Shown here one piece after another: positions 1 to 51,382 of a stretch of 51,382 nt of DNA (position 1 is its first letter; each line of letters starts with the position of its first letter). Below the pieces are notes generated by a model. That model ran no database searches, was not told where the DNA came from, and saw nothing but the letters and a program-made list of their open reading frames with translations. Origin of the DNA: Pararhodobacter sp. (GTDB lineage: Bacteria; Pseudomonadota; Alphaproteobacteria; Rhodobacterales; Rhodobacteraceae); contig JAFIEK010000029.1 of assembly GCA_020832545.1 (NCBI GenBank), positions 1 to 51,382 of the forward strand. Reading direction: 5' to 3'. Position numbers and translations under genes: made by a program.

Positions 1-1
1 G

Positions 2-694
2 TCACCCCGGCAACAGGCACGGGCCATGGTCTTTCGAACCCGCGATCTTTTTGTCCGTCAGAGGACACAGACAGTCAACGCGTTGCGGGCCCATCTTGCA
101 GAGCACGGCCTTATTGCCCCTCAGGGGCTCTCTAACCTTGGAGGTATCCAGCGGCTTGTTGAAGAAAGAGCGGGGGAGTTCGACTCTCTGATTGGCGAAA
201 CGGCGCGCATTTACATCGAGCAGATCAGCGATCTGACGGATCGCATCGCCAAGATGGAGACGACATTGAAGCAAGAAGCTGCGCGTTCTGGTGCCTCATC
301 GCGGATGATGACGATGCCGGGTCTTGGGCCTATCACTGCCATGGCAATCGAAGCCTTCGCTCCGACCCTGTCAGCGTTCAAGCGCAGTCGGGATTTCGCG
401 GCCTGGCTGGGACTGGTGCCCCGACAGCATTCTACTGGCGGCAAGCAAGTCTTGGGCCGAACGTCGAAGATGGGGCAGCGCGATATCCGGCGGCTGCTCA
501 TCATCGGCGCGATGTCCGTCATTCGCTGGGCAACCCGTAAAGGAACAATCCCGGGAACTTGGCTTCATGCCATGCTGCTGCGCAAGCCCCGGAAGGTGGT
601 TGCGATTGCGCTGGCCAACAAGATGGCCCGGGCGCTTTGGGCGATGGAAACGCGGAACGAAGATTATCAGAATCCACGACTGGCAGAAGCCTGA
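2..694 (+). CDS. IS110-family transposase (DEDD recombinase), C-terminal part
   Basis: The reading frame is open to the left edge of the window, so the N-terminal RuvC-like DEDD domain lies outside. What is visible is the 'RQQARAMVFRTRDLFVRQRT' linker, a coiled-coil stretch, and then the Transposase_20 (IS116/IS110/IS902) domain with TMPGLGPITA, the AAWLGLVPRQHSTGGK block and GQRDIRRLLIIGAMSV. These blocks are diagnostic for IS110-family recombinases; the C-terminus resembles the IS1111 subgroup. It ends at a TGA (692-694) after a basic tail. No lesion is visible in the part shown. An internal ATG at 26 is not the true start. Confidence 0.9.
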   Translation, partial: SPRQQARAMVFRTRDLFVRQRTQTVNALRAHLAEHGLIAPQGLSNLGGIQRLVEERAGEFDSLIGETARIYIEQISDLTDRIAKMETTLKQEAARSGASSRMMTMPGLGPITAMAIEAFAPTLSAFKRSRDFAAWLGLVPRQHSTGGKQVLGRTSKMGQRDIRRLLIIGAMSVIRWATRKGTIPGTWLHAMLLRKPRKVVAIALANKMARALWAMETRNEDYQNPRLAEA

Positions 695-1044
695 CAGTGT
701 CAGGTCGCCAAGAGTGGGACGTCGGCGTGTGAGGAGGTCATAGACAGTACGGACAAAGATCGGTGACGATGGTTCTGGAAAAGCATCCGGGTCACAGGGC
801 AGCAAGCCCGCAGAATTGATTTTGCACCAGAGCCGCGCAGCTCCATACCGGCCAGCGGTCATGCGATCGCCGCACAACAGGCCTGATACATGACCGCACC
901 CGATCACACGTCAATGCTGTTCAGAAACCATCTTGCGCGAACGGGGGTATCCATACATGACCCGGCATTGAAGTGAGCCCCTGGGATTGGACCAGCGGGG
1001 AAGAAAAGCTGATACGGCCTGTGGGCCTTGAATGGAGAAGGTTC
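695..1044. other. Noncoding 3' segment of the IS110 element
   Basis: About 350 bases without a credible gene follow the transposase. IS1111-type members of the IS110 family carry a long noncoding region on the 3' side, from which a structured guide (bridge) RNA is now known to be made in this family. The segment up to about position 960 fits that position, but no structure was computed. A gggggtatccat motif at 943-954 resembles sequences near other IS110 debris here (reverse strand at 41933-41944; a variant at 51065-51074). The exact element end could not be fixed. Confidence 0.4.
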
Positions 1045-1146
1045 ATGTCACCAAGAGGTCCCTACCGCCGTCACTCGATGCAGTTCAAGCTGCAGCTATG
1101 CCAGGACATCCGCGATGGCGCCATCGGGCGCCGAGACGCGTTGTAG
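1045..1146 (+). pseudogene. IS3-type OrfA N-terminal stub
   Basis: From the ATG at 1045 the frame reads MSPRGPYRRHSMQFKLQLCQ and continues with DIRDGAIGRRDAL before a TAG at 1144. This is the typical start of an IS3-group OrfA (helix-turn-helix) protein of the SPRGPYRRHS type, which normally runs to roughly 100 residues. Only about 33 residues remain, with no continuation in another frame that I can recognise. It belongs to the same broad OrfA type as the OrfA tail seen in the IS3 transposase at 29944-30903, but it covers the other end of the protein. Confidence 0.55.
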
Positions 1147-1523
1147 CTGGACCAGTTCGTCGTGCGATAGCGGGTGGGAGATGGCTTGCTCATGCAGCAC
1201 GTCTTACGGCATGGATTCGCGAAGTGAATCCTCTGTCTTCAGACTTGTGAAACAACGCCCTTGACAGACTCTTCTGGCTGATCGTATCAATAGTTCAATA
1301 AGAGAAGTTAGTTTTGCGCTCTTTGGGGAGGAGGAGCCAAACATTTCTGATATTCGGCGAGTTAGGCCGTTTTTTCGGCATGTTTCAGATCTTTGCACAA
1401 GTAGGCGAAGGTTTTGGAAAGAAAGACACTCGCTCGGAACCCTCCCGGATGACTGCCGTTGGTTGCATGATCCGGTTTGCCCGGCCCTTGCTTCCGCCAC
1501 GCCCGCTGCCGAAGGAGACAGCC
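1147..1523. other. Leader and intergenic region before the oxygenase operon
   Basis: About 380 bases with no recognisable gene. The frame of the downstream oxygenase is open back to 1314, but that extension is unlike the family and lacks a ribosome site, so it is treated as leader. A GAAGGAGA ribosome-binding site lies at 1511-1518. No clear promoter or operator could be picked by eye. Any operator for the HxlR regulator encoded in this operon would be expected here. Confidence 0.4.
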
Positions 1524-3008
1524 ATGGGACTTGATCATTTCCCCGACCGCTCGAACTGGTTCGTGCCCAATGCCTCTATGCGCGACGCCTATGCGCCAAA
1601 CCACGCCGAGAGCTTCATTCAGGATCTGGAGGTCATCGGCGAACTGCCGTCAGACCTGAACGGCATGTATGTGCGCAACGGGCCAAACCCCGCCCACGCC
1701 CCGCATGGCCGCTATCATTGGTTTGATGGCGATGGCATGTTACATGCCGTGCGCTTTCAGGGCGGCAAGGCGACCTATCGCAACAAGTTCGTCGAAACCG
1801 ACGGCTTGCAGGAGGAGCGCGCTGCCGGGCAATCCGTCTGGCCCGGCCTGAAAGAGCGGATGCCCGAGGGCAAACTGCCCGATGACGCCATGAAGAACGT
1901 CTCGAATACCGATGTGACATTCCACAATGGGAAGCTTTACTCGATGTGGTATCGCGGCGGGGCGGTCTATACCGTGGACCCGTTCACCCTGAACACGTTG
2001 GGCAAGCTGGAACATGATCCGCGCCTTGTGGGCCTGCAGATTTCGGCGCACAGCCGGGTCGATGAAAGCACCGGCGAGTTCATGTTCTTCGCCTATGGCA
2101 ACCGCGCGCCCTACATGCATTACGGGGTGATCGGTGCGGATGGGGCGGTGAAAACCTTCATTCCGGTACCGCTGCCCGGCCCTCGCCTGCCGCATGACTG
2201 CGCGGTCACGCCCAACTACACGATCTTGCATGACTTCCCGCTGATCAACAACCCCGAGGCGCTGAAGCAGGGCCGTTACAGCCTTGAATTCCATCAGGAC
2301 TGGCCCACCCGCTACGCCGTCATCCCGCGCCACGGCACCACAGACCAGATCCGCTGGTTCGAGTTCGAGCCGCGCTACATGCTGCATGTTGCCAACGCTT
2401 GGGAAGAGGTGAATGCGCGCGGCGAGACCGAGATCGTGATGATCGGCACCCCATATGTCATGCCGCGTGATTACGACGGCAGCCTTGATGTGAAACGGCT
2501 GTTGTTCACCGTCGGCACGCAGGGCACCGATTATGAGCTGTATCAGTGGCGGATGAATCTGGTCACCGGCGAGACGAAAGAGGGCGTTGTCGATGACGTG
2601 CTGAACTCGGAATTTCCGATGATCAACACCGCCTGGCAGGGCCGCAAGAACCGCTTTTCCTATAACGTGCTGATGGGCCGTCCGCGTACGCTGGAACAGC
2701 CGCGTTTCTCCGGCCTTGTGAAGTATGATTTCGATACCGGCGGGGCCGTGGCCTATCATCCGGGTGAGGGGTTCTGGTTCTCGGAAGCGCCCTTTGCCCC
2801 GCGCGATGGTGCCACCGAGGAAGACGATGGCTATGTCGTGGGTTTCGTGTGGAACGGGCTGGCCGAACGCTCCGAGGTCTGGGTGACGGATGCGCGCGAT
2901 GTCTCCAAGGGGCCGGTCGCGCGGGTGATCATGCCGGTGCGCGTGCCGCATGGCTTCCATTCCTGCTGGGTGCGCGAGGCGCAGCTTCAGGCGGCGGCGG
3001 TGGCCTGA
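1524..3008 (+). CDS. Carotenoid cleavage oxygenase family (carotenoid/lignostilbene dioxygenase-like)
   Basis: A 494-residue non-heme iron oxygenase of the RPE65/carotenoid cleavage dioxygenase family, which cleaves a C=C bond of carotenoids, apocarotenoids, stilbenes or phenylpropenes to aldehydes or ketones. The family signature YHWFDGDGMLHAV is near residue 70. Four iron-ligand histidines can be assigned: H176 (SAHSR), H224 (PHDC), H288 (HVANAWEE) and H479 (PHGFHSCW). Their spacing matches the family. The start at 1524 has a GAAGGAGA site and gives the usual length. There is no signal peptide, so it should be cytoplasmic. It is the first gene of the operon and overlaps the lipocalin gene (TGATG at 3006-3010). 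Family is secure; substrate is not. Confidence 0.9.
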   Translation: MGLDHFPDRSNWFVPNASMRDAYAPNHAESFIQDLEVIGELPSDLNGMYVRNGPNPAHAPHGRYHWFDGDGMLHAVRFQGGKATYRNKFVETDGLQEERAAGQSVWPGLKERMPEGKLPDDAMKNVSNTDVTFHNGKLYSMWYRGGAVYTVDPFTLNTLGKLEHDPRLVGLQISAHSRVDESTGEFMFFAYGNRAPYMHYGVIGADGAVKTFIPVPLPGPRLPHDCAVTPNYTILHDFPLINNPEALKQGRYSLEFHQDWPTRYAVIPRHGTTDQIRWFEFEPRYMLHVANAWEEVNARGETEIVMIGTPYVMPRDYDGSLDVKRLLFTVGTQGTDYELYQWRMNLVTGETKEGVVDDVLNSEFPMINTAWQGRKNRFSYNVLMGRPRTLEQPRFSGLVKYDFDTGGAVAYHPGEGFWFSEAPFAPRDGATEEDDGYVVGFVWNGLAERSEVWVTDARDVSKGPVARVIMPVRVPHGFHSCWVREAQLQAAAVA

Positions 3009-3442
3009 TGGAGGCGCGCGCGCTTGAAGGCACATGGCATCTGACCGGCTGGGAAATCGTCCAGCCGGACGGGGCCGTGACCTATCCGTTCGGGCCGGAT
3101 GCGACGGGGGTTATCGTGTATTCCGGTGACGGCACCATGTCGGCCGCCATCGCCCGGGCGGGGCGCGCGCCGTTTGCGGGCGGCAACCCGCGGCGTGCGT
3201 CCGAGCACGAACGCGCCTCTGCCGCCGACAGCTATTTCCACTATGCCGGGCCTTACCATGTCACCGAGGAAGAGGGCCGCCCGCTGGTGGTGCACCGCGT
3301 GACCCATGCGCTGAACCCCGGTTTCGTAGGCACTGAGCAGCGACGCTTCATCGACCTTGATGGCGACAACCTGACCCTTTCTGCGCGCGAGGCGCTGCCC
3401 GATGGCCGCCACCGTGACCACCGCCTGATCTGGAGACGCTGA
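3008..3442 (+). CDS. Lipocalin-like domain protein
   Basis: A 144-residue protein opening with LEGTWHLTGWEIVQPDGAV and the TGVIVYSGDGTMSAAI block, typical of the bacterial lipocalin-like family (Lipocalin_5 type), a small beta-barrel expected to hold a hydrophobic ligand. The HYAGPYHVTEEEG and HRVTHALNPGFVGTEQ blocks also fit. No signal peptide, so cytoplasmic. The start codon overlaps the oxygenase stop and its own stop overlaps the aldehyde dehydrogenase start (both TGATG), so it is translationally coupled on both sides. A role in binding, shielding or converting the oxygenase substrate or product is inference from position. Confidence 0.8.
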   Translation: MEARALEGTWHLTGWEIVQPDGAVTYPFGPDATGVIVYSGDGTMSAAIARAGRAPFAGGNPRRASEHERASAADSYFHYAGPYHVTEEEGRPLVVHRVTHALNPGFVGTEQRRFIDLDGDNLTLSAREALPDGRHRDHRLIWRR

Positions 3443-5118
3443 TGTTCGACCGCCACCGCGATACCTTTGCACAGGCGCAGGAGGCCTGCCGCACACGCGC
3501 CTGCTGGTCGCCCTTTCCGGAGATGCCGGGCAAATATCCCGATACCGAGGCCGCGCAGGCCCGTGGCAAGGCCGCTTTCGAGGGGCAGTTGAACCAACCC
3601 TTCAAGCTGGATCTGCCCGGCGTGACCGGCCGGACGGGCGAGGAGGTTTCGCCCTATACCCAGGCCCCGCTGGCCATCACCTATCCGCAGGCCGACCCGG
3701 ACGCGCTTTTTACCGCCGCCCGCGCGGCCATGCCTTCATGGGCCGGGGCCGGCATTGACACCCGCATCGGCGTGCTGATGGAATGCCTGGACCGGCTCTA
3801 CCGTGACCATATGTTCGAGATCGTGCAGGCGGTGATGCACACCGCCGGGCAAAGCGCGAACATGGCCTATGCCGGCTCGGGCGTGAACGCCCTTGACCGC
3901 GGGATCGAGGCACTGGTCTATGCCGAGGCCGCGATGCGGTTCGTGACGCCGACAGCCGATTGGGCGCGGCGTTTTGGATCGCAAAACATACATCTGGAAA
4001 AAACCTACCGGCTGGTGCCGCGCGGGGTGGCGGTGTGTTTTTCCTGCGCCTCGTTCGCGACATGGAACGCCTGGCCCTCGGCTCTCGCCTCTCTGGCGAC
4101 CGGCAATGCGGTGATCCTGAAGCCGCATCCGATGAGCGTGTTGCCGATGGCGATCACGGTGCGGGTATGGCGGGACGTGCTGGCAGAGGCCGGTTTTGAC
4201 CCCAATCTGCTGACGCTTTGTGTCGATACGGTTGCGGAACCGCTGGGTAAGGTGCTGATCAAGCACCCCCATTGCGCGATGGTCGATTTTACCGGCTCCA
4301 CCACCTTTGGCCAGTGGGTTGAGGCCAACGCCCACCCCGCGCTGGCCTTCACCGAAACGGCGGGCTGCAACACGGTGGTGCTTCAGGGCGCCGATGATCT
4401 GGACGCCGCGATCCGCTCGCTGGCGACCACGATGTGCATGTTTTCGGCCCAGATGTGCACTTCGCCGCAAAACATCTACCTGCCGCCCGAAGTGCAGACG
4501 CCGGGTGGCCCCGTGCCGCGCGATGAAGTGGCGCAGCTGCTGGTGGCGGCGGTGGCGGGGCTGGTGGATGACCCCAAGCGCGCGGCGATGATCCTTGCCA
4601 CGATCCAGTCGCCGAACACCCTGAACGACCTGTCCCGCCTTGCTGCCGTTGGCCGGGAACGTGGCACGGTGCTGCTCGAAAGCCGCCCCTATCCGCACCC
4701 GGATTTTCCCAACGCCCGCACCGCCACGCCCCTGATGCTGGCTGTCACCCCTTCTGAGCGCGATCTTTATGCGGGGGAATGTTTTGGCCCGGCCTCGTTC
4801 CTGATCGCCTGCGACTCGGCAGAGGATGCGCTGGAGCGCGCAACAGTCGATGTCAGCGAATGCGGCGGGCTGACGGCCTTTGTGTATACCACAGACGAAA
4901 ATTTCATCACCCGCGCCGAAGACGCCTATGCCAGCGCCGGGGCGCAGCTGACCATCAACTTGACCGGCGCGATGCCGTTGAACTTCGCGGCTGCCTACAG
5001 CGATTACCATGTCACGGGGCTGAACGGCGCGGGCAATGCCACGCTCACCTCGCTGGCCTTTGTCGCCTCACGCTTTGCCATCGCGCAATCGCGCCGCCCG
5101 GCGAGGGCCGCGTCATGA
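3442..5118 (+). CDS. PaaN-type aldehyde dehydrogenase
   Basis: A 558-residue member of the aldehyde dehydrogenase superfamily, closest by motif and length to the phenylacetate-degradation protein PaaN group. The N-terminal TRACWSPFPEMPGKYP block and the QMCTSPQNIYLP active site are characteristic. The nucleophile should be C339 and the general base E305 (FTETAGCN). NAD(P)-binding is suggested by the VPRGVAVCFSCASFATWNAW and GSTTFGQW stretches. It would oxidise an aldehyde, plausibly one released by the upstream oxygenase, to an acid. It starts on TGATG overlap with the lipocalin gene and its stop overlaps the next start (ATGA at 5115). Paa ring-cleavage genes are not present here, so it is not necessarily a phenylacetate gene. 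Confidence 0.85.
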   Translation: MFDRHRDTFAQAQEACRTRACWSPFPEMPGKYPDTEAAQARGKAAFEGQLNQPFKLDLPGVTGRTGEEVSPYTQAPLAITYPQADPDALFTAARAAMPSWAGAGIDTRIGVLMECLDRLYRDHMFEIVQAVMHTAGQSANMAYAGSGVNALDRGIEALVYAEAAMRFVTPTADWARRFGSQNIHLEKTYRLVPRGVAVCFSCASFATWNAWPSALASLATGNAVILKPHPMSVLPMAITVRVWRDVLAEAGFDPNLLTLCVDTVAEPLGKVLIKHPHCAMVDFTGSTTFGQWVEANAHPALAFTETAGCNTVVLQGADDLDAAIRSLATTMCMFSAQMCTSPQNIYLPPEVQTPGGPVPRDEVAQLLVAAVAGLVDDPKRAAMILATIQSPNTLNDLSRLAAVGRERGTVLLESRPYPHPDFPNARTATPLMLAVTPSERDLYAGECFGPASFLIACDSAEDALERATVDVSECGGLTAFVYTTDENFITRAEDAYASAGAQLTINLTGAMPLNFAAAYSDYHVTGLNGAGNATLTSLAFVASRFAIAQSRRPARAAS

Positions 5119-6026
5119 CCCTGCGCCTTCCCGTCTTCGCAGCACCCATGTTCTTGATCTCCGGCCCTGATCTGGTGATCGCCGCCTGCAAGGCCGGGAT
5201 CATCGGTGCCTTTCCCACGCCAAACGCCCGAACAATTGAACAGCTTGACGACTGGATGACCCGTATCAACGCGGAAACAAAAGGCGCGGCACCGTGGTGC
5301 GCCAACCTTGTCACCCATTCGTCAAACGCGCGGCTGCCGCAGGATCTGGCGATGGTGGCAAAGCACAAGCCGTCGTTCGTGGTCACCGCGCTTGGCTCAC
5401 CCAAACCCGCCATCGACGCGGTGCAGGCCTATGGCGGCAAGGTGTTTGCCGATGTGACCTCGATCACCCTTGCGAAAAAGGCCGTGGCGGCTGGGGCGGA
5501 CGGGCTGGCCTGCATCTGCGCGGGCGCGGGCGGGCATACCGGTGCGCTGTCGCCCTTTGCCTTTGTCTCGGCGGTGCGGGAGTTTTTTGACGGGCCGGTG
5601 GTGGTGGGCGGCGGCATAACCGATGGCTATGGGCTGGCCGGTGCCATCGCGGCGGGGGCCGATTACGCCTATATGGGCACCCGCTTTCTGGCCGCCAATG
5701 AGAGTCTTGCACCGGATGCCTACAAGGACATGGTGGTACAGGCGAGTGTTGATGATCTGCTCGTCAGCCCGGCGATTACCGGCACTAATGCAAGTTGGCT
5801 CAAACCCTCGCTGATTGCCAACGGGCTGGACCCTGACCATATGCCCGACAGCCCGGACCGCGCCTATGATTCCGGCCAGTCGTTCAAGGGCAAGCGCTGG
5901 TCGTCGGTCTGGTCGGCGGGGCAGGGGGTGGGCGCGGTGCGCGCAACAGAGCCGGTGGCGCAGATCGTGAATCGGCTTGAACAGGAATACAACGCCGCCC
6001 GCGCGCGGCTTTGCCCCACAGCATGA
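5115..6026 (+). CDS. Nitronate monooxygenase-like FMN protein
   Basis: A 303-residue TIM-barrel flavoprotein of the nitronate monooxygenase/2-nitropropane dioxygenase family. It shows the LPVFAAPMFLISGPDLV opening, the FADVTSITLAKKAVAAGADG strand-helix, the GAGGHTGALSPF loop with the conserved histidine, and the FMN-phosphate region VVGGGITDGYGLAGAIAAGA. Family members oxidise alkyl nitronates or act as enoyl reductase-like flavoproteins, and many in catabolic operons have unknown substrates. The start at 5115 overlaps the previous stop; the longer upstream frame is antisense-like extension and is discarded. Reaction here is unknown; placement between a dehydrogenase and a thiolase suggests a step on a CoA ester or unsaturated acid. 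Confidence 0.85.
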   Translation: MTLRLPVFAAPMFLISGPDLVIAACKAGIIGAFPTPNARTIEQLDDWMTRINAETKGAAPWCANLVTHSSNARLPQDLAMVAKHKPSFVVTALGSPKPAIDAVQAYGGKVFADVTSITLAKKAVAAGADGLACICAGAGGHTGALSPFAFVSAVREFFDGPVVVGGGITDGYGLAGAIAAGADYAYMGTRFLAANESLAPDAYKDMVVQASVDDLLVSPAITGTNASWLKPSLIANGLDPDHMPDSPDRAYDSGQSFKGKRWSSVWSAGQGVGAVRATEPVAQIVNRLEQEYNAARARLCPTA

Positions 6027-6066
6027 ACACCGACAGCCCATGAAAACCGACAGCTAAGAGGCTCGC

Positions 6067-7248
6067 ATGTCCCATAATCCGGAACACGCCGTCATCATCG
6101 GCGCCCTGCGCACGCCACGCGGGCGCGGCAACGCCAAGGGCGCATTGGTCGGGGTCAAGCCGGTTGACCTGCTGGCCGCCCCGCTCATGGCGCTGAAAGA
6201 CCGCCATGGCCTGACCGGCCCGCTGGCCGAGGCCGCGTTTGGCTGCGTCACCCAGACGGCGGGGCAGGGGGCGAATATCGGTAAACTGGCGCTGATCGCG
6301 GCGGGCTATGAAGATGCCGTGCTGGGGCTGACGGTGAACCGTTTTTGTGCCTCGGGCCTCAGCGCGCTGCGCATCGCTGCGCTGGCCGCCGTGGCCGAGG
6401 ACGGGCTGGCGATCGCGGGTGGCGTTGAAAGCATGTCGCAGGTGCCGATGGCCTCCGACAAGGGGCCGCTGACCCATGACCGCGATTTTCAGGCTAGCGC
6501 CGGGCTGATCCCGATCGGCATCGCCGCGGATGCGGTCGCCACGCTGGAAGGCTTCACCCGCGCCGATCTGGATGCCTATGCCGTGGAAAGCCAGGCCCGC
6601 GCCACCCGCGCGCGTTTTGCCTCGCTGGTGCCGGTCGGTGGGCTGGAAGCCGATGAAACCCCCCGCCCCGGCACCACAGTTGAGAGGCTGGCCGGCATGG
6701 AGCCGGCATTCGCGGAGATGGGCGAAAAATGGGGCATTGACGCGATGCTCGCCAAACGGTTGGGCCTGCCGGGTATCGAGCATGGCCACCACGCGGGCAA
6801 CTCGCCAGCGATGGCCGATGGTGCCTCGGCCGTGCTGGTGGCGTCTGCGGCGGCGGCGGCGCGCGCCGGGCTGAAACCCCGTGCGCGGATTCTGGCAACC
6901 GCGGAAGTGTCGGTTGACCGGGTGATGGCGCTGACCGGCGCAGTGGATGCCAGCCGTGCGGCGCTGGAAAAGTGCGGCCTCACCGCCGATGACATCGACC
7001 TGTTCGAGGTCAATGAAAGTTTCGCGGGCCTGATGCTGCACTACCTGCGGCACATGGGCATCGGGGCCGAGCGCCTGAACGTCAACGGCGGTGCGATTGC
7101 GCTGGGGCATGCGATGGGCTCCACCGGCACCGCGCTTCTGGGCACCGCGCTGGATGAGCTGGAAGCGCGCGGTGCGCGCCGTGCGCTGGTGTCGGCCTGC
7201 GGCGCGGCAGGGCTGGCCAGTGCCATCGTGATCGAGCGGATCGGATGA
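6067..7248 (+). CDS. Thiolase family protein (acetyl-CoA acyltransferase)
   Basis: A 393-residue thiolase that should cleave a 3-oxoacyl-CoA to acetyl-CoA and a shortened acyl-CoA, or run in reverse. The nucleophile is C94 in NRFCASGLSAL. The histidine pair region HHAGNSPAMADGASA, GGAIALGHAMGSTG with H348, and the second catalytic cysteine C378 in SACGAAG are all present. The last motif departs slightly from the usual CIGGG form. It sits 40 bases after the FMN protein and overlaps the regulator start by ATGA. It indicates that the pathway ends in beta-oxidation-like thiolysis, although no enoyl-CoA hydratase or hydroxyacyl-CoA dehydrogenase is encoded in the operon. Confidence 0.9.
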   Translation: MSHNPEHAVIIGALRTPRGRGNAKGALVGVKPVDLLAAPLMALKDRHGLTGPLAEAAFGCVTQTAGQGANIGKLALIAAGYEDAVLGLTVNRFCASGLSALRIAALAAVAEDGLAIAGGVESMSQVPMASDKGPLTHDRDFQASAGLIPIGIAADAVATLEGFTRADLDAYAVESQARATRARFASLVPVGGLEADETPRPGTTVERLAGMEPAFAEMGEKWGIDAMLAKRLGLPGIEHGHHAGNSPAMADGASAVLVASAAAAARAGLKPRARILATAEVSVDRVMALTGAVDASRAALEKCGLTADDIDLFEVNESFAGLMLHYLRHMGIGAERLNVNGGAIALGHAMGSTGTALLGTALDELEARGARRALVSACGAAGLASAIVIERIG

Positions 7249-8189
7249 GCAGCACGCCCGCCACCCTTGACCTGGACCTGATGCGCGAGGCGATCTCGAC
7301 CTCGACGCTCAGCCATGCGCTGAAGTTCATCGGTGATCGCTGGAGCGTGCAGGTGCTGATGGGCGCCTTCATGGGCATGAAACGTTTTGACGAGTTTCAG
7401 GAACGGATCGGCGTGCCGCGCCGCACCCTGTCTGACCGCCTCAAGATGCTGGTGCACCTGGATATTCTGCGGCCGCGTCTGTATCAGGAGCGCCCGGAAC
7501 GCTACGCCTATCACCTGACGCGCAAGGGCATGGCGCTTTACGGCATGGTGCTGATGGTCTGGGAATGGGAGGTGCAGTTCGGCAACCAGCGCCTGTCCCT
7601 GCCCACAAGGCTGATCCACCGCCCCTGCGGCCATGCATTCCGCCCGCAGATGACCTGCACCGCCTGCGGCGAGCAGGTCACCATGCGCGATCTGGAATTC
7701 ACCCTTCGCCCCAACCCGCGCCTGCCGCATGACACCGGCGAGCCGCTGCGCACGCCAAAGATATCGGCGCAGGATGCGGGTTTCGCCTCGCTCGCGCTGC
7801 GGCTTGACCGCTGGTCGCTGCTGATCATATCCGCGATCACCCTGGGCTGCCGGTATTTCGACCAGTTGTCCTATGTGCTGCGCATCGGCACGGCGGTGCT
7901 CAGCCGCCGGTTGGCGACGATGGTGGAAACCGGGCTGTTGCAGGTCGCCACCGACCGCGATGACGGGCGCAGGCGGGTCTATCTGCTGACGCCGGCCAGC
8001 CGGGCGCTGTTTTCCTACATCATCCTCTTGGCGACCTGGGCCAATGACCACCAGTTCCACGAGCCCAGCTCGATCCGCCCGCGCCACCGCACCTGCGGCG
8101 CACCCTTGCAACCACGCGTGACCTGCAGCCATTGCCATGCGCCGGTGCACGCCTGGGATGTCAGCTTCGAGACAGGAGAGCGCCCATGA
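7245..8189 (+). CDS. Tandem HxlR-type transcriptional regulator
   Basis: A 314-residue protein with two HxlR winged-helix units in one chain. The first (about 18-125) has LKFIGDRWSVQVLMGAFMGM, and the second (about 180-275) has LDRWSLLIISAITLGCRYFD. Each is followed by a cysteine cluster: CGHAFRPQMTCTACGEQV after the first, and CGAPLQPRVTCSHCHAPV after the second. These look like rubredoxin/zinc-ribbon knuckles. HxlR proteins usually are single-domain homodimers, so this is a covalent pseudo-dimer. It lies inside the operon, overlapping the thiolase stop and the livH start, and probably controls the operon in response to substrate, metal or redox state. Confidence 0.85.
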   Translation: MSSTPATLDLDLMREAISTSTLSHALKFIGDRWSVQVLMGAFMGMKRFDEFQERIGVPRRTLSDRLKMLVHLDILRPRLYQERPERYAYHLTRKGMALYGMVLMVWEWEVQFGNQRLSLPTRLIHRPCGHAFRPQMTCTACGEQVTMRDLEFTLRPNPRLPHDTGEPLRTPKISAQDAGFASLALRLDRWSLLIISAITLGCRYFDQLSYVLRIGTAVLSRRLATMVETGLLQVATDRDDGRRRVYLLTPASRALFSYIILLATWANDHQFHEPSSIRPRHRTCGAPLQPRVTCSHCHAPVHAWDVSFETGERP

Positions 8190-9070
8190 TGGGAGCGTTT
8201 GAACTATTCGCGCAGGTCACGGTGAACGGCATCGCCACCGGCGCGATCTATGCGCTCGTCGCGCTGGGGATCGTGCTGATATACAAGGCGACCGAGGTGC
8301 TGAACTTCGCGCATGGCGATATCCTCGTCTTCGCCGCCTTTTCCGCCTGGGCCATGATGAGCTGGTGGGGCCTGCCGTTCTGGGCAGCGCTTGTGATTGC
8401 GGCAGGGGCGGTGGGGGTGCTCAGCTACGGGCTGGACGCCGTGGTGATCCGCCGCATCGCCGGGCAGCCGCAGTTTGCGGGCGTCATGCTGACTATCGCG
8501 CTGGCCTTCATGATCCGCGGTCTGGTGGGCATGACCTATGGCACCGAGGCGCAGACCATCGTCACGCCATGGTCCGGCCAGTCGACAACCGTGCTGGGCG
8601 TGGCGGTCGCGCATCTGTCGGTGGTGATCATGCTGGTGGTGCTGGCAATCACGCTTGGCCTGTGGCTGTTCTTTCGCCACACGAAACTGGGCATCGCCAT
8701 GCAGGCCGCAAGCCAGAACCAGCTTGCCGCGCATCTCAACGGGGTGCGGGTAAAGCGGCTCAATTCGCTGGTCTGGGCGCTGGCGGGGGCGACCGCGGCG
8801 GTGGCGGGCATCTTTCTGGCGCCGATCGCCTTTGTCGATACCAGCCTGTGGTTGATCACGCTGAAAGCGCTGGCGGCGATTGTGCTGGGGGGCTTCGGCA
8901 GCCTGCCGGGCGCGGTGATCGGTGGCATTCTGATCGGCCTGATCGAGCAATATGCGGGCGTGTATCTGCCGCACGGGTTCAAGGATATCGCCGCCTATCT
9001 GGTGCTGATCGCGGTGTTGATCATCCACCCGCGCGGACTGATGGGCGAAGCCCACGGGCGGAGGGTCTGA
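8186..9070 (+). CDS. livH: Branched-chain-type ABC transporter permease LivH
   Basis: A 294-residue integral membrane permease with the LivH hallmark ALGIVLIYKATEVLNFAHGD near the N-terminus and about eight hydrophobic segments. The ILGGFGSLPGAVIGGILIGL stretch near the C-terminus is the family's cytoplasmic-loop signature. The start at 8186 overlaps the regulator stop (ATGATG; 8189 is an alternative). With LivM, LivG, LivF and the binding protein it forms a complete HAAT-type importer. Such systems often carry aromatic acids, amides or dicarboxylates rather than amino acids when found inside catabolic operons, so the substrate is probably the compound degraded by this operon. Confidence 0.9.
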   Translation: MMGAFELFAQVTVNGIATGAIYALVALGIVLIYKATEVLNFAHGDILVFAAFSAWAMMSWWGLPFWAALVIAAGAVGVLSYGLDAVVIRRIAGQPQFAGVMLTIALAFMIRGLVGMTYGTEAQTIVTPWSGQSTTVLGVAVAHLSVVIMLVVLAITLGLWLFFRHTKLGIAMQAASQNQLAAHLNGVRVKRLNSLVWALAGATAAVAGIFLAPIAFVDTSLWLITLKALAAIVLGGFGSLPGAVIGGILIGLIEQYAGVYLPHGFKDIAAYLVLIAVLIIHPRGLMGEAHGRRV

Positions 9071-9071
9071 C

Positions 9072-10148
9072 ATGCGGTTCGATTACCATACCCGCTACCG
9101 CCAAAGTTTTGCGCTGCTGAATTCGCCTGCGTCATGGGTGCTTTACGGCCTCTTGCTGGCGGCGCTCGTTATCGTGCCGCAATTCCTGTCCACCTATATG
9201 GTCGGTGAGCTGAGCTATGTGCTGATCCTTTGCGTGGCCGCCATGGGGCTGATGGTGCTGACCGGCTTCACTGGCCAGATCAGCCTTGGCCATGCCGCGT
9301 TTGTGGCAATCGGCGCCTATGCCCACGCCTGGCTGATGGCGCAGGGCCTGCCGATGATCGTGGCGATGCCGCTGGCCGCGCTGATCGCGGGCTTCGCGGG
9401 GCTGGTCGTGGGTATTCCGGCGATCCGGGTGCATGGCCTTTATCTGGCGATGGTGACGCTGGCGTTTTCCGTGGTGGTTGAACAGGTGATCGGCCTGTGG
9501 CGGTCGGTCACCGGGGGCTTTACCGGGATGCTGGTAGCGCGGGCCGAGCTGTTCGGCCTGTCGCTCACCTCGCCGCGCGCGTTTTACTATTTCGCGCTGG
9601 CGGTGGTGGTGCTGGTGTTGCTGGGGCTTTTGAACCTGCTGCGCTCGGGCATTGGCCGATCGTTTACCGGCGTGCGTGATTCCGAGGCCGCGGCCTATGC
9701 GCTGGGGATCGACGTGGCGCGCGTCAAGGCGGGCGCGTTCGCGCTGTCGGCGGCCATTACCGGGCTGGCGGGCGCGATGATGGCGCATCACATCGGCTAT
9801 CTGACGCCGGATGCCTTCACGCTGCTTCTGTCGCTCGATCTGGTGCTGATGGTGGTGATCGGCGGGCTGGGCAGCCTGCGCGGGGCCATTTTGGGGGCGA
9901 TCCTGATCTCGCTGTTGCCCAACGCCATTTCCGTGCTGAAAGGCTTTCTGCCCGCCGCCATGTCGCGCCAGTTCGGGCTGGAGATCTTCGTGGCGGGCGC
10001 GGTGCTGGCGTTCTTTGTGCTGTTCGAGCCGCGCGGGCTAAATGGCCGCTGGCTGAAGATCCGCGCCTTTCTTGAAAGCTATCCGCTTTATCGGCGTGAC
10101 ATGTTCCGCCGCCAGAAAACCTACATGAAATCGGAGCGTAACAGATGA
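9072..10148 (+). CDS. livM: Branched-chain-type ABC transporter permease LivM
   Basis: A 358-residue membrane permease. It contains the LivM signature TGFTGQISLGHAAFVAIGAY, the GIPAIRVHGLYLAMVTLAF segment and the C-terminal VIGGLGSLRGAILGAILI coupling-loop region. The start lies one base after the livH stop and the stop overlaps livG by ATGA, so these permeases are made together. The basic tail (YRRDMFRRQKTYMKSERNR) is cytoplasmic. It pairs with LivH to form the transmembrane channel of the importer. No lesions are seen. Confidence 0.9.
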   Translation: MRFDYHTRYRQSFALLNSPASWVLYGLLLAALVIVPQFLSTYMVGELSYVLILCVAAMGLMVLTGFTGQISLGHAAFVAIGAYAHAWLMAQGLPMIVAMPLAALIAGFAGLVVGIPAIRVHGLYLAMVTLAFSVVVEQVIGLWRSVTGGFTGMLVARAELFGLSLTSPRAFYYFALAVVVLVLLGLLNLLRSGIGRSFTGVRDSEAAAYALGIDVARVKAGAFALSAAITGLAGAMMAHHIGYLTPDAFTLLLSLDLVLMVVIGGLGSLRGAILGAILISLLPNAISVLKGFLPAAMSRQFGLEIFVAGAVLAFFVLFEPRGLNGRWLKIRAFLESYPLYRRDMFRRQKTYMKSERNR

Positions 10149-10909
10149 CCGCGCCCTTGTTGCATCTGGATAGTGTAGGGCTGGCCTTCGGCGGCTTGAA
10201 GGCGGTGTCTGACCTGACAATCGAGGTCAGGCAGGGCGAGGTTCTGGCGGTAATCGGCCCGAACGGGGCGGGCAAGACCTCGATGCTCAATCTGGTGACA
10301 CGGGTGTTTCGCGCCACTTCGGGGCAGATCCTGTTCAAGGGGCGTGATATCTCGCGCCTGCCGCGCCAGCAGATCGCACATCTGGGCATCGCGCGCACCT
10401 TCCAGAATATCGAATTGTTCGATGCCGCCACGGTGCTCGATAACCTTCTGCTGGGCCGCCACCGCTTTGGCGGGGGGCCGTGGTGGGCGCAGTTGATGCG
10501 CACCCCCTCATTGACCCGGCTGGAAGAGGAACACCGCGCCCGCGTCGAAGAGGTGATCGAATTTCTGGATCTCTCGGCATGGCGGGGCGCGATGGTGGGC
10601 GGGTTGCCCTACGGCGTGCGTAAGGTGGTGGAGCTAGGCCGCGCGCTGGCGTCAGAGCCGGAGGTGCTGTTTCTGGATGAGCCGGCCTCGGGCCTGAACC
10701 CTGAAGAAACCCGGCGTCTCGCCTTCTGGATCGACGATATCCGCACCGATCTGGGCATCACGGTGGTGATGATCGAACACGACATGTCACTGGTCAATGC
10801 TATTGCCGACCGGGTGATCTGCATGGCGCAGGGCCGGGTTCTGGCGCAGGGCAGCCCGGCCGATGTGCAGGCGCATCCTGATGTCGTTGCTGCGTATCTG
10901 GGGGGCTGA
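10145..10909 (+). CDS. livG: Branched-chain-type ABC transporter ATPase LivG
   Basis: A 254-residue ABC ATPase. Walker A is GPNGAGKTS (about 38-46) and Walker B is VLFLDEPASGLNPEE (about 172-186). The LivG-specific AHLGIARTFQNIELF stretch is present. The ABC signature reads LPYGVRKVVELGRAL, departing from the common LS(Y/G)GQ form but typical of some LivG proteins. The D-loop and switch histidine are in VVMIEHDMSLV. It is one of the two motor subunits and overlaps livM by four bases. Confidence 0.9.
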   Translation: MTAPLLHLDSVGLAFGGLKAVSDLTIEVRQGEVLAVIGPNGAGKTSMLNLVTRVFRATSGQILFKGRDISRLPRQQIAHLGIARTFQNIELFDAATVLDNLLLGRHRFGGGPWWAQLMRTPSLTRLEEEHRARVEEVIEFLDLSAWRGAMVGGLPYGVRKVVELGRALASEPEVLFLDEPASGLNPEETRRLAFWIDDIRTDLGITVVMIEHDMSLVNAIADRVICMAQGRVLAQGSPADVQAHPDVVAAYLGG

Positions 10910-10911
10910 TC

Positions 10912-11682
10912 ATGTTGCTGGATGTGCAGAATCTGGAAACCTGGTATGGCCCCATCGCCGCGATGAAGGGCGTCAACCTGTCGGTCGATGAGGGCCGGAT
11001 CGTCGCGGTTCTGGGCGCGAACGGGGCGGGCAAGACCACGCTTCTGAACACGCTCGCGGGCGTGGTGGACCCGTTCAAGGGCGCGGTGATGTTTCAGGGT
11101 GTGCCGGTTCACGGGCTGGATGCCGACGAGGTGGCGCGGCGCGGGTTGATCCTGGTGCCTGAGGGGCGGCAGGTTTACCCGTTCCTGAGCGTGGCCGAAA
11201 ACCTTGCGATGGGCGCCTATGCCCGCCATGACCGCGATGGCGTCGCCCGCGATACCGAGCGCGTCTATGGCTGGTTCCCCCGCCTGCGCGAACGGATGGG
11301 CCAGCACGCGGGGCTTTTGTCTGGCGGTGAACAGCAGATGGTGGCGATTGGCCGGGCCTTCATGTCCAGCCCGAAGCTGTTGATGCTTGACGAGCCCAGC
11401 CTTGGCCTGTCGCCCCTTCTGACGCAGGAGATTTTCGCCATCATCCGCCGGATTCGGGATGAGACCGGCACCGCCGTGCTGGTGGTCGAACAGAACGCCG
11501 CCGTGGCGCTGAAGCATGGCGATGACGGCTATATCATGGAACTGGGCCGCATTGTTGCCGCCGATACCTGCGCCGCGCTGGCGCAAAAGGAGGACGTGCG
11601 CGATGCCTATCTGGGCGGCGGCGCGGACCATGGTACCAGCGGCACTAAACAACGCTGGACCCGCAAGCGGAACTGGCGCTGA
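10912..11682 (+). CDS. livF: Branched-chain-type ABC transporter ATPase LivF
   Basis: A 256-residue ABC ATPase with Walker A GANGAGKTT, signature LSGGEQQMVAIGRA, Walker B LLMLDEPSLGLSP and switch region VLVVEQNAAVAL. The LVPEGRQVYPFLSVAENLA stretch is the LivF hallmark. It begins two bases after livG. The C-terminal tail (GTSGTKQRWTRKRNWR) is basic and longer than usual. It is the second motor subunit of the importer; the stop is 10 bases before the ligase start. Confidence 0.9.
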   Translation: MLLDVQNLETWYGPIAAMKGVNLSVDEGRIVAVLGANGAGKTTLLNTLAGVVDPFKGAVMFQGVPVHGLDADEVARRGLILVPEGRQVYPFLSVAENLAMGAYARHDRDGVARDTERVYGWFPRLRERMGQHAGLLSGGEQQMVAIGRAFMSSPKLLMLDEPSLGLSPLLTQEIFAIIRRIRDETGTAVLVVEQNAAVALKHGDDGYIMELGRIVAADTCAALAQKEDVRDAYLGGGADHGTSGTKQRWTRKRNWR

Positions 11683-11692
11683 GGGGGTGAAC

Positions 11693-13516
11693 ATGCAGCA
11701 AACCATCGATTTTCAGGGCCAGACCACCCCGGCGCGCATTTTCCGCGACAGGGCACGCGCATGGGGCGACAGCCCGGCACTGCGCCACAAGCGCCGCGGG
11801 CTGTGGCAAAGCTTCAGCTGGAACGACTACTATGCGCAGGCTCGCGCTTTCGGGCTGGCGCTGAATGAGATGGGGGTCACGCGCGGCGATTGCATCTCGG
11901 TTCTGGCGGAAAACCGGCCGGAATGGCTGATTGCCGATATCGGTGCGCAATGCATGGGGTTTGTCGGCAATGGCGTCTATCCGACATCTTCGCCCGGGCA
12001 GGTCTGCCATGTGCTGCGCGATTCCGGCTCGCGCGTGTTGGTGGTCGAAAATCAGGAGCATCTGGACAAGGCGCTGGAGGTCCGCGCGGACTGCCCGGCG
12101 CTGTTGCAGATCATCGTGATCGAGCGCGAAGGGCTGCGCGATCTGGCCGATCCGTCGATCACCTTCTGGGACGATGTGATCGCGCGCGGGCAGGATCTGG
12201 CCGCCACGCAGGCGGAGATATTCGAGGCCGCGATTGACGCGGGCGAACCCGGCGATCTGGCGTTTCTGGTCTATACCTCGGGCACCACCGGCGCACCCAA
12301 AGGCGCGATGATCACCAACCGGAATGTCATTTTCCAGATGACCAAGACCGGCGAGTATCTCGATGTCGGCGTGGGCGACAAATCGCTCTCGTTCCTGCCG
12401 CTTTGCCATATCGCCGAGCGTATGGCCTCGGTCTACAACCCGCTGGCGGTGGGGCTGGTGGTGCATTTCCCGGAAAACGCGGGCACCGTGGCCAATGACC
12501 TGCGCGAGGTTGCGCCGCATGTCGTTTTCGCCCCACCGCGGTTCTGGGAGAAGATGCATGCGCAGATCGAGCTGTTCATGCGCGATGCGGTCGGCCCGGC
12601 GCGGTGGATGTATCGCCGGGCGTTGAAAAGCGGGCAACCGGGGGTTGAGGCGCGCTTGCAGGGCCGTAAACCGCCCGCGCTGGCACCGTGGGACAGGCTG
12701 GCGCAATGGCTGGCGTTTCGAAATATACGGGTGTTTCTGGGCTTGCAGAACTGCCGCTCGGCCCTGACCGGTGCCGCGCCCGTGCCGCCTGATCTGATCC
12801 GATGGTTCCTGTCGATCGGGGTGGAACTGCGCGAGGCGTTCGGGATGACCGAAACGTCGGGCTTTTGTTCCTCCACCCCACCGGGCGGTATCAAGCTGGG
12901 TTGGGCCGGGCGCTGTGCCGAAGGCACCGAAATCAGGATCGGCGATCAGGGCGAAATTCTGGTGCGCGGGCCCAATGTCTTTGTCGGATACCACGGCCAG
13001 CCCGACAAGACCGCCGAGACGATTGATGCAGATGGCTGGCTGCATACCGGCGATGTGGGCGAGATTGACAGCGACGGCTATCTGGCGATCCGCGACCGGT
13101 TGAAGGACATCATCATCACCGCAGGCGGCAAGAACATCACGCCCACCCAGATCGAAAGCCAGCTGAAATTCTCGCCGTTCATCGCCGATGTGGTGGTGAT
13201 CGGTGAGGGGCGGCGGTATCTGACGGCGCTGGTGATGATCGATCAGGAGCATGTCGCGCGTCATGCGCAGGATAACGCCATCCCCTATACCGATTTCGCC
13301 AGCCTAACGCGGGTTGCGCAGGTGGTGGACCTGATCGGCAGCGAGATCGAACAGATCAACCCGCGTCTGGCCCGTGTCGAACAGATCAAGGCGTTCCGCA
13401 TCATCGATCAGTTGCTCACCGCCGAGGATGAGGAACTGACGCCCACCATGAAGCTCAAGCGCAAGGTGATAGCGCAGAAATATGCTGGCCTGATTGACAG
13501 CATGTATGTGCGCTGA
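11693..13516 (+). CDS. AMP-forming acyl-CoA synthetase
   Basis: A 607-residue ANL-superfamily ligase of the long-chain fatty acyl-CoA synthetase (FAA1) type. The AMP-binding motif LVYTSGTTGAPKGAM is near residues 192-206. AFGMTETSGF and the hinge region GWLHTGDVGEIDSDGYLAIR followed by DRLKDIIITAGGKNI are complete, and the C-terminal lysine region (TPTMKLKRKVI) is present. It would activate an acid with ATP and CoA. The start at 11693 follows a GAGGGGG site; the longer frame back to 11516 lies in livF and is rejected. In the operon it probably activates the imported acid or the acid made by the aldehyde dehydrogenase. Confidence 0.9.
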   Translation: MQQTIDFQGQTTPARIFRDRARAWGDSPALRHKRRGLWQSFSWNDYYAQARAFGLALNEMGVTRGDCISVLAENRPEWLIADIGAQCMGFVGNGVYPTSSPGQVCHVLRDSGSRVLVVENQEHLDKALEVRADCPALLQIIVIEREGLRDLADPSITFWDDVIARGQDLAATQAEIFEAAIDAGEPGDLAFLVYTSGTTGAPKGAMITNRNVIFQMTKTGEYLDVGVGDKSLSFLPLCHIAERMASVYNPLAVGLVVHFPENAGTVANDLREVAPHVVFAPPRFWEKMHAQIELFMRDAVGPARWMYRRALKSGQPGVEARLQGRKPPALAPWDRLAQWLAFRNIRVFLGLQNCRSALTGAAPVPPDLIRWFLSIGVELREAFGMTETSGFCSSTPPGGIKLGWAGRCAEGTEIRIGDQGEILVRGPNVFVGYHGQPDKTAETIDADGWLHTGDVGEIDSDGYLAIRDRLKDIIITAGGKNITPTQIESQLKFSPFIADVVVIGEGRRYLTALVMIDQEHVARHAQDNAIPYTDFASLTRVAQVVDLIGSEIEQINPRLARVEQIKAFRIIDQLLTAEDEELTPTMKLKRKVIAQKYAGLIDSMYVR

Positions 13517-13577
13517 CCCCATCGCGGGGCAGCGCCGCAAAGAAGAAGCAAGGTTCATCTCAGGGAGGAGACCGACC

Positions 13578-14756
13578 ATGAACTTCAATCGTCGTCAGAT
13601 ACTTGCCACCAGCGGGGCCGCACTGGCGCTCGCCACGGGGCTGCGCCCGCTGGGTGCCCATGCGGCTGGCGTCAGCGCCACCGAGATTGTCGTAGGTATG
13701 CACAGCGACCTCAGTGGCCCGGCCGCGGCCGGAATGCCCGCGCTGATCAACGCCACGCAATTGGCGTTTGATCAGGTTAACGAGGCCGGGGGCATCCATG
13801 GCCGCCAGCTTCGCCTGATCGTCGAGGATAACGGCTCGCAGCCGCAGCTGGCCGTGCGCGCGGTGCAAAAGCTGATCCGTCAGGATGATGTCTTTGCGCT
13901 GCTCAACCCCTTCGGCTCTGGCACCAATGCCGCCACCATCGGTATGGCGGTGGAAGAGGGGCGGGTGGTCTTTGCGCCCTGGGGGGCCTCGGGTGTCTTC
14001 CACCAGATCGCGGGCAACAACCCGCTCTTGTTCACCACGGTACAGAACTACAACACCACCACCCAGCGGGCGATGGAATGGGCGCTAGAAAACTGGGGTG
14101 TCGAGCGGATCGGCGTGATCTATCAGGAAGGCCCGTTTGGTGACCTGATCCGCGCGGGCATCAACGGCGCGCTGTCAGAGGCCGGGATGAGCGTGACCGA
14201 AGAGGCCGCCTATCGCCCCGGCGACATCGACTTTTCCAGCCAGGTTGCCCGGCTCAGGGCTGCCAACTGCGACCTGATCGTGGCGGGCACCATCACCCGT
14301 GAAACGGTGGCGGTGGCGTCTGAGGTCAAAAAGCTGAACTGGGACAGCGTGAAGGTCCTGACCGCGATCCCCGGGCGCTCATCGGTGGTGTTGCGGCTGG
14401 GGGCTGAGGATGTCGAGGGATTGTATGGCATCGGCGGCTGGCAATTGCATGGCGAAGATACCGGGGACGAAGGTGCGCGGGCCTTCATCGACGCCTATCA
14501 GGCTGCGCATGGCGCCTTCCCCGACGAAAACGCGGCCAACGCCTATTCCTATGCCAACTGGTTCCTAAAGATCGTCGAGGCCGCAGGCGAGGATCTGACA
14601 GCCGACAGCTTCGCTGCCGCCGCGCAAGGTGTTACGCATGACGACTTCACCACCTATGGTGAATTCTCGTTCGAGGCCAACCACGCCATGCCTGAGCTGA
14701 TCAGAATTGAGCAGGTGCAGGACGGTCGCTGGGTTTCTCTAAGCGATCCGATCTGA
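13578..14756 (+). CDS. Periplasmic substrate-binding protein of the LIV importer
   Basis: A 392-residue type I periplasmic binding protein. The N-terminus MNFNRRQILATSGAALALA has a twin-arginine-like motif and ends in an AHAAG cleavage region, so export by Tat is possible. The mature part begins with EIVVGMHSDLSGPAAAGMP, followed by AFDQVNEAGGIHGRQLRLIVEDN and QPQLAVRAVQKLIRQDDVFA, all typical of LivJ/LivK-like amide and aromatic binders. The start has a CAGGGAGGAGA site. It is the last gene of the operon, 61 bases after the ligase, and supplies ligand to LivHMGF. Confidence 0.9.
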   Translation: MNFNRRQILATSGAALALATGLRPLGAHAAGVSATEIVVGMHSDLSGPAAAGMPALINATQLAFDQVNEAGGIHGRQLRLIVEDNGSQPQLAVRAVQKLIRQDDVFALLNPFGSGTNAATIGMAVEEGRVVFAPWGASGVFHQIAGNNPLLFTTVQNYNTTTQRAMEWALENWGVERIGVIYQEGPFGDLIRAGINGALSEAGMSVTEEAAYRPGDIDFSSQVARLRAANCDLIVAGTITRETVAVASEVKKLNWDSVKVLTAIPGRSSVVLRLGAEDVEGLYGIGGWQLHGEDTGDEGARAFIDAYQAAHGAFPDENAANAYSYANWFLKIVEAAGEDLTADSFAAAAQGVTHDDFTTYGEFSFEANHAMPELIRIEQVQDGRWVSLSDPI

Positions 14757-14788
14757 ATGTCCTGACCGGGGTGTGACGGAAACAACCG

Positions 14789-14808
14789 CCGGGGCGAAAA
14801 CGCCCCGG
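14789..14808 (+). terminator. Hairpin after the LIV operon
   Basis: A perfect 8-bp stem, CCGGGGCG (14789-14796) and CGCCCCGG (14801-14808), with an AAAA loop lies 33 bases after the binding-protein stop. There is no T-run after it, so termination efficiency is uncertain. It may instead protect the mRNA end. Confidence 0.5.
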
Positions 14809-15459
14809 TAGGTTCTGAATGACGAAATGACGTTTCGAAAATGTTAACGAGATCGTCCGCCTTGGCTATGCCCGATGTCGGAAAACGAGGGGGGGGGCAA
14901 GGGCAATGTGGATTGAACAAATCCGAGAGTTCTTGCGGCGCGGATCACAACCCCAAGGACTCTCGTTATGAACGAGGGACGGCTGGCGGGGCAGGTCAAT
15001 TCATGCCCAACTTCGATCAGCTTGATAGGGTGAATGCGAATGCTCGGGGCGGTAAGCGCCGGGTATTCTTCCAGGACAGTCGCCAGAATAATACGCTGCC
15101 GGGTGCTGAGGTTTCTGCCGCCCCATGTTCCCCGTCAGCATCAATGGCACAGAGTTGAGCTTGTGATTTAAGGAGGGTTTTGGTCTCGTCGGAGTGACGG
15201 AGTAGCGAATCTATGGACGCCCCCTGTGCAAGGTGTTTTTCACGATAGCATTGACGGCATTGGATGCGTGAATCTATCCGGCCTTTCTTTGAAGCACCTT
15301 CGCTCCTGGCCTCGATGGGATCCGCTGATTTCATTGCTTTTTTAGATGACCGGCCTTTGAGAGCCATCGCTCCTTACAGGCTGTGAATAGGCGGCCCCTG
15401 CCGTTACACCATCGTCATCCACCTCGCATTCTTGAAGGCCGAAGCGCCCTGTGCCTCAG
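14809..15459. other. Decayed intergenic DNA without a recognisable gene
   Basis: About 650 bases. A near-perfect inverted repeat (CGAGAGTTCTTG at 14924-14935 and CAAGGACTCTCG at 14954-14965, 18-base loop) is present. A minus-strand frame at 15017-15367 (116 codons) has an AAGGAG just before its ATG, but at very short spacing, and its translation (RIQCRQCYREKHLAQG and so on) matches no family I know. I do not call it a gene. The stretch is bordered by an IS110 relic, which suggests old transposition and deletion. Confidence 0.4.
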
Positions 15460-15534
15460 CTATGCCGCTTTGTAGCTTTCTCCGCTGCGCAACACCGCCC
15501 AGGCCATGCGTGCTGTTTTGTTGGCAATTGCCGA
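15460..15534 (-). pseudogene. IS110 transposase C-terminal relic
   Basis: Reading the minus strand from about 15534 down to a TAG at 15460-15462 gives SAIANKTARMAWAVLRSGES then YKAA. This is the last 24 or so residues of an IS110-family transposase (family form: ANKxARIAWALLxxGExY). The rest is missing. It abuts, in the opposite orientation, the Gfo/Idh relic that starts near 15535, marking a junction between IS-derived and host-derived DNA. Confidence 0.6.
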
Positions 15535-15715
15535 GCCGGACTTGTCGTTACTTGGCGACATCACCGCGCTGGGGGCAGAGCCCGTCGCCAGCTATGAGGC
15601 CGTCCTGTGCCGCCCCTCCTATCCGTTGACAGATAAAGAGCTGATCGGAAACATCGCTGTTTACGAAGCCATCGTACAATCTTCCGACAGCGGCGAGACG
15701 GTGCGGCTGGGCTGA
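15535..15715 (+). pseudogene. C-terminal relic of a Gfo/Idh/MocA oxidoreductase
   Basis: The plus-strand frame ending at TGA 15713-15715 reads YPLTDKELIGNIAVYEAIVQ followed by SSDSGETVRLG. The pattern 'N-x-x-x-Y-E-A-I-x-x-S-x-x-S-G-x-x-V-x-L' near a stop is the usual C-terminus of Gfo/Idh/MocA-family sugar or inositol dehydrogenases. Only about 60 residues remain and the upstream side runs into an IS110 relic. It converges on the DapA-family gene, so both may have belonged to one sugar-acid pathway before the deletion. Confidence 0.45.
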
Positions 15716-15727
15716 CCTGCCGCTGCG

Positions 15728-16648
15728 TTACACGGGCGAGGCGTTCGGCAATGTCCATCCCGCTTCGGCCAGCCGCGCGCGCAAAGCCTCCAGATCACTC
15801 TGCGGCAAGGCATCCAGCGGCGGGCGCAGGGTTGCTAGTCGAGGGTCGTTCATTTCGGCGCTGAGCAGGGCTTTGGCGGCGGGAATCAGCGGGTAGGATG
15901 AGAAGATGGCGCGCACATTGGCCACCGGCTCCTGCAACGCCTCGGCCCCGGGGGTTCCCAACGCGTCGATCAAGGCGCGAATTCCGGCAGGGTTGATATT
16001 GCCCGATGCGGTGACGCAGCCAACGCCGCCCAGAGCATGCGATTTCACCAGCACCCCCTCGGACGATGGGAAGATGCGAAAACCGGAAAAGCGTTTGAGC
16101 ATTGCCTCGGTGTTCGACCAGTCGCCGGAACTGTCCTTGATGCCAAGCACCGTATCCGGAAAGTCGCGGATCAGCCGTTCGATCAGATCATGCGGAATGC
16201 CCACGCCGGTATTTTGCGGAATGTGGTACAGCCAAAGCCCCAGATCGGCTGAACCCGCCCCCGCGATCACCGCCGCATACCAGGCATAAAGCCCGTCCAC
16301 CGACACCGGCTTGTAGTAAAACGGCGGCAGCGCCAGCACGCCGCCACAGCCCAAGCTGACAGCATGCTTGCTCAGCGTGATCGTGTCCATCAACGACGGC
16401 ATTCCCACGCCGGGCATCAGCACATCGGCAGGCACACCCGCCGCCACCAGATCTTCCAGCAGCGCCATGCGCTCTGCAAGGCTCAGCGAGTTGGCCTCGC
16501 TGGTGGTGCCAAAGACCGCCAGCCCGTGGGCGCCGTTGGCCAGCAACCACTTGCAGGTATCGACAAAGGCCGCGCTGTCGGGCGTCAGATCGGTGTTGAA
16601 GGGTGTGATGGCGGGCACGAGAAGCCCGCCGAACTGTTTGGCGGCCAT
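15728..16648 (-). CDS. DapA-family aldolase/synthase
   Basis: A 306-residue class I aldolase of the dihydrodipicolinate synthase/N-acetylneuraminate lyase superfamily. It shows LVPAITPFNTDLTPD, a GTTSEANSLSLAER phosphate-type loop (true DapA has GTTGE), the catalytic tyrosine in LYHIPQNTGVGI and the Schiff-base lysine K171 in GIKDSSGDW. The GTTSE loop and its catabolic setting suggest a keto-acid lyase or dehydratase (for example of sugar acids or hydroxybenzylidenepyruvates) rather than lysine synthesis. It is transcribed away from the GntR gene at 16905 with a 256-base shared promoter region. Substrate is not determined. Confidence 0.85.
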   Translation of the reverse strand: MAAKQFGGLLVPAITPFNTDLTPDSAAFVDTCKWLLANGAHGLAVFGTTSEANSLSLAERMALLEDLVAAGVPADVLMPGVGMPSLMDTITLSKHAVSLGCGGVLALPPFYYKPVSVDGLYAWYAAVIAGAGSADLGLWLYHIPQNTGVGIPHDLIERLIRDFPDTVLGIKDSSGDWSNTEAMLKRFSGFRIFPSSEGVLVKSHALGGVGCVTASGNINPAGIRALIDALGTPGAEALQEPVANVRAIFSSYPLIPAAKALLSAEMNDPRLATLRPPLDALPQSDLEALRARLAEAGWTLPNASPV

Positions 16649-16700
16649 GGCGTTCCTTGTCCTTTCCGGGTCTGGCGCGGCCCTGTCATGGCACCGCGCC

Positions 16701-16759
16701 TGTCGTTCCGAGGCTGTCGTTCCGGGGCTGTCGGGCCGCCCCGCTGGCTGTCATTCCGG
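16701..16759. repeat. Short tandem TGTCGTTCCG repeats in the divergent promoter
   Basis: TGTCGTTCCG occurs at 16701-16710 and 16715-16724, a degenerate TGTCGGGCCG at 16729, and a related TGTCATTCCGG at 16749-16759. The first three copies have a 14-base period. They lie between the DapA-family and GntR genes. A partly symmetrical GTTGTCAAC follows near 16780-16790 and could be a GntR half-site pair. Function is not shown. Confidence 0.35.
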
Positions 16760-16904
16760 ATATGCGGGAGGTGGATAGTTGTTGTCAACTGAAATATCAG
16801 GCTTGACAGCCAACCGCGAAACATGGCTTTCTGTTTATGCCCCGAGAAGACTGTAAAACTAGGGAAATTGATGGCCCGCACGGGCATTGGGCAGTTCGGT
16901 GACC

Positions 16905-17588
16905 ATGCAAAAATCTGACAATCCGCGTGATCTTGCCCGCGACAACGTATATCAGAAGCTCCGCTCTGAGGTGTTGTCATGCGAGTTGCGGCCGGGCCAG
17001 TTGTTGCAGGAGCGTGATCTGGTCGGGCGGCTCAACGTCAGCAAATCACCGATCCGCGACGCGCTGCTCAAGCTGGAAGAACAGGGGCTGATCGAGGTGC
17101 TGCCGCGCAAGGGATACCGCGTGCGCCGGATCGATATCAGCGATGTGCGCGACATGTACGGTCTGCGCCAGATCCTTGAACGCGAATGTATCGCCTTGAT
17201 GATCGACTCTGCCCCGGCTGCGGTGCTGGAAGGTCTGGAAGCGTTTCGACAAGGCCCGCCCAGCCCAGATCTGGCCACCTGGATTGACTACAACCGCGCT
17301 TTTCACACCTATATTGCCGTGCATTGCGGCAACGCTCGGCTGGCGCGTATCGCACAGGAGATGATCGAACAGTTCGATCGCTTCACCTATGTCAGCGTTA
17401 CCAGTTCGGATGACCTGTCGCTTGATCTTTTCGTGCGTGAGCATGGCGAGATCATCGACGCCATACGCGCCGGCAACAAGCGGCTGGCCACGGCACGCGC
17501 GCGCGATCACATTCAAAGCTCGCGCAAGCGCGTGCTGGACAGCCTTCAGAACGCTTCGATTGTCGATACCAAGCCCGAAATACGCTGA
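16905..17588 (+). CDS. GntR-family regulator, FCD subfamily
   Basis: A 227-residue regulator. The winged helix-turn-helix covers about residues 10-75 (DNVYQKLRSEVLSCELRPGQ and LQERDLVGRLNVSKSPIRDA), followed by the all-helical FCD ligand domain with metal-ligand positions in NRAFHTYIAVHCGN and REHGEIIDAIRAGN. A TTG at 16887 gives six more residues, but the ATG at 16905 fits the family better. It is divergent from the DapA-family gene and is the obvious candidate to regulate it in response to an organic acid. Confidence 0.85.
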   Translation: MQKSDNPRDLARDNVYQKLRSEVLSCELRPGQLLQERDLVGRLNVSKSPIRDALLKLEEQGLIEVLPRKGYRVRRIDISDVRDMYGLRQILERECIALMIDSAPAAVLEGLEAFRQGPPSPDLATWIDYNRAFHTYIAVHCGNARLARIAQEMIEQFDRFTYVSVTSSDDLSLDLFVREHGEIIDAIRAGNKRLATARARDHIQSSRKRVLDSLQNASIVDTKPEIR

Positions 17589-17624
17589 CCGTTGCCGCCG
17601 GGCCCGGAAAGGGGAGACTTGACC

Positions 17625-17735
17625 ATGAGTACAGATCCACATGCCCATTGGCCTGTGCGGGGTTATGCTGTGTGCAGGCCGTCAGGGTCAGGCCGAGGTC
17701 ATGGAGTGCTGCGCTGCGGGCAATGTTGCGTATGA
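17625..17735 (+). CDS. Short ORF, possible 5' end of a lost gene
   Basis: A 36-codon frame (MSTDPHAHWPVRGYAVCRPS and on) starts 36 bases after the GntR stop, preceded by AAAGGGGAGA at good spacing. The start region looks real, but the frame ends in a cysteine-rich tail and is followed by about 55 bases before the convergent hydroxylase gene. It may be the beginning of an operon gene removed by the rearrangement that placed the gentisate cluster here. I do not recognise a family. Confidence 0.25.
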   Translation: MSTDPHAHWPVRGYAVCRPSGSGRGHGVLRCGQCCV

Positions 17736-17789
17736 ATCTCCCGCCACCAATCCCTTAGGTTGGAAGGGGCTTGTGTCGCTTATGTGTGG

Positions 17790-18980
17790 TCATGAGCCGC
17801 CATTCAGCCCAGTCCCTGCATAGAGCCAAGACATGGTGTCAAACCATTGCTCTGGTGTCTTGGCGCTCATGATGGCATCGCGCAAAGCTGCGTGGGCACC
17901 GGCGGGATGATAGATATGCGTCCCTACCTCGCGCGAATGCAACTGCACCCGCGCAGTGCGCAGCCGGCGTCGTTCGCTGTAGCCGTTAAGCGCACGCGCG
18001 ATGTCCCCGCCAGACGCTTCCACCTCGGCTGACAGGCAGACCGCGTCTTCCATCGCCATGCACGCACCTTGTGCAAGGTACTGCATCATCGGATGCGCCG
18101 CGTCGCCCAGCAGGGCCACCCGGCCATCAACCCAGTTCATCACCGGGTCGCGATCGCACAGCACCCAGCGTTTCCAGTCGCGGCCCCGCTCAATGATTTC
18201 GCGCGCGACCGGGGCGACATGTTCAAAACCCTTGCGCACTTCGTTATGGGTGACGGATTCACCGGCCACCGGTTCGGGCGCGTTGTTGTGGTAGGTGACC
18301 ACCAGATTGAACATCTTCCAGCCCTTGAGCGGATAATGCACAATGTGGCACTTCGGCCCCGCCCAGAGCGTTGCCGCGTTCCAGCGCAGATCCTCAGGCA
18401 TGTCCTCAGTGGGGATCACCGAGCGGTAGGTTGTATGCCCCGACACCCGGGGCGGGCCGTCGCCGACGACTGTCTTGCGAATATTCGACCACAGCCCGTC
18501 CGCCCCGATCAGCGCTGCCCCGGTGACTTGCGTGCCATCGGCCATCATGGCCGTCACCGACGCGCCGTCCTGTTCATAACCCAGAACTTCGGCGGAGGTG
18601 CGTAGCTCGATCAGATCATGGTCTTCGCAGGCGCGCAGAAAAACGCCATGCAGATCGCCGCGATGGACCACGGCATAAGGGTTGCCGAACCGCGTCCGGA
18701 ACGCCTCCGTGGTGGGGATGGTACAGATCTGTTGCCCGCTCAACGCATCCATAAGGCGCAACCCGTCGACATAGACGGCCAGTTCGCGCGCCCGGTCGCC
18801 CACGCCCAGATAGTCAAAAGCATGAAAGGCGTTCGGTCCCAGCTGGATTCCGGCCCCGATCTCGCCCAGTCGCGACGACTTTTCCAGCACCGTGCTGGCG
18901 ATGCCTTTTCTGGCAAGGCCGACCGCAGTCGCCAGGCCGCCAATGCCGCCGCCAGCAATCAGGATGCGCGGGTGTTCCAT
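17790..18980 (-). CDS. 3-hydroxybenzoate 6-hydroxylase-like FAD monooxygenase
   Basis: A 396-residue class A flavin monooxygenase. It has the dinucleotide-binding motif ILIAGGGIGGLATAVGLARK at about residues 6-25, the DG motif (ALIGADGLWSNIRKTV) and the FAD-ribityl motif VALLGDAAHPMMQYLAQGAC. The C-terminal WFDTMSWLYAGTG resembles 3-hydroxybenzoate 6-hydroxylases and salicylate hydroxylases. Product gentisate would feed the next three genes. The start at 18980 follows a GAGGAAAG site, and the longer frame to 19262 is rejected. It is the last gene of the gentisate operon, 59 bases after the isomerase. Assignment to 3-hydroxybenzoate rather than salicylate 5-position chemistry rests on context. 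Confidence 0.8.
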   Translation of the reverse strand: MEHPRILIAGGGIGGLATAVGLARKGIASTVLEKSSRLGEIGAGIQLGPNAFHAFDYLGVGDRARELAVYVDGLRLMDALSGQQICTIPTTEAFRTRFGNPYAVVHRGDLHGVFLRACEDHDLIELRTSAEVLGYEQDGASVTAMMADGTQVTGAALIGADGLWSNIRKTVVGDGPPRVSGHTTYRSVIPTEDMPEDLRWNAATLWAGPKCHIVHYPLKGWKMFNLVVTYHNNAPEPVAGESVTHNEVRKGFEHVAPVAREIIERGRDWKRWVLCDRDPVMNWVDGRVALLGDAAHPMMQYLAQGACMAMEDAVCLSAEVEASGGDIARALNGYSERRRLRTARVQLHSREVGTHIYHPAGAHAALRDAIMSAKTPEQWFDTMSWLYAGTGLNGGS

Positions 18981-19039
18981 CTCTCTTTCCTCCCCCTCAT
19001 GGCCGACGGCACCGCTTATCGGGCGGGTCGGCGCAAAGC

Positions 19040-19690
19040 TCAGTTCTCGGTGTCCGGCTGGTTGTCGGGGCGCGCATTTTGAAAGGCGGCCAGACCCTCG
19101 CAGGCGTCGAACACTGCCTGCACTCGGGGCATTGCTGCCATATCCACCCCAAAGCGCCGGGCCGAATAGACCTGTGGAACGATGCAGATATCGGCCAGCC
19201 CCGGGTGCGCGCCAAAGGCAAAATCGCCGTCCCGTGCGGTATCGCGCAACAGGGCTTCGCACGCGGTTAGCCCGTCACTTATCCAGCGCTGACACCAGCG
19301 GTCCAGCGCAGATTGATCCTGACCCAGTTCCTCGCGCAGATACTGCAACACCCGCAGGTTCTGAAGCGGATGAATATCGCAGGCGATGGTCTGAGCGAGT
19401 GCACGCACCTTTGCACGGGCAAATGGATCTGAGGGCAGCAGCGGCGGCTCAGGCTGAAGTTCATCCAACCATTCGATGATCGCAAGCGACTGTGTCAGAA
19501 CCCCTTCATCCGTCTCAAGCGTCGGCACCAGCCCCTGCGGGTTGAGGGCGCGGAATACTGGTGTCTTCTGTTCACCGCCACCTCGGCGCAGATGCACTGA
19601 GGTAAAATCAGGGGACAGGCCCTTGAGATTGAAGGCGATCCGGCATCGGTGTGCCGAGGAGCTGCGGAAATAGCCATGAAACCGCATCAT
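19040..19690 (-). CDS. Maleylpyruvate isomerase (zeta-class GST fold)
   Basis: A 216-residue glutathione S-transferase-fold protein of the zeta class. It has the N-terminal motif [18 protein letters not shown], the GSH-binding [20 protein letters not shown] and [10 protein letters not shown], and the helical half with [16 protein letters not shown] and [12 protein letters not shown]. It would convert maleylpyruvate, the gentisate ring-cleavage product, to fumarylpyruvate. The gene overlaps the hydrolase gene upstream (start at 19690 or 19687, MM). The ring-cleavage context argues for maleylpyruvate rather than maleylacetoacetate as substrate. Confidence 0.85.
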
Positions 19691-20382
19691 TCTGCCGCGC
19701 CGATCGTGATGCTGATCGGCGTCAGCCCGTCAATCCGGCCATCTATACGATCACCCGGGACAACGGCGCCGACACCGGCAGGCGTGCCGGTATAGATCAG
19801 ATCGCCCGGCTGAAGGTGATAGAACCCGGACAAATGGGCGATGATTTCCGGAACCGAATGGATCAGATCGGCGAGTGTCGCCTCTTGCCGCACCTCGCCG
19901 TTGACTGTCAGCACGATGGACTGGGGCCCTAGGGGGGGCATGTCGGTCGCAGGCGTCAGCGGGCCGATGACGGCGGACTGCTCGACATCCTTGCCAAGAT
20001 CCCAGGGCCGTTGTTTGGCGCGCGCGGCAAGTTGCAGATCACGCCGCGTCATGTCCAGACCGCAGGCATAGCCCCAGACTGCGTCCATGGCCCGCTCAAC
20101 CGTCACGCGGAACGCGGGGGCGCCGATGGCCACAACAAGCTCCATTTCATAGTGGAAATTCTCGGTGCCGGGGGGATACGGAATCTGGCCGCCTGCCACG
20201 ACGAGGGTCGAAGGCGCTTTGGTAAAATAGAACGGCGCCTCGCGGTCGACTTCGGTGCCCATCTCTGCGGCATGGGCGGCATAGTTGCGACCCACGCAAA
20301 AAATGCGGTGCACGGGATAGGTCGCATCCTTGTCTGCCACAGGAACGACCGGTGCGGGAGGTAGAGTGAAAAGGGATGTCAT
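19687..20382 (-). CDS. Fumarylpyruvate hydrolase (FAH family)
   Basis: A 231-residue fumarylacetoacetate-hydrolase-fold protein of the short class. It shows [15 protein letters not shown], the metal-binding glutamates in [13 protein letters not shown] and the aspartate in [11 protein letters not shown], and the C-terminal [20 protein letters not shown]. It hydrolyses fumarylpyruvate to fumarate and pyruvate, finishing the gentisate pathway. It overlaps the dioxygenase gene by ATGA (20379-20382) and the isomerase gene by four bases, so the operon is translationally coupled. Confidence 0.88.
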
Positions 20383-21416
20383 CTGGCGCGCTCCTCGTAA
20401 TAGCCCAGCTTGGTTTGTAACGGACGATCATGCACGCGCACCAGAAACGACTCTTCGGTTGCCTCGTGATCCACCTCGGCAAAGACCGGGCAAGAGAAAG
20501 TATCCTTGGCCGACCAGTCGATGACCGTGCCGTTGATCGTGGTCCGGCCTCTGCCCTTGACCACATGAAACACCGCCGAGGTCGAGCGACGGGGCGGGCT
20601 TTCGGGTGTGCCAGGCGCCAGCATCATCGCGGTGAAACCCATCGTCGGCAGGACGTCAGTGCCGGTTTCGGGGTTTACAAAGTCCACTTCGGCCGTGCCA
20701 CCGTCACCAAAGCGGGCTAGCTCGCGCAGCGCGGCTTCGGTGTTTTTCCACGGATACCGCATAAGGGGATACCTGCGGACCGTCGCCTCCAGCTTGCGGG
20801 TCGGTACGATCCCGGCAGCGCGGTATTCAACCTGACTTGCATCAGGGCGATTGCGCTGTGCCTGCAAAGGGGCCTCTTCGGCGTAGGACCCTTCAAGATA
20901 GACGAACAGCGGCAGGTCCAGCGCGTCCAGCCAGATCACCGGCTTGTCGCCTTCGTGTCCGTGGTCATGCCAGTCACCCCCGGGGGTCAGCACCAGATCA
21001 CCGTTCTCCATCGGCAACTTTTCACCGTCGACAACGGTAAAGCCACCCTCGCCTTCGACAATGATGCGTGCGGCTGACGGGGTGTGGCGATGGGCCGGGG
21101 CCGTTTCACCCGGAAGCAGAAGCTGCATGCCGACATAGATCGACGATGTCGCCTGCATAGCACCCACCCCGCGCCCGGGGTCAGACAGGACGAGAACACG
21201 GCGCTCTGCTTTTTCCACGGGTGTCAGCTCGCCGGCGCGAAGTAGAAGCGTGCGCAGGCTGGCGAACGGCCAGTGCCCCGGGCTGGTGACAGGGTTGGGC
21301 TGGCCATGAGGCAAGACATTGCGCATCATCGGCCACAGCGGCGCGACACCCGCCGCGCTCATTGCGTCGCGGTAATCCTGCGGAAGCTCCTCAAGCGTGC
21401 CTAGAATATCGGACAT
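20379..21416 (-). CDS. Gentisate 1,2-dioxygenase
   Basis: A 345-residue bicupin Fe(II) dioxygenase, the usual length of gentisate dioxygenases. The N-terminal cupin carries the iron ligands H109 and H111 ([14 protein letters not shown]) and H150 ([11 protein letters not shown]). The [20 protein letters not shown] and [11 protein letters not shown] opening and the C-terminal [20 protein letters not shown] are typical. It opens gentisate to maleylpyruvate. The start at 21416 has a perfect GGAGGGT ribosome site. First gene of the operon, divergent from the MarR gene; a probable operator lies at 21450-21469. Confidence 0.92.
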
Positions 21417-21449
21417 CGTACCCTCCCTGATCCGTTCGATTGCCTTAAT

Positions 21450-21469
21450 GGGTAGCATACTTATCATTT
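21450..21469. promoter_or_regulatory. Candidate MarR operator in the gentisate promoter
   Basis: TGGGTAGCATACTTATCA lies 33-50 bases upstream of the gentisate dioxygenase start. Its core GTAGCATACT also occurs, on the other strand, in the perfect inverted repeat before the TRAP operon (24993-25010). This copy is only partly symmetrical. Control by the adjacent MarR protein is inferred from position and the shared core. Confidence 0.5.
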
Positions 21470-21585
21470 GTCTGCCGGTCAATTCCGGGCGTAAACTGGA
21501 GAAGTAGGGCTTGGGTCCTCTGATCACTTGTCGTACAGGGGAGGACCATCGGTCGCGGCACCGCATCTGAGGGCAAGGACAGTCT

Positions 21586-22053
21586 ATGTTGCCGATACAT
21601 CAATTTCCGGGGTTTCTGATCCGGCGGTTACATCAGATTTCAACTTCGGTCTTTGCCGAACGGATGAGCCGCGAAGGCCAGGATCTGACCCCGGTTCAAT
21701 ATGCCGCGCTGACCGCGATTGGGTCAAACCCCGGTTTGGATCAGGCCACACTGGCGGGAATGATCGCCTATGACCGGGTCACGATCGGAGGCGTAGTGGA
21801 CCGTCTTGTGTCAAAGGGCCTTGTTGAACGCGAAACCAGCGCCCGTGACCGACGCGCCCGCGTCCTTCATCTGAGTGCCGCTGGCACCAGCCTTCTGACA
21901 CGCCTCGACGGTATTGCCCGGGCAGCGCAGGACGACATTCTGAGCGGGCTGGACCCTGCCGAGCAGGCGCAGTTCATCAAGCTGATGATCAAGGTCACCG
22001 ATGCCGGGAACAGCCGCAGCCGCGCCCCGTTGCAGTTGAAAGACACCGCCTGA
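21586..22053 (+). CDS. MarR-family regulator of the aromatic clusters
   Basis: A 155-residue MarR winged-helix protein. The LTPVQYAALTAIGSNPGLDQ and TLAGMIAYDRVTIGGVVDRL recognition region and the wing VERETSARDRRARVLHLSAA are standard. It is divergent from the gentisate operon. MarR proteins in this position usually repress until an aromatic acid binds. A related operator before the TRAP operon suggests it also controls transport. Start at 21586; no competing start. Confidence 0.88.
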   Translation: MLPIHQFPGFLIRRLHQISTSVFAERMSREGQDLTPVQYAALTAIGSNPGLDQATLAGMIAYDRVTIGGVVDRLVSKGLVERETSARDRRARVLHLSAAGTSLLTRLDGIARAAQDDILSGLDPAEQAQFIKLMIKVTDAGNSRSRAPLQLKDTA

Positions 22054-22107
22054 TCCGCGCAGAATGCCGGGTTTCGCACAGGCTGACCCATCGGGGACGG
22101 GGCGCAG

Positions 22108-23373
22108 CTATCGCAAGGCTGTCGTGAGCCAGGGCACGAAGATGACTGCAAGGATCACGATCATCGTCAGCACGATGAACGGCACAATCTCGCGGATCAA
22201 TTCACCCAGCTTCACATTGCCGACTGCCGCCGCCACATATAACCCCGCGCCGACCGGGGGCGTCAACAAACCCAGCGTGAGGGTGATCGACGCCACGATC
22301 CCGAACTGGATCGGGTCCACGCCATATGTGCCCACAGCGATCGGCAGAAGGATCGGAACGAGGATGATCAGGGCGGCGATACCATCCAGCAAGGCACCGA
22401 CCAGTATAAGCAGGACAAAGACCAGCAACATGAAAATGGTGGGGTCGGTCGTCATTCCCTGGATCAGGCGGGCGATGTTCTGGGGCACCATGTTGAAGGT
22501 CAGCACCCAGCCAAACACCTTGGCCGCCGCGATCAGGAACAGCACCAGCGCGGTGTTGTTGGCGCAGCGCGAAAGGATTTTTGGCACTTCAGCCAGTTTG
22601 ATCTCGCGGTAGCAAAGGCTGATAATGATCGCGATGCCGATAGCAACGGCCGCAGATTCGGTGGGCGTGAAGATCCCCCAGGCGATGCCGCCAACAATGA
22701 CCGCCGGTATGGTCAGAATGGCAAGTGCGTCACGCGTGGCCGCAAGCCGCGAGGGTCGCGCCAGCGCCGAGACGGCTTCGCCCGCAGCCTTCGCCCGCTG
22801 GGGCGAACGATAGGCAATCCAGGCGCAGATCAGCACGAACAGCAATAACCCCGGAAGGATGCCGCCCAGAAACATCCGGGCAATCGAAACCTGCGCGACC
22901 ACCCCGTAAATGATGAAGATCATCGAGGGCGGAATGACCGGGCCGAGCAGACCTGCCGAGGCGGTCAGGGCCGCCGAAAAGCTACGGCTGTAGCCGTCAG
23001 CCTCCATCGACGGAACCATGACCCGGCTCATCACCGCGATCTGCGCCGTTGCCGAACCCATGATTGACGCCAGCATCAGATTGGCGGTCAGGCAGACATA
23101 GGCCAGCGCATTGGGCAGACGGCTGAGCCAGCTTTGCGCCGCCGAAATCAGGCGCCGTGTCAGCCCGCCAGCGTTCAGTATCTCACCCAGCAGGATGAAC
23201 AACGGGATGGCCAGTAGGTCGAAGATCTCAAGCGACGAGAACATCACCTGCGGCAAAGAATTCAGCAACCGCCAGTTGCCCTCGGCAAACATGAAGACGA
23301 AGGTCGAGCCGATCAGGACAAAGCCGATAGGCAACCCGATGGCCAATAGAATGATGAAGGCAATCGAAGTCAT
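22108..23373 (-). CDS. TRAP transporter large permease (DctM type)
   Basis: A 421-residue, strongly hydrophobic protein with 11-12 membrane segments. Family blocks include FDLLAIPLFILLGEILNAGG, SAGLLGPVIPPSMIFIIYGV and TPTESAAVAIGIAIIISLCY. It forms the ion-coupled channel of a tripartite periplasmic importer. The start at 23373 (MTSIAFIILLAIGLPIGFVL) overlaps the DctQ stop by ATGA; the longer frame to 23478 is rejected. It converges on the MarR gene. The substrate is probably an aromatic or aryl acid given the neighbours. Confidence 0.92.
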   Translation of the reverse strand: MTSIAFIILLAIGLPIGFVLIGSTFVFMFAEGNWRLLNSLPQVMFSSLEIFDLLAIPLFILLGEILNAGGLTRRLISAAQSWLSRLPNALAYVCLTANLMLASIMGSATAQIAVMSRVMVPSMEADGYSRSFSAALTASAGLLGPVIPPSMIFIIYGVVAQVSIARMFLGGILPGLLLFVLICAWIAYRSPQRAKAAGEAVSALARPSRLAATRDALAILTIPAVIVGGIAWGIFTPTESAAVAIGIAIIISLCYREIKLAEVPKILSRCANNTALVLFLIAAAKVFGWVLTFNMVPQNIARLIQGMTTDPTIFMLLVFVLLILVGALLDGIAALIILVPILLPIAVGTYGVDPIQFGIVASITLTLGLLTPPVGAGLYVAAAVGNVKLGELIREIVPFIVLTMIVILAVIFVPWLTTALR

Positions 23374-23918
23374 GCTGCGATCCGTTCGTCGCCATTGGCG
23401 ATCAGGTGCAAGACATTGGCCACTGCGTGAAACAGCGACAGCGTACAGAAAATCGGGATGATCAGAAGGAAGGGCCATTTCGGCAAGCCCAGCGTCAGCG
23501 CGCGTTCAAAAGCAATGGCGGGATGATTGAACCACATCCAAGAGGCATAAGTCATCGCGGCCAGCATCAGCGCCACCAGCGTTTCCGAGGTGACCGCAAG
23601 GACAAGCCGACCCCGGGGGCCGAACACATCGACCAGAAACGTCAACCGGATCGTTTCCAGCCGGGCTATGGTGACCGCAATGGCCAGAAAGGCGGTCCAG
23701 ATCAAAATGTAAACCGACAGTTCCTCGGCGAAATACAATGGGCGGTTGATCGTATAGCGGCGGATGACGTTGAACAGGATCAGGGCCGTGAACACAGCAA
23801 TCAGCGCCTGCGCCAGAAACATCTCAACCCTCGCGACAAGTAGGCTAACCTGCCTGAGCGCTGTTGCGCCACGTCTGAATGTTGTGCCAAGCATTTCCAT
23901 CCACCCCTGCGGTACCAT
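23370..23918 (-). CDS. TRAP transporter small permease (DctQ type)
   Basis: A 182-residue membrane protein with four hydrophobic segments. The YFAEELSVYILIWTAFLAIA block is the DctQ signature, and LGLPKWPFLLIIPIFCTLSL lies near the end. It bridges the binding protein and the large permease. A second ATG at about 23900 (MEMLGTTF) is an equally possible start. The gene is 67 bases after dctP and overlaps dctM. Confidence 0.9.
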   Translation of the reverse strand: MVPQGWMEMLGTTFRRGATALRQVSLLVARVEMFLAQALIAVFTALILFNVIRRYTINRPLYFAEELSVYILIWTAFLAIAVTIARLETIRLTFLVDVFGPRGRLVLAVTSETLVALMLAAMTYASWMWFNHPAIAFERALTLGLPKWPFLLIIPIFCTLSLFHAVANVLHLIANGDERIAA

Positions 23919-23985
23919 CCGGCAAGCACCAAAGCGCCTGCCGGACGTCGCCAGTTATCGTCAGCTGATCAGCGGGCGCGTGATG

Positions 23986-24972
23986 TCATTCGTCGCGCAC
24001 GGCCTGCTGAAAACGTGCCACCAGATCGATCTCACCGAATGCAGCCTGAAATGCGTCGTTCGCCTCTGAAAAGAGGGATTCGGCATCGTCAAGTTCGACA
24101 ACAGTGATCGCGCTGCGCAGGTTCTCCAGATGCCGCGCGTCAGCAGCGATCTGTTCCTGATCTGCCCATGCCAGCGTTTCCTGCATGACGCTCAGGAAAG
24201 TTTCCTGATGTTCTTCAGACAGACGGGCAAAGGCTTCGTCCGTCATCATTGCGATCATCGGCCAGGCCATGTGGGTGGTCAGGGTAAGACCCTGCGCCAC
24301 TTCCTGCATATCGAGGCCCACCATCGCGTCAAAGTCGATGTCGATCCCATTCAGCAAACCTGACTGCAACGAGGGATAGACCTCGGTCAGACCCATCGGG
24401 GTCGGAACGGCGCCCATTGTCTCATACCAGACCTGCATCGGTGCAAACGGATAGATCCGCACACGCTGATTGGCCAGATCCGAAGGGCTTTCCACTGGAT
24501 CGCCAGCCATCAGGATGTGTCGCATGCCGGCAAAGCTGTACCCCTGTCCGCGGATCCCCAGCTGCGAAAGGTTTGCCAGCATCTCCTGCGCGGGCTCATT
24601 CTGCGTAGCCGCGATCGCCTCTTCTACGTTGTCAAACAGGAACGGGGTGAACCATGCCGAAAACTCCGGCAGGCGCACGCTGACGATTGCGCCGGTCAGC
24701 CAGGCCATGTCCACCAGACCAGTCTGCATCTGCTGCATCATATCGCCTTCTGAGCCAAGCTGCCCACCCGGAAACACCGATACGGTGACCTCGCCTGCCG
24801 TTTCCTCGGCGATACGCTCGGAAAAGCGATTGGCCGCGCGGGTCCAGACGTGCGGCGGCGGCGTGATCAGGCCAAGCCGGAACTCCTGCGCCGCGGCAGG
24901 TGCCGCTGAAACCCCAAGTCCAAACGAAAGGACTGCGGGAACAATCAGTGTCAGGGAACGAAGTGAATACAT
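23986..24972 (-). CDS. TRAP transporter periplasmic binding protein (DctP type)
   Basis: A 328-residue secreted binding protein. Signal peptide at 1-29 (MYSLRSLTLIVPAVLSFGLG, cleavage after APAAAQ). The mature protein carries FSERIAEETAGEVTVSVFPG and GQLGSEGDMMQQMQTGLVDM, and the conserved arginine region NQRVRIYPFAPMQVW. It captures an organic acid for DctQM. The start at 24972 has a GAGGAGGAGAG site; the longer frame to 25065 crosses the operator and is rejected. First gene of the TRAP operon. Confidence 0.92.
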   Translation of the reverse strand: MYSLRSLTLIVPAVLSFGLGVSAAPAAAQEFRLGLITPPPHVWTRAANRFSERIAEETAGEVTVSVFPGGQLGSEGDMMQQMQTGLVDMAWLTGAIVSVRLPEFSAWFTPFLFDNVEEAIAATQNEPAQEMLANLSQLGIRGQGYSFAGMRHILMAGDPVESPSDLANQRVRIYPFAPMQVWYETMGAVPTPMGLTEVYPSLQSGLLNGIDIDFDAMVGLDMQEVAQGLTLTTHMAWPMIAMMTDEAFARLSEEHQETFLSVMQETLAWADQEQIAADARHLENLRSAITVVELDDAESLFSEANDAFQAAFGEIDLVARFQQAVRDE

Positions 24973-24992
24973 GTGTCTCTCCTCCTCGAGAT

Positions 24993-25010
24993 TAAGTAGT
25001 ATGCTACTTA
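24993..25010. promoter_or_regulatory. Palindromic operator before the TRAP operon
   Basis: TAAGTAG (24993-24999), four bases, then CTACTTA (25004-25010): a perfect 7-bp inverted repeat 21-38 bases upstream of the binding-protein start. On the minus strand it contains GTAGCATACT, the core also seen at the gentisate promoter. It overlaps the stop codon of the flavin reductase gene (25004-25006). Size and symmetry fit a MarR dimer. Confidence 0.6.
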
Positions 25011-25702
25011 TATGTTTGCGGCCTGTCAACGATGTCCGCCCGGGCTTCGGTTTTGTGGTTCTCATGGTTGGTCGGGTTTTGCAGCCAGTCAGCGTAGCTG
25101 GGGCGGGGCAGGCGGAAGAGATCGCTGCTGCGCGCGTACCATCCGCTGCCGTGCATGCGCCCGATCAGGCCCAAAGCGGGCGTATCGACATGACCGCGCG
25201 CTGCGTCCAGCACATGCGTGTCAGCGATGTGAATGCACACAACCTGACCGATCACGATCATCTGCTGCGGCCCGGTCATTAGGCAGTGCAGCGCCCGGCA
25301 TTCGAACGACACCGGTGATGCAGCGATGCGGGGCGGGCCGACCAGATCGGACGGTGTCGCCTCAAGCCCGGCGCACTCCAGCTCGCTCACCCCCGCAGGG
25401 GCGTCCATTGATGTGACGTTCATCTGCGCCGCCAGTGCCTCGGGCACCAGATTGACGACGAATTCGTCGGTGGCCACGATATTCGCTGCCGTATCCTTCA
25501 GCCCACGCGCAGGGTCGCGCAACAGCCCGATGGCAACCGTGGGCGGGGTGTGGCCCATGACGTTGAAAAAACTGTAGGGTGCCGCGTTGACCGTCCCGTT
25601 GGCAGAAACTGTCGTGATCCACGCAATCGGGCGCGGCGTCACCGTCGCGGTCAGAAGCTTGTAGCCGACCTGAGGGTCCAGTTGGTCCAGATCAAAGCGC
25701 AT
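25004..25702 (-). CDS. Flavin reductase-like FMN-binding protein
   Basis: A 232-residue protein of the DIM6/NTAB (flavin reductase domain) family with split-barrel motifs TVTPRPIAWITTVSANGTVN and NAAPYSFFNVMGHTPPTVAI, and DTAANIVATDEFVVNLVPE. Members either reduce FMN for a partner monooxygenase or act as FMN oxidoreductases; the HxRxL-like C-terminus of some hydrolase members is not obvious here. It is three bases after the nitrilase gene, so it belongs to the same operon. No flavin-dependent monooxygenase partner of the two-component type is encoded nearby. Confidence 0.85.
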   Translation of the reverse strand: MRFDLDQLDPQVGYKLLTATVTPRPIAWITTVSANGTVNAAPYSFFNVMGHTPPTVAIGLLRDPARGLKDTAANIVATDEFVVNLVPEALAAQMNVTSMDAPAGVSELECAGLEATPSDLVGPPRIAASPVSFECRALHCLMTGPQQMIVIGQVVCIHIADTHVLDAARGHVDTPALGLIGRMHGSGWYARSSDLFRLPRPSYADWLQNPTNHENHKTEARADIVDRPQTYK

Positions 25703-25705
25703 CCG

Positions 25706-26650
25706 TCAGTCCCCGGCCATATCGGTGACAATGCGCACTGCGGACTTGGGGCGCACGTCAACTGAAAGGCGAAAGATATCTGGCCGGGCGTAATGCCCCG
25801 TCGCGTCAAAATCGTATTTTCCGCGCATGATTTCGTCGGTGTCGATCTCGGCATAGAGCACAGTTTCGCCACTGAAGTCCGGCCCCGCAAGTATTTGGCC
25901 CAGCGGGTTGATGATGGCGCTGCCGCCGCGCATCATTACGGTGTCAGCGTCATCCCCCAACGCGCTTTCATGGTCTGGCGGATAGGCGCCCCGCGTGATG
26001 TGCTGGCACGCCGTCAGGACAAAACAGCGCCCCTCCAGAGCGATGTGTTGCATCGTGGAGATCCAGGTGTCGCGGTCATCGGCGGTCGGCGCACAATAGA
26101 GCGTGATGCCCTGCGCATACATATGCATCCGAAGCGCCGGCATGTAGTTTTCCCAGCAGATCACCGACCCGACACGGCCGATATTGCTCTCAATGACCGG
26201 CATCGTGGAGCCGTCGCCAAAGCCCCAGATCAGCCGCTCGCCCGCCGTCGGCATCAGCTTGCGGTGCTTTCCGACCATCCCCGCCGCGCCGTCGAAATGC
26301 AGCACGGTGCAATAGAGCGTGCCACCCTCACGCTCGATGCACCCCATCACCAGAAAGATGCCGGTCTGCGCACAGGCCTCGGCCAGAAGCGCGACCTCGG
26401 GGCCGTCCAGCTCGATGGCGGCGGCATGATATGCGCGATAGGCTTCGCGGCCTTCCGGCTTGCGCATACCGATGGGCGCACCAAAACTGGCCCCCTTCGG
26501 ATAGCCGCCCAGAAACGCCTCGGGAAAGACGATGATCCGCGCGCCCTTCCCGGCGGCCACGTGCATTACCTCGACGGCCTTCTTCGCCGCCGCCATGGCA
26601 TCGGACGGAACCGAGGCGATCTGAGCCACTGCGGCGGTAAAGACGGTCAT
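25706..26650 (-). CDS. Nitrilase-family hydrolase
   Basis: A 314-residue nitrilase with the catalytic triad E44 (VFPEAF), K131 (GKHRKLMPT) and C165 (SVICWENYM). CWENYMP and the preceding GERLIWGFGDGSTMPV are typical of true nitrilases (nitrile to acid plus ammonia) more than amidases. An ATG at 26671 would add MTGEAAQ and overlaps the upstream stop by ATGA; I prefer 26650 because family proteins start at MTVF and a GGAGAGG lies ahead of it. In this context it may make a hydroxyaryl acid from an aryl nitrile for ring cleavage; that is inference. Confidence 0.88.
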   Translation of the reverse strand: MTVFTAAVAQIASVPSDAMAAAKKAVEVMHVAAGKGARIIVFPEAFLGGYPKGASFGAPIGMRKPEGREAYRAYHAAAIELDGPEVALLAEACAQTGIFLVMGCIEREGGTLYCTVLHFDGAAGMVGKHRKLMPTAGERLIWGFGDGSTMPVIESNIGRVGSVICWENYMPALRMHMYAQGITLYCAPTADDRDTWISTMQHIALEGRCFVLTACQHITRGAYPPDHESALGDDADTVMMRGGSAIINPLGQILAGPDFSGETVLYAEIDTDEIMRGKYDFDATGHYARPDIFRLSVDVRPKSAVRIVTDMAGD

Positions 26651-26667
26651 CTGCGCGGCCTCTCCTG

Positions 26668-27606
26668 TCATGTGTCCGCGTTGCTGGCGGCAGGACCCGC
26701 AGCAACCACTGGGTGACGGATCGTGCCGATCCCCTGCACATGCGCCACCACAACATCACCGGGCCACAGCCATTCCTGCGGGTCTTGCCCTGCGCCCACG
26801 CCTGCAGGTGTGCCGGTGGCAATGATGTCGCCCGGTTCCAGCGTTATCCCTGCCGAGATATCGGCGATCAGAACGGGGATGCGGAACAACATATGCGTGG
26901 TGTTTGAGCGTTGCTTTTCTACACCGTTGACCGTCAGCCAGAGATCGAGGGCATGAGGGTCGGCAATCTCGTCCGCCGTCACGATACAAGGGCCGAAGGG
27001 CGCGAAGGTATCCTGACCCTTTGAATAGATCCACTGACCGGCGCGGCGATTGTCACGCGCCGAAATGTCGATCATCACGGAATAGCCGAAGACATGATCC
27101 AGCGCATCGGCCTCGCTCACACGCCGGGCGGTCGTTCCCATGATCACCGCCAGCTCGACCTCCCAGTCAAGCTGGCGGGTGATCGCGCGATCATGTTCGA
27201 TTGGCATGCCCGGCCCGATCACAGAGGTCGGTGGCTTGGAAAAAATCACTGGCTGGGTGGGAAGATCCTTTGAGGTGTCAAGCGTCCTGCTCGATTCCGC
27301 GACATGCTCGACATAATTCAGGCCTATGCCGAAAATGTTCTTACGCGGTCGCGGAATGGGCGCCAGCAGGGTCAGGTTGACGAGGGGGTGCGCCACACCA
27401 ATCGGCCAGGCATCCCGCGCCTTGTCCAGTGCATCGCGCAGCCGGTCCAGCGCCGTCGGGCCAAGGTCGATCAGGTCCAGCATCCGGTCAGGCAGGGCGA
27501 TTCCGGCAGCATTGCCAAGTTCCGCCACGTCTATGACCAACGACCCTTCGATCACACCCAGTCTGGCCGGCGCCTCGATCCCGGCGCGGTAAGTCACAAG
27601 TTTCAT
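26668..27606 (-). CDS. Fumarylacetoacetate hydrolase-family protein
   Basis: A 312-residue FAH-fold enzyme of the longer class. Motifs: NIFGIGLNYVEHVAESS, metal-binding glutamates in QLDWEVELAVIMG and aspartates in GYSVMIDISARDNRR, and [20 protein letters not shown]. Such enzymes hydrolyse acylpyruvates or decarboxylate/isomerise ring-cleavage products. It follows the second ring-cleavage dioxygenase by five bases, so it probably acts on that enzyme's product. The start at 27606 (MKLVTYRAG) is the family start. Distinct from the shorter hydrolase at 19687. Confidence 0.88.
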   Translation of the reverse strand: MKLVTYRAGIEAPARLGVIEGSLVIDVAELGNAAGIALPDRMLDLIDLGPTALDRLRDALDKARDAWPIGVAHPLVNLTLLAPIPRPRKNIFGIGLNYVEHVAESSRTLDTSKDLPTQPVIFSKPPTSVIGPGMPIEHDRAITRQLDWEVELAVIMGTTARRVSEADALDHVFGYSVMIDISARDNRRAGQWIYSKGQDTFAPFGPCIVTADEIADPHALDLWLTVNGVEKQRSNTTHMLFRIPVLIADISAGITLEPGDIIATGTPAGVGAGQDPQEWLWPGDVVVAHVQGIGTIRHPVVAAGPAASNADT

Positions 27607-27611
27607 GTGTT

Positions 27612-28736
27612 TCAGTCCCTCAGATGCTGGTAGCCATCGTTTTCTCCGAATGCCTCTTCGCGATACAGGCCAAGGGCTCGCATCACGGGAATGTCGCTGA
27701 GGCAGAACAGGCACGCATCCTCACTGTCAGAGCCATTGGCATGTTCGTGCCAGGCCCAAGACGGAACGCAGAAGATATCGCGCTCCTGCCAATCAAATCT
27801 GCGCCCGTTGATGATCGAATGACCGCGCCCCTTGGCAACGTGATAAAGATAGCTGCCGGTATGCCGATGCGCGTGCGTACGCTCGCCCGGGCGCAACATC
27901 TGCATGGATGCCCCCAAGGTTTTCATCACCGGTCCATTCGTGGCGGGGTTCACATACTCCATCATCACGCCGTCAAATGGCGATCCGTCAGTGCATGCGG
28001 CGTATTTTGTAAGCGCCTCATAGGTTGGCGCCCATTCATACTTGAACATCGGGGAATACCCCTTGTCCCAAGCCCCGCCCGTGGGCGTCAGCCCGGGGTT
28101 TCCCCAGGTGCTGGTCATGTCATCGACCGGATAGGCCACGGCCTGCGAAAGATCAGGGTGCACCTCGTAAAAGTTGGCTTCCATCGCGTTGACGAAGGGG
28201 ATGTCCAGACCGTCCTGCCAGATGCAAGGGCTGCCCGAGGCATCGACCCCGTGTTCATGCCACGTCCCGTTCGGGGTCAGCACAAAATCGTTCTCGCCCA
28301 GGGTCATCTTGTGACCGTCAACCACGGTATAGGCACCCGCGCCCTCCATGATGAAGCGGATGGCCGAGGCCGAGTGGCGGTGCGCCGATGCGACCTCGCC
28401 GGGATGCATGACCTGAAGGCCCGCATAGATCCATCCGACCGCCGCCGCGACATCCGTGCGGCCTGGGTTGTTGAGATAGATCACGCGCCGACCTGCCTTT
28501 TCTGGGGTGACCAGCTCGACCGATCTCAACACATGCTCGCGAAGATCGCGGTAGCGCCACAGCGTCGGCTCTGATGACGACTGGGGTTGCCACGGCTCGA
28601 TCTTGTTCGCGACCGTCCACAAAGCTCCGGCGCTGAATTTCTCCAGCTCATCATAATAAGCCAGAAGTTCGGGCGTATCTTCGACATTCGCGCGTCCAGC
28701 GACGTCCTCCCGGTGGTTCTCGCGCGGCTTCGACAT
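27612..28736 (-). CDS. Bicupin ring-cleavage dioxygenase (salicylate/gentisate 1,2-dioxygenase type)
   Basis: A 374-residue bicupin dioxygenase longer than the gentisate dioxygenase at 20379. N-terminal cupin iron ligands are H119, H121 (SAHRHSASAIRF) and H160 (NGTWHEHG). Second cupin: HAHRHTGSYLYHVAKGRGHS. The ligand numbers, R83, R127 and H162 coincide, as I recall them, with salicylate 1,2-dioxygenase of Pseudaminobacter; position 106 is Gly and position 104 is Tyr. It could cleave gentisate, salicylate, 1-hydroxy-2-naphthoate or a substituted salicylate. First gene of the nitrilase operon, divergent from a GntR gene. Confidence 0.85.
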   Translation of the reverse strand: MSKPRENHREDVAGRANVEDTPELLAYYDELEKFSAGALWTVANKIEPWQPQSSSEPTLWRYRDLREHVLRSVELVTPEKAGRRVIYLNNPGRTDVAAAVGWIYAGLQVMHPGEVASAHRHSASAIRFIMEGAGAYTVVDGHKMTLGENDFVLTPNGTWHEHGVDASGSPCIWQDGLDIPFVNAMEANFYEVHPDLSQAVAYPVDDMTSTWGNPGLTPTGGAWDKGYSPMFKYEWAPTYEALTKYAACTDGSPFDGVMMEYVNPATNGPVMKTLGASMQMLRPGERTHAHRHTGSYLYHVAKGRGHSIINGRRFDWQERDIFCVPSWAWHEHANGSDSEDACLFCLSDIPVMRALGLYREEAFGENDGYQHLRD

Positions 28737-28780
28737 TTGGGCGCTCCTTGCTTGTTGCGAGTCTGACGATAGGGTGTAGT

Positions 28781-28811
28781 ATTTTCGCTGTAAACCTAAA
28801 TCTTCGAAAAT
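28781..28811. promoter_or_regulatory. Inverted repeat in the dioxygenase-GntR intergenic region
   Basis: ATTTTCG (28781-28787) and CGAAAAT (28805-28811) form a perfect 7-bp inverted repeat with a 17-base spacer. It lies between the two divergent start codons and just upstream of the probable GntR promoter. It may be the GntR operator; this is inferred from position only. Confidence 0.4.
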
Positions 28812-28819
28812 CTGACCTA

Positions 28820-28848
28820 TTGCCGCAAGAGTTCGCCCGCCGTATAAT
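28820..28848 (+). promoter_or_regulatory. Probable sigma-70 promoter of the GntR gene
   Basis: TTGCCG (28820-28825), 17 bases, then a consensus TATAAT (28843-28848). It reads toward the GntR start at 28877. Spacing and the -10 match are unusually good for this GC-rich window. Confidence 0.5.
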
Positions 28849-28876
28849 CATTTCCAAAGCAACAGACGGAACGCTG

Positions 28877-29575
28877 ATGACTCTTGCCGAACAGGTTTTT
28901 CACCAGTTGCGCCGCGACATTGTGAGCGGAAAGCTGAAGCCGATGCAGCCACTGCGGCTTGACCATCTCAAGAAGCTCTATGGCGTCGGCTTCTCACCAT
29001 TGCGCGAAGCCCTCAACCGGCTTCAGTCCGAACGGCTTGTGCAGTCGGTCGCGCTACGCGGGTTCACCGTGGCACCGGCGTCGCAGCGCGAGATGTGGGA
29101 TGCCATTGAAACCCGGATCCTGATCGAAACACGGGCCCTGCGCTTGTCGATTGCACTGGGCGACGACGATTGGGAAAGCCGGTTGGTCGGCAGCCTTCAT
29201 GCCCTGACCTTGCAGCACAAACGGATGGCCGACAACAACGCGGCAGCCTCTGCGGACGAAGACGAGGCACTGGAAGCACGCCATCAAGAGTTTCACGCCA
29301 CACTGATCAGCGCCTGCGGATCTGAACGCCTGATCGATTTTGCGCAAAAGCTCTACATCCAGACCGAACGTTATCGCTATTCCGGGCTGCATCAGCGGTT
29401 GCCGGTGGGCGACCGTGACGTGCGGGCAGAACACGGCGCGCTGCTGTCGGCGGCCATCGACCGCGATGCCGACCGCGCCGCAGCCCTTCTCAAGCGTCAC
29501 TACCGGCTGACCGGCGAAATGCTGGACCGGACCTTTGACCCTTCTCTCGGCGAGAAAAAAGCCATGAGTAGCTGA
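28877..29575 (+). CDS. GntR-family regulator, FCD subfamily
   Basis: A 232-residue regulator. The DNA-binding domain is MTLAEQVFHQLRRDIVSGKL and LDHLKKLYGVGFSPLREALN, followed by an FCD domain with metal-ligand histidines in RHQEFHATLISACGSERL and RAEHGALLSAAIDRD. The frame is open to 28748, but that extension crosses the promoter; 28877 is the family start. Divergent from the dioxygenase-FAH-nitrilase-flavin reductase operon and its probable regulator. Confidence 0.88.
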   Translation: MTLAEQVFHQLRRDIVSGKLKPMQPLRLDHLKKLYGVGFSPLREALNRLQSERLVQSVALRGFTVAPASQREMWDAIETRILIETRALRLSIALGDDDWESRLVGSLHALTLQHKRMADNNAAASADEDEALEARHQEFHATLISACGSERLIDFAQKLYIQTERYRYSGLHQRLPVGDRDVRAEHGALLSAAIDRDADRAAALLKRHYRLTGEMLDRTFDPSLGEKKAMSS

Positions 29576-29576
29576 C

Positions 29577-29873
29577 GGCGCGCCCAGACTTCCAGCAGCC
29601 GACCAGGTGAACGTTCAGCGCGTGAATACCCGGAAGGGCGTATCGCACCACCACGCGATGCAGATATCGCGCGATATTTGCATCGGCCATCTGATTGCAC
29701 AGGACGGGGAAGAACGCGGCGTCGCGGGCGATCACCCCGATATTGGCATCATTTCCCTCATCACCGCTGCGCCCCAAAGCCTGCGCCCTCAACCGCACGT
29801 TCACCAGATCGCCCGCCACAGGCGCGATCTGCGGCAGCCGACGTCGATCAGGCATCCGATAAGCCCTGAGCAT
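29577..29873 (-). pseudogene. AtuA-like C-terminal domain relic
   Basis: The minus-strand frame contains RAQALGRSGDEGNDANIGVI then ARD, and RYLHRVVVRYALPGIHALNV. These are the hallmark blocks of the ferredoxin-fold domain at the C-terminus of AtuA-like (acyclic terpene utilisation, DUF1446) proteins, where RSGDKG and NIGVIAR are strongly conserved. The large N-terminal domain is absent and the end is replaced by unrelated sequence that overlaps the antisense of the GntR gene. I call it a fragment left by rearrangement, although standalone versions of this domain exist. Confidence 0.5.
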
Positions 29874-29943
29874 CAGGTTATATTATGTCAACGGCGGAGA
29901 AAAAGCCTGCCACGCGTGGAGTGCGCCCCTCAGGTTGGGCCAA

Positions 29944-30903
29944 TCATGCAGCTCTTTTTGACCAGGGCGCGATGTTCCTTTTTTCGAACTGGTTGGGGCT
30001 CAGATAGCCGAGCGCTGAATGCAGCCTGGTGGTGTTGTAGAAGTTGTCGATGAGGTTTGGCAAAACTGCGGCAACGTCATCGAAAGTCTCATATTCTGTT
30101 GCATAGACCGCCTCGACCTTCAGCGTCTTTATGAAGCTTTCGGCTTGTGCATTATCGTATGGATTCGCTCGTCGGCTCATTGAACCAAAGAAGCCGTGGC
30201 GCTTGAGGATGCAGCGATGCTGGGAAGCGGCATATTGCGCGCCCCTGTCGGTATGTAAGACGCATCCGGGCAGCGGGCGCCGGGATGCGATCGCGGCCTG
30301 CAGCGCTGCCACGGTAAGGCGCACGTCGATGTTGCGGCCCAGCCCATAGCCGACGACCTTGCGCGACCAGGTATCCAGAATGACGGCCAGATAGACGAAG
30401 CCGGTCTCAATGGCGACATGGGGGTATATCGGACTGTCGTGACTGCTGTCGGTGGTCACGACATAACGGCGTTTCCACTTTGGGTTGAGACTGTTCTGGC
30501 GTATGATACGCTGCACTTTCTTCGAGTTCACTATAAGGCCACGGTGCCGCAGTTCGGCTGTGACACGACGATATCCATAGTTGCGGCAGGTTTCAGTGAT
30601 CGGCCTGATGACACCGATGATCGGGTCTTCCGCCGTTGGGCCGGGAGAGGCGTAGAAGCTGGAACGGGGCAGATCCATCAGCGCGCACCCCTGTCTAACC
30701 AAGAGGCCGGTGATCACGGATGTAGACGCGCTTCTCTGCGACCGTCCGCGCCATTTTAAAAACTCGATCTCCCGCGCCTGGCGGCCGACAAGCCGTTCGA
30801 GAGCCGCAATCAGTGTTTCGTATTCAGGAAGCAACTCCTCTCCGATGGCGTCGTCATCGAACTCGCGGCGCTCATACTTGTCGATCCAGATCGGGATCAG
30901 CAC
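29944..30903 (-). CDS. IS3-family transposase, damaged (OrfA tail fused to OrfB)
   Basis: A 319-codon frame. The first 60 residues are the C-terminal coiled coil of an OrfA (ELLPEYETLIAALERLVGRQ and AREIEFLK), running in frame into OrfB with the HTH_21 part (GYRRVTAELRHRGLIVNSKK) and the rve integrase domain. LHTDRGAQYAAS supplies the second Asp and NAQAESFIKTLKVE the Glu. The segment that should hold the first catalytic Asp (usually ...W-x-x-D-x-T-Y...) is missing: SPIYP runs straight into HVAIETGFVYL. The OrfA N-terminus is also gone. The element is therefore unlikely to transpose. Its upstream end abuts the ferredoxin reductase relic. Confidence 0.85.
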   Translation of the reverse strand: MLIPIWIDKYERREFDDDAIGEELLPEYETLIAALERLVGRQAREIEFLKWRGRSQRSASTSVITGLLVRQGCALMDLPRSSFYASPGPTAEDPIIGVIRPITETCRNYGYRRVTAELRHRGLIVNSKKVQRIIRQNSLNPKWKRRYVVTTDSSHDSPIYPHVAIETGFVYLAVILDTWSRKVVGYGLGRNIDVRLTVAALQAAIASRRPLPGCVLHTDRGAQYAASQHRCILKRHGFFGSMSRRANPYDNAQAESFIKTLKVEAVYATEYETFDDVAAVLPNLIDNFYNTTRLHSALGYLSPNQFEKRNIAPWSKRAA

Positions 30904-31107
30904 GGGGTATCGCGAGGTCGTCGTGCGGGCGGCGGATCAAGGGCCGCGCTCGAACTGGTATTTCGGTGAGGAAGGGTTGCTGGCCGTCGACGCCATCAAC
31001 GACCCGTGCAGCTTCATGATTGCCAAACGCGCTCTCCAAGAAGCCACACAGGTGAATCCATCTGCGGTTACACACCCCTCTGTTGATCTCAAATCGTCAC
31101 TTATGAA
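30904..31107 (+). pseudogene. Ferredoxin reductase C-terminal relic, split by IS66
   Basis: The plus-strand frame reads GYREVVVRAADQGPRSNWYF and GEEGLLAVDAINDPCSFMIA, then KRALQ, the C-terminal reductase domain of FAD-dependent ferredoxin/rhodocoxin reductases that serve P450s or Rieske oxygenases. It is cut on the left by the IS3 fragment and on the right by IS66. Across the IS66 element the frame resumes at 33483 and reads LLNKVTP then TGA (33504-33506), so the intact protein probably ended ...VDLKSSLLNKVTP. The FAD and NAD domains are gone. Its lost partner oxygenase may have been part of the aromatic pathway upstream. Confidence 0.7.
31100..31107 (+). repeat. Left copy of the IS66 target-site duplication
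   Basis: CTTATGAA directly abuts the left IS66 end. The right copy at 33483-33490 is CTTCTGAA, matching 7 of 8 bases. IS66 elements make 8-bp duplications. One base has changed since insertion. Confidence 0.75.
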
Positions 31108-31119
31108 GTAAGCGTCCGG

Positions 31120-32634
31120 TTAGGCCGCGTGGTTTGACCAGTTCCAGGGCAGTAAATCGTCGACGCGGGTGATCTTGTAGTCGGGGATGCAGGCCAGCGT
31201 ATCGGCGAGCCATCTTTGCGGGTCCACACCATTCAGCTTGGCGGTCTTGATCAGGGTGTAGGCGATGGCGGCGGCGTGGCCGCCAGTCTGCGATCCGACG
31301 AACAGGTAGTTCTTCCTTCCGACGGCCACGGAACGCATGCCGCGCTCGGCTGTGTTGTTGTCCAGTTCGAGGAAGCCGTGATCGAGATAGGGCCGAAGCC
31401 GTTTGATGCGCGTCAGGCTATACCGGATTGTCATGGCCAGCGGTGACTTGCCGAAGATCGTCGGTAGTTGGCCGTGCAGCCAGCTTTCCAATTCGTCGAA
31501 GATGGGCACCGCCTTCGCCTGGCGGATCTCGACGCGCCGGTCCGGCGGTGATCCCCGCGCCTCTTTCTCGACGGTGTAGAGCTGTGCGGTGCGCCGGATC
31601 GCCTCGTCGGCGATGGCCGATCCCTGGGCCCTGTGGACGTCAACGAACTTGCGCCGGACATGGGCCATGCAGGCGACCTCGTGGATGTCGCTGGACCGGT
31701 AGATGTTCTCGAACCCAGCGTAGTCATCGGCATGCATCCAGCCTCGGTAACCTGCGAGATGATCCTTGGGGTGCTGGCCCTTCCGATCGGGCGGGGAGCG
31801 ATACCAGCTGGCGGGCGGGGCATCGCCGCCCCAAGGCAGCTCGTCGCGCCCATAGGCCCACAGCCGCGCTGTCGCGGTCTTGCCGGTGCCGGGCGCCAGC
31901 ATCTTGACCGGGGTGTCGTCCGCGAAGATCGCCTGTCCGGCCAGCACATGCCGCCCGATGGCCTCCGCCAGCGGTTCCAGCAGCGCGGTGGACTTTCCGA
32001 CCCAATCCGCCAACGTCGAGCGGTCGAGGTCGAGCCCCTCGCGCTCGAAGATCTGGCTCTGTCGATACAAGGGCAGATGATCGGCGTATTTGGAGACCAG
32101 CACATGCGCCAGAAGACCTGGGCTGGGACGACCGCGCTCGATCGGGCGGGATGGCAAAGCGGCCTGAGTGAAGGCTTCGCAGCCGGAACAGGTCATGCGC
32201 GGGCGGACGATCCGGTTCACGATGAACCTGCCGGGAACATACTCCAGCTCTTCGGTCACATCCTCGCCGAGGCGGCGCAGCGTCCCACCGCAATGGGCAC
32301 AGTCCTCGTCGCCGGTGGTCAGCTCGATCTCCTGGCGCAGGATGTGGTCGGGGATGGGCCGACGCTTCGGCTTGTCCTTCTCCTCTTCGTCCGGTAGGCG
32401 CAGCTTCGCGGTCATCTTGGCGAGGGATATCTCGCTGGCCTCAAGCGCCAGCTGAAGCTGTAGAGTCGTCTCCGACGAGGGGCCGAACCTGTGGCTGCGG
32501 TGAGTGTCGAGCTGGTGGCGCAGCTTCTCGATCAGCATCGCCTGCGACTTCACTTCGGCCAGCAGAAGTGCCGTGAACCGCCGCAGGTCTTCGGGATCTT
32601 CCGGCAGGGATTTGGCCACGTCCAGCATGGCCAA
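31120..32634 (-). CDS. tnpC: IS66 transposase TnpC
   Basis: A 504-residue DDE transposase. Order: coiled-coil leucine zipper-like N-terminus (LLLAEVKSQAMLIEKLRHQL), zinc-finger domain (CAHCGGTLRRLGEDV and CSGC), catalytic core with Asp in AIFADDTPVKML and Asp in MHADDYAGFENIY, and Glu in LDNNTAERGMRSVAVGRKNY. C-terminal IS66_C segment KLNGVDPQRWLADTLACIPD is present. Start at 32634, or 32628 at the second Met. It appears intact. Confidence 0.93.
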   Translation of the reverse strand: MAMLDVAKSLPEDPEDLRRFTALLLAEVKSQAMLIEKLRHQLDTHRSHRFGPSSETTLQLQLALEASEISLAKMTAKLRLPDEEEKDKPKRRPIPDHILRQEIELTTGDEDCAHCGGTLRRLGEDVTEELEYVPGRFIVNRIVRPRMTCSGCEAFTQAALPSRPIERGRPSPGLLAHVLVSKYADHLPLYRQSQIFEREGLDLDRSTLADWVGKSTALLEPLAEAIGRHVLAGQAIFADDTPVKMLAPGTGKTATARLWAYGRDELPWGGDAPPASWYRSPPDRKGQHPKDHLAGYRGWMHADDYAGFENIYRSSDIHEVACMAHVRRKFVDVHRAQGSAIADEAIRRTAQLYTVEKEARGSPPDRRVEIRQAKAVPIFDELESWLHGQLPTIFGKSPLAMTIRYSLTRIKRLRPYLDHGFLELDNNTAERGMRSVAVGRKNYLFVGSQTGGHAAAIAYTLIKTAKLNGVDPQRWLADTLACIPDYKITRVDDLLPWNWSNHAA

Positions 32635-32687
32635 TCATAACAAAACAAGGGTGAAACGGGAATCCCGAACGTGCTGTCGCGCGCGGT

Positions 32688-33035
32688 TTATCCTGCCTTG
32701 AGCGGCGTCCAGCTGCGCTGCGGCAGACGCCAGTCGATACCCTCCAGCAGCATCGCCAGCTGCGCCGGCGGCCGCGCGATCTTGCCCTCCTTCGCCGACG
32801 GCCACACGAACCGCCCCTTCTCTAGACGCTTGCTGAACAGGCATGCGCCCTGGCCGTCCCACCAGATGATCTTGATCAGATCACCGCGCCGACCGCGGAA
32901 GACGAACAAGTGCCCAGCGAACGGGTCCTGCATCAGCACTGTCTCCGCCTGGGCCGCAAGCGTGGTGAACCCGCGCCGCATGTCCGTCACGCCTGCCGCC
33001 AGCCATACGCGGGTGTTCGCCGGGACCGGGATCAT
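32688..33035 (-). CDS. tnpB: IS66 accessory protein TnpB
   Basis: A 115-residue IS66 Orf2 protein with the family blocks [40 protein letters not shown] and [17 protein letters not shown]. Required with TnpA for efficient IS66 transposition; biochemical role is unknown. It overlaps the tnpA stop by ATGA. Not related to the RNA-guided TnpB of IS200/IS605. Confidence 0.93.
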
Positions 33036-33400
33036 CCGGACAGGCCCCGGATCAGCCGGACCAGCGCTTCGGGATCGTAGGTCCTGCTGATCCGCAGCCG
33101 GTCACCGCCTGCGAGGTCAATCTCGATCATCCCTGCCACAGGTGCGGGATCGGCGGCGGCTTCGCTATCGTCGTGCATGGGCCGATCAACGATCTCGACG
33201 GGAAGGAAACACGCCGCATCCGGCTCCACCGCGGGCTCCGGCGCATAGCGCGGGTCGCGCAGCCATTTGAATATCAGGTTGGCGTTCATCGCGTAGCGCT
33301 GCGCCACCCGCGCAACCGAAACACCCGGTGCCGTCGTCTGCAAACAGATCGACCGCTTCTTCTCGTCCGTCCAAAGCCGCTTCGTCCGACGCGCCATCAC
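33032..33400 (-). CDS. tnpA: IS66 accessory protein TnpA (HTH)
   Basis: A 122-residue IS66 Orf1 protein. The N-terminal helix-turn-helix reads [20 protein letters not shown] and [20 protein letters not shown], the standard transposase_8-like fold, followed by an acidic linker and [20 protein letters not shown]. First gene of the element, 70 bases inside the right inverted repeat. Confidence 0.92.
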
Positions 33401-33617
33401 GCACCCACAGTGTCCACTATCCCATAGTGGACACTATCGATCATCCTCTATGCGCGGCAGAGCAGCGACGCCGGACGCTTACCTTCTGAACAAGGTAACG
33501 CCTTGACCGAAGGAGAGCTGACCTGCTGTCCGCAAAACTCGGAAACGCTACCGGTTTCGTGAATACAAGGAATGAACTGGTCGCAGCGAAAGGGTCACAT
33601 CTTTGTGCCGAACTGGA

Positions 33618-34244
33618 TCATCCCCGCGCCTCACGGATGGCGCGATCCAGATCATCGGCGTGCATGGCGCCGGGATATATCACCGAGCCGATGATGAAGG
33701 CCGGTGTGCCGGAGAGGCCAAAGGCGGCGGCCTGCCGTGCGTTGCGGATCAGCAGCGCATCAAGGCGGTTGCGGCTACTGCGATAGCCGTCCTGCAACGC
33801 ATCCGGCGTAAGACCCGCGGCCTGAAGGGCCTCGTCCACCTGCCGATCGCTCAGACGCCCGTCGGTTGCCATCAGCGCGGCATGAGCGCGGGCGTAACTG
33901 CCGTCAGCCAGTCCGCCAAGTGCCAGTTGCGCGGCACGGGTGGATGTGGCGCCGAAGATTGGCCAGTCCTTCATCAGAAGCCGGATATTTCCGTCACGTT
34001 CGACCGCGCGCATCAGGACGGGGTGGTCACGTTTGCAGAACGGGCATTGATAGTCGAAATACTCGACGATGGTCAGGTCGCCCTCTGGGTTCCCCAGAGC
34101 CGGTTGATCGGGGTCATGCAGGACCTCCTCAACGGTTGGGCCCGCGGCAGATCCGGCGCTGTTCTGGGCAAACCCCCGCAGCGCAAGCGCGCCGCTAATA
34201 ATTCCGGTCGCCGCGGCAAGGGCAAAGGTCCGGCGTGTCAGCAT
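33618..34244 (-). CDS. DsbA-like periplasmic thiol-disulfide protein
   Basis: A 208-residue thioredoxin-fold protein of the DsbA/ScsC type. The N-terminus MLTRRTFALAAATGIISGAL is a signal with a twin-arginine pair. The active site is C67-P-F-C70 in EYFDYQCPFCKRDHPVL, and the cis-proline loop is LSGTPAFIIG. CPFC is common in ScsC-like and one-component oxidases/isomerases. Last gene of the four-gene operon, 21 bases after the L,D-transpeptidase. It may be kept reduced or oxidised by the DsbD encoded upstream. Confidence 0.9.
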   Translation of the reverse strand: MLTRRTFALAAATGIISGALALRGFAQNSAGSAAGPTVEEVLHDPDQPALGNPEGDLTIVEYFDYQCPFCKRDHPVLMRAVERDGNIRLLMKDWPIFGATSTRAAQLALGGLADGSYARAHAALMATDGRLSDRQVDEALQAAGLTPDALQDGYRSSRNRLDALLIRNARQAAAFGLSGTPAFIIGSVIYPGAMHADDLDRAIREARG

Positions 34245-34265
34245 GTCATTCTCTCCGTCTCTGGG

Positions 34266-35081
34266 TCAGTCGCTGCCAAGCAGCATGTCGAGTGTCAGAT
34301 CGTTCTCGTTGGCCATGCGCTGCAGGGTCAGCGCCTCGGCCATGGGGATGGTGTCGGGGTTGGTGTCGGGGCGCCGGGCACCCGGCGGCACAGTGCCGCG
34401 CCCTGCCTGATCTTCACGCAGGACAGTGACGCTGGCACGCGCTGTGCCGACGCGCTCGTAAAGGTCGATCACGTCTTGCTGGAACATGCGGATGCAGCCT
34501 GAGGAACTCGCCTCGCCCACGGTCCAGGGATAGGGCGTGCCGTGGATGCGATAGAGCGTGTCGCGCCCGCCGCGATGCAGATAGAGCGCGCGCGCGCCCA
34601 GCGGGTTATCGACCCCGCCCTCCATGCCATGCCGGAAACGTTCATTCGTTTCAGGGTCACGCCTGAGCATGTTCTCGGTCGGCGTCCATCGCGGCCATTC
34701 GCGCCCGTAAGGAATATGGGCATCACCGGCAAACTGGCGGCCCTGATCGCCCACGCCGACCGCGTAGCGCATCGCCCGGTTGGCCCCGAGGATCAGGTAA
34801 AGCCGCCGGTCCCATGGATCCACGATGATGGAACCGGGGCGGGCGTCGGTCCAGTAATCGACCTCCTGGCGGATCGTGTCCATCGTCAGGTAGTGCGGAT
34901 CGACCGGTTCGATCCAGATGTCGCCGTCCTGGCGGCCCGCATACATCGCCAGCACGTCGGGCGGCAGGGGTTGAGGGGCTTGAACAACGGGTTCGTCCGG
35001 TTGCATGGGTGGGGTCAGTGCGGTGCAGGCGGAAAGCAGCGCGGCCAGCGCTAGGCCGATCAGGGCAGGGTGGAGTTTCAC
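34266..35081 (-). CDS. L,D-transpeptidase (YkuD/ErfK family), lipoprotein-like
   Basis: A 271-residue periplasmic enzyme with a lipobox (LLSAC, C19). The YkuD domain spans about 82-215: IIVDPWDRRLYLILG, IPYGREWPRWTPTENMLRRD, catalytic H180 in YRIHGTPYPW and nucleophile C196 in SSSGCIRMFQQDVIDLY. The usual SHGC is SSGC here. It forms 3-3 crosslinks or attaches proteins to peptidoglycan, using a free cysteine thiol. It is embedded in a thiol-redox operon, four bases after the TlpA-like gene, which suggests its cysteine is a client. Confidence 0.9.
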   Translation of the reverse strand: MKLHPALIGLALAALLSACTALTPPMQPDEPVVQAPQPLPPDVLAMYAGRQDGDIWIEPVDPHYLTMDTIRQEVDYWTDARPGSIIVDPWDRRLYLILGANRAMRYAVGVGDQGRQFAGDAHIPYGREWPRWTPTENMLRRDPETNERFRHGMEGGVDNPLGARALYLHRGGRDTLYRIHGTPYPWTVGEASSSGCIRMFQQDVIDLYERVGTARASVTVLREDQAGRGTVPPGARRPDTNPDTIPMAEALTLQRMANENDLTLDMLLGSD

Positions 35082-35085
35082 GAAA

Positions 35086-35889
35086 TTACCTCAGGGATTG
35101 CAGGCGCGACTGGAACGCCGCGCGCGAGATCTCGCCCAGATGCACGTCTTCAAGCGTGCCATTGGATGAGAAGAAAAGGGTGGCGGGCAGGCCAGGCGTC
35201 TCGAAATGCGCCATGGCATCGCGCGAAGGGTCCAGAAGCACACGGTCGGTGGGCAGGCCTTCACGCAGCAGATATTGGCGCACGTCAGGGCCGAATTCGC
35301 CCTGATTGAGGAAGACGACACGCACATCCGGCTGGCCCTCGGAGATTTCCATCATCATCGGCAGTTCGCGCCGGCAGGGCGGGCACCATGTGGCCCAGAG
35401 GTTGATCACGACCGGCTCGCCAGCGGTGCTCGACAGTGCTACGGGCGGGCCATCGAGCGCGGCGAAACGGATGGCGGGCAATGGCATGTCCGGCGCCGGT
35501 GTCATCTGCAGGATGCCCTGCCAGACCAGCAGGCCCGCAAGGCTTGCCGCCATCAGCCCCTCGGTGACGCGCGTTTGCCGCCGCAGCGTCAGAACGGCAA
35601 GCAACAGCGCCACCGCCCCCAGCCCGGCCAGAGGATCGAAGCCACCCTGCCAGAAGGCGAAGGCGCTCAGCGGGTCTTGCGCATAGATATCCAGATGGCG
35701 CGCAACATGGCTCAGCCGCGCCGCGATCACGCCGGTCAGCAGGGTCAGCGTGCCCCAGCCATCCAGCCCTTTGGCCGCCCGGCGGCTGCACCCGATGAGG
35801 CTGATCAGCGCCAGAAAGCTGATGGCCCCGGCGATGAAGGCAAAGCGATCCATCGCCAGAACGAGCGGCCCCAGAGTGATCCCGCTCAT
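35086..35889 (-). CDS. Membrane-anchored TlpA-like thioredoxin
   Basis: A 267-residue protein with two parts. Residues 1-125 hold about four membrane segments (FAFIAGAISFLALISLIG; LLTGVIAARLSHVARH; LAGLGAVALLLAVLTL; LAGLLVWQGIL) and resemble a cut-down prolipoprotein diacylglyceryl transferase fold. Residues 135-267 are a periplasmic TlpA/ResA-type thioredoxin with C169-P-P-C172 (NLWATWCPPCRRELP) and the cis-proline GLPATLFF. Likely a reductase fed by DsbD. It overlaps the dsbD stop by ATGA. Confidence 0.88.
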   Translation of the reverse strand: MSGITLGPLVLAMDRFAFIAGAISFLALISLIGCSRRAAKGLDGWGTLTLLTGVIAARLSHVARHLDIYAQDPLSAFAFWQGGFDPLAGLGAVALLLAVLTLRRQTRVTEGLMAASLAGLLVWQGILQMTPAPDMPLPAIRFAALDGPPVALSSTAGEPVVINLWATWCPPCRRELPMMMEISEGQPDVRVVFLNQGEFGPDVRQYLLREGLPTDRVLLDPSRDAMAHFETPGLPATLFFSSNGTLEDVHLGEISRAAFQSRLQSLR

Positions 35890-37670
35890 GGCGTCACCAT
35901 CTGCGCGGCGTGCAACAGGGGGCCGATGCGGGTGTCCCCCACCAGCCGGGTCTCAGCCAGTTCGCGGCGTTCGGCATCAAGGAAGATCATGGTCGGCGGC
36001 CCCGCTGCGCCCAGAAGCGCAAGAAGGGCCTGATCGTCGCTGTCGAACGCGGTCAGGTCAACCTTGATGCGGGTCAGGGGGGCCAGCGCGGCGACGACAT
36101 CGGCATCAGGCAACACCCGGCGGTCGATCGTCCGGCAAGTGATGCACCAGTCGGCCGTCAGGTAAATTACGGTGGGGCCATGGGTGGCAGCAAGCGCGGC
36201 CTGAAACCCTGCGTTGCCCGAGACTGTCTGCCAGGGCAGGGGGGTGACCCGCTCGGCAAAAGCGATGTCGAACGGGCGTAACGGGTCTTGCGCCCCCCGC
36301 GCGGCCATCACGCCCAGCACCAGTGCAGGCACCAGTGCCAGCGCTGCCAGCAGCCGCACCGCACCACGCCCCACCGGCGACCGGGTATCGGCCAGCACTG
36401 CGCGCAGCAGAAAGATGCCGATCGTCGCCAGCCACAGCGCCCAGAGCGCGACAAACCACGGGCCGGGCGCGACACGCTCAGCCAGCCACAGCGCGAGGCC
36501 CATAAACACAAAGCCGAAACCCTGCTTGACGCGCACCATCCAGGGGCCGGACCGGGGCAGGTAGCGACCGCCCAATGTGCCAAAGACGATCAGCGGCGCG
36601 CCCTTGCCAAGGCCCAGCATGAACAACGCGGCGGAACCCAGCGGCATGTCCCCCGTCTGCGCGATGTAAAGAAGCGCGGCCGCCAGCGGTGCCGTCACGC
36701 AAGGGCCAACCACTAGCGCAGAGGTGAACCCCAGCCCCAGCGCGCCGCCCAGCGTGCCGCGCCGCGCGTCGACCGGGCCTTGCAGCCGCGCAAGCCAGGC
36801 ACCCGGCAGGCTGACCTCGAACAGGCCGAACATCGACAGCGCAAGGACCGCAAACAAGCCGATGATCAGCCCTATTGCGATGGGCGATTGCAGCGCCATT
36901 TGCAGGTTCTGCCCCGTCGCCGCTGCCGCCAGCCCAAGCAGGCCGAAAGCAGCGGCCATAGCGAATACATAGGCCGATGACAACATGAACCCGCGCCGCC
37001 GCGTCAGTCCGGCACCGTCGCGTGCCAGCAACCCACCCAGAATGGGTAACATCGGCAAGACGCAGGGAGTGAAGGCCAGCGCCAGCCCGAAGCCGAAGAA
37101 CGCTGCCAGAAGGATCGGCAGGCCTCGCGCGCCCAGCCGGTCCATCAGTCCGGGCTCATCGGCCAAAGTCAATGAAGCTTGCGCCGGAGTGTCGGCGGCT
37201 GCGAGAGTGGGTGGCGTAGCTGTGGCACTGCTCAAGCTGATTTCGGCACTCTGTGGCGGATAGCAGATGCCGCCATCCTGGCAACCCTGCCATTCAACGA
37301 TCAAAGTGCCCTGCTGCGGCGGCAGTGTCAGTTGAATGTCGTCGCGATAGACCCATGTTTCGCCAAAGGTCATGTCCTCGGTCCGTTCGGCCTCGGGCAG
37401 ATCAAGTGCTATCGGCCCGTCGACCCCGCTTACCTGCAGCGAATCCTGATAGATGTAATATCCCGGCATCACCGACCAGCTGAGTTGCAGTGCGCCGTCC
37501 GGCATCACCGCGTGTTCATGCACGAAGGCTTCCTGCGGGGGCAGGGGGGCGCCGCCGGCAGGCGTGGACCATTGGATCGGCTGGGCTGCCGCGGCACCGG
37601 CAAGGAGCACGATACCAAGGAGGGCAAAGCCAAGACGCTTGATCTGGGGCAGAGGTATTTCTTGTGTCAT
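35886..37670 (-). CDS. dsbD: Thiol:disulfide interchange protein DsbD
   Basis: A 594-residue three-domain electron carrier that moves reducing power from cytoplasmic thioredoxin to the periplasm. Signal peptide 1-29. DsbD-alpha has C130 and C136 (EWQGCQDGGICYPPQ). The eight-helix beta domain has C203 (FTPCVLPMLPILGG) and C324 (VGPCVTAPLAAALLY). The gamma thioredoxin domain has C509-I-T-C512 (LTADWCITCRTIDRR). All six cysteines are present. The start at 37670 (MTQEIPLPQ) is chosen over the longer frame to 37724, which would run through the CTTAAG site. First gene of the operon. Confidence 0.93.
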   Translation of the reverse strand: MTQEIPLPQIKRLGFALLGIVLLAGAAAAQPIQWSTPAGGAPLPPQEAFVHEHAVMPDGALQLSWSVMPGYYIYQDSLQVSGVDGPIALDLPEAERTEDMTFGETWVYRDDIQLTLPPQQGTLIVEWQGCQDGGICYPPQSAEISLSSATATPPTLAAADTPAQASLTLADEPGLMDRLGARGLPILLAAFFGFGLALAFTPCVLPMLPILGGLLARDGAGLTRRRGFMLSSAYVFAMAAAFGLLGLAAAATGQNLQMALQSPIAIGLIIGLFAVLALSMFGLFEVSLPGAWLARLQGPVDARRGTLGGALGLGFTSALVVGPCVTAPLAAALLYIAQTGDMPLGSAALFMLGLGKGAPLIVFGTLGGRYLPRSGPWMVRVKQGFGFVFMGLALWLAERVAPGPWFVALWALWLATIGIFLLRAVLADTRSPVGRGAVRLLAALALVPALVLGVMAARGAQDPLRPFDIAFAERVTPLPWQTVSGNAGFQAALAATHGPTVIYLTADWCITCRTIDRRVLPDADVVAALAPLTRIKVDLTAFDSDDQALLALLGAAGPPTMIFLDAERRELAETRLVGDTRIGPLLHAAQMVTP

Positions 37671-37692
37671 GCCGTCCCGATCAGGGGCGCAG

Positions 37693-37709
37693 CTTAAGGC
37701 AGGCTTAAG
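37693..37709. promoter_or_regulatory. PmrA-box-like tandem CTTAAG site
   Basis: CTTAAG at 37693-37698 and again at 37704-37709, start-to-start 11 bases (CTTAAG-N5-CTTAAG), lie in the 89-base gap between dsbD and the response-regulator gene. The PmrA/QseB box is known as two YTTAAK hexamers with a 5-base spacer, so this matches fully. The flanks extend it to an inverted repeat AGCTTAA...TTAAGCT (37691-37711). Probably bound by the adjacent regulator. Confidence 0.65.
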
Positions 37710-37759
37710 CTGGCCGCGCCACATCTGGCCCTCGTCCGGGAAAGCCGATACGAGGTTTC

Positions 37760-38425
37760 ATGAGAATTCTGATCGTCGAAGATGATGAAACGCTGGCCGA
37801 CGGGCTGGTCGCTGGTTTGCAGCTGAGCGGGTTTGTCCCTGAATTGACAGGTACTTGCGCGGATGCGGATTGCGCCTTGCGTGATGGTAACTTTGCTGCG
37901 GTGGTGCTGGACCTGATGCTGCCCGACGGCTCTGGCCTCGACCTGCTGAAGCGTTGGCGCCATGCCGGGCTTCACATCCCGGTGATCCTGCTGACCGCGC
38001 TGGATTCGGTGGGCGACCGGATTTCGGGCCTTGATCGCGGGGCCGATGACTATCTGGGCAAGCCTTTCGATCTGGATGAACTGGCCGCCCGTCTGCGCGC
38101 TATCGCCCGACGGCAGGAAGGCCGCGCCGAGCCGGTTATGCGCTTCGGCACGCTGGCGCTGGACCCTGCCCGGCAGATGGCGTTTCGCAACGATCTGCCG
38201 GTTAGCCTGTCGCGACGCGAATACACATTGCTTGCGGCCCTGATGGAACGGCCCGGTGGCATCGTCGCGCGCGCCAGTCTGGAAGACCAGCTTTACGGCT
38301 GGCAGGAGGGCGTGGAAAGCAATGCATTGGAAGTGCATGTGCACAACCTGCGCGCCAAGCTCGGCGCCGCTGTGATCCGCACGGTGCGCGGCGTGGGCTA
38401 TCAGTTGCAGGAGGAGGTGCCATGA
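37760..38425 (+). CDS. OmpR/QseB-type response regulator
   Basis: A 221-residue two-domain regulator. The receiver (1-115) has the acidic pair in VEDDE, phosphoacceptor D51 (VVLDLMLPDGSGL), and GKPFDLDELAARL. The winged-helix output domain carries LSRREYTLLAALMERPGGIV and SNALEVHVHNLRAKLG with the terminal VRGVGYQL. Closest to the QseB/PmrA/TctD branch. Divergent from dsbD and overlapping the kinase gene by ATGA, so it probably controls the redox operon and itself. Confidence 0.92.
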   Translation: MRILIVEDDETLADGLVAGLQLSGFVPELTGTCADADCALRDGNFAAVVLDLMLPDGSGLDLLKRWRHAGLHIPVILLTALDSVGDRISGLDRGADDYLGKPFDLDELAARLRAIARRQEGRAEPVMRFGTLALDPARQMAFRNDLPVSLSRREYTLLAALMERPGGIVARASLEDQLYGWQEGVESNALEVHVHNLRAKLGAAVIRTVRGVGYQLQEEVP

Positions 38426-39768
38426 CATCCATACGATGGCGACTTTTTGCGATCCTGCTTCTGGCGACAGGGGGGATCTGGCTGTCGGCGGTGGTCTGGT
38501 TGCAGCATTCAACCCGCGCGCAGATTGAGCGCGTGCTGGATTCGCGGCTGGCCGAGGCGGGGCATATGGTGTCCTCGCTTTTGTCCGATCAGGGGCTGGC
38601 GCAGGCGGTCACGCAAGATGCCGAGGGCTCTCTGGCTTTGCCGGATTTCCGGATGTTCGAGGGCGGGATCGAACGGCAGCTGCATTGTCAGGTCTGGTCG
38701 CTGCGTGGCACGCTGCTGGGACAATCCGGCGGCGCGCCACAGGCGCGGCTGGCCGAAGCGGTGGAGGGGTTCAGCGAGGCCCGGACCGAAAACGGCAACT
38801 GGCGCGTGTACACCGTCATCAACCATGATCTTGGCGTCGAGATCGTGGTGGGCGAAAGCCTGAACATGCGCGAAAATCTGCTGGCCGATGTGCGCGCCGG
38901 GCTTCTCTGGCCCATTGGGGTGATCGCGCCGTTGCTGGCGTTGGCCATCTGGCTGAGCGTCGGGCGCGGGCTGCGGCCGCTGAGCGTGTTTGCCAGCGCG
39001 TTGGCTGGCCGCAACGAGGACAACCTCGCACCGGTCGCCTCGAGCCCGCTACCGCCCGAAATTCAGCCGATGGGTGCGGCACTTGACGGGCTTCTGGCGC
39101 GGCTGGCGCAGGCGCGGCAGCGTGAGCGCGATTTCATCGCTTATGCTGCGCATGAGCTGAAAACGCCGCTCGCCGGGATCAGGACGCAGGCGCAGGTCGC
39201 GCGGGCCGCGCCCGATGAACCGGTGCGTCAGCATGCGCTGGATCAACTGGTCGGCGCGGTGGATCGCACGGCACGGCTGGTGGGCCAGCTTCTGGATCTG
39301 GCGCGGGTGGAGGATGATCAGGCCGCGTCTGTTGCCACGGAGCCGCTGGAAACCATCGCCGGAAGGGTCGTGGCCGGGTTGCAGGATCTGGCACGCAGCC
39401 GCAACATTGCTTTGCAGATCAACGGCACGGCCAGCGGCGTCGCGGCTGCCCCTGTGCATCTGGGACTTGCTCTGCGGAATGTGGTTGAGAACGCCGTCCT
39501 TGCCGCCCCAGCCGGTTCTGTCGTGGGCGTTGTGCTGTCTGTAAAGGGTGTGACGGTGCGCGATTGCGGACCGGGCATTGACCCCTGCGATCTGCCCCAT
39601 ATCACCGACCGGTTCTTTACCGGCACAACCAGCAGAGGCAGCGGGCTTGGGCTTGCAATCGCCGAGGCCGCTTTGGTACGGATCGGCTGGTCGATGACAT
39701 TTCATCGCGCCGAACCGGCTGGGCAGATTGTGCAGCTATCAGGTCCGCGCGGCACTGCAGGCTCCTGA
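38422..39768 (+). CDS. QseC/PmrB-type sensor histidine kinase
   Basis: A 448-residue membrane kinase. Membrane segments at about 8-28 and 161-180 enclose a periplasmic sensor of about 130 residues with a single cysteine (LHCQVWSLRGTLLGQSGG). A HAMP region follows, then the phosphoacceptor H244 (FIAYAAHELKTPLAGIRTQA). The ATPase domain has N (LALRNVVENAVLAAP), VRDCGPGID and GSGLGLAIAEAAL. Partner of the upstream regulator. The signal is unknown; periplasmic redox stress or metal is plausible from the operon it faces. Confidence 0.92.
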   Translation: MTSIRWRLFAILLLATGGIWLSAVVWLQHSTRAQIERVLDSRLAEAGHMVSSLLSDQGLAQAVTQDAEGSLALPDFRMFEGGIERQLHCQVWSLRGTLLGQSGGAPQARLAEAVEGFSEARTENGNWRVYTVINHDLGVEIVVGESLNMRENLLADVRAGLLWPIGVIAPLLALAIWLSVGRGLRPLSVFASALAGRNEDNLAPVASSPLPPEIQPMGAALDGLLARLAQARQRERDFIAYAAHELKTPLAGIRTQAQVARAAPDEPVRQHALDQLVGAVDRTARLVGQLLDLARVEDDQAASVATEPLETIAGRVVAGLQDLARSRNIALQINGTASGVAAAPVHLGLALRNVVENAVLAAPAGSVVGVVLSVKGVTVRDCGPGIDPCDLPHITDRFFTGTTSRGSGLGLAIAEAALVRIGWSMTFHRAEPAGQIVQLSGPRGTAGS

Positions 39769-39939
39769 ATGTTTCTCGCGCGCCCCGTCTGAATGGATGC
39801 GGAGACATCTAGGGCCAGATGGTGTATTCGGCTTGCGCTCCGTTTCCAGCCTCGGTCTCAGGTAGGTGCTGCGTCTCGAGCTGATGATAATACGTGGTCT
39901 GTGTGACGCAGCCACGAGCATCAGGGAAGGAGACGCAGC
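39769..39939. ncRNA. Candidate bridge-RNA region of the IS110 element
   Basis: 171 bases between the kinase stop and the IS110 transposase start, with no gene. In the IS110 subgroup the guide (bridge) RNA comes from the noncoding segment just upstream of the recombinase gene and is about this long. No folding was done, the left IS end is not defined, and the transposase is broken, so this is a positional prediction only. Confidence 0.3.
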
Positions 39940-40975
39940 GTGAAGCACTATGCCGGATTGGATGTATCGGTAAAAGAGACCGCCATTTGTATTGTCGACG
40001 AAGGCGGTCAAATCTTCCGAGAGTTGAAAGTTGCGAGCCACCCCGAGGATCTCGCGCGGGTCCTGAGCGCCATTGGGGGGCATGTCGAGCGGATCGGGTT
40101 GGAAGCCGGGCCGCTGTCGCAATGGTTGTTCGAGGGACTGGCGCGCGCAGGTCTTCCGGTGATCTGTATCGAGACACGCCACGCCAAGGCCTTTCTCAAG
40201 GCGCAAGTGAACAAGACCGACCGCAATGATGCGCGCGGGATCGCGCAGATGATGCGGGTCAGTCTATACCGGCCGGTGCATGTGAAGACCGTGGAAAGCC
40301 AGCAGCGCCGAGCCTTGTTGCGCGCCCGGAAGCTCTTGCAAGAGAAAGCGATCGCAGTCGAGAATGACATACGCGGCCTGCTGCGCAACTTCGGGCTCAA
40401 GGTCGGCATTGTCGGTGGAGGGAAGTTTGAAGCCCGCATTCTAGATCTTATCGCGGACCTGCCAGAACTGGACGAGGTGATCAGAGTCCTGCTCGCGGCA
40501 AGGCGCCAACTCCGTGAGGGCTTCGCCAAACTGCACGGCAGGGTTCTGGAAATTGCGAAAGGAGACGCCGTTTGCATGCGACTGATGACGGTTCCGGGCG
40601 TCGGCGCTGTGACTTCGCTTGCTTTCGTCAGCACCATCGACATCCCGGCGCGCTTTCGAAGGTCGCGATCGGTTGGGCCGATCCTCGGGCTGACGCCGGC
40701 CATCAAGCAGTCCGGAGAGAGCCAGCGCGTGGGCGGGGTATCCTTGTGCGGCGATGGGAATGATGCGAGCTTTGTTATACGAGGCCGCGCAAGCCATGCT
40801 GACCAGGGTGAAGAAATGGTCGTGGCTAAGGGCTTGGGCCGTGGGAGTTGCCAAGCGCAGCGGTTTCAAGAAGGGCGTTGTGGCTTTGGCAAGGCGCCTG
40901 GCGGTGATCATGCACAGGATGTGGATCGATGGCAGCGAGTTCCGTTGGTCGCGGGAGGGGGCTGTCGCGATGTAA
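39940..40975 (+). pseudogene. IS110-family transposase with a one-base frameshift
   Basis: The first frame (39940-40995) gives a normal DEDD domain: Asp in YAGLDVSVKETAIC, Glu in RIGLEAGPLSQWL, Asp pair in NKTDRNDARGIAQMM. Then comes the Transposase_20 domain with TVPGVGAVTSLAF and the catalytic serine in TPAIKQSGES. At about 40759 the family sequence CGDGMMRALLYEAAQAML continues only in the next frame (to TAA region near 40975), because GATGGGAATGATG has one extra A. The residual frame ends in junk. No slippery heptamer is seen and IS110 members are not known to frameshift, so it is called inactive. Confidence 0.88.
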
Positions 40976-41104
40976 TTGACCCGGAAAGGAGTTAGAGTTC
41001 CACCGCAGGTGGGAAGGCGTCCTTCGCGGGACGATGGGTGAGGCGAGTTCACAATGGGGCCACTTCTTGAGCAGCATCTTGGCTAGTGGGATGATACGGC
41101 GGCA

Positions 41105-41916
41105 ATGGACCTATTGCGCAAGCTGGCCGCCGGAACGCCGCTGGAGGTGCGGCTGAAGGCGATTGCGCCCGAGATGTTGCTGGCCGTGCTGCGCGCGGGC
41201 GTGGGGCTTGCCGCGTCGCCGCTCTCGGTCGCGGTGGCTGCGTGGATCGCGCAGAACCCGGGCCGCTGGAGCGCTATCCTGTCGCCCGATGCCCGGGACT
41301 GGCGCAGGGTCACCGCCTCGCTTGGCGGCGCGCATGCGGATATTGCCGCCGCGTCCGCCCGGCAGGACAGGGCGACGGCCCAGCGGCTTTACGACGCGAT
41401 GATGGAAAAGGAGGGTACGGAACTGGCCATCGGAACATGGATGGAGCACCGCACCGTCTATTCGACCGATAACTACCTGTCTGCCATCGTTCCCGGTGCG
41501 CGGCGCGACCATCATCTGGGCTATGACCTTTTCGCACCGGCCCTGACGCCGCTCTATATTCCGATGGACGGCACCGTTGTTCAGGCGGGTATCATTGACG
41601 AGCCGCTGGATTATGGGGGGTTCCTGGTGACCCGCCACGAAATCGCGCAGAACGTGGCGCTCTTCGCGTTATGGGGGCATCTCAGCCACGAATCTGCCCA
41701 CCGCTGGAAAATCGATTAGGCAGTGGCCGAAGGGGCCGAGCTTGCGACAATGGGGGGGTTGAAGAAAACGGCTGGTGGCTGCCGCATCTTCATCTTCAGC
41801 TCAGCACCCTGGAATTTTCTGACTTCCGTTCGATGCCCGGTGTCAGAGAACGCGACTGCGCCTCTCTCTGGGCAGAGATTTTTCCAGACCCTTCGCCACT
41901 CCTTCTGGGTGTGTAG
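41105..41916 (+). pseudogene. Fragment of an M23-domain fusion protein, multiply broken
   Basis: The frame from 41105 encodes a helical region, then HHLGYDLFAPALTPLYIPMD, ETP-like LDYGGFLVTRHE and FALWGHLSHES, which are M23/LytM-type beta-sheet peptidase blocks. A TAG at 41717 interrupts it and the frame shifts in the G7 run at 41752-41758. The matching NGWWLPHLHLQL, MPGVRERDCASLWAEIFPDP blocks are in the next frame, ending at 41916. This order is that of large phosphotransferase-M23-class III aminotransferase fusions; both flanking domains are missing. Non-functional. Confidence 0.65.
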
Positions 41917-41919
41917 GAG

Positions 41920-41968
41920 CTCTGTTAATGGCATGGATACCCCCTCCTGACGGCATCGCAATGTGCCA
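41920..41968 (+). repeat. 49-bp inverted repeat, copy A
   Basis: The segment from CTCTGTTAATGGCATGGATA to GGCATCGCAATGTGCCA matches the reverse complement of 51040-51088 at 44 of 49 positions. The last 20 bases are identical. It sits just before an IS110 transposase fragment. Its nature is unknown; it could be a terminal or subterminal piece of an IS110-like element. The pair brackets the whole pipecolate cluster in opposite orientation. Confidence 0.7.
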
Positions 41969-42009
41969 TATGTGGACGTGGCATTGCCAAGTGTCCGGAA
42001 ATCGGCACC

Positions 42010-42303
42010 ATGGAGCGCAAGCAGATCACCAGTCTTGCCGGCCTCGCACCGATGACACGACAAACAGGTCAATGGCGTGGCAAGGCCTTCATCCAGGGCG
42101 GGCGCAAATTCCTGCGCGACCCGCTCTGCATGTATGCGCTCGTCGCCGCCCGCTACAACCCAGATCTGCGGCAGAAATACCAAACCATGATCCAAGCCGG
42201 AAAGCCCGCCAACGTCGCGCTGACGGCCCTCAGGCGAAAGGTGATCGAATTGGCCAACGCACTCGTCCGACAAGACCGCAAATGGACGCCAAAAGCCGCT
42301 TGA
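42010..42303 (+). pseudogene. IS110 transposase C-terminal fragment
   Basis: 97 codons from ATG 42010 encode ITSLAGLAPMTRQTGQWRGK, then AFIQGGRKFLRDPLCMYALV and KPANVALTALRRKVIELANA to a TGA at 42301. This is the C-terminal third of an IS110-family transposase of a different lineage from those at 2-694 and 39940-40975. The DEDD domain is missing and no start region exists upstream. A relic of transposition next to the TRAP fragment. Confidence 0.8.
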
Positions 42304-42322
42304 TCAAGACGGATACTCTAGA

Positions 42323-42436
42323 TCCTCGATCAAGGAACTCGCCCGCGAATCCCTGCCCTTCCTCGCGGTCCTGATTGGCGTGCTGCTGCTGACCTATGTG
42401 CCGGCGCTGGTGACCTTCCTTCCGAACCTTTTGTTC
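42323..42436 (+). pseudogene. TRAP DctM C-terminal relic
   Basis: In the frame starting TCC at 42323 the translation is SSIKELARESLPFLAVLIGV then LLLTYVPALVTFLPNLLF. The pattern 'R-x-S-L-P-F-L-x-x-x-x-x-x-x-L-L-x-x-x-P-x-L-x-x-x-L-P' is the last transmembrane segment of DctM-type TRAP permeases. About 38 residues remain, with no stop of their own before entering the antisense of the LysR gene. It is not part of the TRAP operon at 22108, so a second TRAP system was once here, perhaps serving the pipecolate cluster. Confidence 0.6.
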
Positions 42437-42469
42437 AGAGGCGGGGCCTACCTGCTGCCTGCCGGGCGG

Positions 42470-43378
42470 TCAGGGCGTCGGATCACCGGACGGGGACACC
42501 TGAGTGCGCAGCCACGCCTCGAACAGGCGGCAGGGGGCATGAGGCGCGTCGGTTTTCGGCCAGACAAGGAAGTAATCGCCGATGCTGAGCGGCGACGCGC
42601 CGGGGATCGCCACAAGGTGACCCTGCGCCAGTTCCTCGTCCACCAGATAGGTCGGTACCAGCGCAACGCCCATGCCGTGAATTGCCGCCTGCACGACCGA
42701 GGCGAACTGGTCGAACAGCATGCCTCGGGGCGGCGCAATCGCGATCCCCCGCTGTTGGGCCCAGATTTCCCAGGCATCGGGCCGTGTGTCCAGATGCAGC
42801 AGCGGCAGGTCGAAAAGCGAGGCGGGATCGTCCGGGGTGATCCGTGCCGCAAGGTTCAGGGCGGCGACCGGGATCACCTCTTCGCGCATCAGCTTCAGAT
42901 AATGCACTTCGGGCCAGTCTCGTTGCCCGAAATGAATGGCGGCGTGAAAGGCCTCGGTGCGGAAATCGAAGGGCGACAGGCGGGTGCCCAGGTTAACCGT
43001 CACCTGCGGATGTCGACGCAGGAAATCAGGCAGTTTCGGCGCCAGCCATCGCACGCTGAACGCGGGCAGGATTGCCAAATTGAACAGTCCACCCCCGGGA
43101 TTTGCCTTCAGCCGCAGGCTGGCCCCGGCGATCTGTTCAAGCGCGGCGCGCACCTCGTCGGCGTAGGACTGCGCGGCGGGCATGAGGGTGATGCGCTTGC
43201 GGTCGCGGATGAACAGATTGGTGGCGAGGTATTCCTCGAGCACCTTGAGCTGACGGCTCACCGCGCTTTGCGACAAGCCCAGCTCACGCCCGGTTTCCGA
43301 GACATTGCCGGTTCGAGCAAAGGATTCCAGCGCCCGTAGCGCCGAGATCGGTGGCAGAAAGCGTTTTGGCGCGTGCAT
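42470..43378 (-). CDS. LysR-family regulator (GcvA-like)
   Basis: A 302-residue LysR protein. The DNA-binding domain reads ISALRALESFARTGNVSETG and RELGLSQSAVSRQLKVLEEY, the form of the GcvA/AmpR branch. The effector domain includes LAILPAFSVRWLAPKLPDFL and QAAIHGMGVALVPTYLV. Start at 43378 (MHAPKRFLPPISALR); a further ATG at 43402 is possible. Divergent from the aminotransferase with a 99-base gap, so it probably activates the catabolic operon in response to lysine, pipecolate or aminoadipate. It converges on the DctM relic. Confidence 0.88.
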   Translation of the reverse strand: MHAPKRFLPPISALRALESFARTGNVSETGRELGLSQSAVSRQLKVLEEYLATNLFIRDRKRITLMPAAQSYADEVRAALEQIAGASLRLKANPGGGLFNLAILPAFSVRWLAPKLPDFLRRHPQVTVNLGTRLSPFDFRTEAFHAAIHFGQRDWPEVHYLKLMREEVIPVAALNLAARITPDDPASLFDLPLLHLDTRPDAWEIWAQQRGIAIAPPRGMLFDQFASVVQAAIHGMGVALVPTYLVDEELAQGHLVAIPGASPLSIGDYFLVWPKTDAPHAPCRLFEAWLRTQVSPSGDPTP

Positions 43379-43477
43379 GGGTAGTCCGATCCTGCATACC
43401 ATACCGGATAATCGCGTTTCCCATGCTTCCGGGGGAGTGTCAAACACGGCAGCGCAACAACCTCCGGAACCCCGCCC

Positions 43478-44683
43478 ATGTTTCGCCCTTCCGCCCGCAC
43501 CAATGGTCTTGCCCTGTCACAGATCGTCCGCATTTCCGAGGCCGCGGCCCGGATGCGGTTAGAGGGGCACGATGTACTGGCGCTGAGCACCGGCGAGCCG
43601 GATCTGCCCACGCCGGACCCGGTCTGCGCCGCCGCGACCCGCGCCATGACCGAAGGGCGGACGCGTTATACCCCCACGGTGGGAACGCCCGACTTGCGCC
43701 GCGCCATCGCGGCCACGGCGGGTTTCCCAGCGGAACCGGCCAAGGTCATCGTCTCGACCGGGGCCAAGCAAGTGCTGGCTAACATCTTTCTGGCGACGCT
43801 TGATGAGGGTTGTGAGGTGATCCTGCCGACGCCTTGCTGGAGCAGCTACACCGATATGATGGCCCTCGCCGGGGGCCGTGCCGTGGAGGTTTGCTGCGGG
43901 CCACAGCAGGGCTTTAAGATCACGCCCGCGCAGCTTGACGCCGCGATCACGCCGCGTACCCGCTGGGTCCTGCTCAATTCGCCGTCGAATCCGACCGGGG
44001 CGCTCTATGGTGCGGACGAGCTTGCGGCTCTTGCCGAGGTACTTCGGCACCATCCGCAGGTCTGGATCGCCTCGGACGAGATTTATGCGCAACTTTCATA
44101 TGTGCCCTTCACCTCCTTTCGCACTGTGGCGCCGGACCTGGCCGACCGGACGATCATCGTTAGCGGGGTTTCCAAAGCCTATTCGATGACCGGCTGGCGC
44201 ATCGGCTGGGGCATCGGACCCCTGCCGCTGATCGACGCGATGGTGGCGGTGCAGGGGCAGGTGACCTCGGGTGCCTGTTCCATCGCGCAGGCCGCCGCCG
44301 TCGAGGCGCTGGTCGGCGATCAGACCCACCTCACACAGCGTCTCGCCATCTTCCGCGACCGTCGTGACCGGGTGTTGGCCGCGCTGGCGGCGATCCCCGG
44401 CATCGACTGTCCCGCGCCAGACGGGGCCTTCTACGTCTTTCCCGATTGCCGCGGCCTGCTGGGACGCAGTGCGCCGGACGGCACGCGGATCGACACCGAC
44501 AACGATCTTTGCGACTGGCTGCTGGTCAGCGCAGGGCTGGCCCTTGTCCCGGGAAGCGCCTTTGGCCTGCCCGGGCATCTGCGCCTGTCCTATGCCTATT
44601 CCGACGCCGATCTGGCGGACGGCTGCGCCCGGCTTGCCCGAGCCGCCGCCGCCCTGACCCCGCTTCCCCACTCCGCCCTCTGA
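43478..44683 (+). CDS. Class I/II aminotransferase (2-aminoadipate type likely)
   Basis: A 401-residue fold-type I PLP enzyme. Motifs: LSTGEPDLPTPDPV, NSPSNPTGALYGADELAALA, SDEIYAQLSY and the PLP lysine K233 in VSGVSKAYSMTGWRIGW; C-terminal arginine in LRLSYAYSD. It resembles AspC/LysN-like aminotransferases. Next to pipecolate oxidase and aminoadipate-semialdehyde dehydrogenase it would convert 2-aminoadipate to 2-oxoadipate. First gene of the operon, 16 bases before the dehydrogenase. Exact substrate rests on context. Confidence 0.85.
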   Translation: MFRPSARTNGLALSQIVRISEAAARMRLEGHDVLALSTGEPDLPTPDPVCAAATRAMTEGRTRYTPTVGTPDLRRAIAATAGFPAEPAKVIVSTGAKQVLANIFLATLDEGCEVILPTPCWSSYTDMMALAGGRAVEVCCGPQQGFKITPAQLDAAITPRTRWVLLNSPSNPTGALYGADELAALAEVLRHHPQVWIASDEIYAQLSYVPFTSFRTVAPDLADRTIIVSGVSKAYSMTGWRIGWGIGPLPLIDAMVAVQGQVTSGACSIAQAAAVEALVGDQTHLTQRLAIFRDRRDRVLAALAAIPGIDCPAPDGAFYVFPDCRGLLGRSAPDGTRIDTDNDLCDWLLVSAGLALVPGSAFGLPGHLRLSYAYSDADLADGCARLARAAAALTPLPHSAL

Positions 44684-44699
44684 CTGAACAGGACCCGAC

Positions 44700-46202
44700 A
44701 TGCCCAATACCGACATCCTCGCCGCCTGCGCACTGACCGCCACTGAGACCACCGGCGGCGCCCTACGCGTGACCACGCCCATCGACGGCAGTGAGATTGC
44801 CATGGTCCCGGTCCATTCCACCGCTGACGCGCAGGCCGCCATCGCCCGCGCCAACGCCGCCTTCAAGGTCTGGCGCACGGTGCCTGCGCCACGCCGGGGC
44901 GAGCTGGTGCGGCTCTTGGGCGAGGAGCTGCGGCGCGAGAAGGAGAACCTTGGCCGCCTCGTCACCCTCGAATGCGGCAAGATCCTGCAGGAGGGGCTGG
45001 GCGAGGTACAGGAGATGATCGACATCTGCGACTTTGCGGTGGGCCTGTCGCGCCAGCTCTACGGCCTGACCATCGCCTCGGAACGGCCGGGCCACACGAT
45101 GCGCGAGACATGGCACCCGGCGGGGGTCTGCGGCATCATCACCGCCTTCAACTTTCCGGCGGCCCCCTGGTGCTGGAATGCTGCGCTGGCGCTGGTTTGC
45201 GGCGATCCGGTGATCGCCAAACCCTCGGAAAAAACGCCGCTTACCCAGCTTGCGATCCAGAAGATCTGTGACCGGGTCTGCGCCACCTTCGGCCCGGATG
45301 CGCCCGAGGGCCTGATCCAGACGCTGATCGGCGAGCGCGAGGTTGGCCAGGTGCTGACCGCGTCGAAGGACGTGGCGCTTGTCTCGGCTACCGGCTCGGT
45401 CGCCATGGGCAAGGCCGTCGCCGCCGACATGGCGCAGCGGCTTGGCAAGACGATCCTGGAGCTGGGCGGCAACAACGCGATGATCGTGACGCCTTCGGCC
45501 GATCTGGAAATGGCGGTGCGGGCCATCGTGTTTTCCGCCGTGGGTACTGCCGGTCAGCGCTGCACCTCGCTGCGGCGCCTGATCGTGCATGCGGATGTCT
45601 ATGACACGCTCGTGCCGCGCCTGGTGAAGGTCTACGAGGGGCTCGCCATCGGTGACCCGCTGGCCCAGGGGACGCTGGTCGGCCCGCTGATCGACCAGCC
45701 GGCGGCGACCGCGATGGCGGCCGCGCTGGACGCCGCCCGCGCCGAAGGGGGCACTGTTCATGGCGGCGCCGCAGCCCTTGCGGACCGCTTTCCCAACGCC
45801 GCCTACAGGGCCCCCGCCCTCGTCGAGATGCCGGAGCAAAGTGCCATCATGCACACCGAGACCTTCGCACCGATCCTCTATGTCGTGAAATACACTGACC
45901 TAGATGATGCGATCGCCCTCCAGAACGCGGTTCCGCAGGGCCTGTCGTCGTGCATCTTCTCGACCGACGTGCGCGAGACCGAATATTTCCTTTCGGCCCA
46001 AGGGTCCGATTGCGGGATCGCCAATGTGAACATCGGACCTTCGGGCGCCGAGATCGGCGGGGCCTTTGGCGGCGAAAAGGAGACGGGCGGCGGTCGCGAA
46101 AGTGGGTCTGACGCGTGGCGCGCCTATATGCGGCGCCAGACCAGCACCGTGAACTACAGCCGCTCCCTGCCGCTTGCGCAGGGCATCTCATTCGAGATCT
46201 GA
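44700..46202 (+). CDS. amaB: L-aminoadipate-semialdehyde (piperideine-6-carboxylate) dehydrogenase
   Basis: A 500-residue aldehyde dehydrogenase of the ALDH7/antiquitin group. Features: GVCGIITAFNFPAAPWCWNA, E254 in LELGGNNAMIV and nucleophile C288 in GTAGQRCTSLRRLIVH. NVNIGPSGAEIGGAFGGEKE and TGGGRESGSDAWRAYMRR are the ALDH7 substrate-binding signature. It oxidises the semialdehyde in equilibrium with piperideine-6-carboxylate to 2-aminoadipate, using NAD(P)+. It stands next to a pipecolate oxidase as in the amaA-amaB pair of Pseudomonas putida, which supports the assignment. Confidence 0.88.
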   Translation: MPNTDILAACALTATETTGGALRVTTPIDGSEIAMVPVHSTADAQAAIARANAAFKVWRTVPAPRRGELVRLLGEELRREKENLGRLVTLECGKILQEGLGEVQEMIDICDFAVGLSRQLYGLTIASERPGHTMRETWHPAGVCGIITAFNFPAAPWCWNAALALVCGDPVIAKPSEKTPLTQLAIQKICDRVCATFGPDAPEGLIQTLIGEREVGQVLTASKDVALVSATGSVAMGKAVAADMAQRLGKTILELGGNNAMIVTPSADLEMAVRAIVFSAVGTAGQRCTSLRRLIVHADVYDTLVPRLVKVYEGLAIGDPLAQGTLVGPLIDQPAATAMAAALDAARAEGGTVHGGAAALADRFPNAAYRAPALVEMPEQSAIMHTETFAPILYVVKYTDLDDAIALQNAVPQGLSSCIFSTDVRETEYFLSAQGSDCGIANVNIGPSGAEIGGAFGGEKETGGGRESGSDAWRAYMRRQTSTVNYSRSLPLAQGISFEI

Positions 46203-46210
46203 GGGAAATC

Positions 46211-47506
46211 ATGCTCACCGCCGCCCCAGACAGCCTCTGGTTTCGCACCACAAGCGAATCCCGCTCCTGGCCCGCGCTGGAGGGCGATGTCAGCGCCGAT
46301 GTTGTGGTGATCGGGGGCGGGTTCACCGGCGTTTCCGCCGCCTACCATCTTGCCGCTCGGGGGGTATCGGTTGTCCTGCTCGAAGCGCGAACCATCGGCT
46401 TCGGCGGATCAGGGCGCAATGTGGGGCTGGTCAACGCGGGGCTCTGGACACCCCCCGACGCGGTCGAGGCCAAACTCGGGCAGGCGGACGGCAGCGCGCT
46501 CAACGCGGCGCTCGCGCAGGGGCCGGACCTTGTCTTCGATCTGATCCGAACAAACCAGATCCGCTGCGAGGCAGTGCGGAACGGCACGCTGCATTGTGCC
46601 CATTCGGCGGCCGGGCTGCGTGACTTGCAGGCGCGTCATGCACAACAGATCGCGCGTTCTGCACCGGTCCGGCTGCTGGATGCCGCCGAGACAGCACGTC
46701 GCACCGGCTCTGCAGCCTTCCACGGCGCTCTGTGGGACGGACGTGCCGGCACCATCCAGCCGCTGGCCTATGTGCAGGGGCTGGCGCGCGCCGCCGAGCT
46801 GCGGGGCGCCCGGATTCACGAGGGCTCTGCTGTGACGGCAATGCGGCGCGCGGGCGATCACTGGCATGTCCTTGCGGCAGGTGGCAGCGTCCGCGCGGCA
46901 CGGTTGATCCAGGCAACCAATGCCTATGTCACCGAGGGCGTGCCGGACAATCCGATCATCCCGACGCATTTTTTTCAGCTGGCTACCGCCCCGCTTCCCG
47001 TGCGCTTGCGCCGCGCGATCCTTGCGGGGGGTGAGGGCTGCTGGGATACGGCCCTCATCATGTCGTCGTTCCGGCTCGACGCGGCCGGGCGGATGATCTT
47101 CGGCGCGCTCGGTAATCTCGACGGTACGGGAGCGCAAGCGCATCGCCGCTGGGCACGCCGAAAGCTCCGGGCACTTTTCCCGCAACTGTCGGGCATTCCG
47201 TTCGAATGCGCGTGGACGGGCCGGATCGCTATGACATCGACCTATCTGCCGCGGGTGCAGTCGTTGGGCGAGGGGGCCGTGACCCTCTTTGGCTATTCAG
47301 GTCGCGGCATCGGGCCCGGTACCGTGCTTGGCCGCGCCGCCGCCGACTGGGCCACCGATACCGGCGGCTTTCCCATGCCCGTCACCCCGCCGATACCCGA
47401 AGCGCGCGCCGCGCTGAAAGCGGCCTGGTACGAGACCGGCGCGGTCCTGACCCATCTGACTGGCGCGCGCCTGCCTGTGCGCCCGAACAAAAGCCTTTCG
47501 CAATGA
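46211..47506 (+). CDS. amaA: L-pipecolate oxidase-like FAD protein
   Basis: A 431-residue DAO-family flavoprotein. The FAD motif is VSADVVVIGGGFTGVSAAYH (about 29-48), then FGGSGRNVGLVNAGLWTPPD, and the C-terminal TLFGYSGRGIGPGTVLGRA. The GFGGSGRN block and length match pipecolate/sarcosine-type oxidases that precede ALDH7 genes. It would oxidise L-pipecolate to piperideine-6-carboxylate. Start at 46211 with GAGGGAAA ahead. The stop overlaps an ATG (47503) which formerly began the next gene; see the relic that follows. Confidence 0.83.
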   Translation: MLTAAPDSLWFRTTSESRSWPALEGDVSADVVVIGGGFTGVSAAYHLAARGVSVVLLEARTIGFGGSGRNVGLVNAGLWTPPDAVEAKLGQADGSALNAALAQGPDLVFDLIRTNQIRCEAVRNGTLHCAHSAAGLRDLQARHAQQIARSAPVRLLDAAETARRTGSAAFHGALWDGRAGTIQPLAYVQGLARAAELRGARIHEGSAVTAMRRAGDHWHVLAAGGSVRAARLIQATNAYVTEGVPDNPIIPTHFFQLATAPLPVRLRRAILAGGEGCWDTALIMSSFRLDAAGRMIFGALGNLDGTGAQAHRRWARRKLRALFPQLSGIPFECAWTGRIAMTSTYLPRVQSLGEGAVTLFGYSGRGIGPGTVLGRAAADWATDTGGFPMPVTPPIPEARAALKAAWYETGAVLTHLTGARLPVRPNKSLSQ

Positions 47507-47654
47507 CCGCACGCTGGCCGATCTCGTCAGCCCCGACACAATTCGCGCCGATTTCTCAACTGACCTGTCGCGGATGTATCGCGCCGAGGTTGGCGCCTGC
47601 GGCATCCTCGGCCGCGCCGGGACCGGACTACAGGCGTTCAACTATGAGGGTTGA
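47505..47654 (+). pseudogene. Relic resembling 2-oxoadipate dioxygenase/decarboxylase HglS (DUF1338)
   Basis: In frame from GAC 47505 the translation is DRTLADLVSPDTIRADFSTD then LSRMYRAEV, which fits the N-terminus of DUF1338/HglS proteins (as I recall P. putida HglS: VSPDSIRAQFS...MYKQEV). It then reads GACGILGRAGTGLQAFNYEG and stops at 47652, possibly a leftover C-terminus after internal deletion. The nearby ATG 47503, overlapping the amaA stop, is one frame off, so a small indel also hit the start. In P. putida, hglS, a LysR gene, amaB and amaA are neighbours, which supports the identity. Non-functional. Confidence 0.6.
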
Positions 47655-47657
47655 CTG

Positions 47658-49844
47658 ATGGACCGCGCTTTGATTGTTCACGAGACCTTTTTGCGCCGCG
47701 TGGCGATGACGGACCTGCCGCAAGGGGCACCGCCTTCTGGCCCGCTTGGCCCGGAGCAGGCTGTAGCTCTTTTCCGGGCGCAATGCCTGAGCCGGGCGCT
47801 CGACCTGCAAAGCCGGGCCATGCAGAAGGCTGGGCAGGGCTTCTATACAATCGGATCCTCGGGACATGAGGGGCTGGCCTCGGTAGCCGCCGCATTGCGC
47901 CCGACCGACATGGCTTTCCTACATTACCGTGATGCCGCCTTTCAGATCGCGCGCGCCAACCAGGTGCCGGGGCAGTCTATCGCCTGGGACATGCTCCTGA
48001 GCTTCGCAGCCTCCTCCGAGGACCCTGTCAGCGGCGGACGGCACAAGGTGCTGGGCTCAAGGGCCCTGAACATACCTCCGCAGACATCCACCATTGCGAG
48101 CCACCTGCCAAAGGCTGTCGGAACGGCCTATTCGATCGGCGCCGCGCGCAGGCATTGTCCCGAACACCAGATCCTGCCCGACGATGCCATTGTCTATTGC
48201 AGCTTTGGTGACGCATCCGCCAACCATTCAACGGCGCAGGGTGCGTTCAACACTGCGGGCTGGACGGCCTATCAATCGATCCCCATGCCGATCCTCTTCG
48301 TATGCGAGGATAACGGCATTGGCATTTCAACCAAGACACCCGACGGATGGATCGCCGCAGGCTTCCGCTCGCGCCCGGGCATCAGTTATTTCCATGCGAA
48401 CGGCCTTGACATCTATGAGACCTTCCGCGTTTCTCAGGAGGCTGTGGCCTACGTCCGGACGCGAAGACGCCCCGCCTTCCTGCACCTCAAGACGATCCGG
48501 CTCTACGGCCATGCGGGTGCGGATGTGCCGACCACCTACCTGTCGAAAGCCGAAATCGAGGCAGAAGAGGCGAACGACCCTCTGCTTCATTCCGTCCGCC
48601 TGCTGGACCAGTCGGGCGCGCTTTCACCCGATCAGGCGTTGGCGATCTATGAAGAGACGCACGCCCGCGCCGCGCGCATCGCAGCCGAGGTGGTGACCCG
48701 CCCCCGCCTGACGTCGGCAGCGGGTGTCATGGCCAGCCTCATCCCCCCCGCACGTTCCTGCCGCCCGACCAATGGCGCCTGCGCGCAAGCGCGCGCCGAA
48801 GGCTTTGGCGGCGACCTCAAGGCGTTGGACGACCAGCAGCCCCTGTCGCGCATCCTGAACTTCGCCCTGACCGACCTGATGCTGGAGCACCCCGAAATTG
48901 TCATGATGGGCGAGGATGTTGGCCGCAAGGGGGGCGTCTATGGCGTGACGCAGAAGCTCTCGGCGCGCTTCGGGAAGGACCGGATGATCGACACGTTGCT
49001 CGATGAGCAAGCGATCCTGGGCCTTGCCATCGGCATGGCGCAGAACGGCTTCATCCCGATGCCGGAAATCCAGTTTCTGGCCTACCTGCACAATGCCGAA
49101 GATCAGTTACGGGGCGAGGCGGCGACGCTGCCCTTCTTCTCGGACGGTCAGTATTCAAACCCGATGATCGTACGCATCGCCGGGCTGGGCTACCAGAAGG
49201 GTTTTGGCGGTCATTTTCACAACGACAATTCGGTCGCCGTATTGCGCGACATTCCGGGGCTGATCCTCGCCTGTCCGTCCACCGGTGCCGATGCCGCGAA
49301 GATGCTGCGCGAATGTGTGCGGCTGTCGCGTGAAGAGCAGCGACTGGTGGTGTTTCTCGAACCCATCGCTCTCTATTCCATGCGCGACCTCCACACGGAC
49401 AAGGACGGTGGCTGGATGACACGCTATCCCGCCCCCGGTGAGCGGATCCCGCTGGGTGAAGTAGGCGTTCATGGGCAGGGAGATGATCTGGCTATCGTGA
49501 CCTTCGGCAATGGCCATTACCTGAGCCGAAAGTCGGAACCGGCGCTGAAGGCTGCGGGGATCGACTGCCGCATCATAGACCTTCGTTGGCTGTCGCCGCT
49601 GCCGGAGGAAAGCCTGCTGCAAGCCGTCCTGGGTGCGAAGCGTATCCTGATCGTGGACGAAACCCGCCGCTCGGGCGGGGTGGCGGAAAGCCTTATGGCG
49701 CTGTTTGCCGAGCGCACGGACGTGCCCGTCGCGCGCGAGGTGTCGCAAGACAGTTTCATCGCCACCGGCCCGGCCTATGCCGCAACCATGCCTTCGATCG
49801 ATAGCATCGTCGCGGCGGCGAAAGAACTGGTGAGTCGCGCATGA
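47658..49844 (+). CDS. Fused alpha/beta 2-oxoacid dehydrogenase E1
   Basis: A 728-residue TPP enzyme joining both E1 subunits. The alpha part (about 30-385) has the TPP motif GDASANHSTAQGAFNTAG (from residue 184) ending in PILFVCEDNGIGIS. The beta part (about 390-728) has LNFALTDLMLEHPEIVMMGE, DTLLDEQAILGLAIGMAQNG and the C-terminal transketolase domain DLAIVTFGNGHYLSRKSEPA, RRSGGVAESLMALF. It decarboxylates a 2-oxoacid onto a lipoyl E2. After aminoadipate transamination the natural substrate is 2-oxoadipate, giving glutaryl-CoA; this is inference. No complete E2 or E3 is in the window. Overlaps the next gene by ATGA. Confidence 0.85.
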   Translation: MDRALIVHETFLRRVAMTDLPQGAPPSGPLGPEQAVALFRAQCLSRALDLQSRAMQKAGQGFYTIGSSGHEGLASVAAALRPTDMAFLHYRDAAFQIARANQVPGQSIAWDMLLSFAASSEDPVSGGRHKVLGSRALNIPPQTSTIASHLPKAVGTAYSIGAARRHCPEHQILPDDAIVYCSFGDASANHSTAQGAFNTAGWTAYQSIPMPILFVCEDNGIGISTKTPDGWIAAGFRSRPGISYFHANGLDIYETFRVSQEAVAYVRTRRRPAFLHLKTIRLYGHAGADVPTTYLSKAEIEAEEANDPLLHSVRLLDQSGALSPDQALAIYEETHARAARIAAEVVTRPRLTSAAGVMASLIPPARSCRPTNGACAQARAEGFGGDLKALDDQQPLSRILNFALTDLMLEHPEIVMMGEDVGRKGGVYGVTQKLSARFGKDRMIDTLLDEQAILGLAIGMAQNGFIPMPEIQFLAYLHNAEDQLRGEAATLPFFSDGQYSNPMIVRIAGLGYQKGFGGHFHNDNSVAVLRDIPGLILACPSTGADAAKMLRECVRLSREEQRLVVFLEPIALYSMRDLHTDKDGGWMTRYPAPGERIPLGEVGVHGQGDDLAIVTFGNGHYLSRKSEPALKAAGIDCRIIDLRWLSPLPEESLLQAVLGAKRILIVDETRRSGGVAESLMALFAERTDVPVAREVSQDSFIATGPAYAATMPSIDSIVAAAKELVSRA

Positions 49845-50878
49845 AGACCGCTGTCCTGATCTGCCCTGGTCGCGGCACCTATACCAAAACCGAACTCGGC
49901 ACGCTGCACCGCCATTTCCCCGATCGCTCCATGCTGGCCGCCTTCGATGCGCGACGCGCGAAATTGGGGCAAGAGACGCTGACGGCGCTTGATACCGCAC
50001 CGCGCTATTCGCTGGCGACGCATGGCCGGGGCGACAATGCGAGCGCGCTCATCTATGCCGCAACGCTGGGCGATGCGCTGTCGATCGACCGCGAGAAGGT
50101 GCAGATCGTCGCCGTCACCGGCAATTCCATGGGCTGGTATTCCGCGCTGGCCTGTGCGGGCGCGCTGTCACCGGAAGGCGGGTTCGACGTGGTCAACACC
50201 ATGGGCACGCTGATGCAGCAGGCCATGATCGGCGGGCAGCTGGTCTATCCGCATGTCGACGACGACTGGTGGCCCGACCCTGCGCGCAAGGACGCCCTAC
50301 TGGCGCAAGTGGCCGGGATCGGCGCGCGCCCCGGGCATGTGCTGGCCCTCTCCATCGACCTGGGCGGCATGCTGGTCATCGCCGGGAACGAAGCCGGACT
50401 GGCCGCCTTCGAGGCCGCCGTGCCTTCGCTCGACGGCCGTTTCCCCATGCGGCTGGCCAATCACGCGGCCTTCCATACCAGCCTGCAGGCCCCTGTCGCC
50501 GAAGAGGGCCACGCGCGCCTCGCGCCGGACCTCTTCCGCCGGCCGACACTGCCGCTGATCGACGGGCGCGGTGCTGTCTGGTGGCCGGGGGCGACGGGTG
50601 TTCACGCGCTCCGGGACTACACTTTGGGCCATCAGGTCACCAAATCCTATGATTTCACGCGCGCCGTCACCGTCGCCGCACGGGAATTCGCGCCCGATCT
50701 GTTCATCGTCACCGGCCCCGGCACGACGCTGGGCGGCGCGGTGGCGCAATCGCTTATCGCTGCCAACTGGGGTGGCATGGGCGACAAGACAGATTTCCAG
50801 GCTCGTCAGGCGGAAGACCCGCAGCTGATCTCGATGGGACGCGAAGACCAACGCCAATTCGTGACGAAAGGATGCTGA
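49841..50878 (+). CDS. FabD-like acyltransferase
   Basis: A 345-residue protein of the malonyl-CoA:ACP transacylase fold. The nucleophile elbow is VTGNSMGWYSALACAGALSP with S96 (FabD: GHSLGEYSAL), and the histidine is H212 in ANHAAFHTSLQAP. The usual arginine that binds the malonyl carboxylate is not evident, and GNSMGW departs from GHSxGE, so another acyl group is likely. It is translationally coupled to the fused E1 gene. An acyl transfer between lipoyl, CoA or a carrier protein is suggested but unproven. Confidence 0.8.
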   Translation: MKTAVLICPGRGTYTKTELGTLHRHFPDRSMLAAFDARRAKLGQETLTALDTAPRYSLATHGRGDNASALIYAATLGDALSIDREKVQIVAVTGNSMGWYSALACAGALSPEGGFDVVNTMGTLMQQAMIGGQLVYPHVDDDWWPDPARKDALLAQVAGIGARPGHVLALSIDLGGMLVIAGNEAGLAAFEAAVPSLDGRFPMRLANHAAFHTSLQAPVAEEGHARLAPDLFRRPTLPLIDGRGAVWWPGATGVHALRDYTLGHQVTKSYDFTRAVTVAAREFAPDLFIVTGPGTTLGGAVAQSLIAANWGGMGDKTDFQARQAEDPQLISMGREDQRQFVTKGC

Positions 50879-50879
50879 A

Positions 50880-50996
50880 TTGACTCATACTGAAACGTTC
50901 AAGGCCGCAGGCCTAACCGACGCCGACCTAAAGGGGTGGCACGATGGGTGGGTGAATGCCCCCTGTTTGGCAAGCGTTCACCCAGTTGCTCGATGA
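50880..50996 (+). pseudogene. Truncated third gene of the E1-acyltransferase operon
   Basis: A frame from TTG 50880, one base after the acyltransferase stop, encodes MTHTETFKAAGLTDADLKGW then HDGWVNAPC before running into sequence that differs in character and a TGA at 50994. The spacing fits the operon, and the residues look like a real N-terminus, cut at about 50968 by whatever brought in the inverted repeat at 51040. In a 2-oxoacid dehydrogenase operon a lipoyl E2 would be expected, but this N-terminus does not resemble a lipoyl domain. Identity unknown. Confidence 0.4.
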
Positions 50997-51329
50997 TGGC
51001 TGCATCTGCCTCAACGCACTATGCGGCAGAACATCACCTTGGCACATTGCGATGCCGTCGGGAGTGGGCATCCATTCCATGAACAGAGTTGCGTCTACCA
51101 GTATTGCATCTCTATCGTAAGGGAGACTTTGGCCACCGCCGAGATTGACTGGAATGATACGCCGCAAGTACCGCCGAAAAACTTGCGTCGGTCGGTTTGG
51201 GGCTGCTTGCTTTCCCCGCCGAGCTTGGTCGTTTCCGCTCCAAACACTCTGATCTTTCAATTTTGTGCCTGGTTCGAATGTAAGAAAACAGGCGCCTCAT
51301 TAGTCCTAACAGTGATGGCTGCATAATTG
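50997..51329. other. Region with inverted repeat copy B, no recognised gene
   Basis: About 330 bases. A minus-strand frame of 110 codons (50928-51260) covers it, including the repeat, but its translation (FRRYLRRIIPVNLGGGQSLP) matches nothing I know and it overlaps the truncated gene. The 49-bp repeat is the only clear feature. It probably is debris from a mobile element. Confidence 0.35.
51040..51088 (-). repeat. 49-bp inverted repeat, copy B
   Basis: The reverse complement of this segment matches 41920-41968 at 44 of 49 positions, ending in the identical GACGGCATCGCAATGTGCCA. It lies just beyond the truncated end of the pipecolate operon. See copy A. Confidence 0.7.
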
Positions 51330-51382
51330 GGTTCTGTCGCGAAATTTTTGGATTGGCTGAGAAATCCAACCTGCGGACATGA
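51330..51382 (+). mobile_element. Possible left end of an IS6-family element
   Basis: GGTTCTGTCGCGAAATTTTT begins at 51330. IS6-family elements start with GG(T/C)(T/A)CTGTTGCAAA-like inverted repeats and place the transposase ATG about 50-70 bases inside; an ATG is cut by the window end near 51379-51381. The element continues past the window, so it cannot be confirmed. Confidence 0.35.

Follow-up and report, generated by a model that had tools for sequence, protein, structure and literature searches.

The operon at 1524-14756 of the window (the whole 51,382-nucleotide stretch of DNA analysed here) is probably a copy of a transferable catabolic module. At its centre stands an enzyme of the carotenoid-oxygenase family (a CCO) that belongs to a distinct clade, and an isoprenoid/apocarotenoid-type substrate is favoured. 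The evidence consists of the gene content, the catalytic motifs, a linkage conserved in other genomes and, by alignment, a clade-wide change in the second shell of the CCO's iron site. The preliminary description had read the region as a dedicated and self-contained catabolic unit, with stilbenoids among the candidate substrates; the dedicated unit stands, as the gene order recurs in other genomes instead of being unique to one, while self-containment does not, and stilbenoid substrates are disfavoured. That no described pathway has this exact gene set agrees with our search of one open-licence library by title and start of abstract, which found none. If the reading is right, the operon encodes a catabolic pathway apparently new to the open-licence literature searched, in which CCO-family cleavage is coupled with CoA activation and with thiolysis; it would then point to a natural carbon source in wide use among freshwater, marine and soil bacteria.

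Operon layout and partner proteins

All twelve of the co-directional genes first described are present; profile searches confirmed the families of eleven, and LivF is assigned by its match at the same place in NTK016B (Table 1). Most junctions had been described as TGATG or ATGA overlaps; six of the eleven are of this type, and the other five are gaps of 1, 2, 10, 40 and 61 bases. The hairpin behind the last gene is a possible end of the unit. The region holds 18 terminator-like sites, against 9.9 ± 2.9 in shuffles, and a promoter scan of it found 3 sites where 3.0 were expected.

Table 1. Coordinates of the operon genes and flanking features in the window, with the support for each assignment.
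Feature	Position	Strand	Support
IS110-family transposase, partial, at contig start	26..694	+	Pfam PF02371 2e-22
Four-His carotenoid-oxygenase-family enzyme (CCO)	1524..3008	+	PF03055 422 bits; AF2 pLDDT 89.8; CCO folds in PDB
Lipocalin_5 protein	3008..3442	+	PF13924 115 bits; AF2 pLDDT 96.8
PaaN_2-type aldehyde dehydrogenase (ALDH)	3442..5118	+	TIGR02288 575.5 bits, cut-off 578.75 (narrowly missed)
NMO/FabK-type FMN protein	5115..6026	+	PF03060 (NMO) 103 bits, gathering score 28; FabK model 109.6, cut-off 453
Thiolase, active-site motifs complete	6067..7248	+	PF00108/PF02803; motifs
Tandem double-HxlR regulator	7245..8189	+	PF01638, 2 stretches; CxxC at 138 and 294, one in each half
LivH-type permease	8186..9070 (start 8186/8189)	+	PF02653
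LivM-type permease	9072..10148	+	PF02653
LivG-type ATPase	10145..10909	+	PF00005, PF12399
LivF-type ATPase	10912..11682	+	Open frame; 83% match at same place in NTK016B
AMP-forming acyl-CoA ligase, FadD11-like	11693..13516	+	NF038343 435 bits, cut-off 950; after LivF in relatives
Periplasmic binding protein (SBP, Peripla_BP_6)	13578..14756	+	PF13458 234 bits; 72% match after ligase in NTK016B
8-bp GC hairpin behind last gene	14789..14808		Terminator-like, on minus strand only

The thiolase retains the motifs NRFCASG, NESFAG, GHAMGSTG and SACGAAG, the ALDH has its Cys motif and the NMO-type protein its GGH motif, all of which we assume to carry their usual functional meanings. The nearest solved thiolases are 3svk (an acetyl-CoA acetyltransferase) and Rv0859 FadA (4b3h); because the operon's enzyme thus resembles the beta subunit of the mycobacterial beta-oxidation complex, the hydratase absent from the operon may be supplied by a housekeeping partner. 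No other protein of the genome matches the ALDH at E <= 1e-20, and both its PaaN_2 score and the presence of a thiolase in the operon recall phenylacetate systems. Unlike those systems, the operon has no phenylacetyl-CoA oxygenase; the genome's PaaA lies on another contig (C50), and going by PaaA, the member of a paa cluster that was searched for, we rejected the PaaN-like gene as the genome's phenylacetate gene.

By eye, the lipocalin has no signal peptide and is probably a cytosolic barrel, and the SBP leader looks Tat-like. A fold search with the lipocalin returned lipocalin and nitrobindin folds, every match being weak (best E 4.5e-3), and no solved sequence relative was found for it; the SBP's sole solved relative at E <= 1e-15 is 4gnr. 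Neither protein therefore names a ligand.

Conservation of the neighbourhood

The gene order recurs in Rhodobacter sp. NTK016B, which keeps it through the ligase and SBP, in Pararhodobacter oceanensis and in a Pararhodobacter MAG, and partly in Limnohabitans/Comamonadaceae MAGs. Beyond these, seven partner families (CoA ligase, NMO, SCP2-type thiolase, HxlR, thiolase, lipocalin and PaaN) lie beside the CCO clade in other Proteobacteria and in Actinobacteria. With a limit of 10 kb from the CCO, 68 of 86 clade loci (excluding the window and L016, which is on the same contig as L029) have at least one partner family, 45 at least three and 29 at least four; for the 30 loci with at least 7.9 kb on both sides, the corresponding counts are 26, 19 and 15. 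No partner family lies that close in the other 18 of the 86, and 4 of these 18 belong to the 30 with full flanks. The full set of seven is present in Erythrobacter (L097) and Qipengyuania (L100). Ten loci that carry CCOs of other types served as controls, seven of them with short flanks; queried with the lipocalin, NMO, thiolase, HxlR and this ligase, none of the ten gave a match at E <= 1e-8.

The double-HxlR regulator served as an independent bait in 394 genomes of the family, with at most five candidates scored per genome. It adjoins a clade CCO in three of them (G000, on contigs C58 and C33, G204 and G215); the G162 contig breaks off too early to show the CCO region, and in four genomes the regulator occurs without a clade CCO. 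The AMP-forming group holds at least two ligase types, with matches to the window's ligase down to 23%, and because it is mixed, broad and common, co-occurrence of the ligase is weaker evidence than that of the lipocalin, PaaN or HxlR. Thiolases, like AMP ligases, are common and broad families. Two loci (L024, a near copy of L013, and L026) were left out of the clustering of reading frames, which misses some genes found by tblastn, such as the L028 lipocalin. Many hosts of the clade are aquatic MAGs.

The unit is not fully self-contained, however: several relatives carry a tandem CCO and an SCP2 thiolase that are absent here, and the importer varies, with TRAP, TctC, MFS, porin or TonB genes near the CCO at other clade loci instead of LivHMGF, which lies outside the conserved core.

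The oxygenase and its iron second shell

The iron ligands of the four-histidine oxygenase first described are H176, H224, H288 and H479, conserved in all 116 aligned CCOs, and its predicted structure has the seven-bladed propeller (AF2 pLDDT 89.8; TMq about 0.83 to CCD1 and LSD chains). Judged by sequence, plant CCD1 is the nearest solved relative (397.6 bits in profile comparison versus 295.8 for LSD); CCD1 is also best by Foldseek E-value, though TM-scores do not separate it from the LSDs. The Osmanthus fragrans enzyme (7vud, 9m3e), at 32% identity, shares the four His, a carboxylate at 363 (Asp in CCD1) and 421, and the occluding Thr; it differs in keeping Glu where the clade has Tyr143 and in lacking Asp130, and, unlike CCD1, the CCO belongs to a CoA-linked operon. 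The 8'-apo-carotenoid 13,14-dioxygenases (NF052295; NACOX1 type) belong to the same superfamily, but the CCO scores 247 bits against their cut-off of 675, and their reference L113 retains the Glu lost in the clade. For SaCCO/PpCCO, the review PMC5133782 reports that each species has two CCD genes, of which a single one showed cleavage activity.

In the CCO/RPE65 superfamily, according to PMC12051055, three His are hydrogen-bonded to second-sphere carboxylates. By alignment, the clade differs from the references at position 143, where Glu is present in 13 of 13 reference CCOs and in none of 103 clade CCOs (Tyr in 96, Ser in 5, Phe in 2), and at position 130, where Asp is present in 103/103 clade members and 0/13 references. 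Glu is kept at 363 in all 103 and at 421 in 102, positions that we take to be second-shell carboxylates of the iron site, and Asp130 may substitute for the missing third. Position 143 was counted from the hairpin turn without gaps, giving Tyr/Ser/Phe; a MAFFT alternative with a gap beside the lost Glu places R/L/Q/M/H in that column, so that Glu is absent either way. The 103 are those CCOs whose alignment spans 90% or more of the query (104, minus two from L016, plus the window's own). If the reading is right, the clade would offer a testable case against the rule that second-sphere carboxylates in set positions anchor three of the iron-ligand His.

From this change one might go further and propose a four-His oxygenase subfamily with a rewired second shell, in which Tyr has replaced Glu and one Asp is invariant, that acts on a CoA-linked natural product, neither carotenoid nor stilbenoid, and anchors an undescribed degradation pathway in Proteobacteria, Actinobacteria and, from one MAG, perhaps Chloroflexota. 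We put this forward tentatively, as a possibility with the odds somewhat against it.

Proposed reactions and competing readings

For the module with an isoprenoid-type substrate, we infer the reactions, their order and the substrate class (more likely a small, conjugated acid or enone of the isoprenoid/apocarotenoid type than a stilbenoid) as follows. The SBP-LivHMGF importer would bring in a small anionic conjugated compound, which the AMP-forming ligase would convert to a CoA thioester; the CCO, with O2, would cut a C=C bond to give carbonyl fragments. The PaaN-type dehydrogenase could then oxidise the aldehyde, perhaps in CoA-bound form, and the FMN protein could reduce or desaturate a conjugated acyl-CoA. 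The thiolase would release short acyl-CoAs, helped by an SCP2-type thiolase where one is present, as in relatives and on contig C33, while the lipocalin might hold a hydrophobic or reactive intermediate and the double-HxlR protein might sense the substrate or the aldehyde.

A narrower version, that the substrates are specifically abscisic acid (ABA) or ionone-type C13-C15 apocarotenoids, with anionic ABA imported, its side chain CoA-activated and shortened, and a side-chain C=C cut by the CCO, we consider unlikely. No solved relative is closer in sequence than CCD1, the transporter types would fit small acids, actinobacterial copies (Rhodococcus sp. RD6.2 and Nocardia) are among the matches listed, one such list holding the best 80 of 510, and 6 of 88 loci have DUF1295/steroid-reductase-like genes, whose products could work on a ring enone. 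The ABA side chain is reported to be shortened in Rhodococcus sp. P1Y by enzymes that have yet to be identified, but the scheme put forward for that strain has a C2 unit lost and a Baeyer-Villiger step, and includes no CCO (PMC9599779); PMC12509608 names no ABA genes. The aquatic MAG hosts also sit poorly with this version.

Lignostilbene/stilbenoid (lignin-derived) catabolism, in which an LSD-type CCO would release two aromatic aldehydes beside a gentisate island, is less probable again. A 3-hydroxybenzoate/gentisate island does lie at 17.8-28.7 kb, the CCO matches the LSD model at 241.5 bits and LSD structures at TM about 0.82-0.84 (equal to CCD1), and it has the occluding Thr, which PMC12051055 calls invariant in stilbenoid-cleaving CCDs. 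That Thr, however, also occurs in CCD1 and three other non-LSD references, the LSD score is far under the cut-off of 800, and the NOV2 model gives 201.7 of 650. LSDs (LsdA, NOV1, LSD4; bisphenol-plasmid type) share superfamily, fold, four His and Thr with the CCO but differ at Tyr101 and Lys134, presumably their substrate-phenol residues: the pair is found in 5/5 LSD-type references (LsdA; L117, over the LSD cut-off; L115, L118 and L119, matching LSD best but below it) and in 0/103 clade CCOs, which have Leu/Ile/Val and Trp/Phe/Tyr/Met there (Leu and Trp in the window's enzyme). We rejected LSD identity on these cut-offs and residues. LSD-type loci, with flanks of 3-5 kb, lack the lipocalin, NMO, thiolase and HxlR, and cleavage to two aryl aldehydes would leave the CoA ligase and thiolases unneeded. 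Functional coupling to the gentisate island was likewise rejected: in NTK016B some 44 kb separate its homologue from the CCO, and in P. oceanensis and the L030 MAG the two are on different contigs. PMC12997858 deals with LSD/PinU enzymes.

About as improbable is a decayed island, which would have lost its tandem CCO and SCP2 thiolase through IS insertions and deletions and whose genes would persist by inertia, the pathway no longer working in this strain. IS110 and apparently non-coding sequence do lie upstream of the CCO and the SCP2 thiolase is missing, but all 12 frames are open with motifs intact where checked, the nearest CCO relative (L030) also lacks an SCP2 thiolase between NMO and thiolase while keeping the rest, and C33 carries another CCO cluster, one that does include an SCP2 thiolase. 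This copy may still be impaired, because it lacks two genes kept by several relatives and has IS debris upstream. The IS110 remnant is on the upstream side, which in several relatives is the location of the second, tandem CCO; a hidden remnant of that gene was rejected (best E 1.4 in 1-1560).

Turnover of the cell's own carotenoids (pigment turnover, or a retinal or apocarotenoid signal) is highly improbable: CCO family membership and a phytoene/squalene-synthase family gene elsewhere in the genome would suit it, but the recurrent neighbour families scanned include no carotenoid-biosynthesis family, the 8'-apo-carotenoid model falls short as given above, and the CCO is linked to import, a CoA ligase and thiolases.

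The gene neighbourhood and its conservation

The operon, which occupies part of a window that is the entire contig C58 of a 4.37-Mb genome, is a real, conserved catabolic module with its own clade of carotenoid-oxygenase-family enzymes (CCOs). It is made of known enzyme kinds in a new variant, for which no description was found in the open-licence literature searched. The preliminary description had listed eleven genes plus a binding protein, mostly joined by overlaps, and twelve co-directional genes are indeed present, 6 of the 11 junctions being TGATG or ATGA overlaps and the remaining spacings 1-61 bases. Among the best 80 of 510 CCO relatives, the closest named ones by CCO identity (80-81%) are those of Rhodobacter sp. 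NTK016B and Pararhodobacter. The comparison of neighbourhoods suggested at the outset recovered the identical order in NTK016B through the ligase (74%) and binding protein (72%), beyond which Liv-type homologues lie on the opposite strand; the transcription unit therefore probably ends at the binding protein gene.

Features of the contig and of two other contigs of the same genome
Feature	Location	Strand	Remark
IS110 transposase	26-694		upstream side of operon, with apparently non-coding sequence
CCO operon	1524-14756		twelve genes
GC hairpin	14789-14808	minus	terminator-like on this strand only (terminator scan); 3' of binding protein gene
Gentisate-type island	17790-28736	minus
Integrase-core (rve) transposase	29944-30903
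IS66 transposase	31120-32634
Second CCO cluster (L019)	G000:C33:23000-42900
Two inverted SQS_PSY matches	G000:C43:5283-6834		equal score

A scan of genome contigs with a 12-sequence CCO profile gave at least 591 matching stretches, 510 of which encode relatives, and the best 80 of these (79 loci) were retained. When frames from these loci, eight other loci and the window were clustered (88 loci), the families near the CCO were AMP CoA ligase (53), the NMO-type FMN protein (40), SCP2-type thiolase (38), double HxlR (34), thiolase (32), alpha/beta hydrolase (25), lipocalin (24) and PaaN (21). Leaving out the window and one duplicate, 45 of 86 loci carry at least three of seven partner families (all of these except the hydrolase) within 10 kb of the CCO and 18 carry none; for the 30 loci with at least 7.9 kb on both sides, the figures are 19 and 4. 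All seven occur in Erythrobacter (L097) and Qipengyuania (L100). At ten control loci with other CCO types, lipocalin, NMO, thiolase, HxlR and this ligase were found in none at E <= 1e-8, while an ALDH match of 27-29% and Liv-type matches each occurred in three; flanks were short in seven (six of 3-5 kb, and L021, a 6-kb contig), and SCP2 thiolase was outside the query set. Both AMP ligases and thiolases belong to widespread families, and the ligases grouped here are heterogeneous (identity to the window's ligase down to 23%); the case for linkage therefore rests on lipocalin, PaaN, NMO and HxlR, and on the families occurring together. The double-HxlR regulator, used as an independent bait in 394 family genomes, adjoins a clade CCO in the window's own genome (two copies), G204 and G215; in G162 the contig ends before any CCO, and four genomes have the regulator without a clade CCO. 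Some actinobacterial loci come from named isolates (Nocardia, Rhodococcus sp. RD6.2, Amycolatopsis); the Chloroflexi occurrence is in one MAG (L066), a kind of assembly that can be mislabelled.

Variable parts and surroundings

The importer is outside the conserved core. LivHMGF is found in Rhodobacteraceae and some Comamonadaceae, its place being taken by a TRAP transporter in the second cluster of the window's own genome and by TctC, MFS, porin or TonB genes at other loci; at L033 the CCO is placed behind the binding protein. At four loci (L027, L028, L029 and L034), a second CCO, about 40-42% identical, lies immediately upstream of the first, and an SCP2 thiolase gene separates the NMO gene from the thiolase gene; the window operon has neither. 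Since L030, the window's nearest CCO in the tree, lacks the SCP2 gene yet keeps the tandem CCO, the two losses appear to have been stepwise. No convincing CCO remnant was found on the upstream side of the window operon, and C33 carries the sole SCP2 homologue (54%) found in the genome at E <= 1e-20. That second cluster comprises a CCO, double HxlR, IclR, hydrolase, NMO, AMP ligases, SCP2 thiolase and TRAP DctM.

The contig carries several mobile elements. The gentisate-type island encodes a 3-hydroxybenzoate 6-monooxygenase (579.9 bits, cut-off 459), two gentisate-dioxygenase-like cupins, both under cut-off, a GST, FAH-family hydrolases, TRAP DctM/DctP and a nitrilase-like gene. The inverted SQS_PSY pair on C43 is perhaps an assembly artefact.

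Affinities and iron second shell of the oxygenase

Against solved chains, the CCO profile scored highest with plant CCD1 (397.6 bits), followed by the lignostilbene dioxygenase (LSD) LsdA (295.8) and variants of the Synechocystis enzyme ACO (226), and the single sequence gave the same ranking (CCD1 254.6, LsdA 177). CCD1 was also the top Foldseek match by E-value for the AF2 model (pLDDT 89.8), although TM-scores to LSD chains are no lower. In a FastTree tree, as proposed in the preliminary description, of 103 clade members drawn from the best-matching loci and only 13 references, rooted on LSDs, the clade groups together (support 0.63), with CCD1 adjacent (support 1.0). The occluding Thr (T129) is retained in 103/103 members; most references have it too, LSDs and CCD1 included. 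All five references of LSD type (LsdA; L117, which scores over the LSD cut-off; and L115, L118 and L119, which score under it) have the Tyr/Lys pair that we take to be LSD Tyr101/Lys134, as against 0/103 clade members.

An excerpt of PMC12051055 describes CCDs as having a four-His cluster, three His being bonded to second-sphere carboxylates. ACO Trp149, Glu150 and T136 variants occur among the titles of the Foldseek structure matches. At clade position 143, the column of which is presumably that of ACO Glu150, all 13 references have Glu, whereas clade members carry Tyr (96), Ser (5) or Phe (2). Asp130 is found in 103/103 members and 0/13 references, the members being related rather than independent and the locus-selecting patterns not covering these positions. 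The other two Glu assigned to the second shell are retained in 103/103 and 102/103. In the model, strands 130-134 and 137-141 form a hairpin (mean pLDDT 76 for residues 121-130), the register of which puts 130 and 143 on one face. From this we infer that Asp130 may replace the lost Glu contact to an iron-ligand His.

Predicted chemistry and candidate substrates

The gene set predicts a pathway in which a substrate would be imported by the transporter, activated with CoA, cleaved at a C=C bond by the O2-dependent CCO, oxidized at the aldehyde and reduced or desaturated by a flavin-dependent step, with thiolysis listed last. The PaaN-like ALDH is narrowly under its model cut-off (575.5, cut-off 578.75) and is the sole match in the genome at E <= 1e-20, the phenylacetate oxygenase gene being located away from it on C50. 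In five regions examined, plasmid homologues of the NMO-type protein (45.9-47.7% identical) adjoin CaiB, enoyl-CoA hydratase, AMP ligase, acyl-CoA dehydrogenase or feruloyl-CoA synthase genes, an association that suggests chemistry on CoA esters. All motifs are intact in the thiolase, which resembles 3svk and a mycobacterial FadA subunit; the lipocalin model is confident (96.8), with weak fold matches.

The favoured substrate is a small conjugated isoprenoid-type acid or enone, given the sequence affinity to CCD1, the loss of the phenol-binding pair, the transporter types, and the CoA ligase and thiolases. Of the substrates initially put forward, apocarotenoid-like compounds are favoured over stilbenoids, against which the missing pair argues. 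Abscisic acid (ABA) and ionones are candidates only; PMC12509608 names no genes for ABA breakdown, and none are given in an excerpt of PMC9599779.

APH-type kinase genes lie near the CCO at L069, L070 and seven of the loci L041-L051, some of which also have an acyl-CoA dehydrogenase family gene. We liken these neighbours to the 4-hydroxyacyl-CoA kinase/dehydrogenase pair, an analogy that makes them a possible substrate hint.
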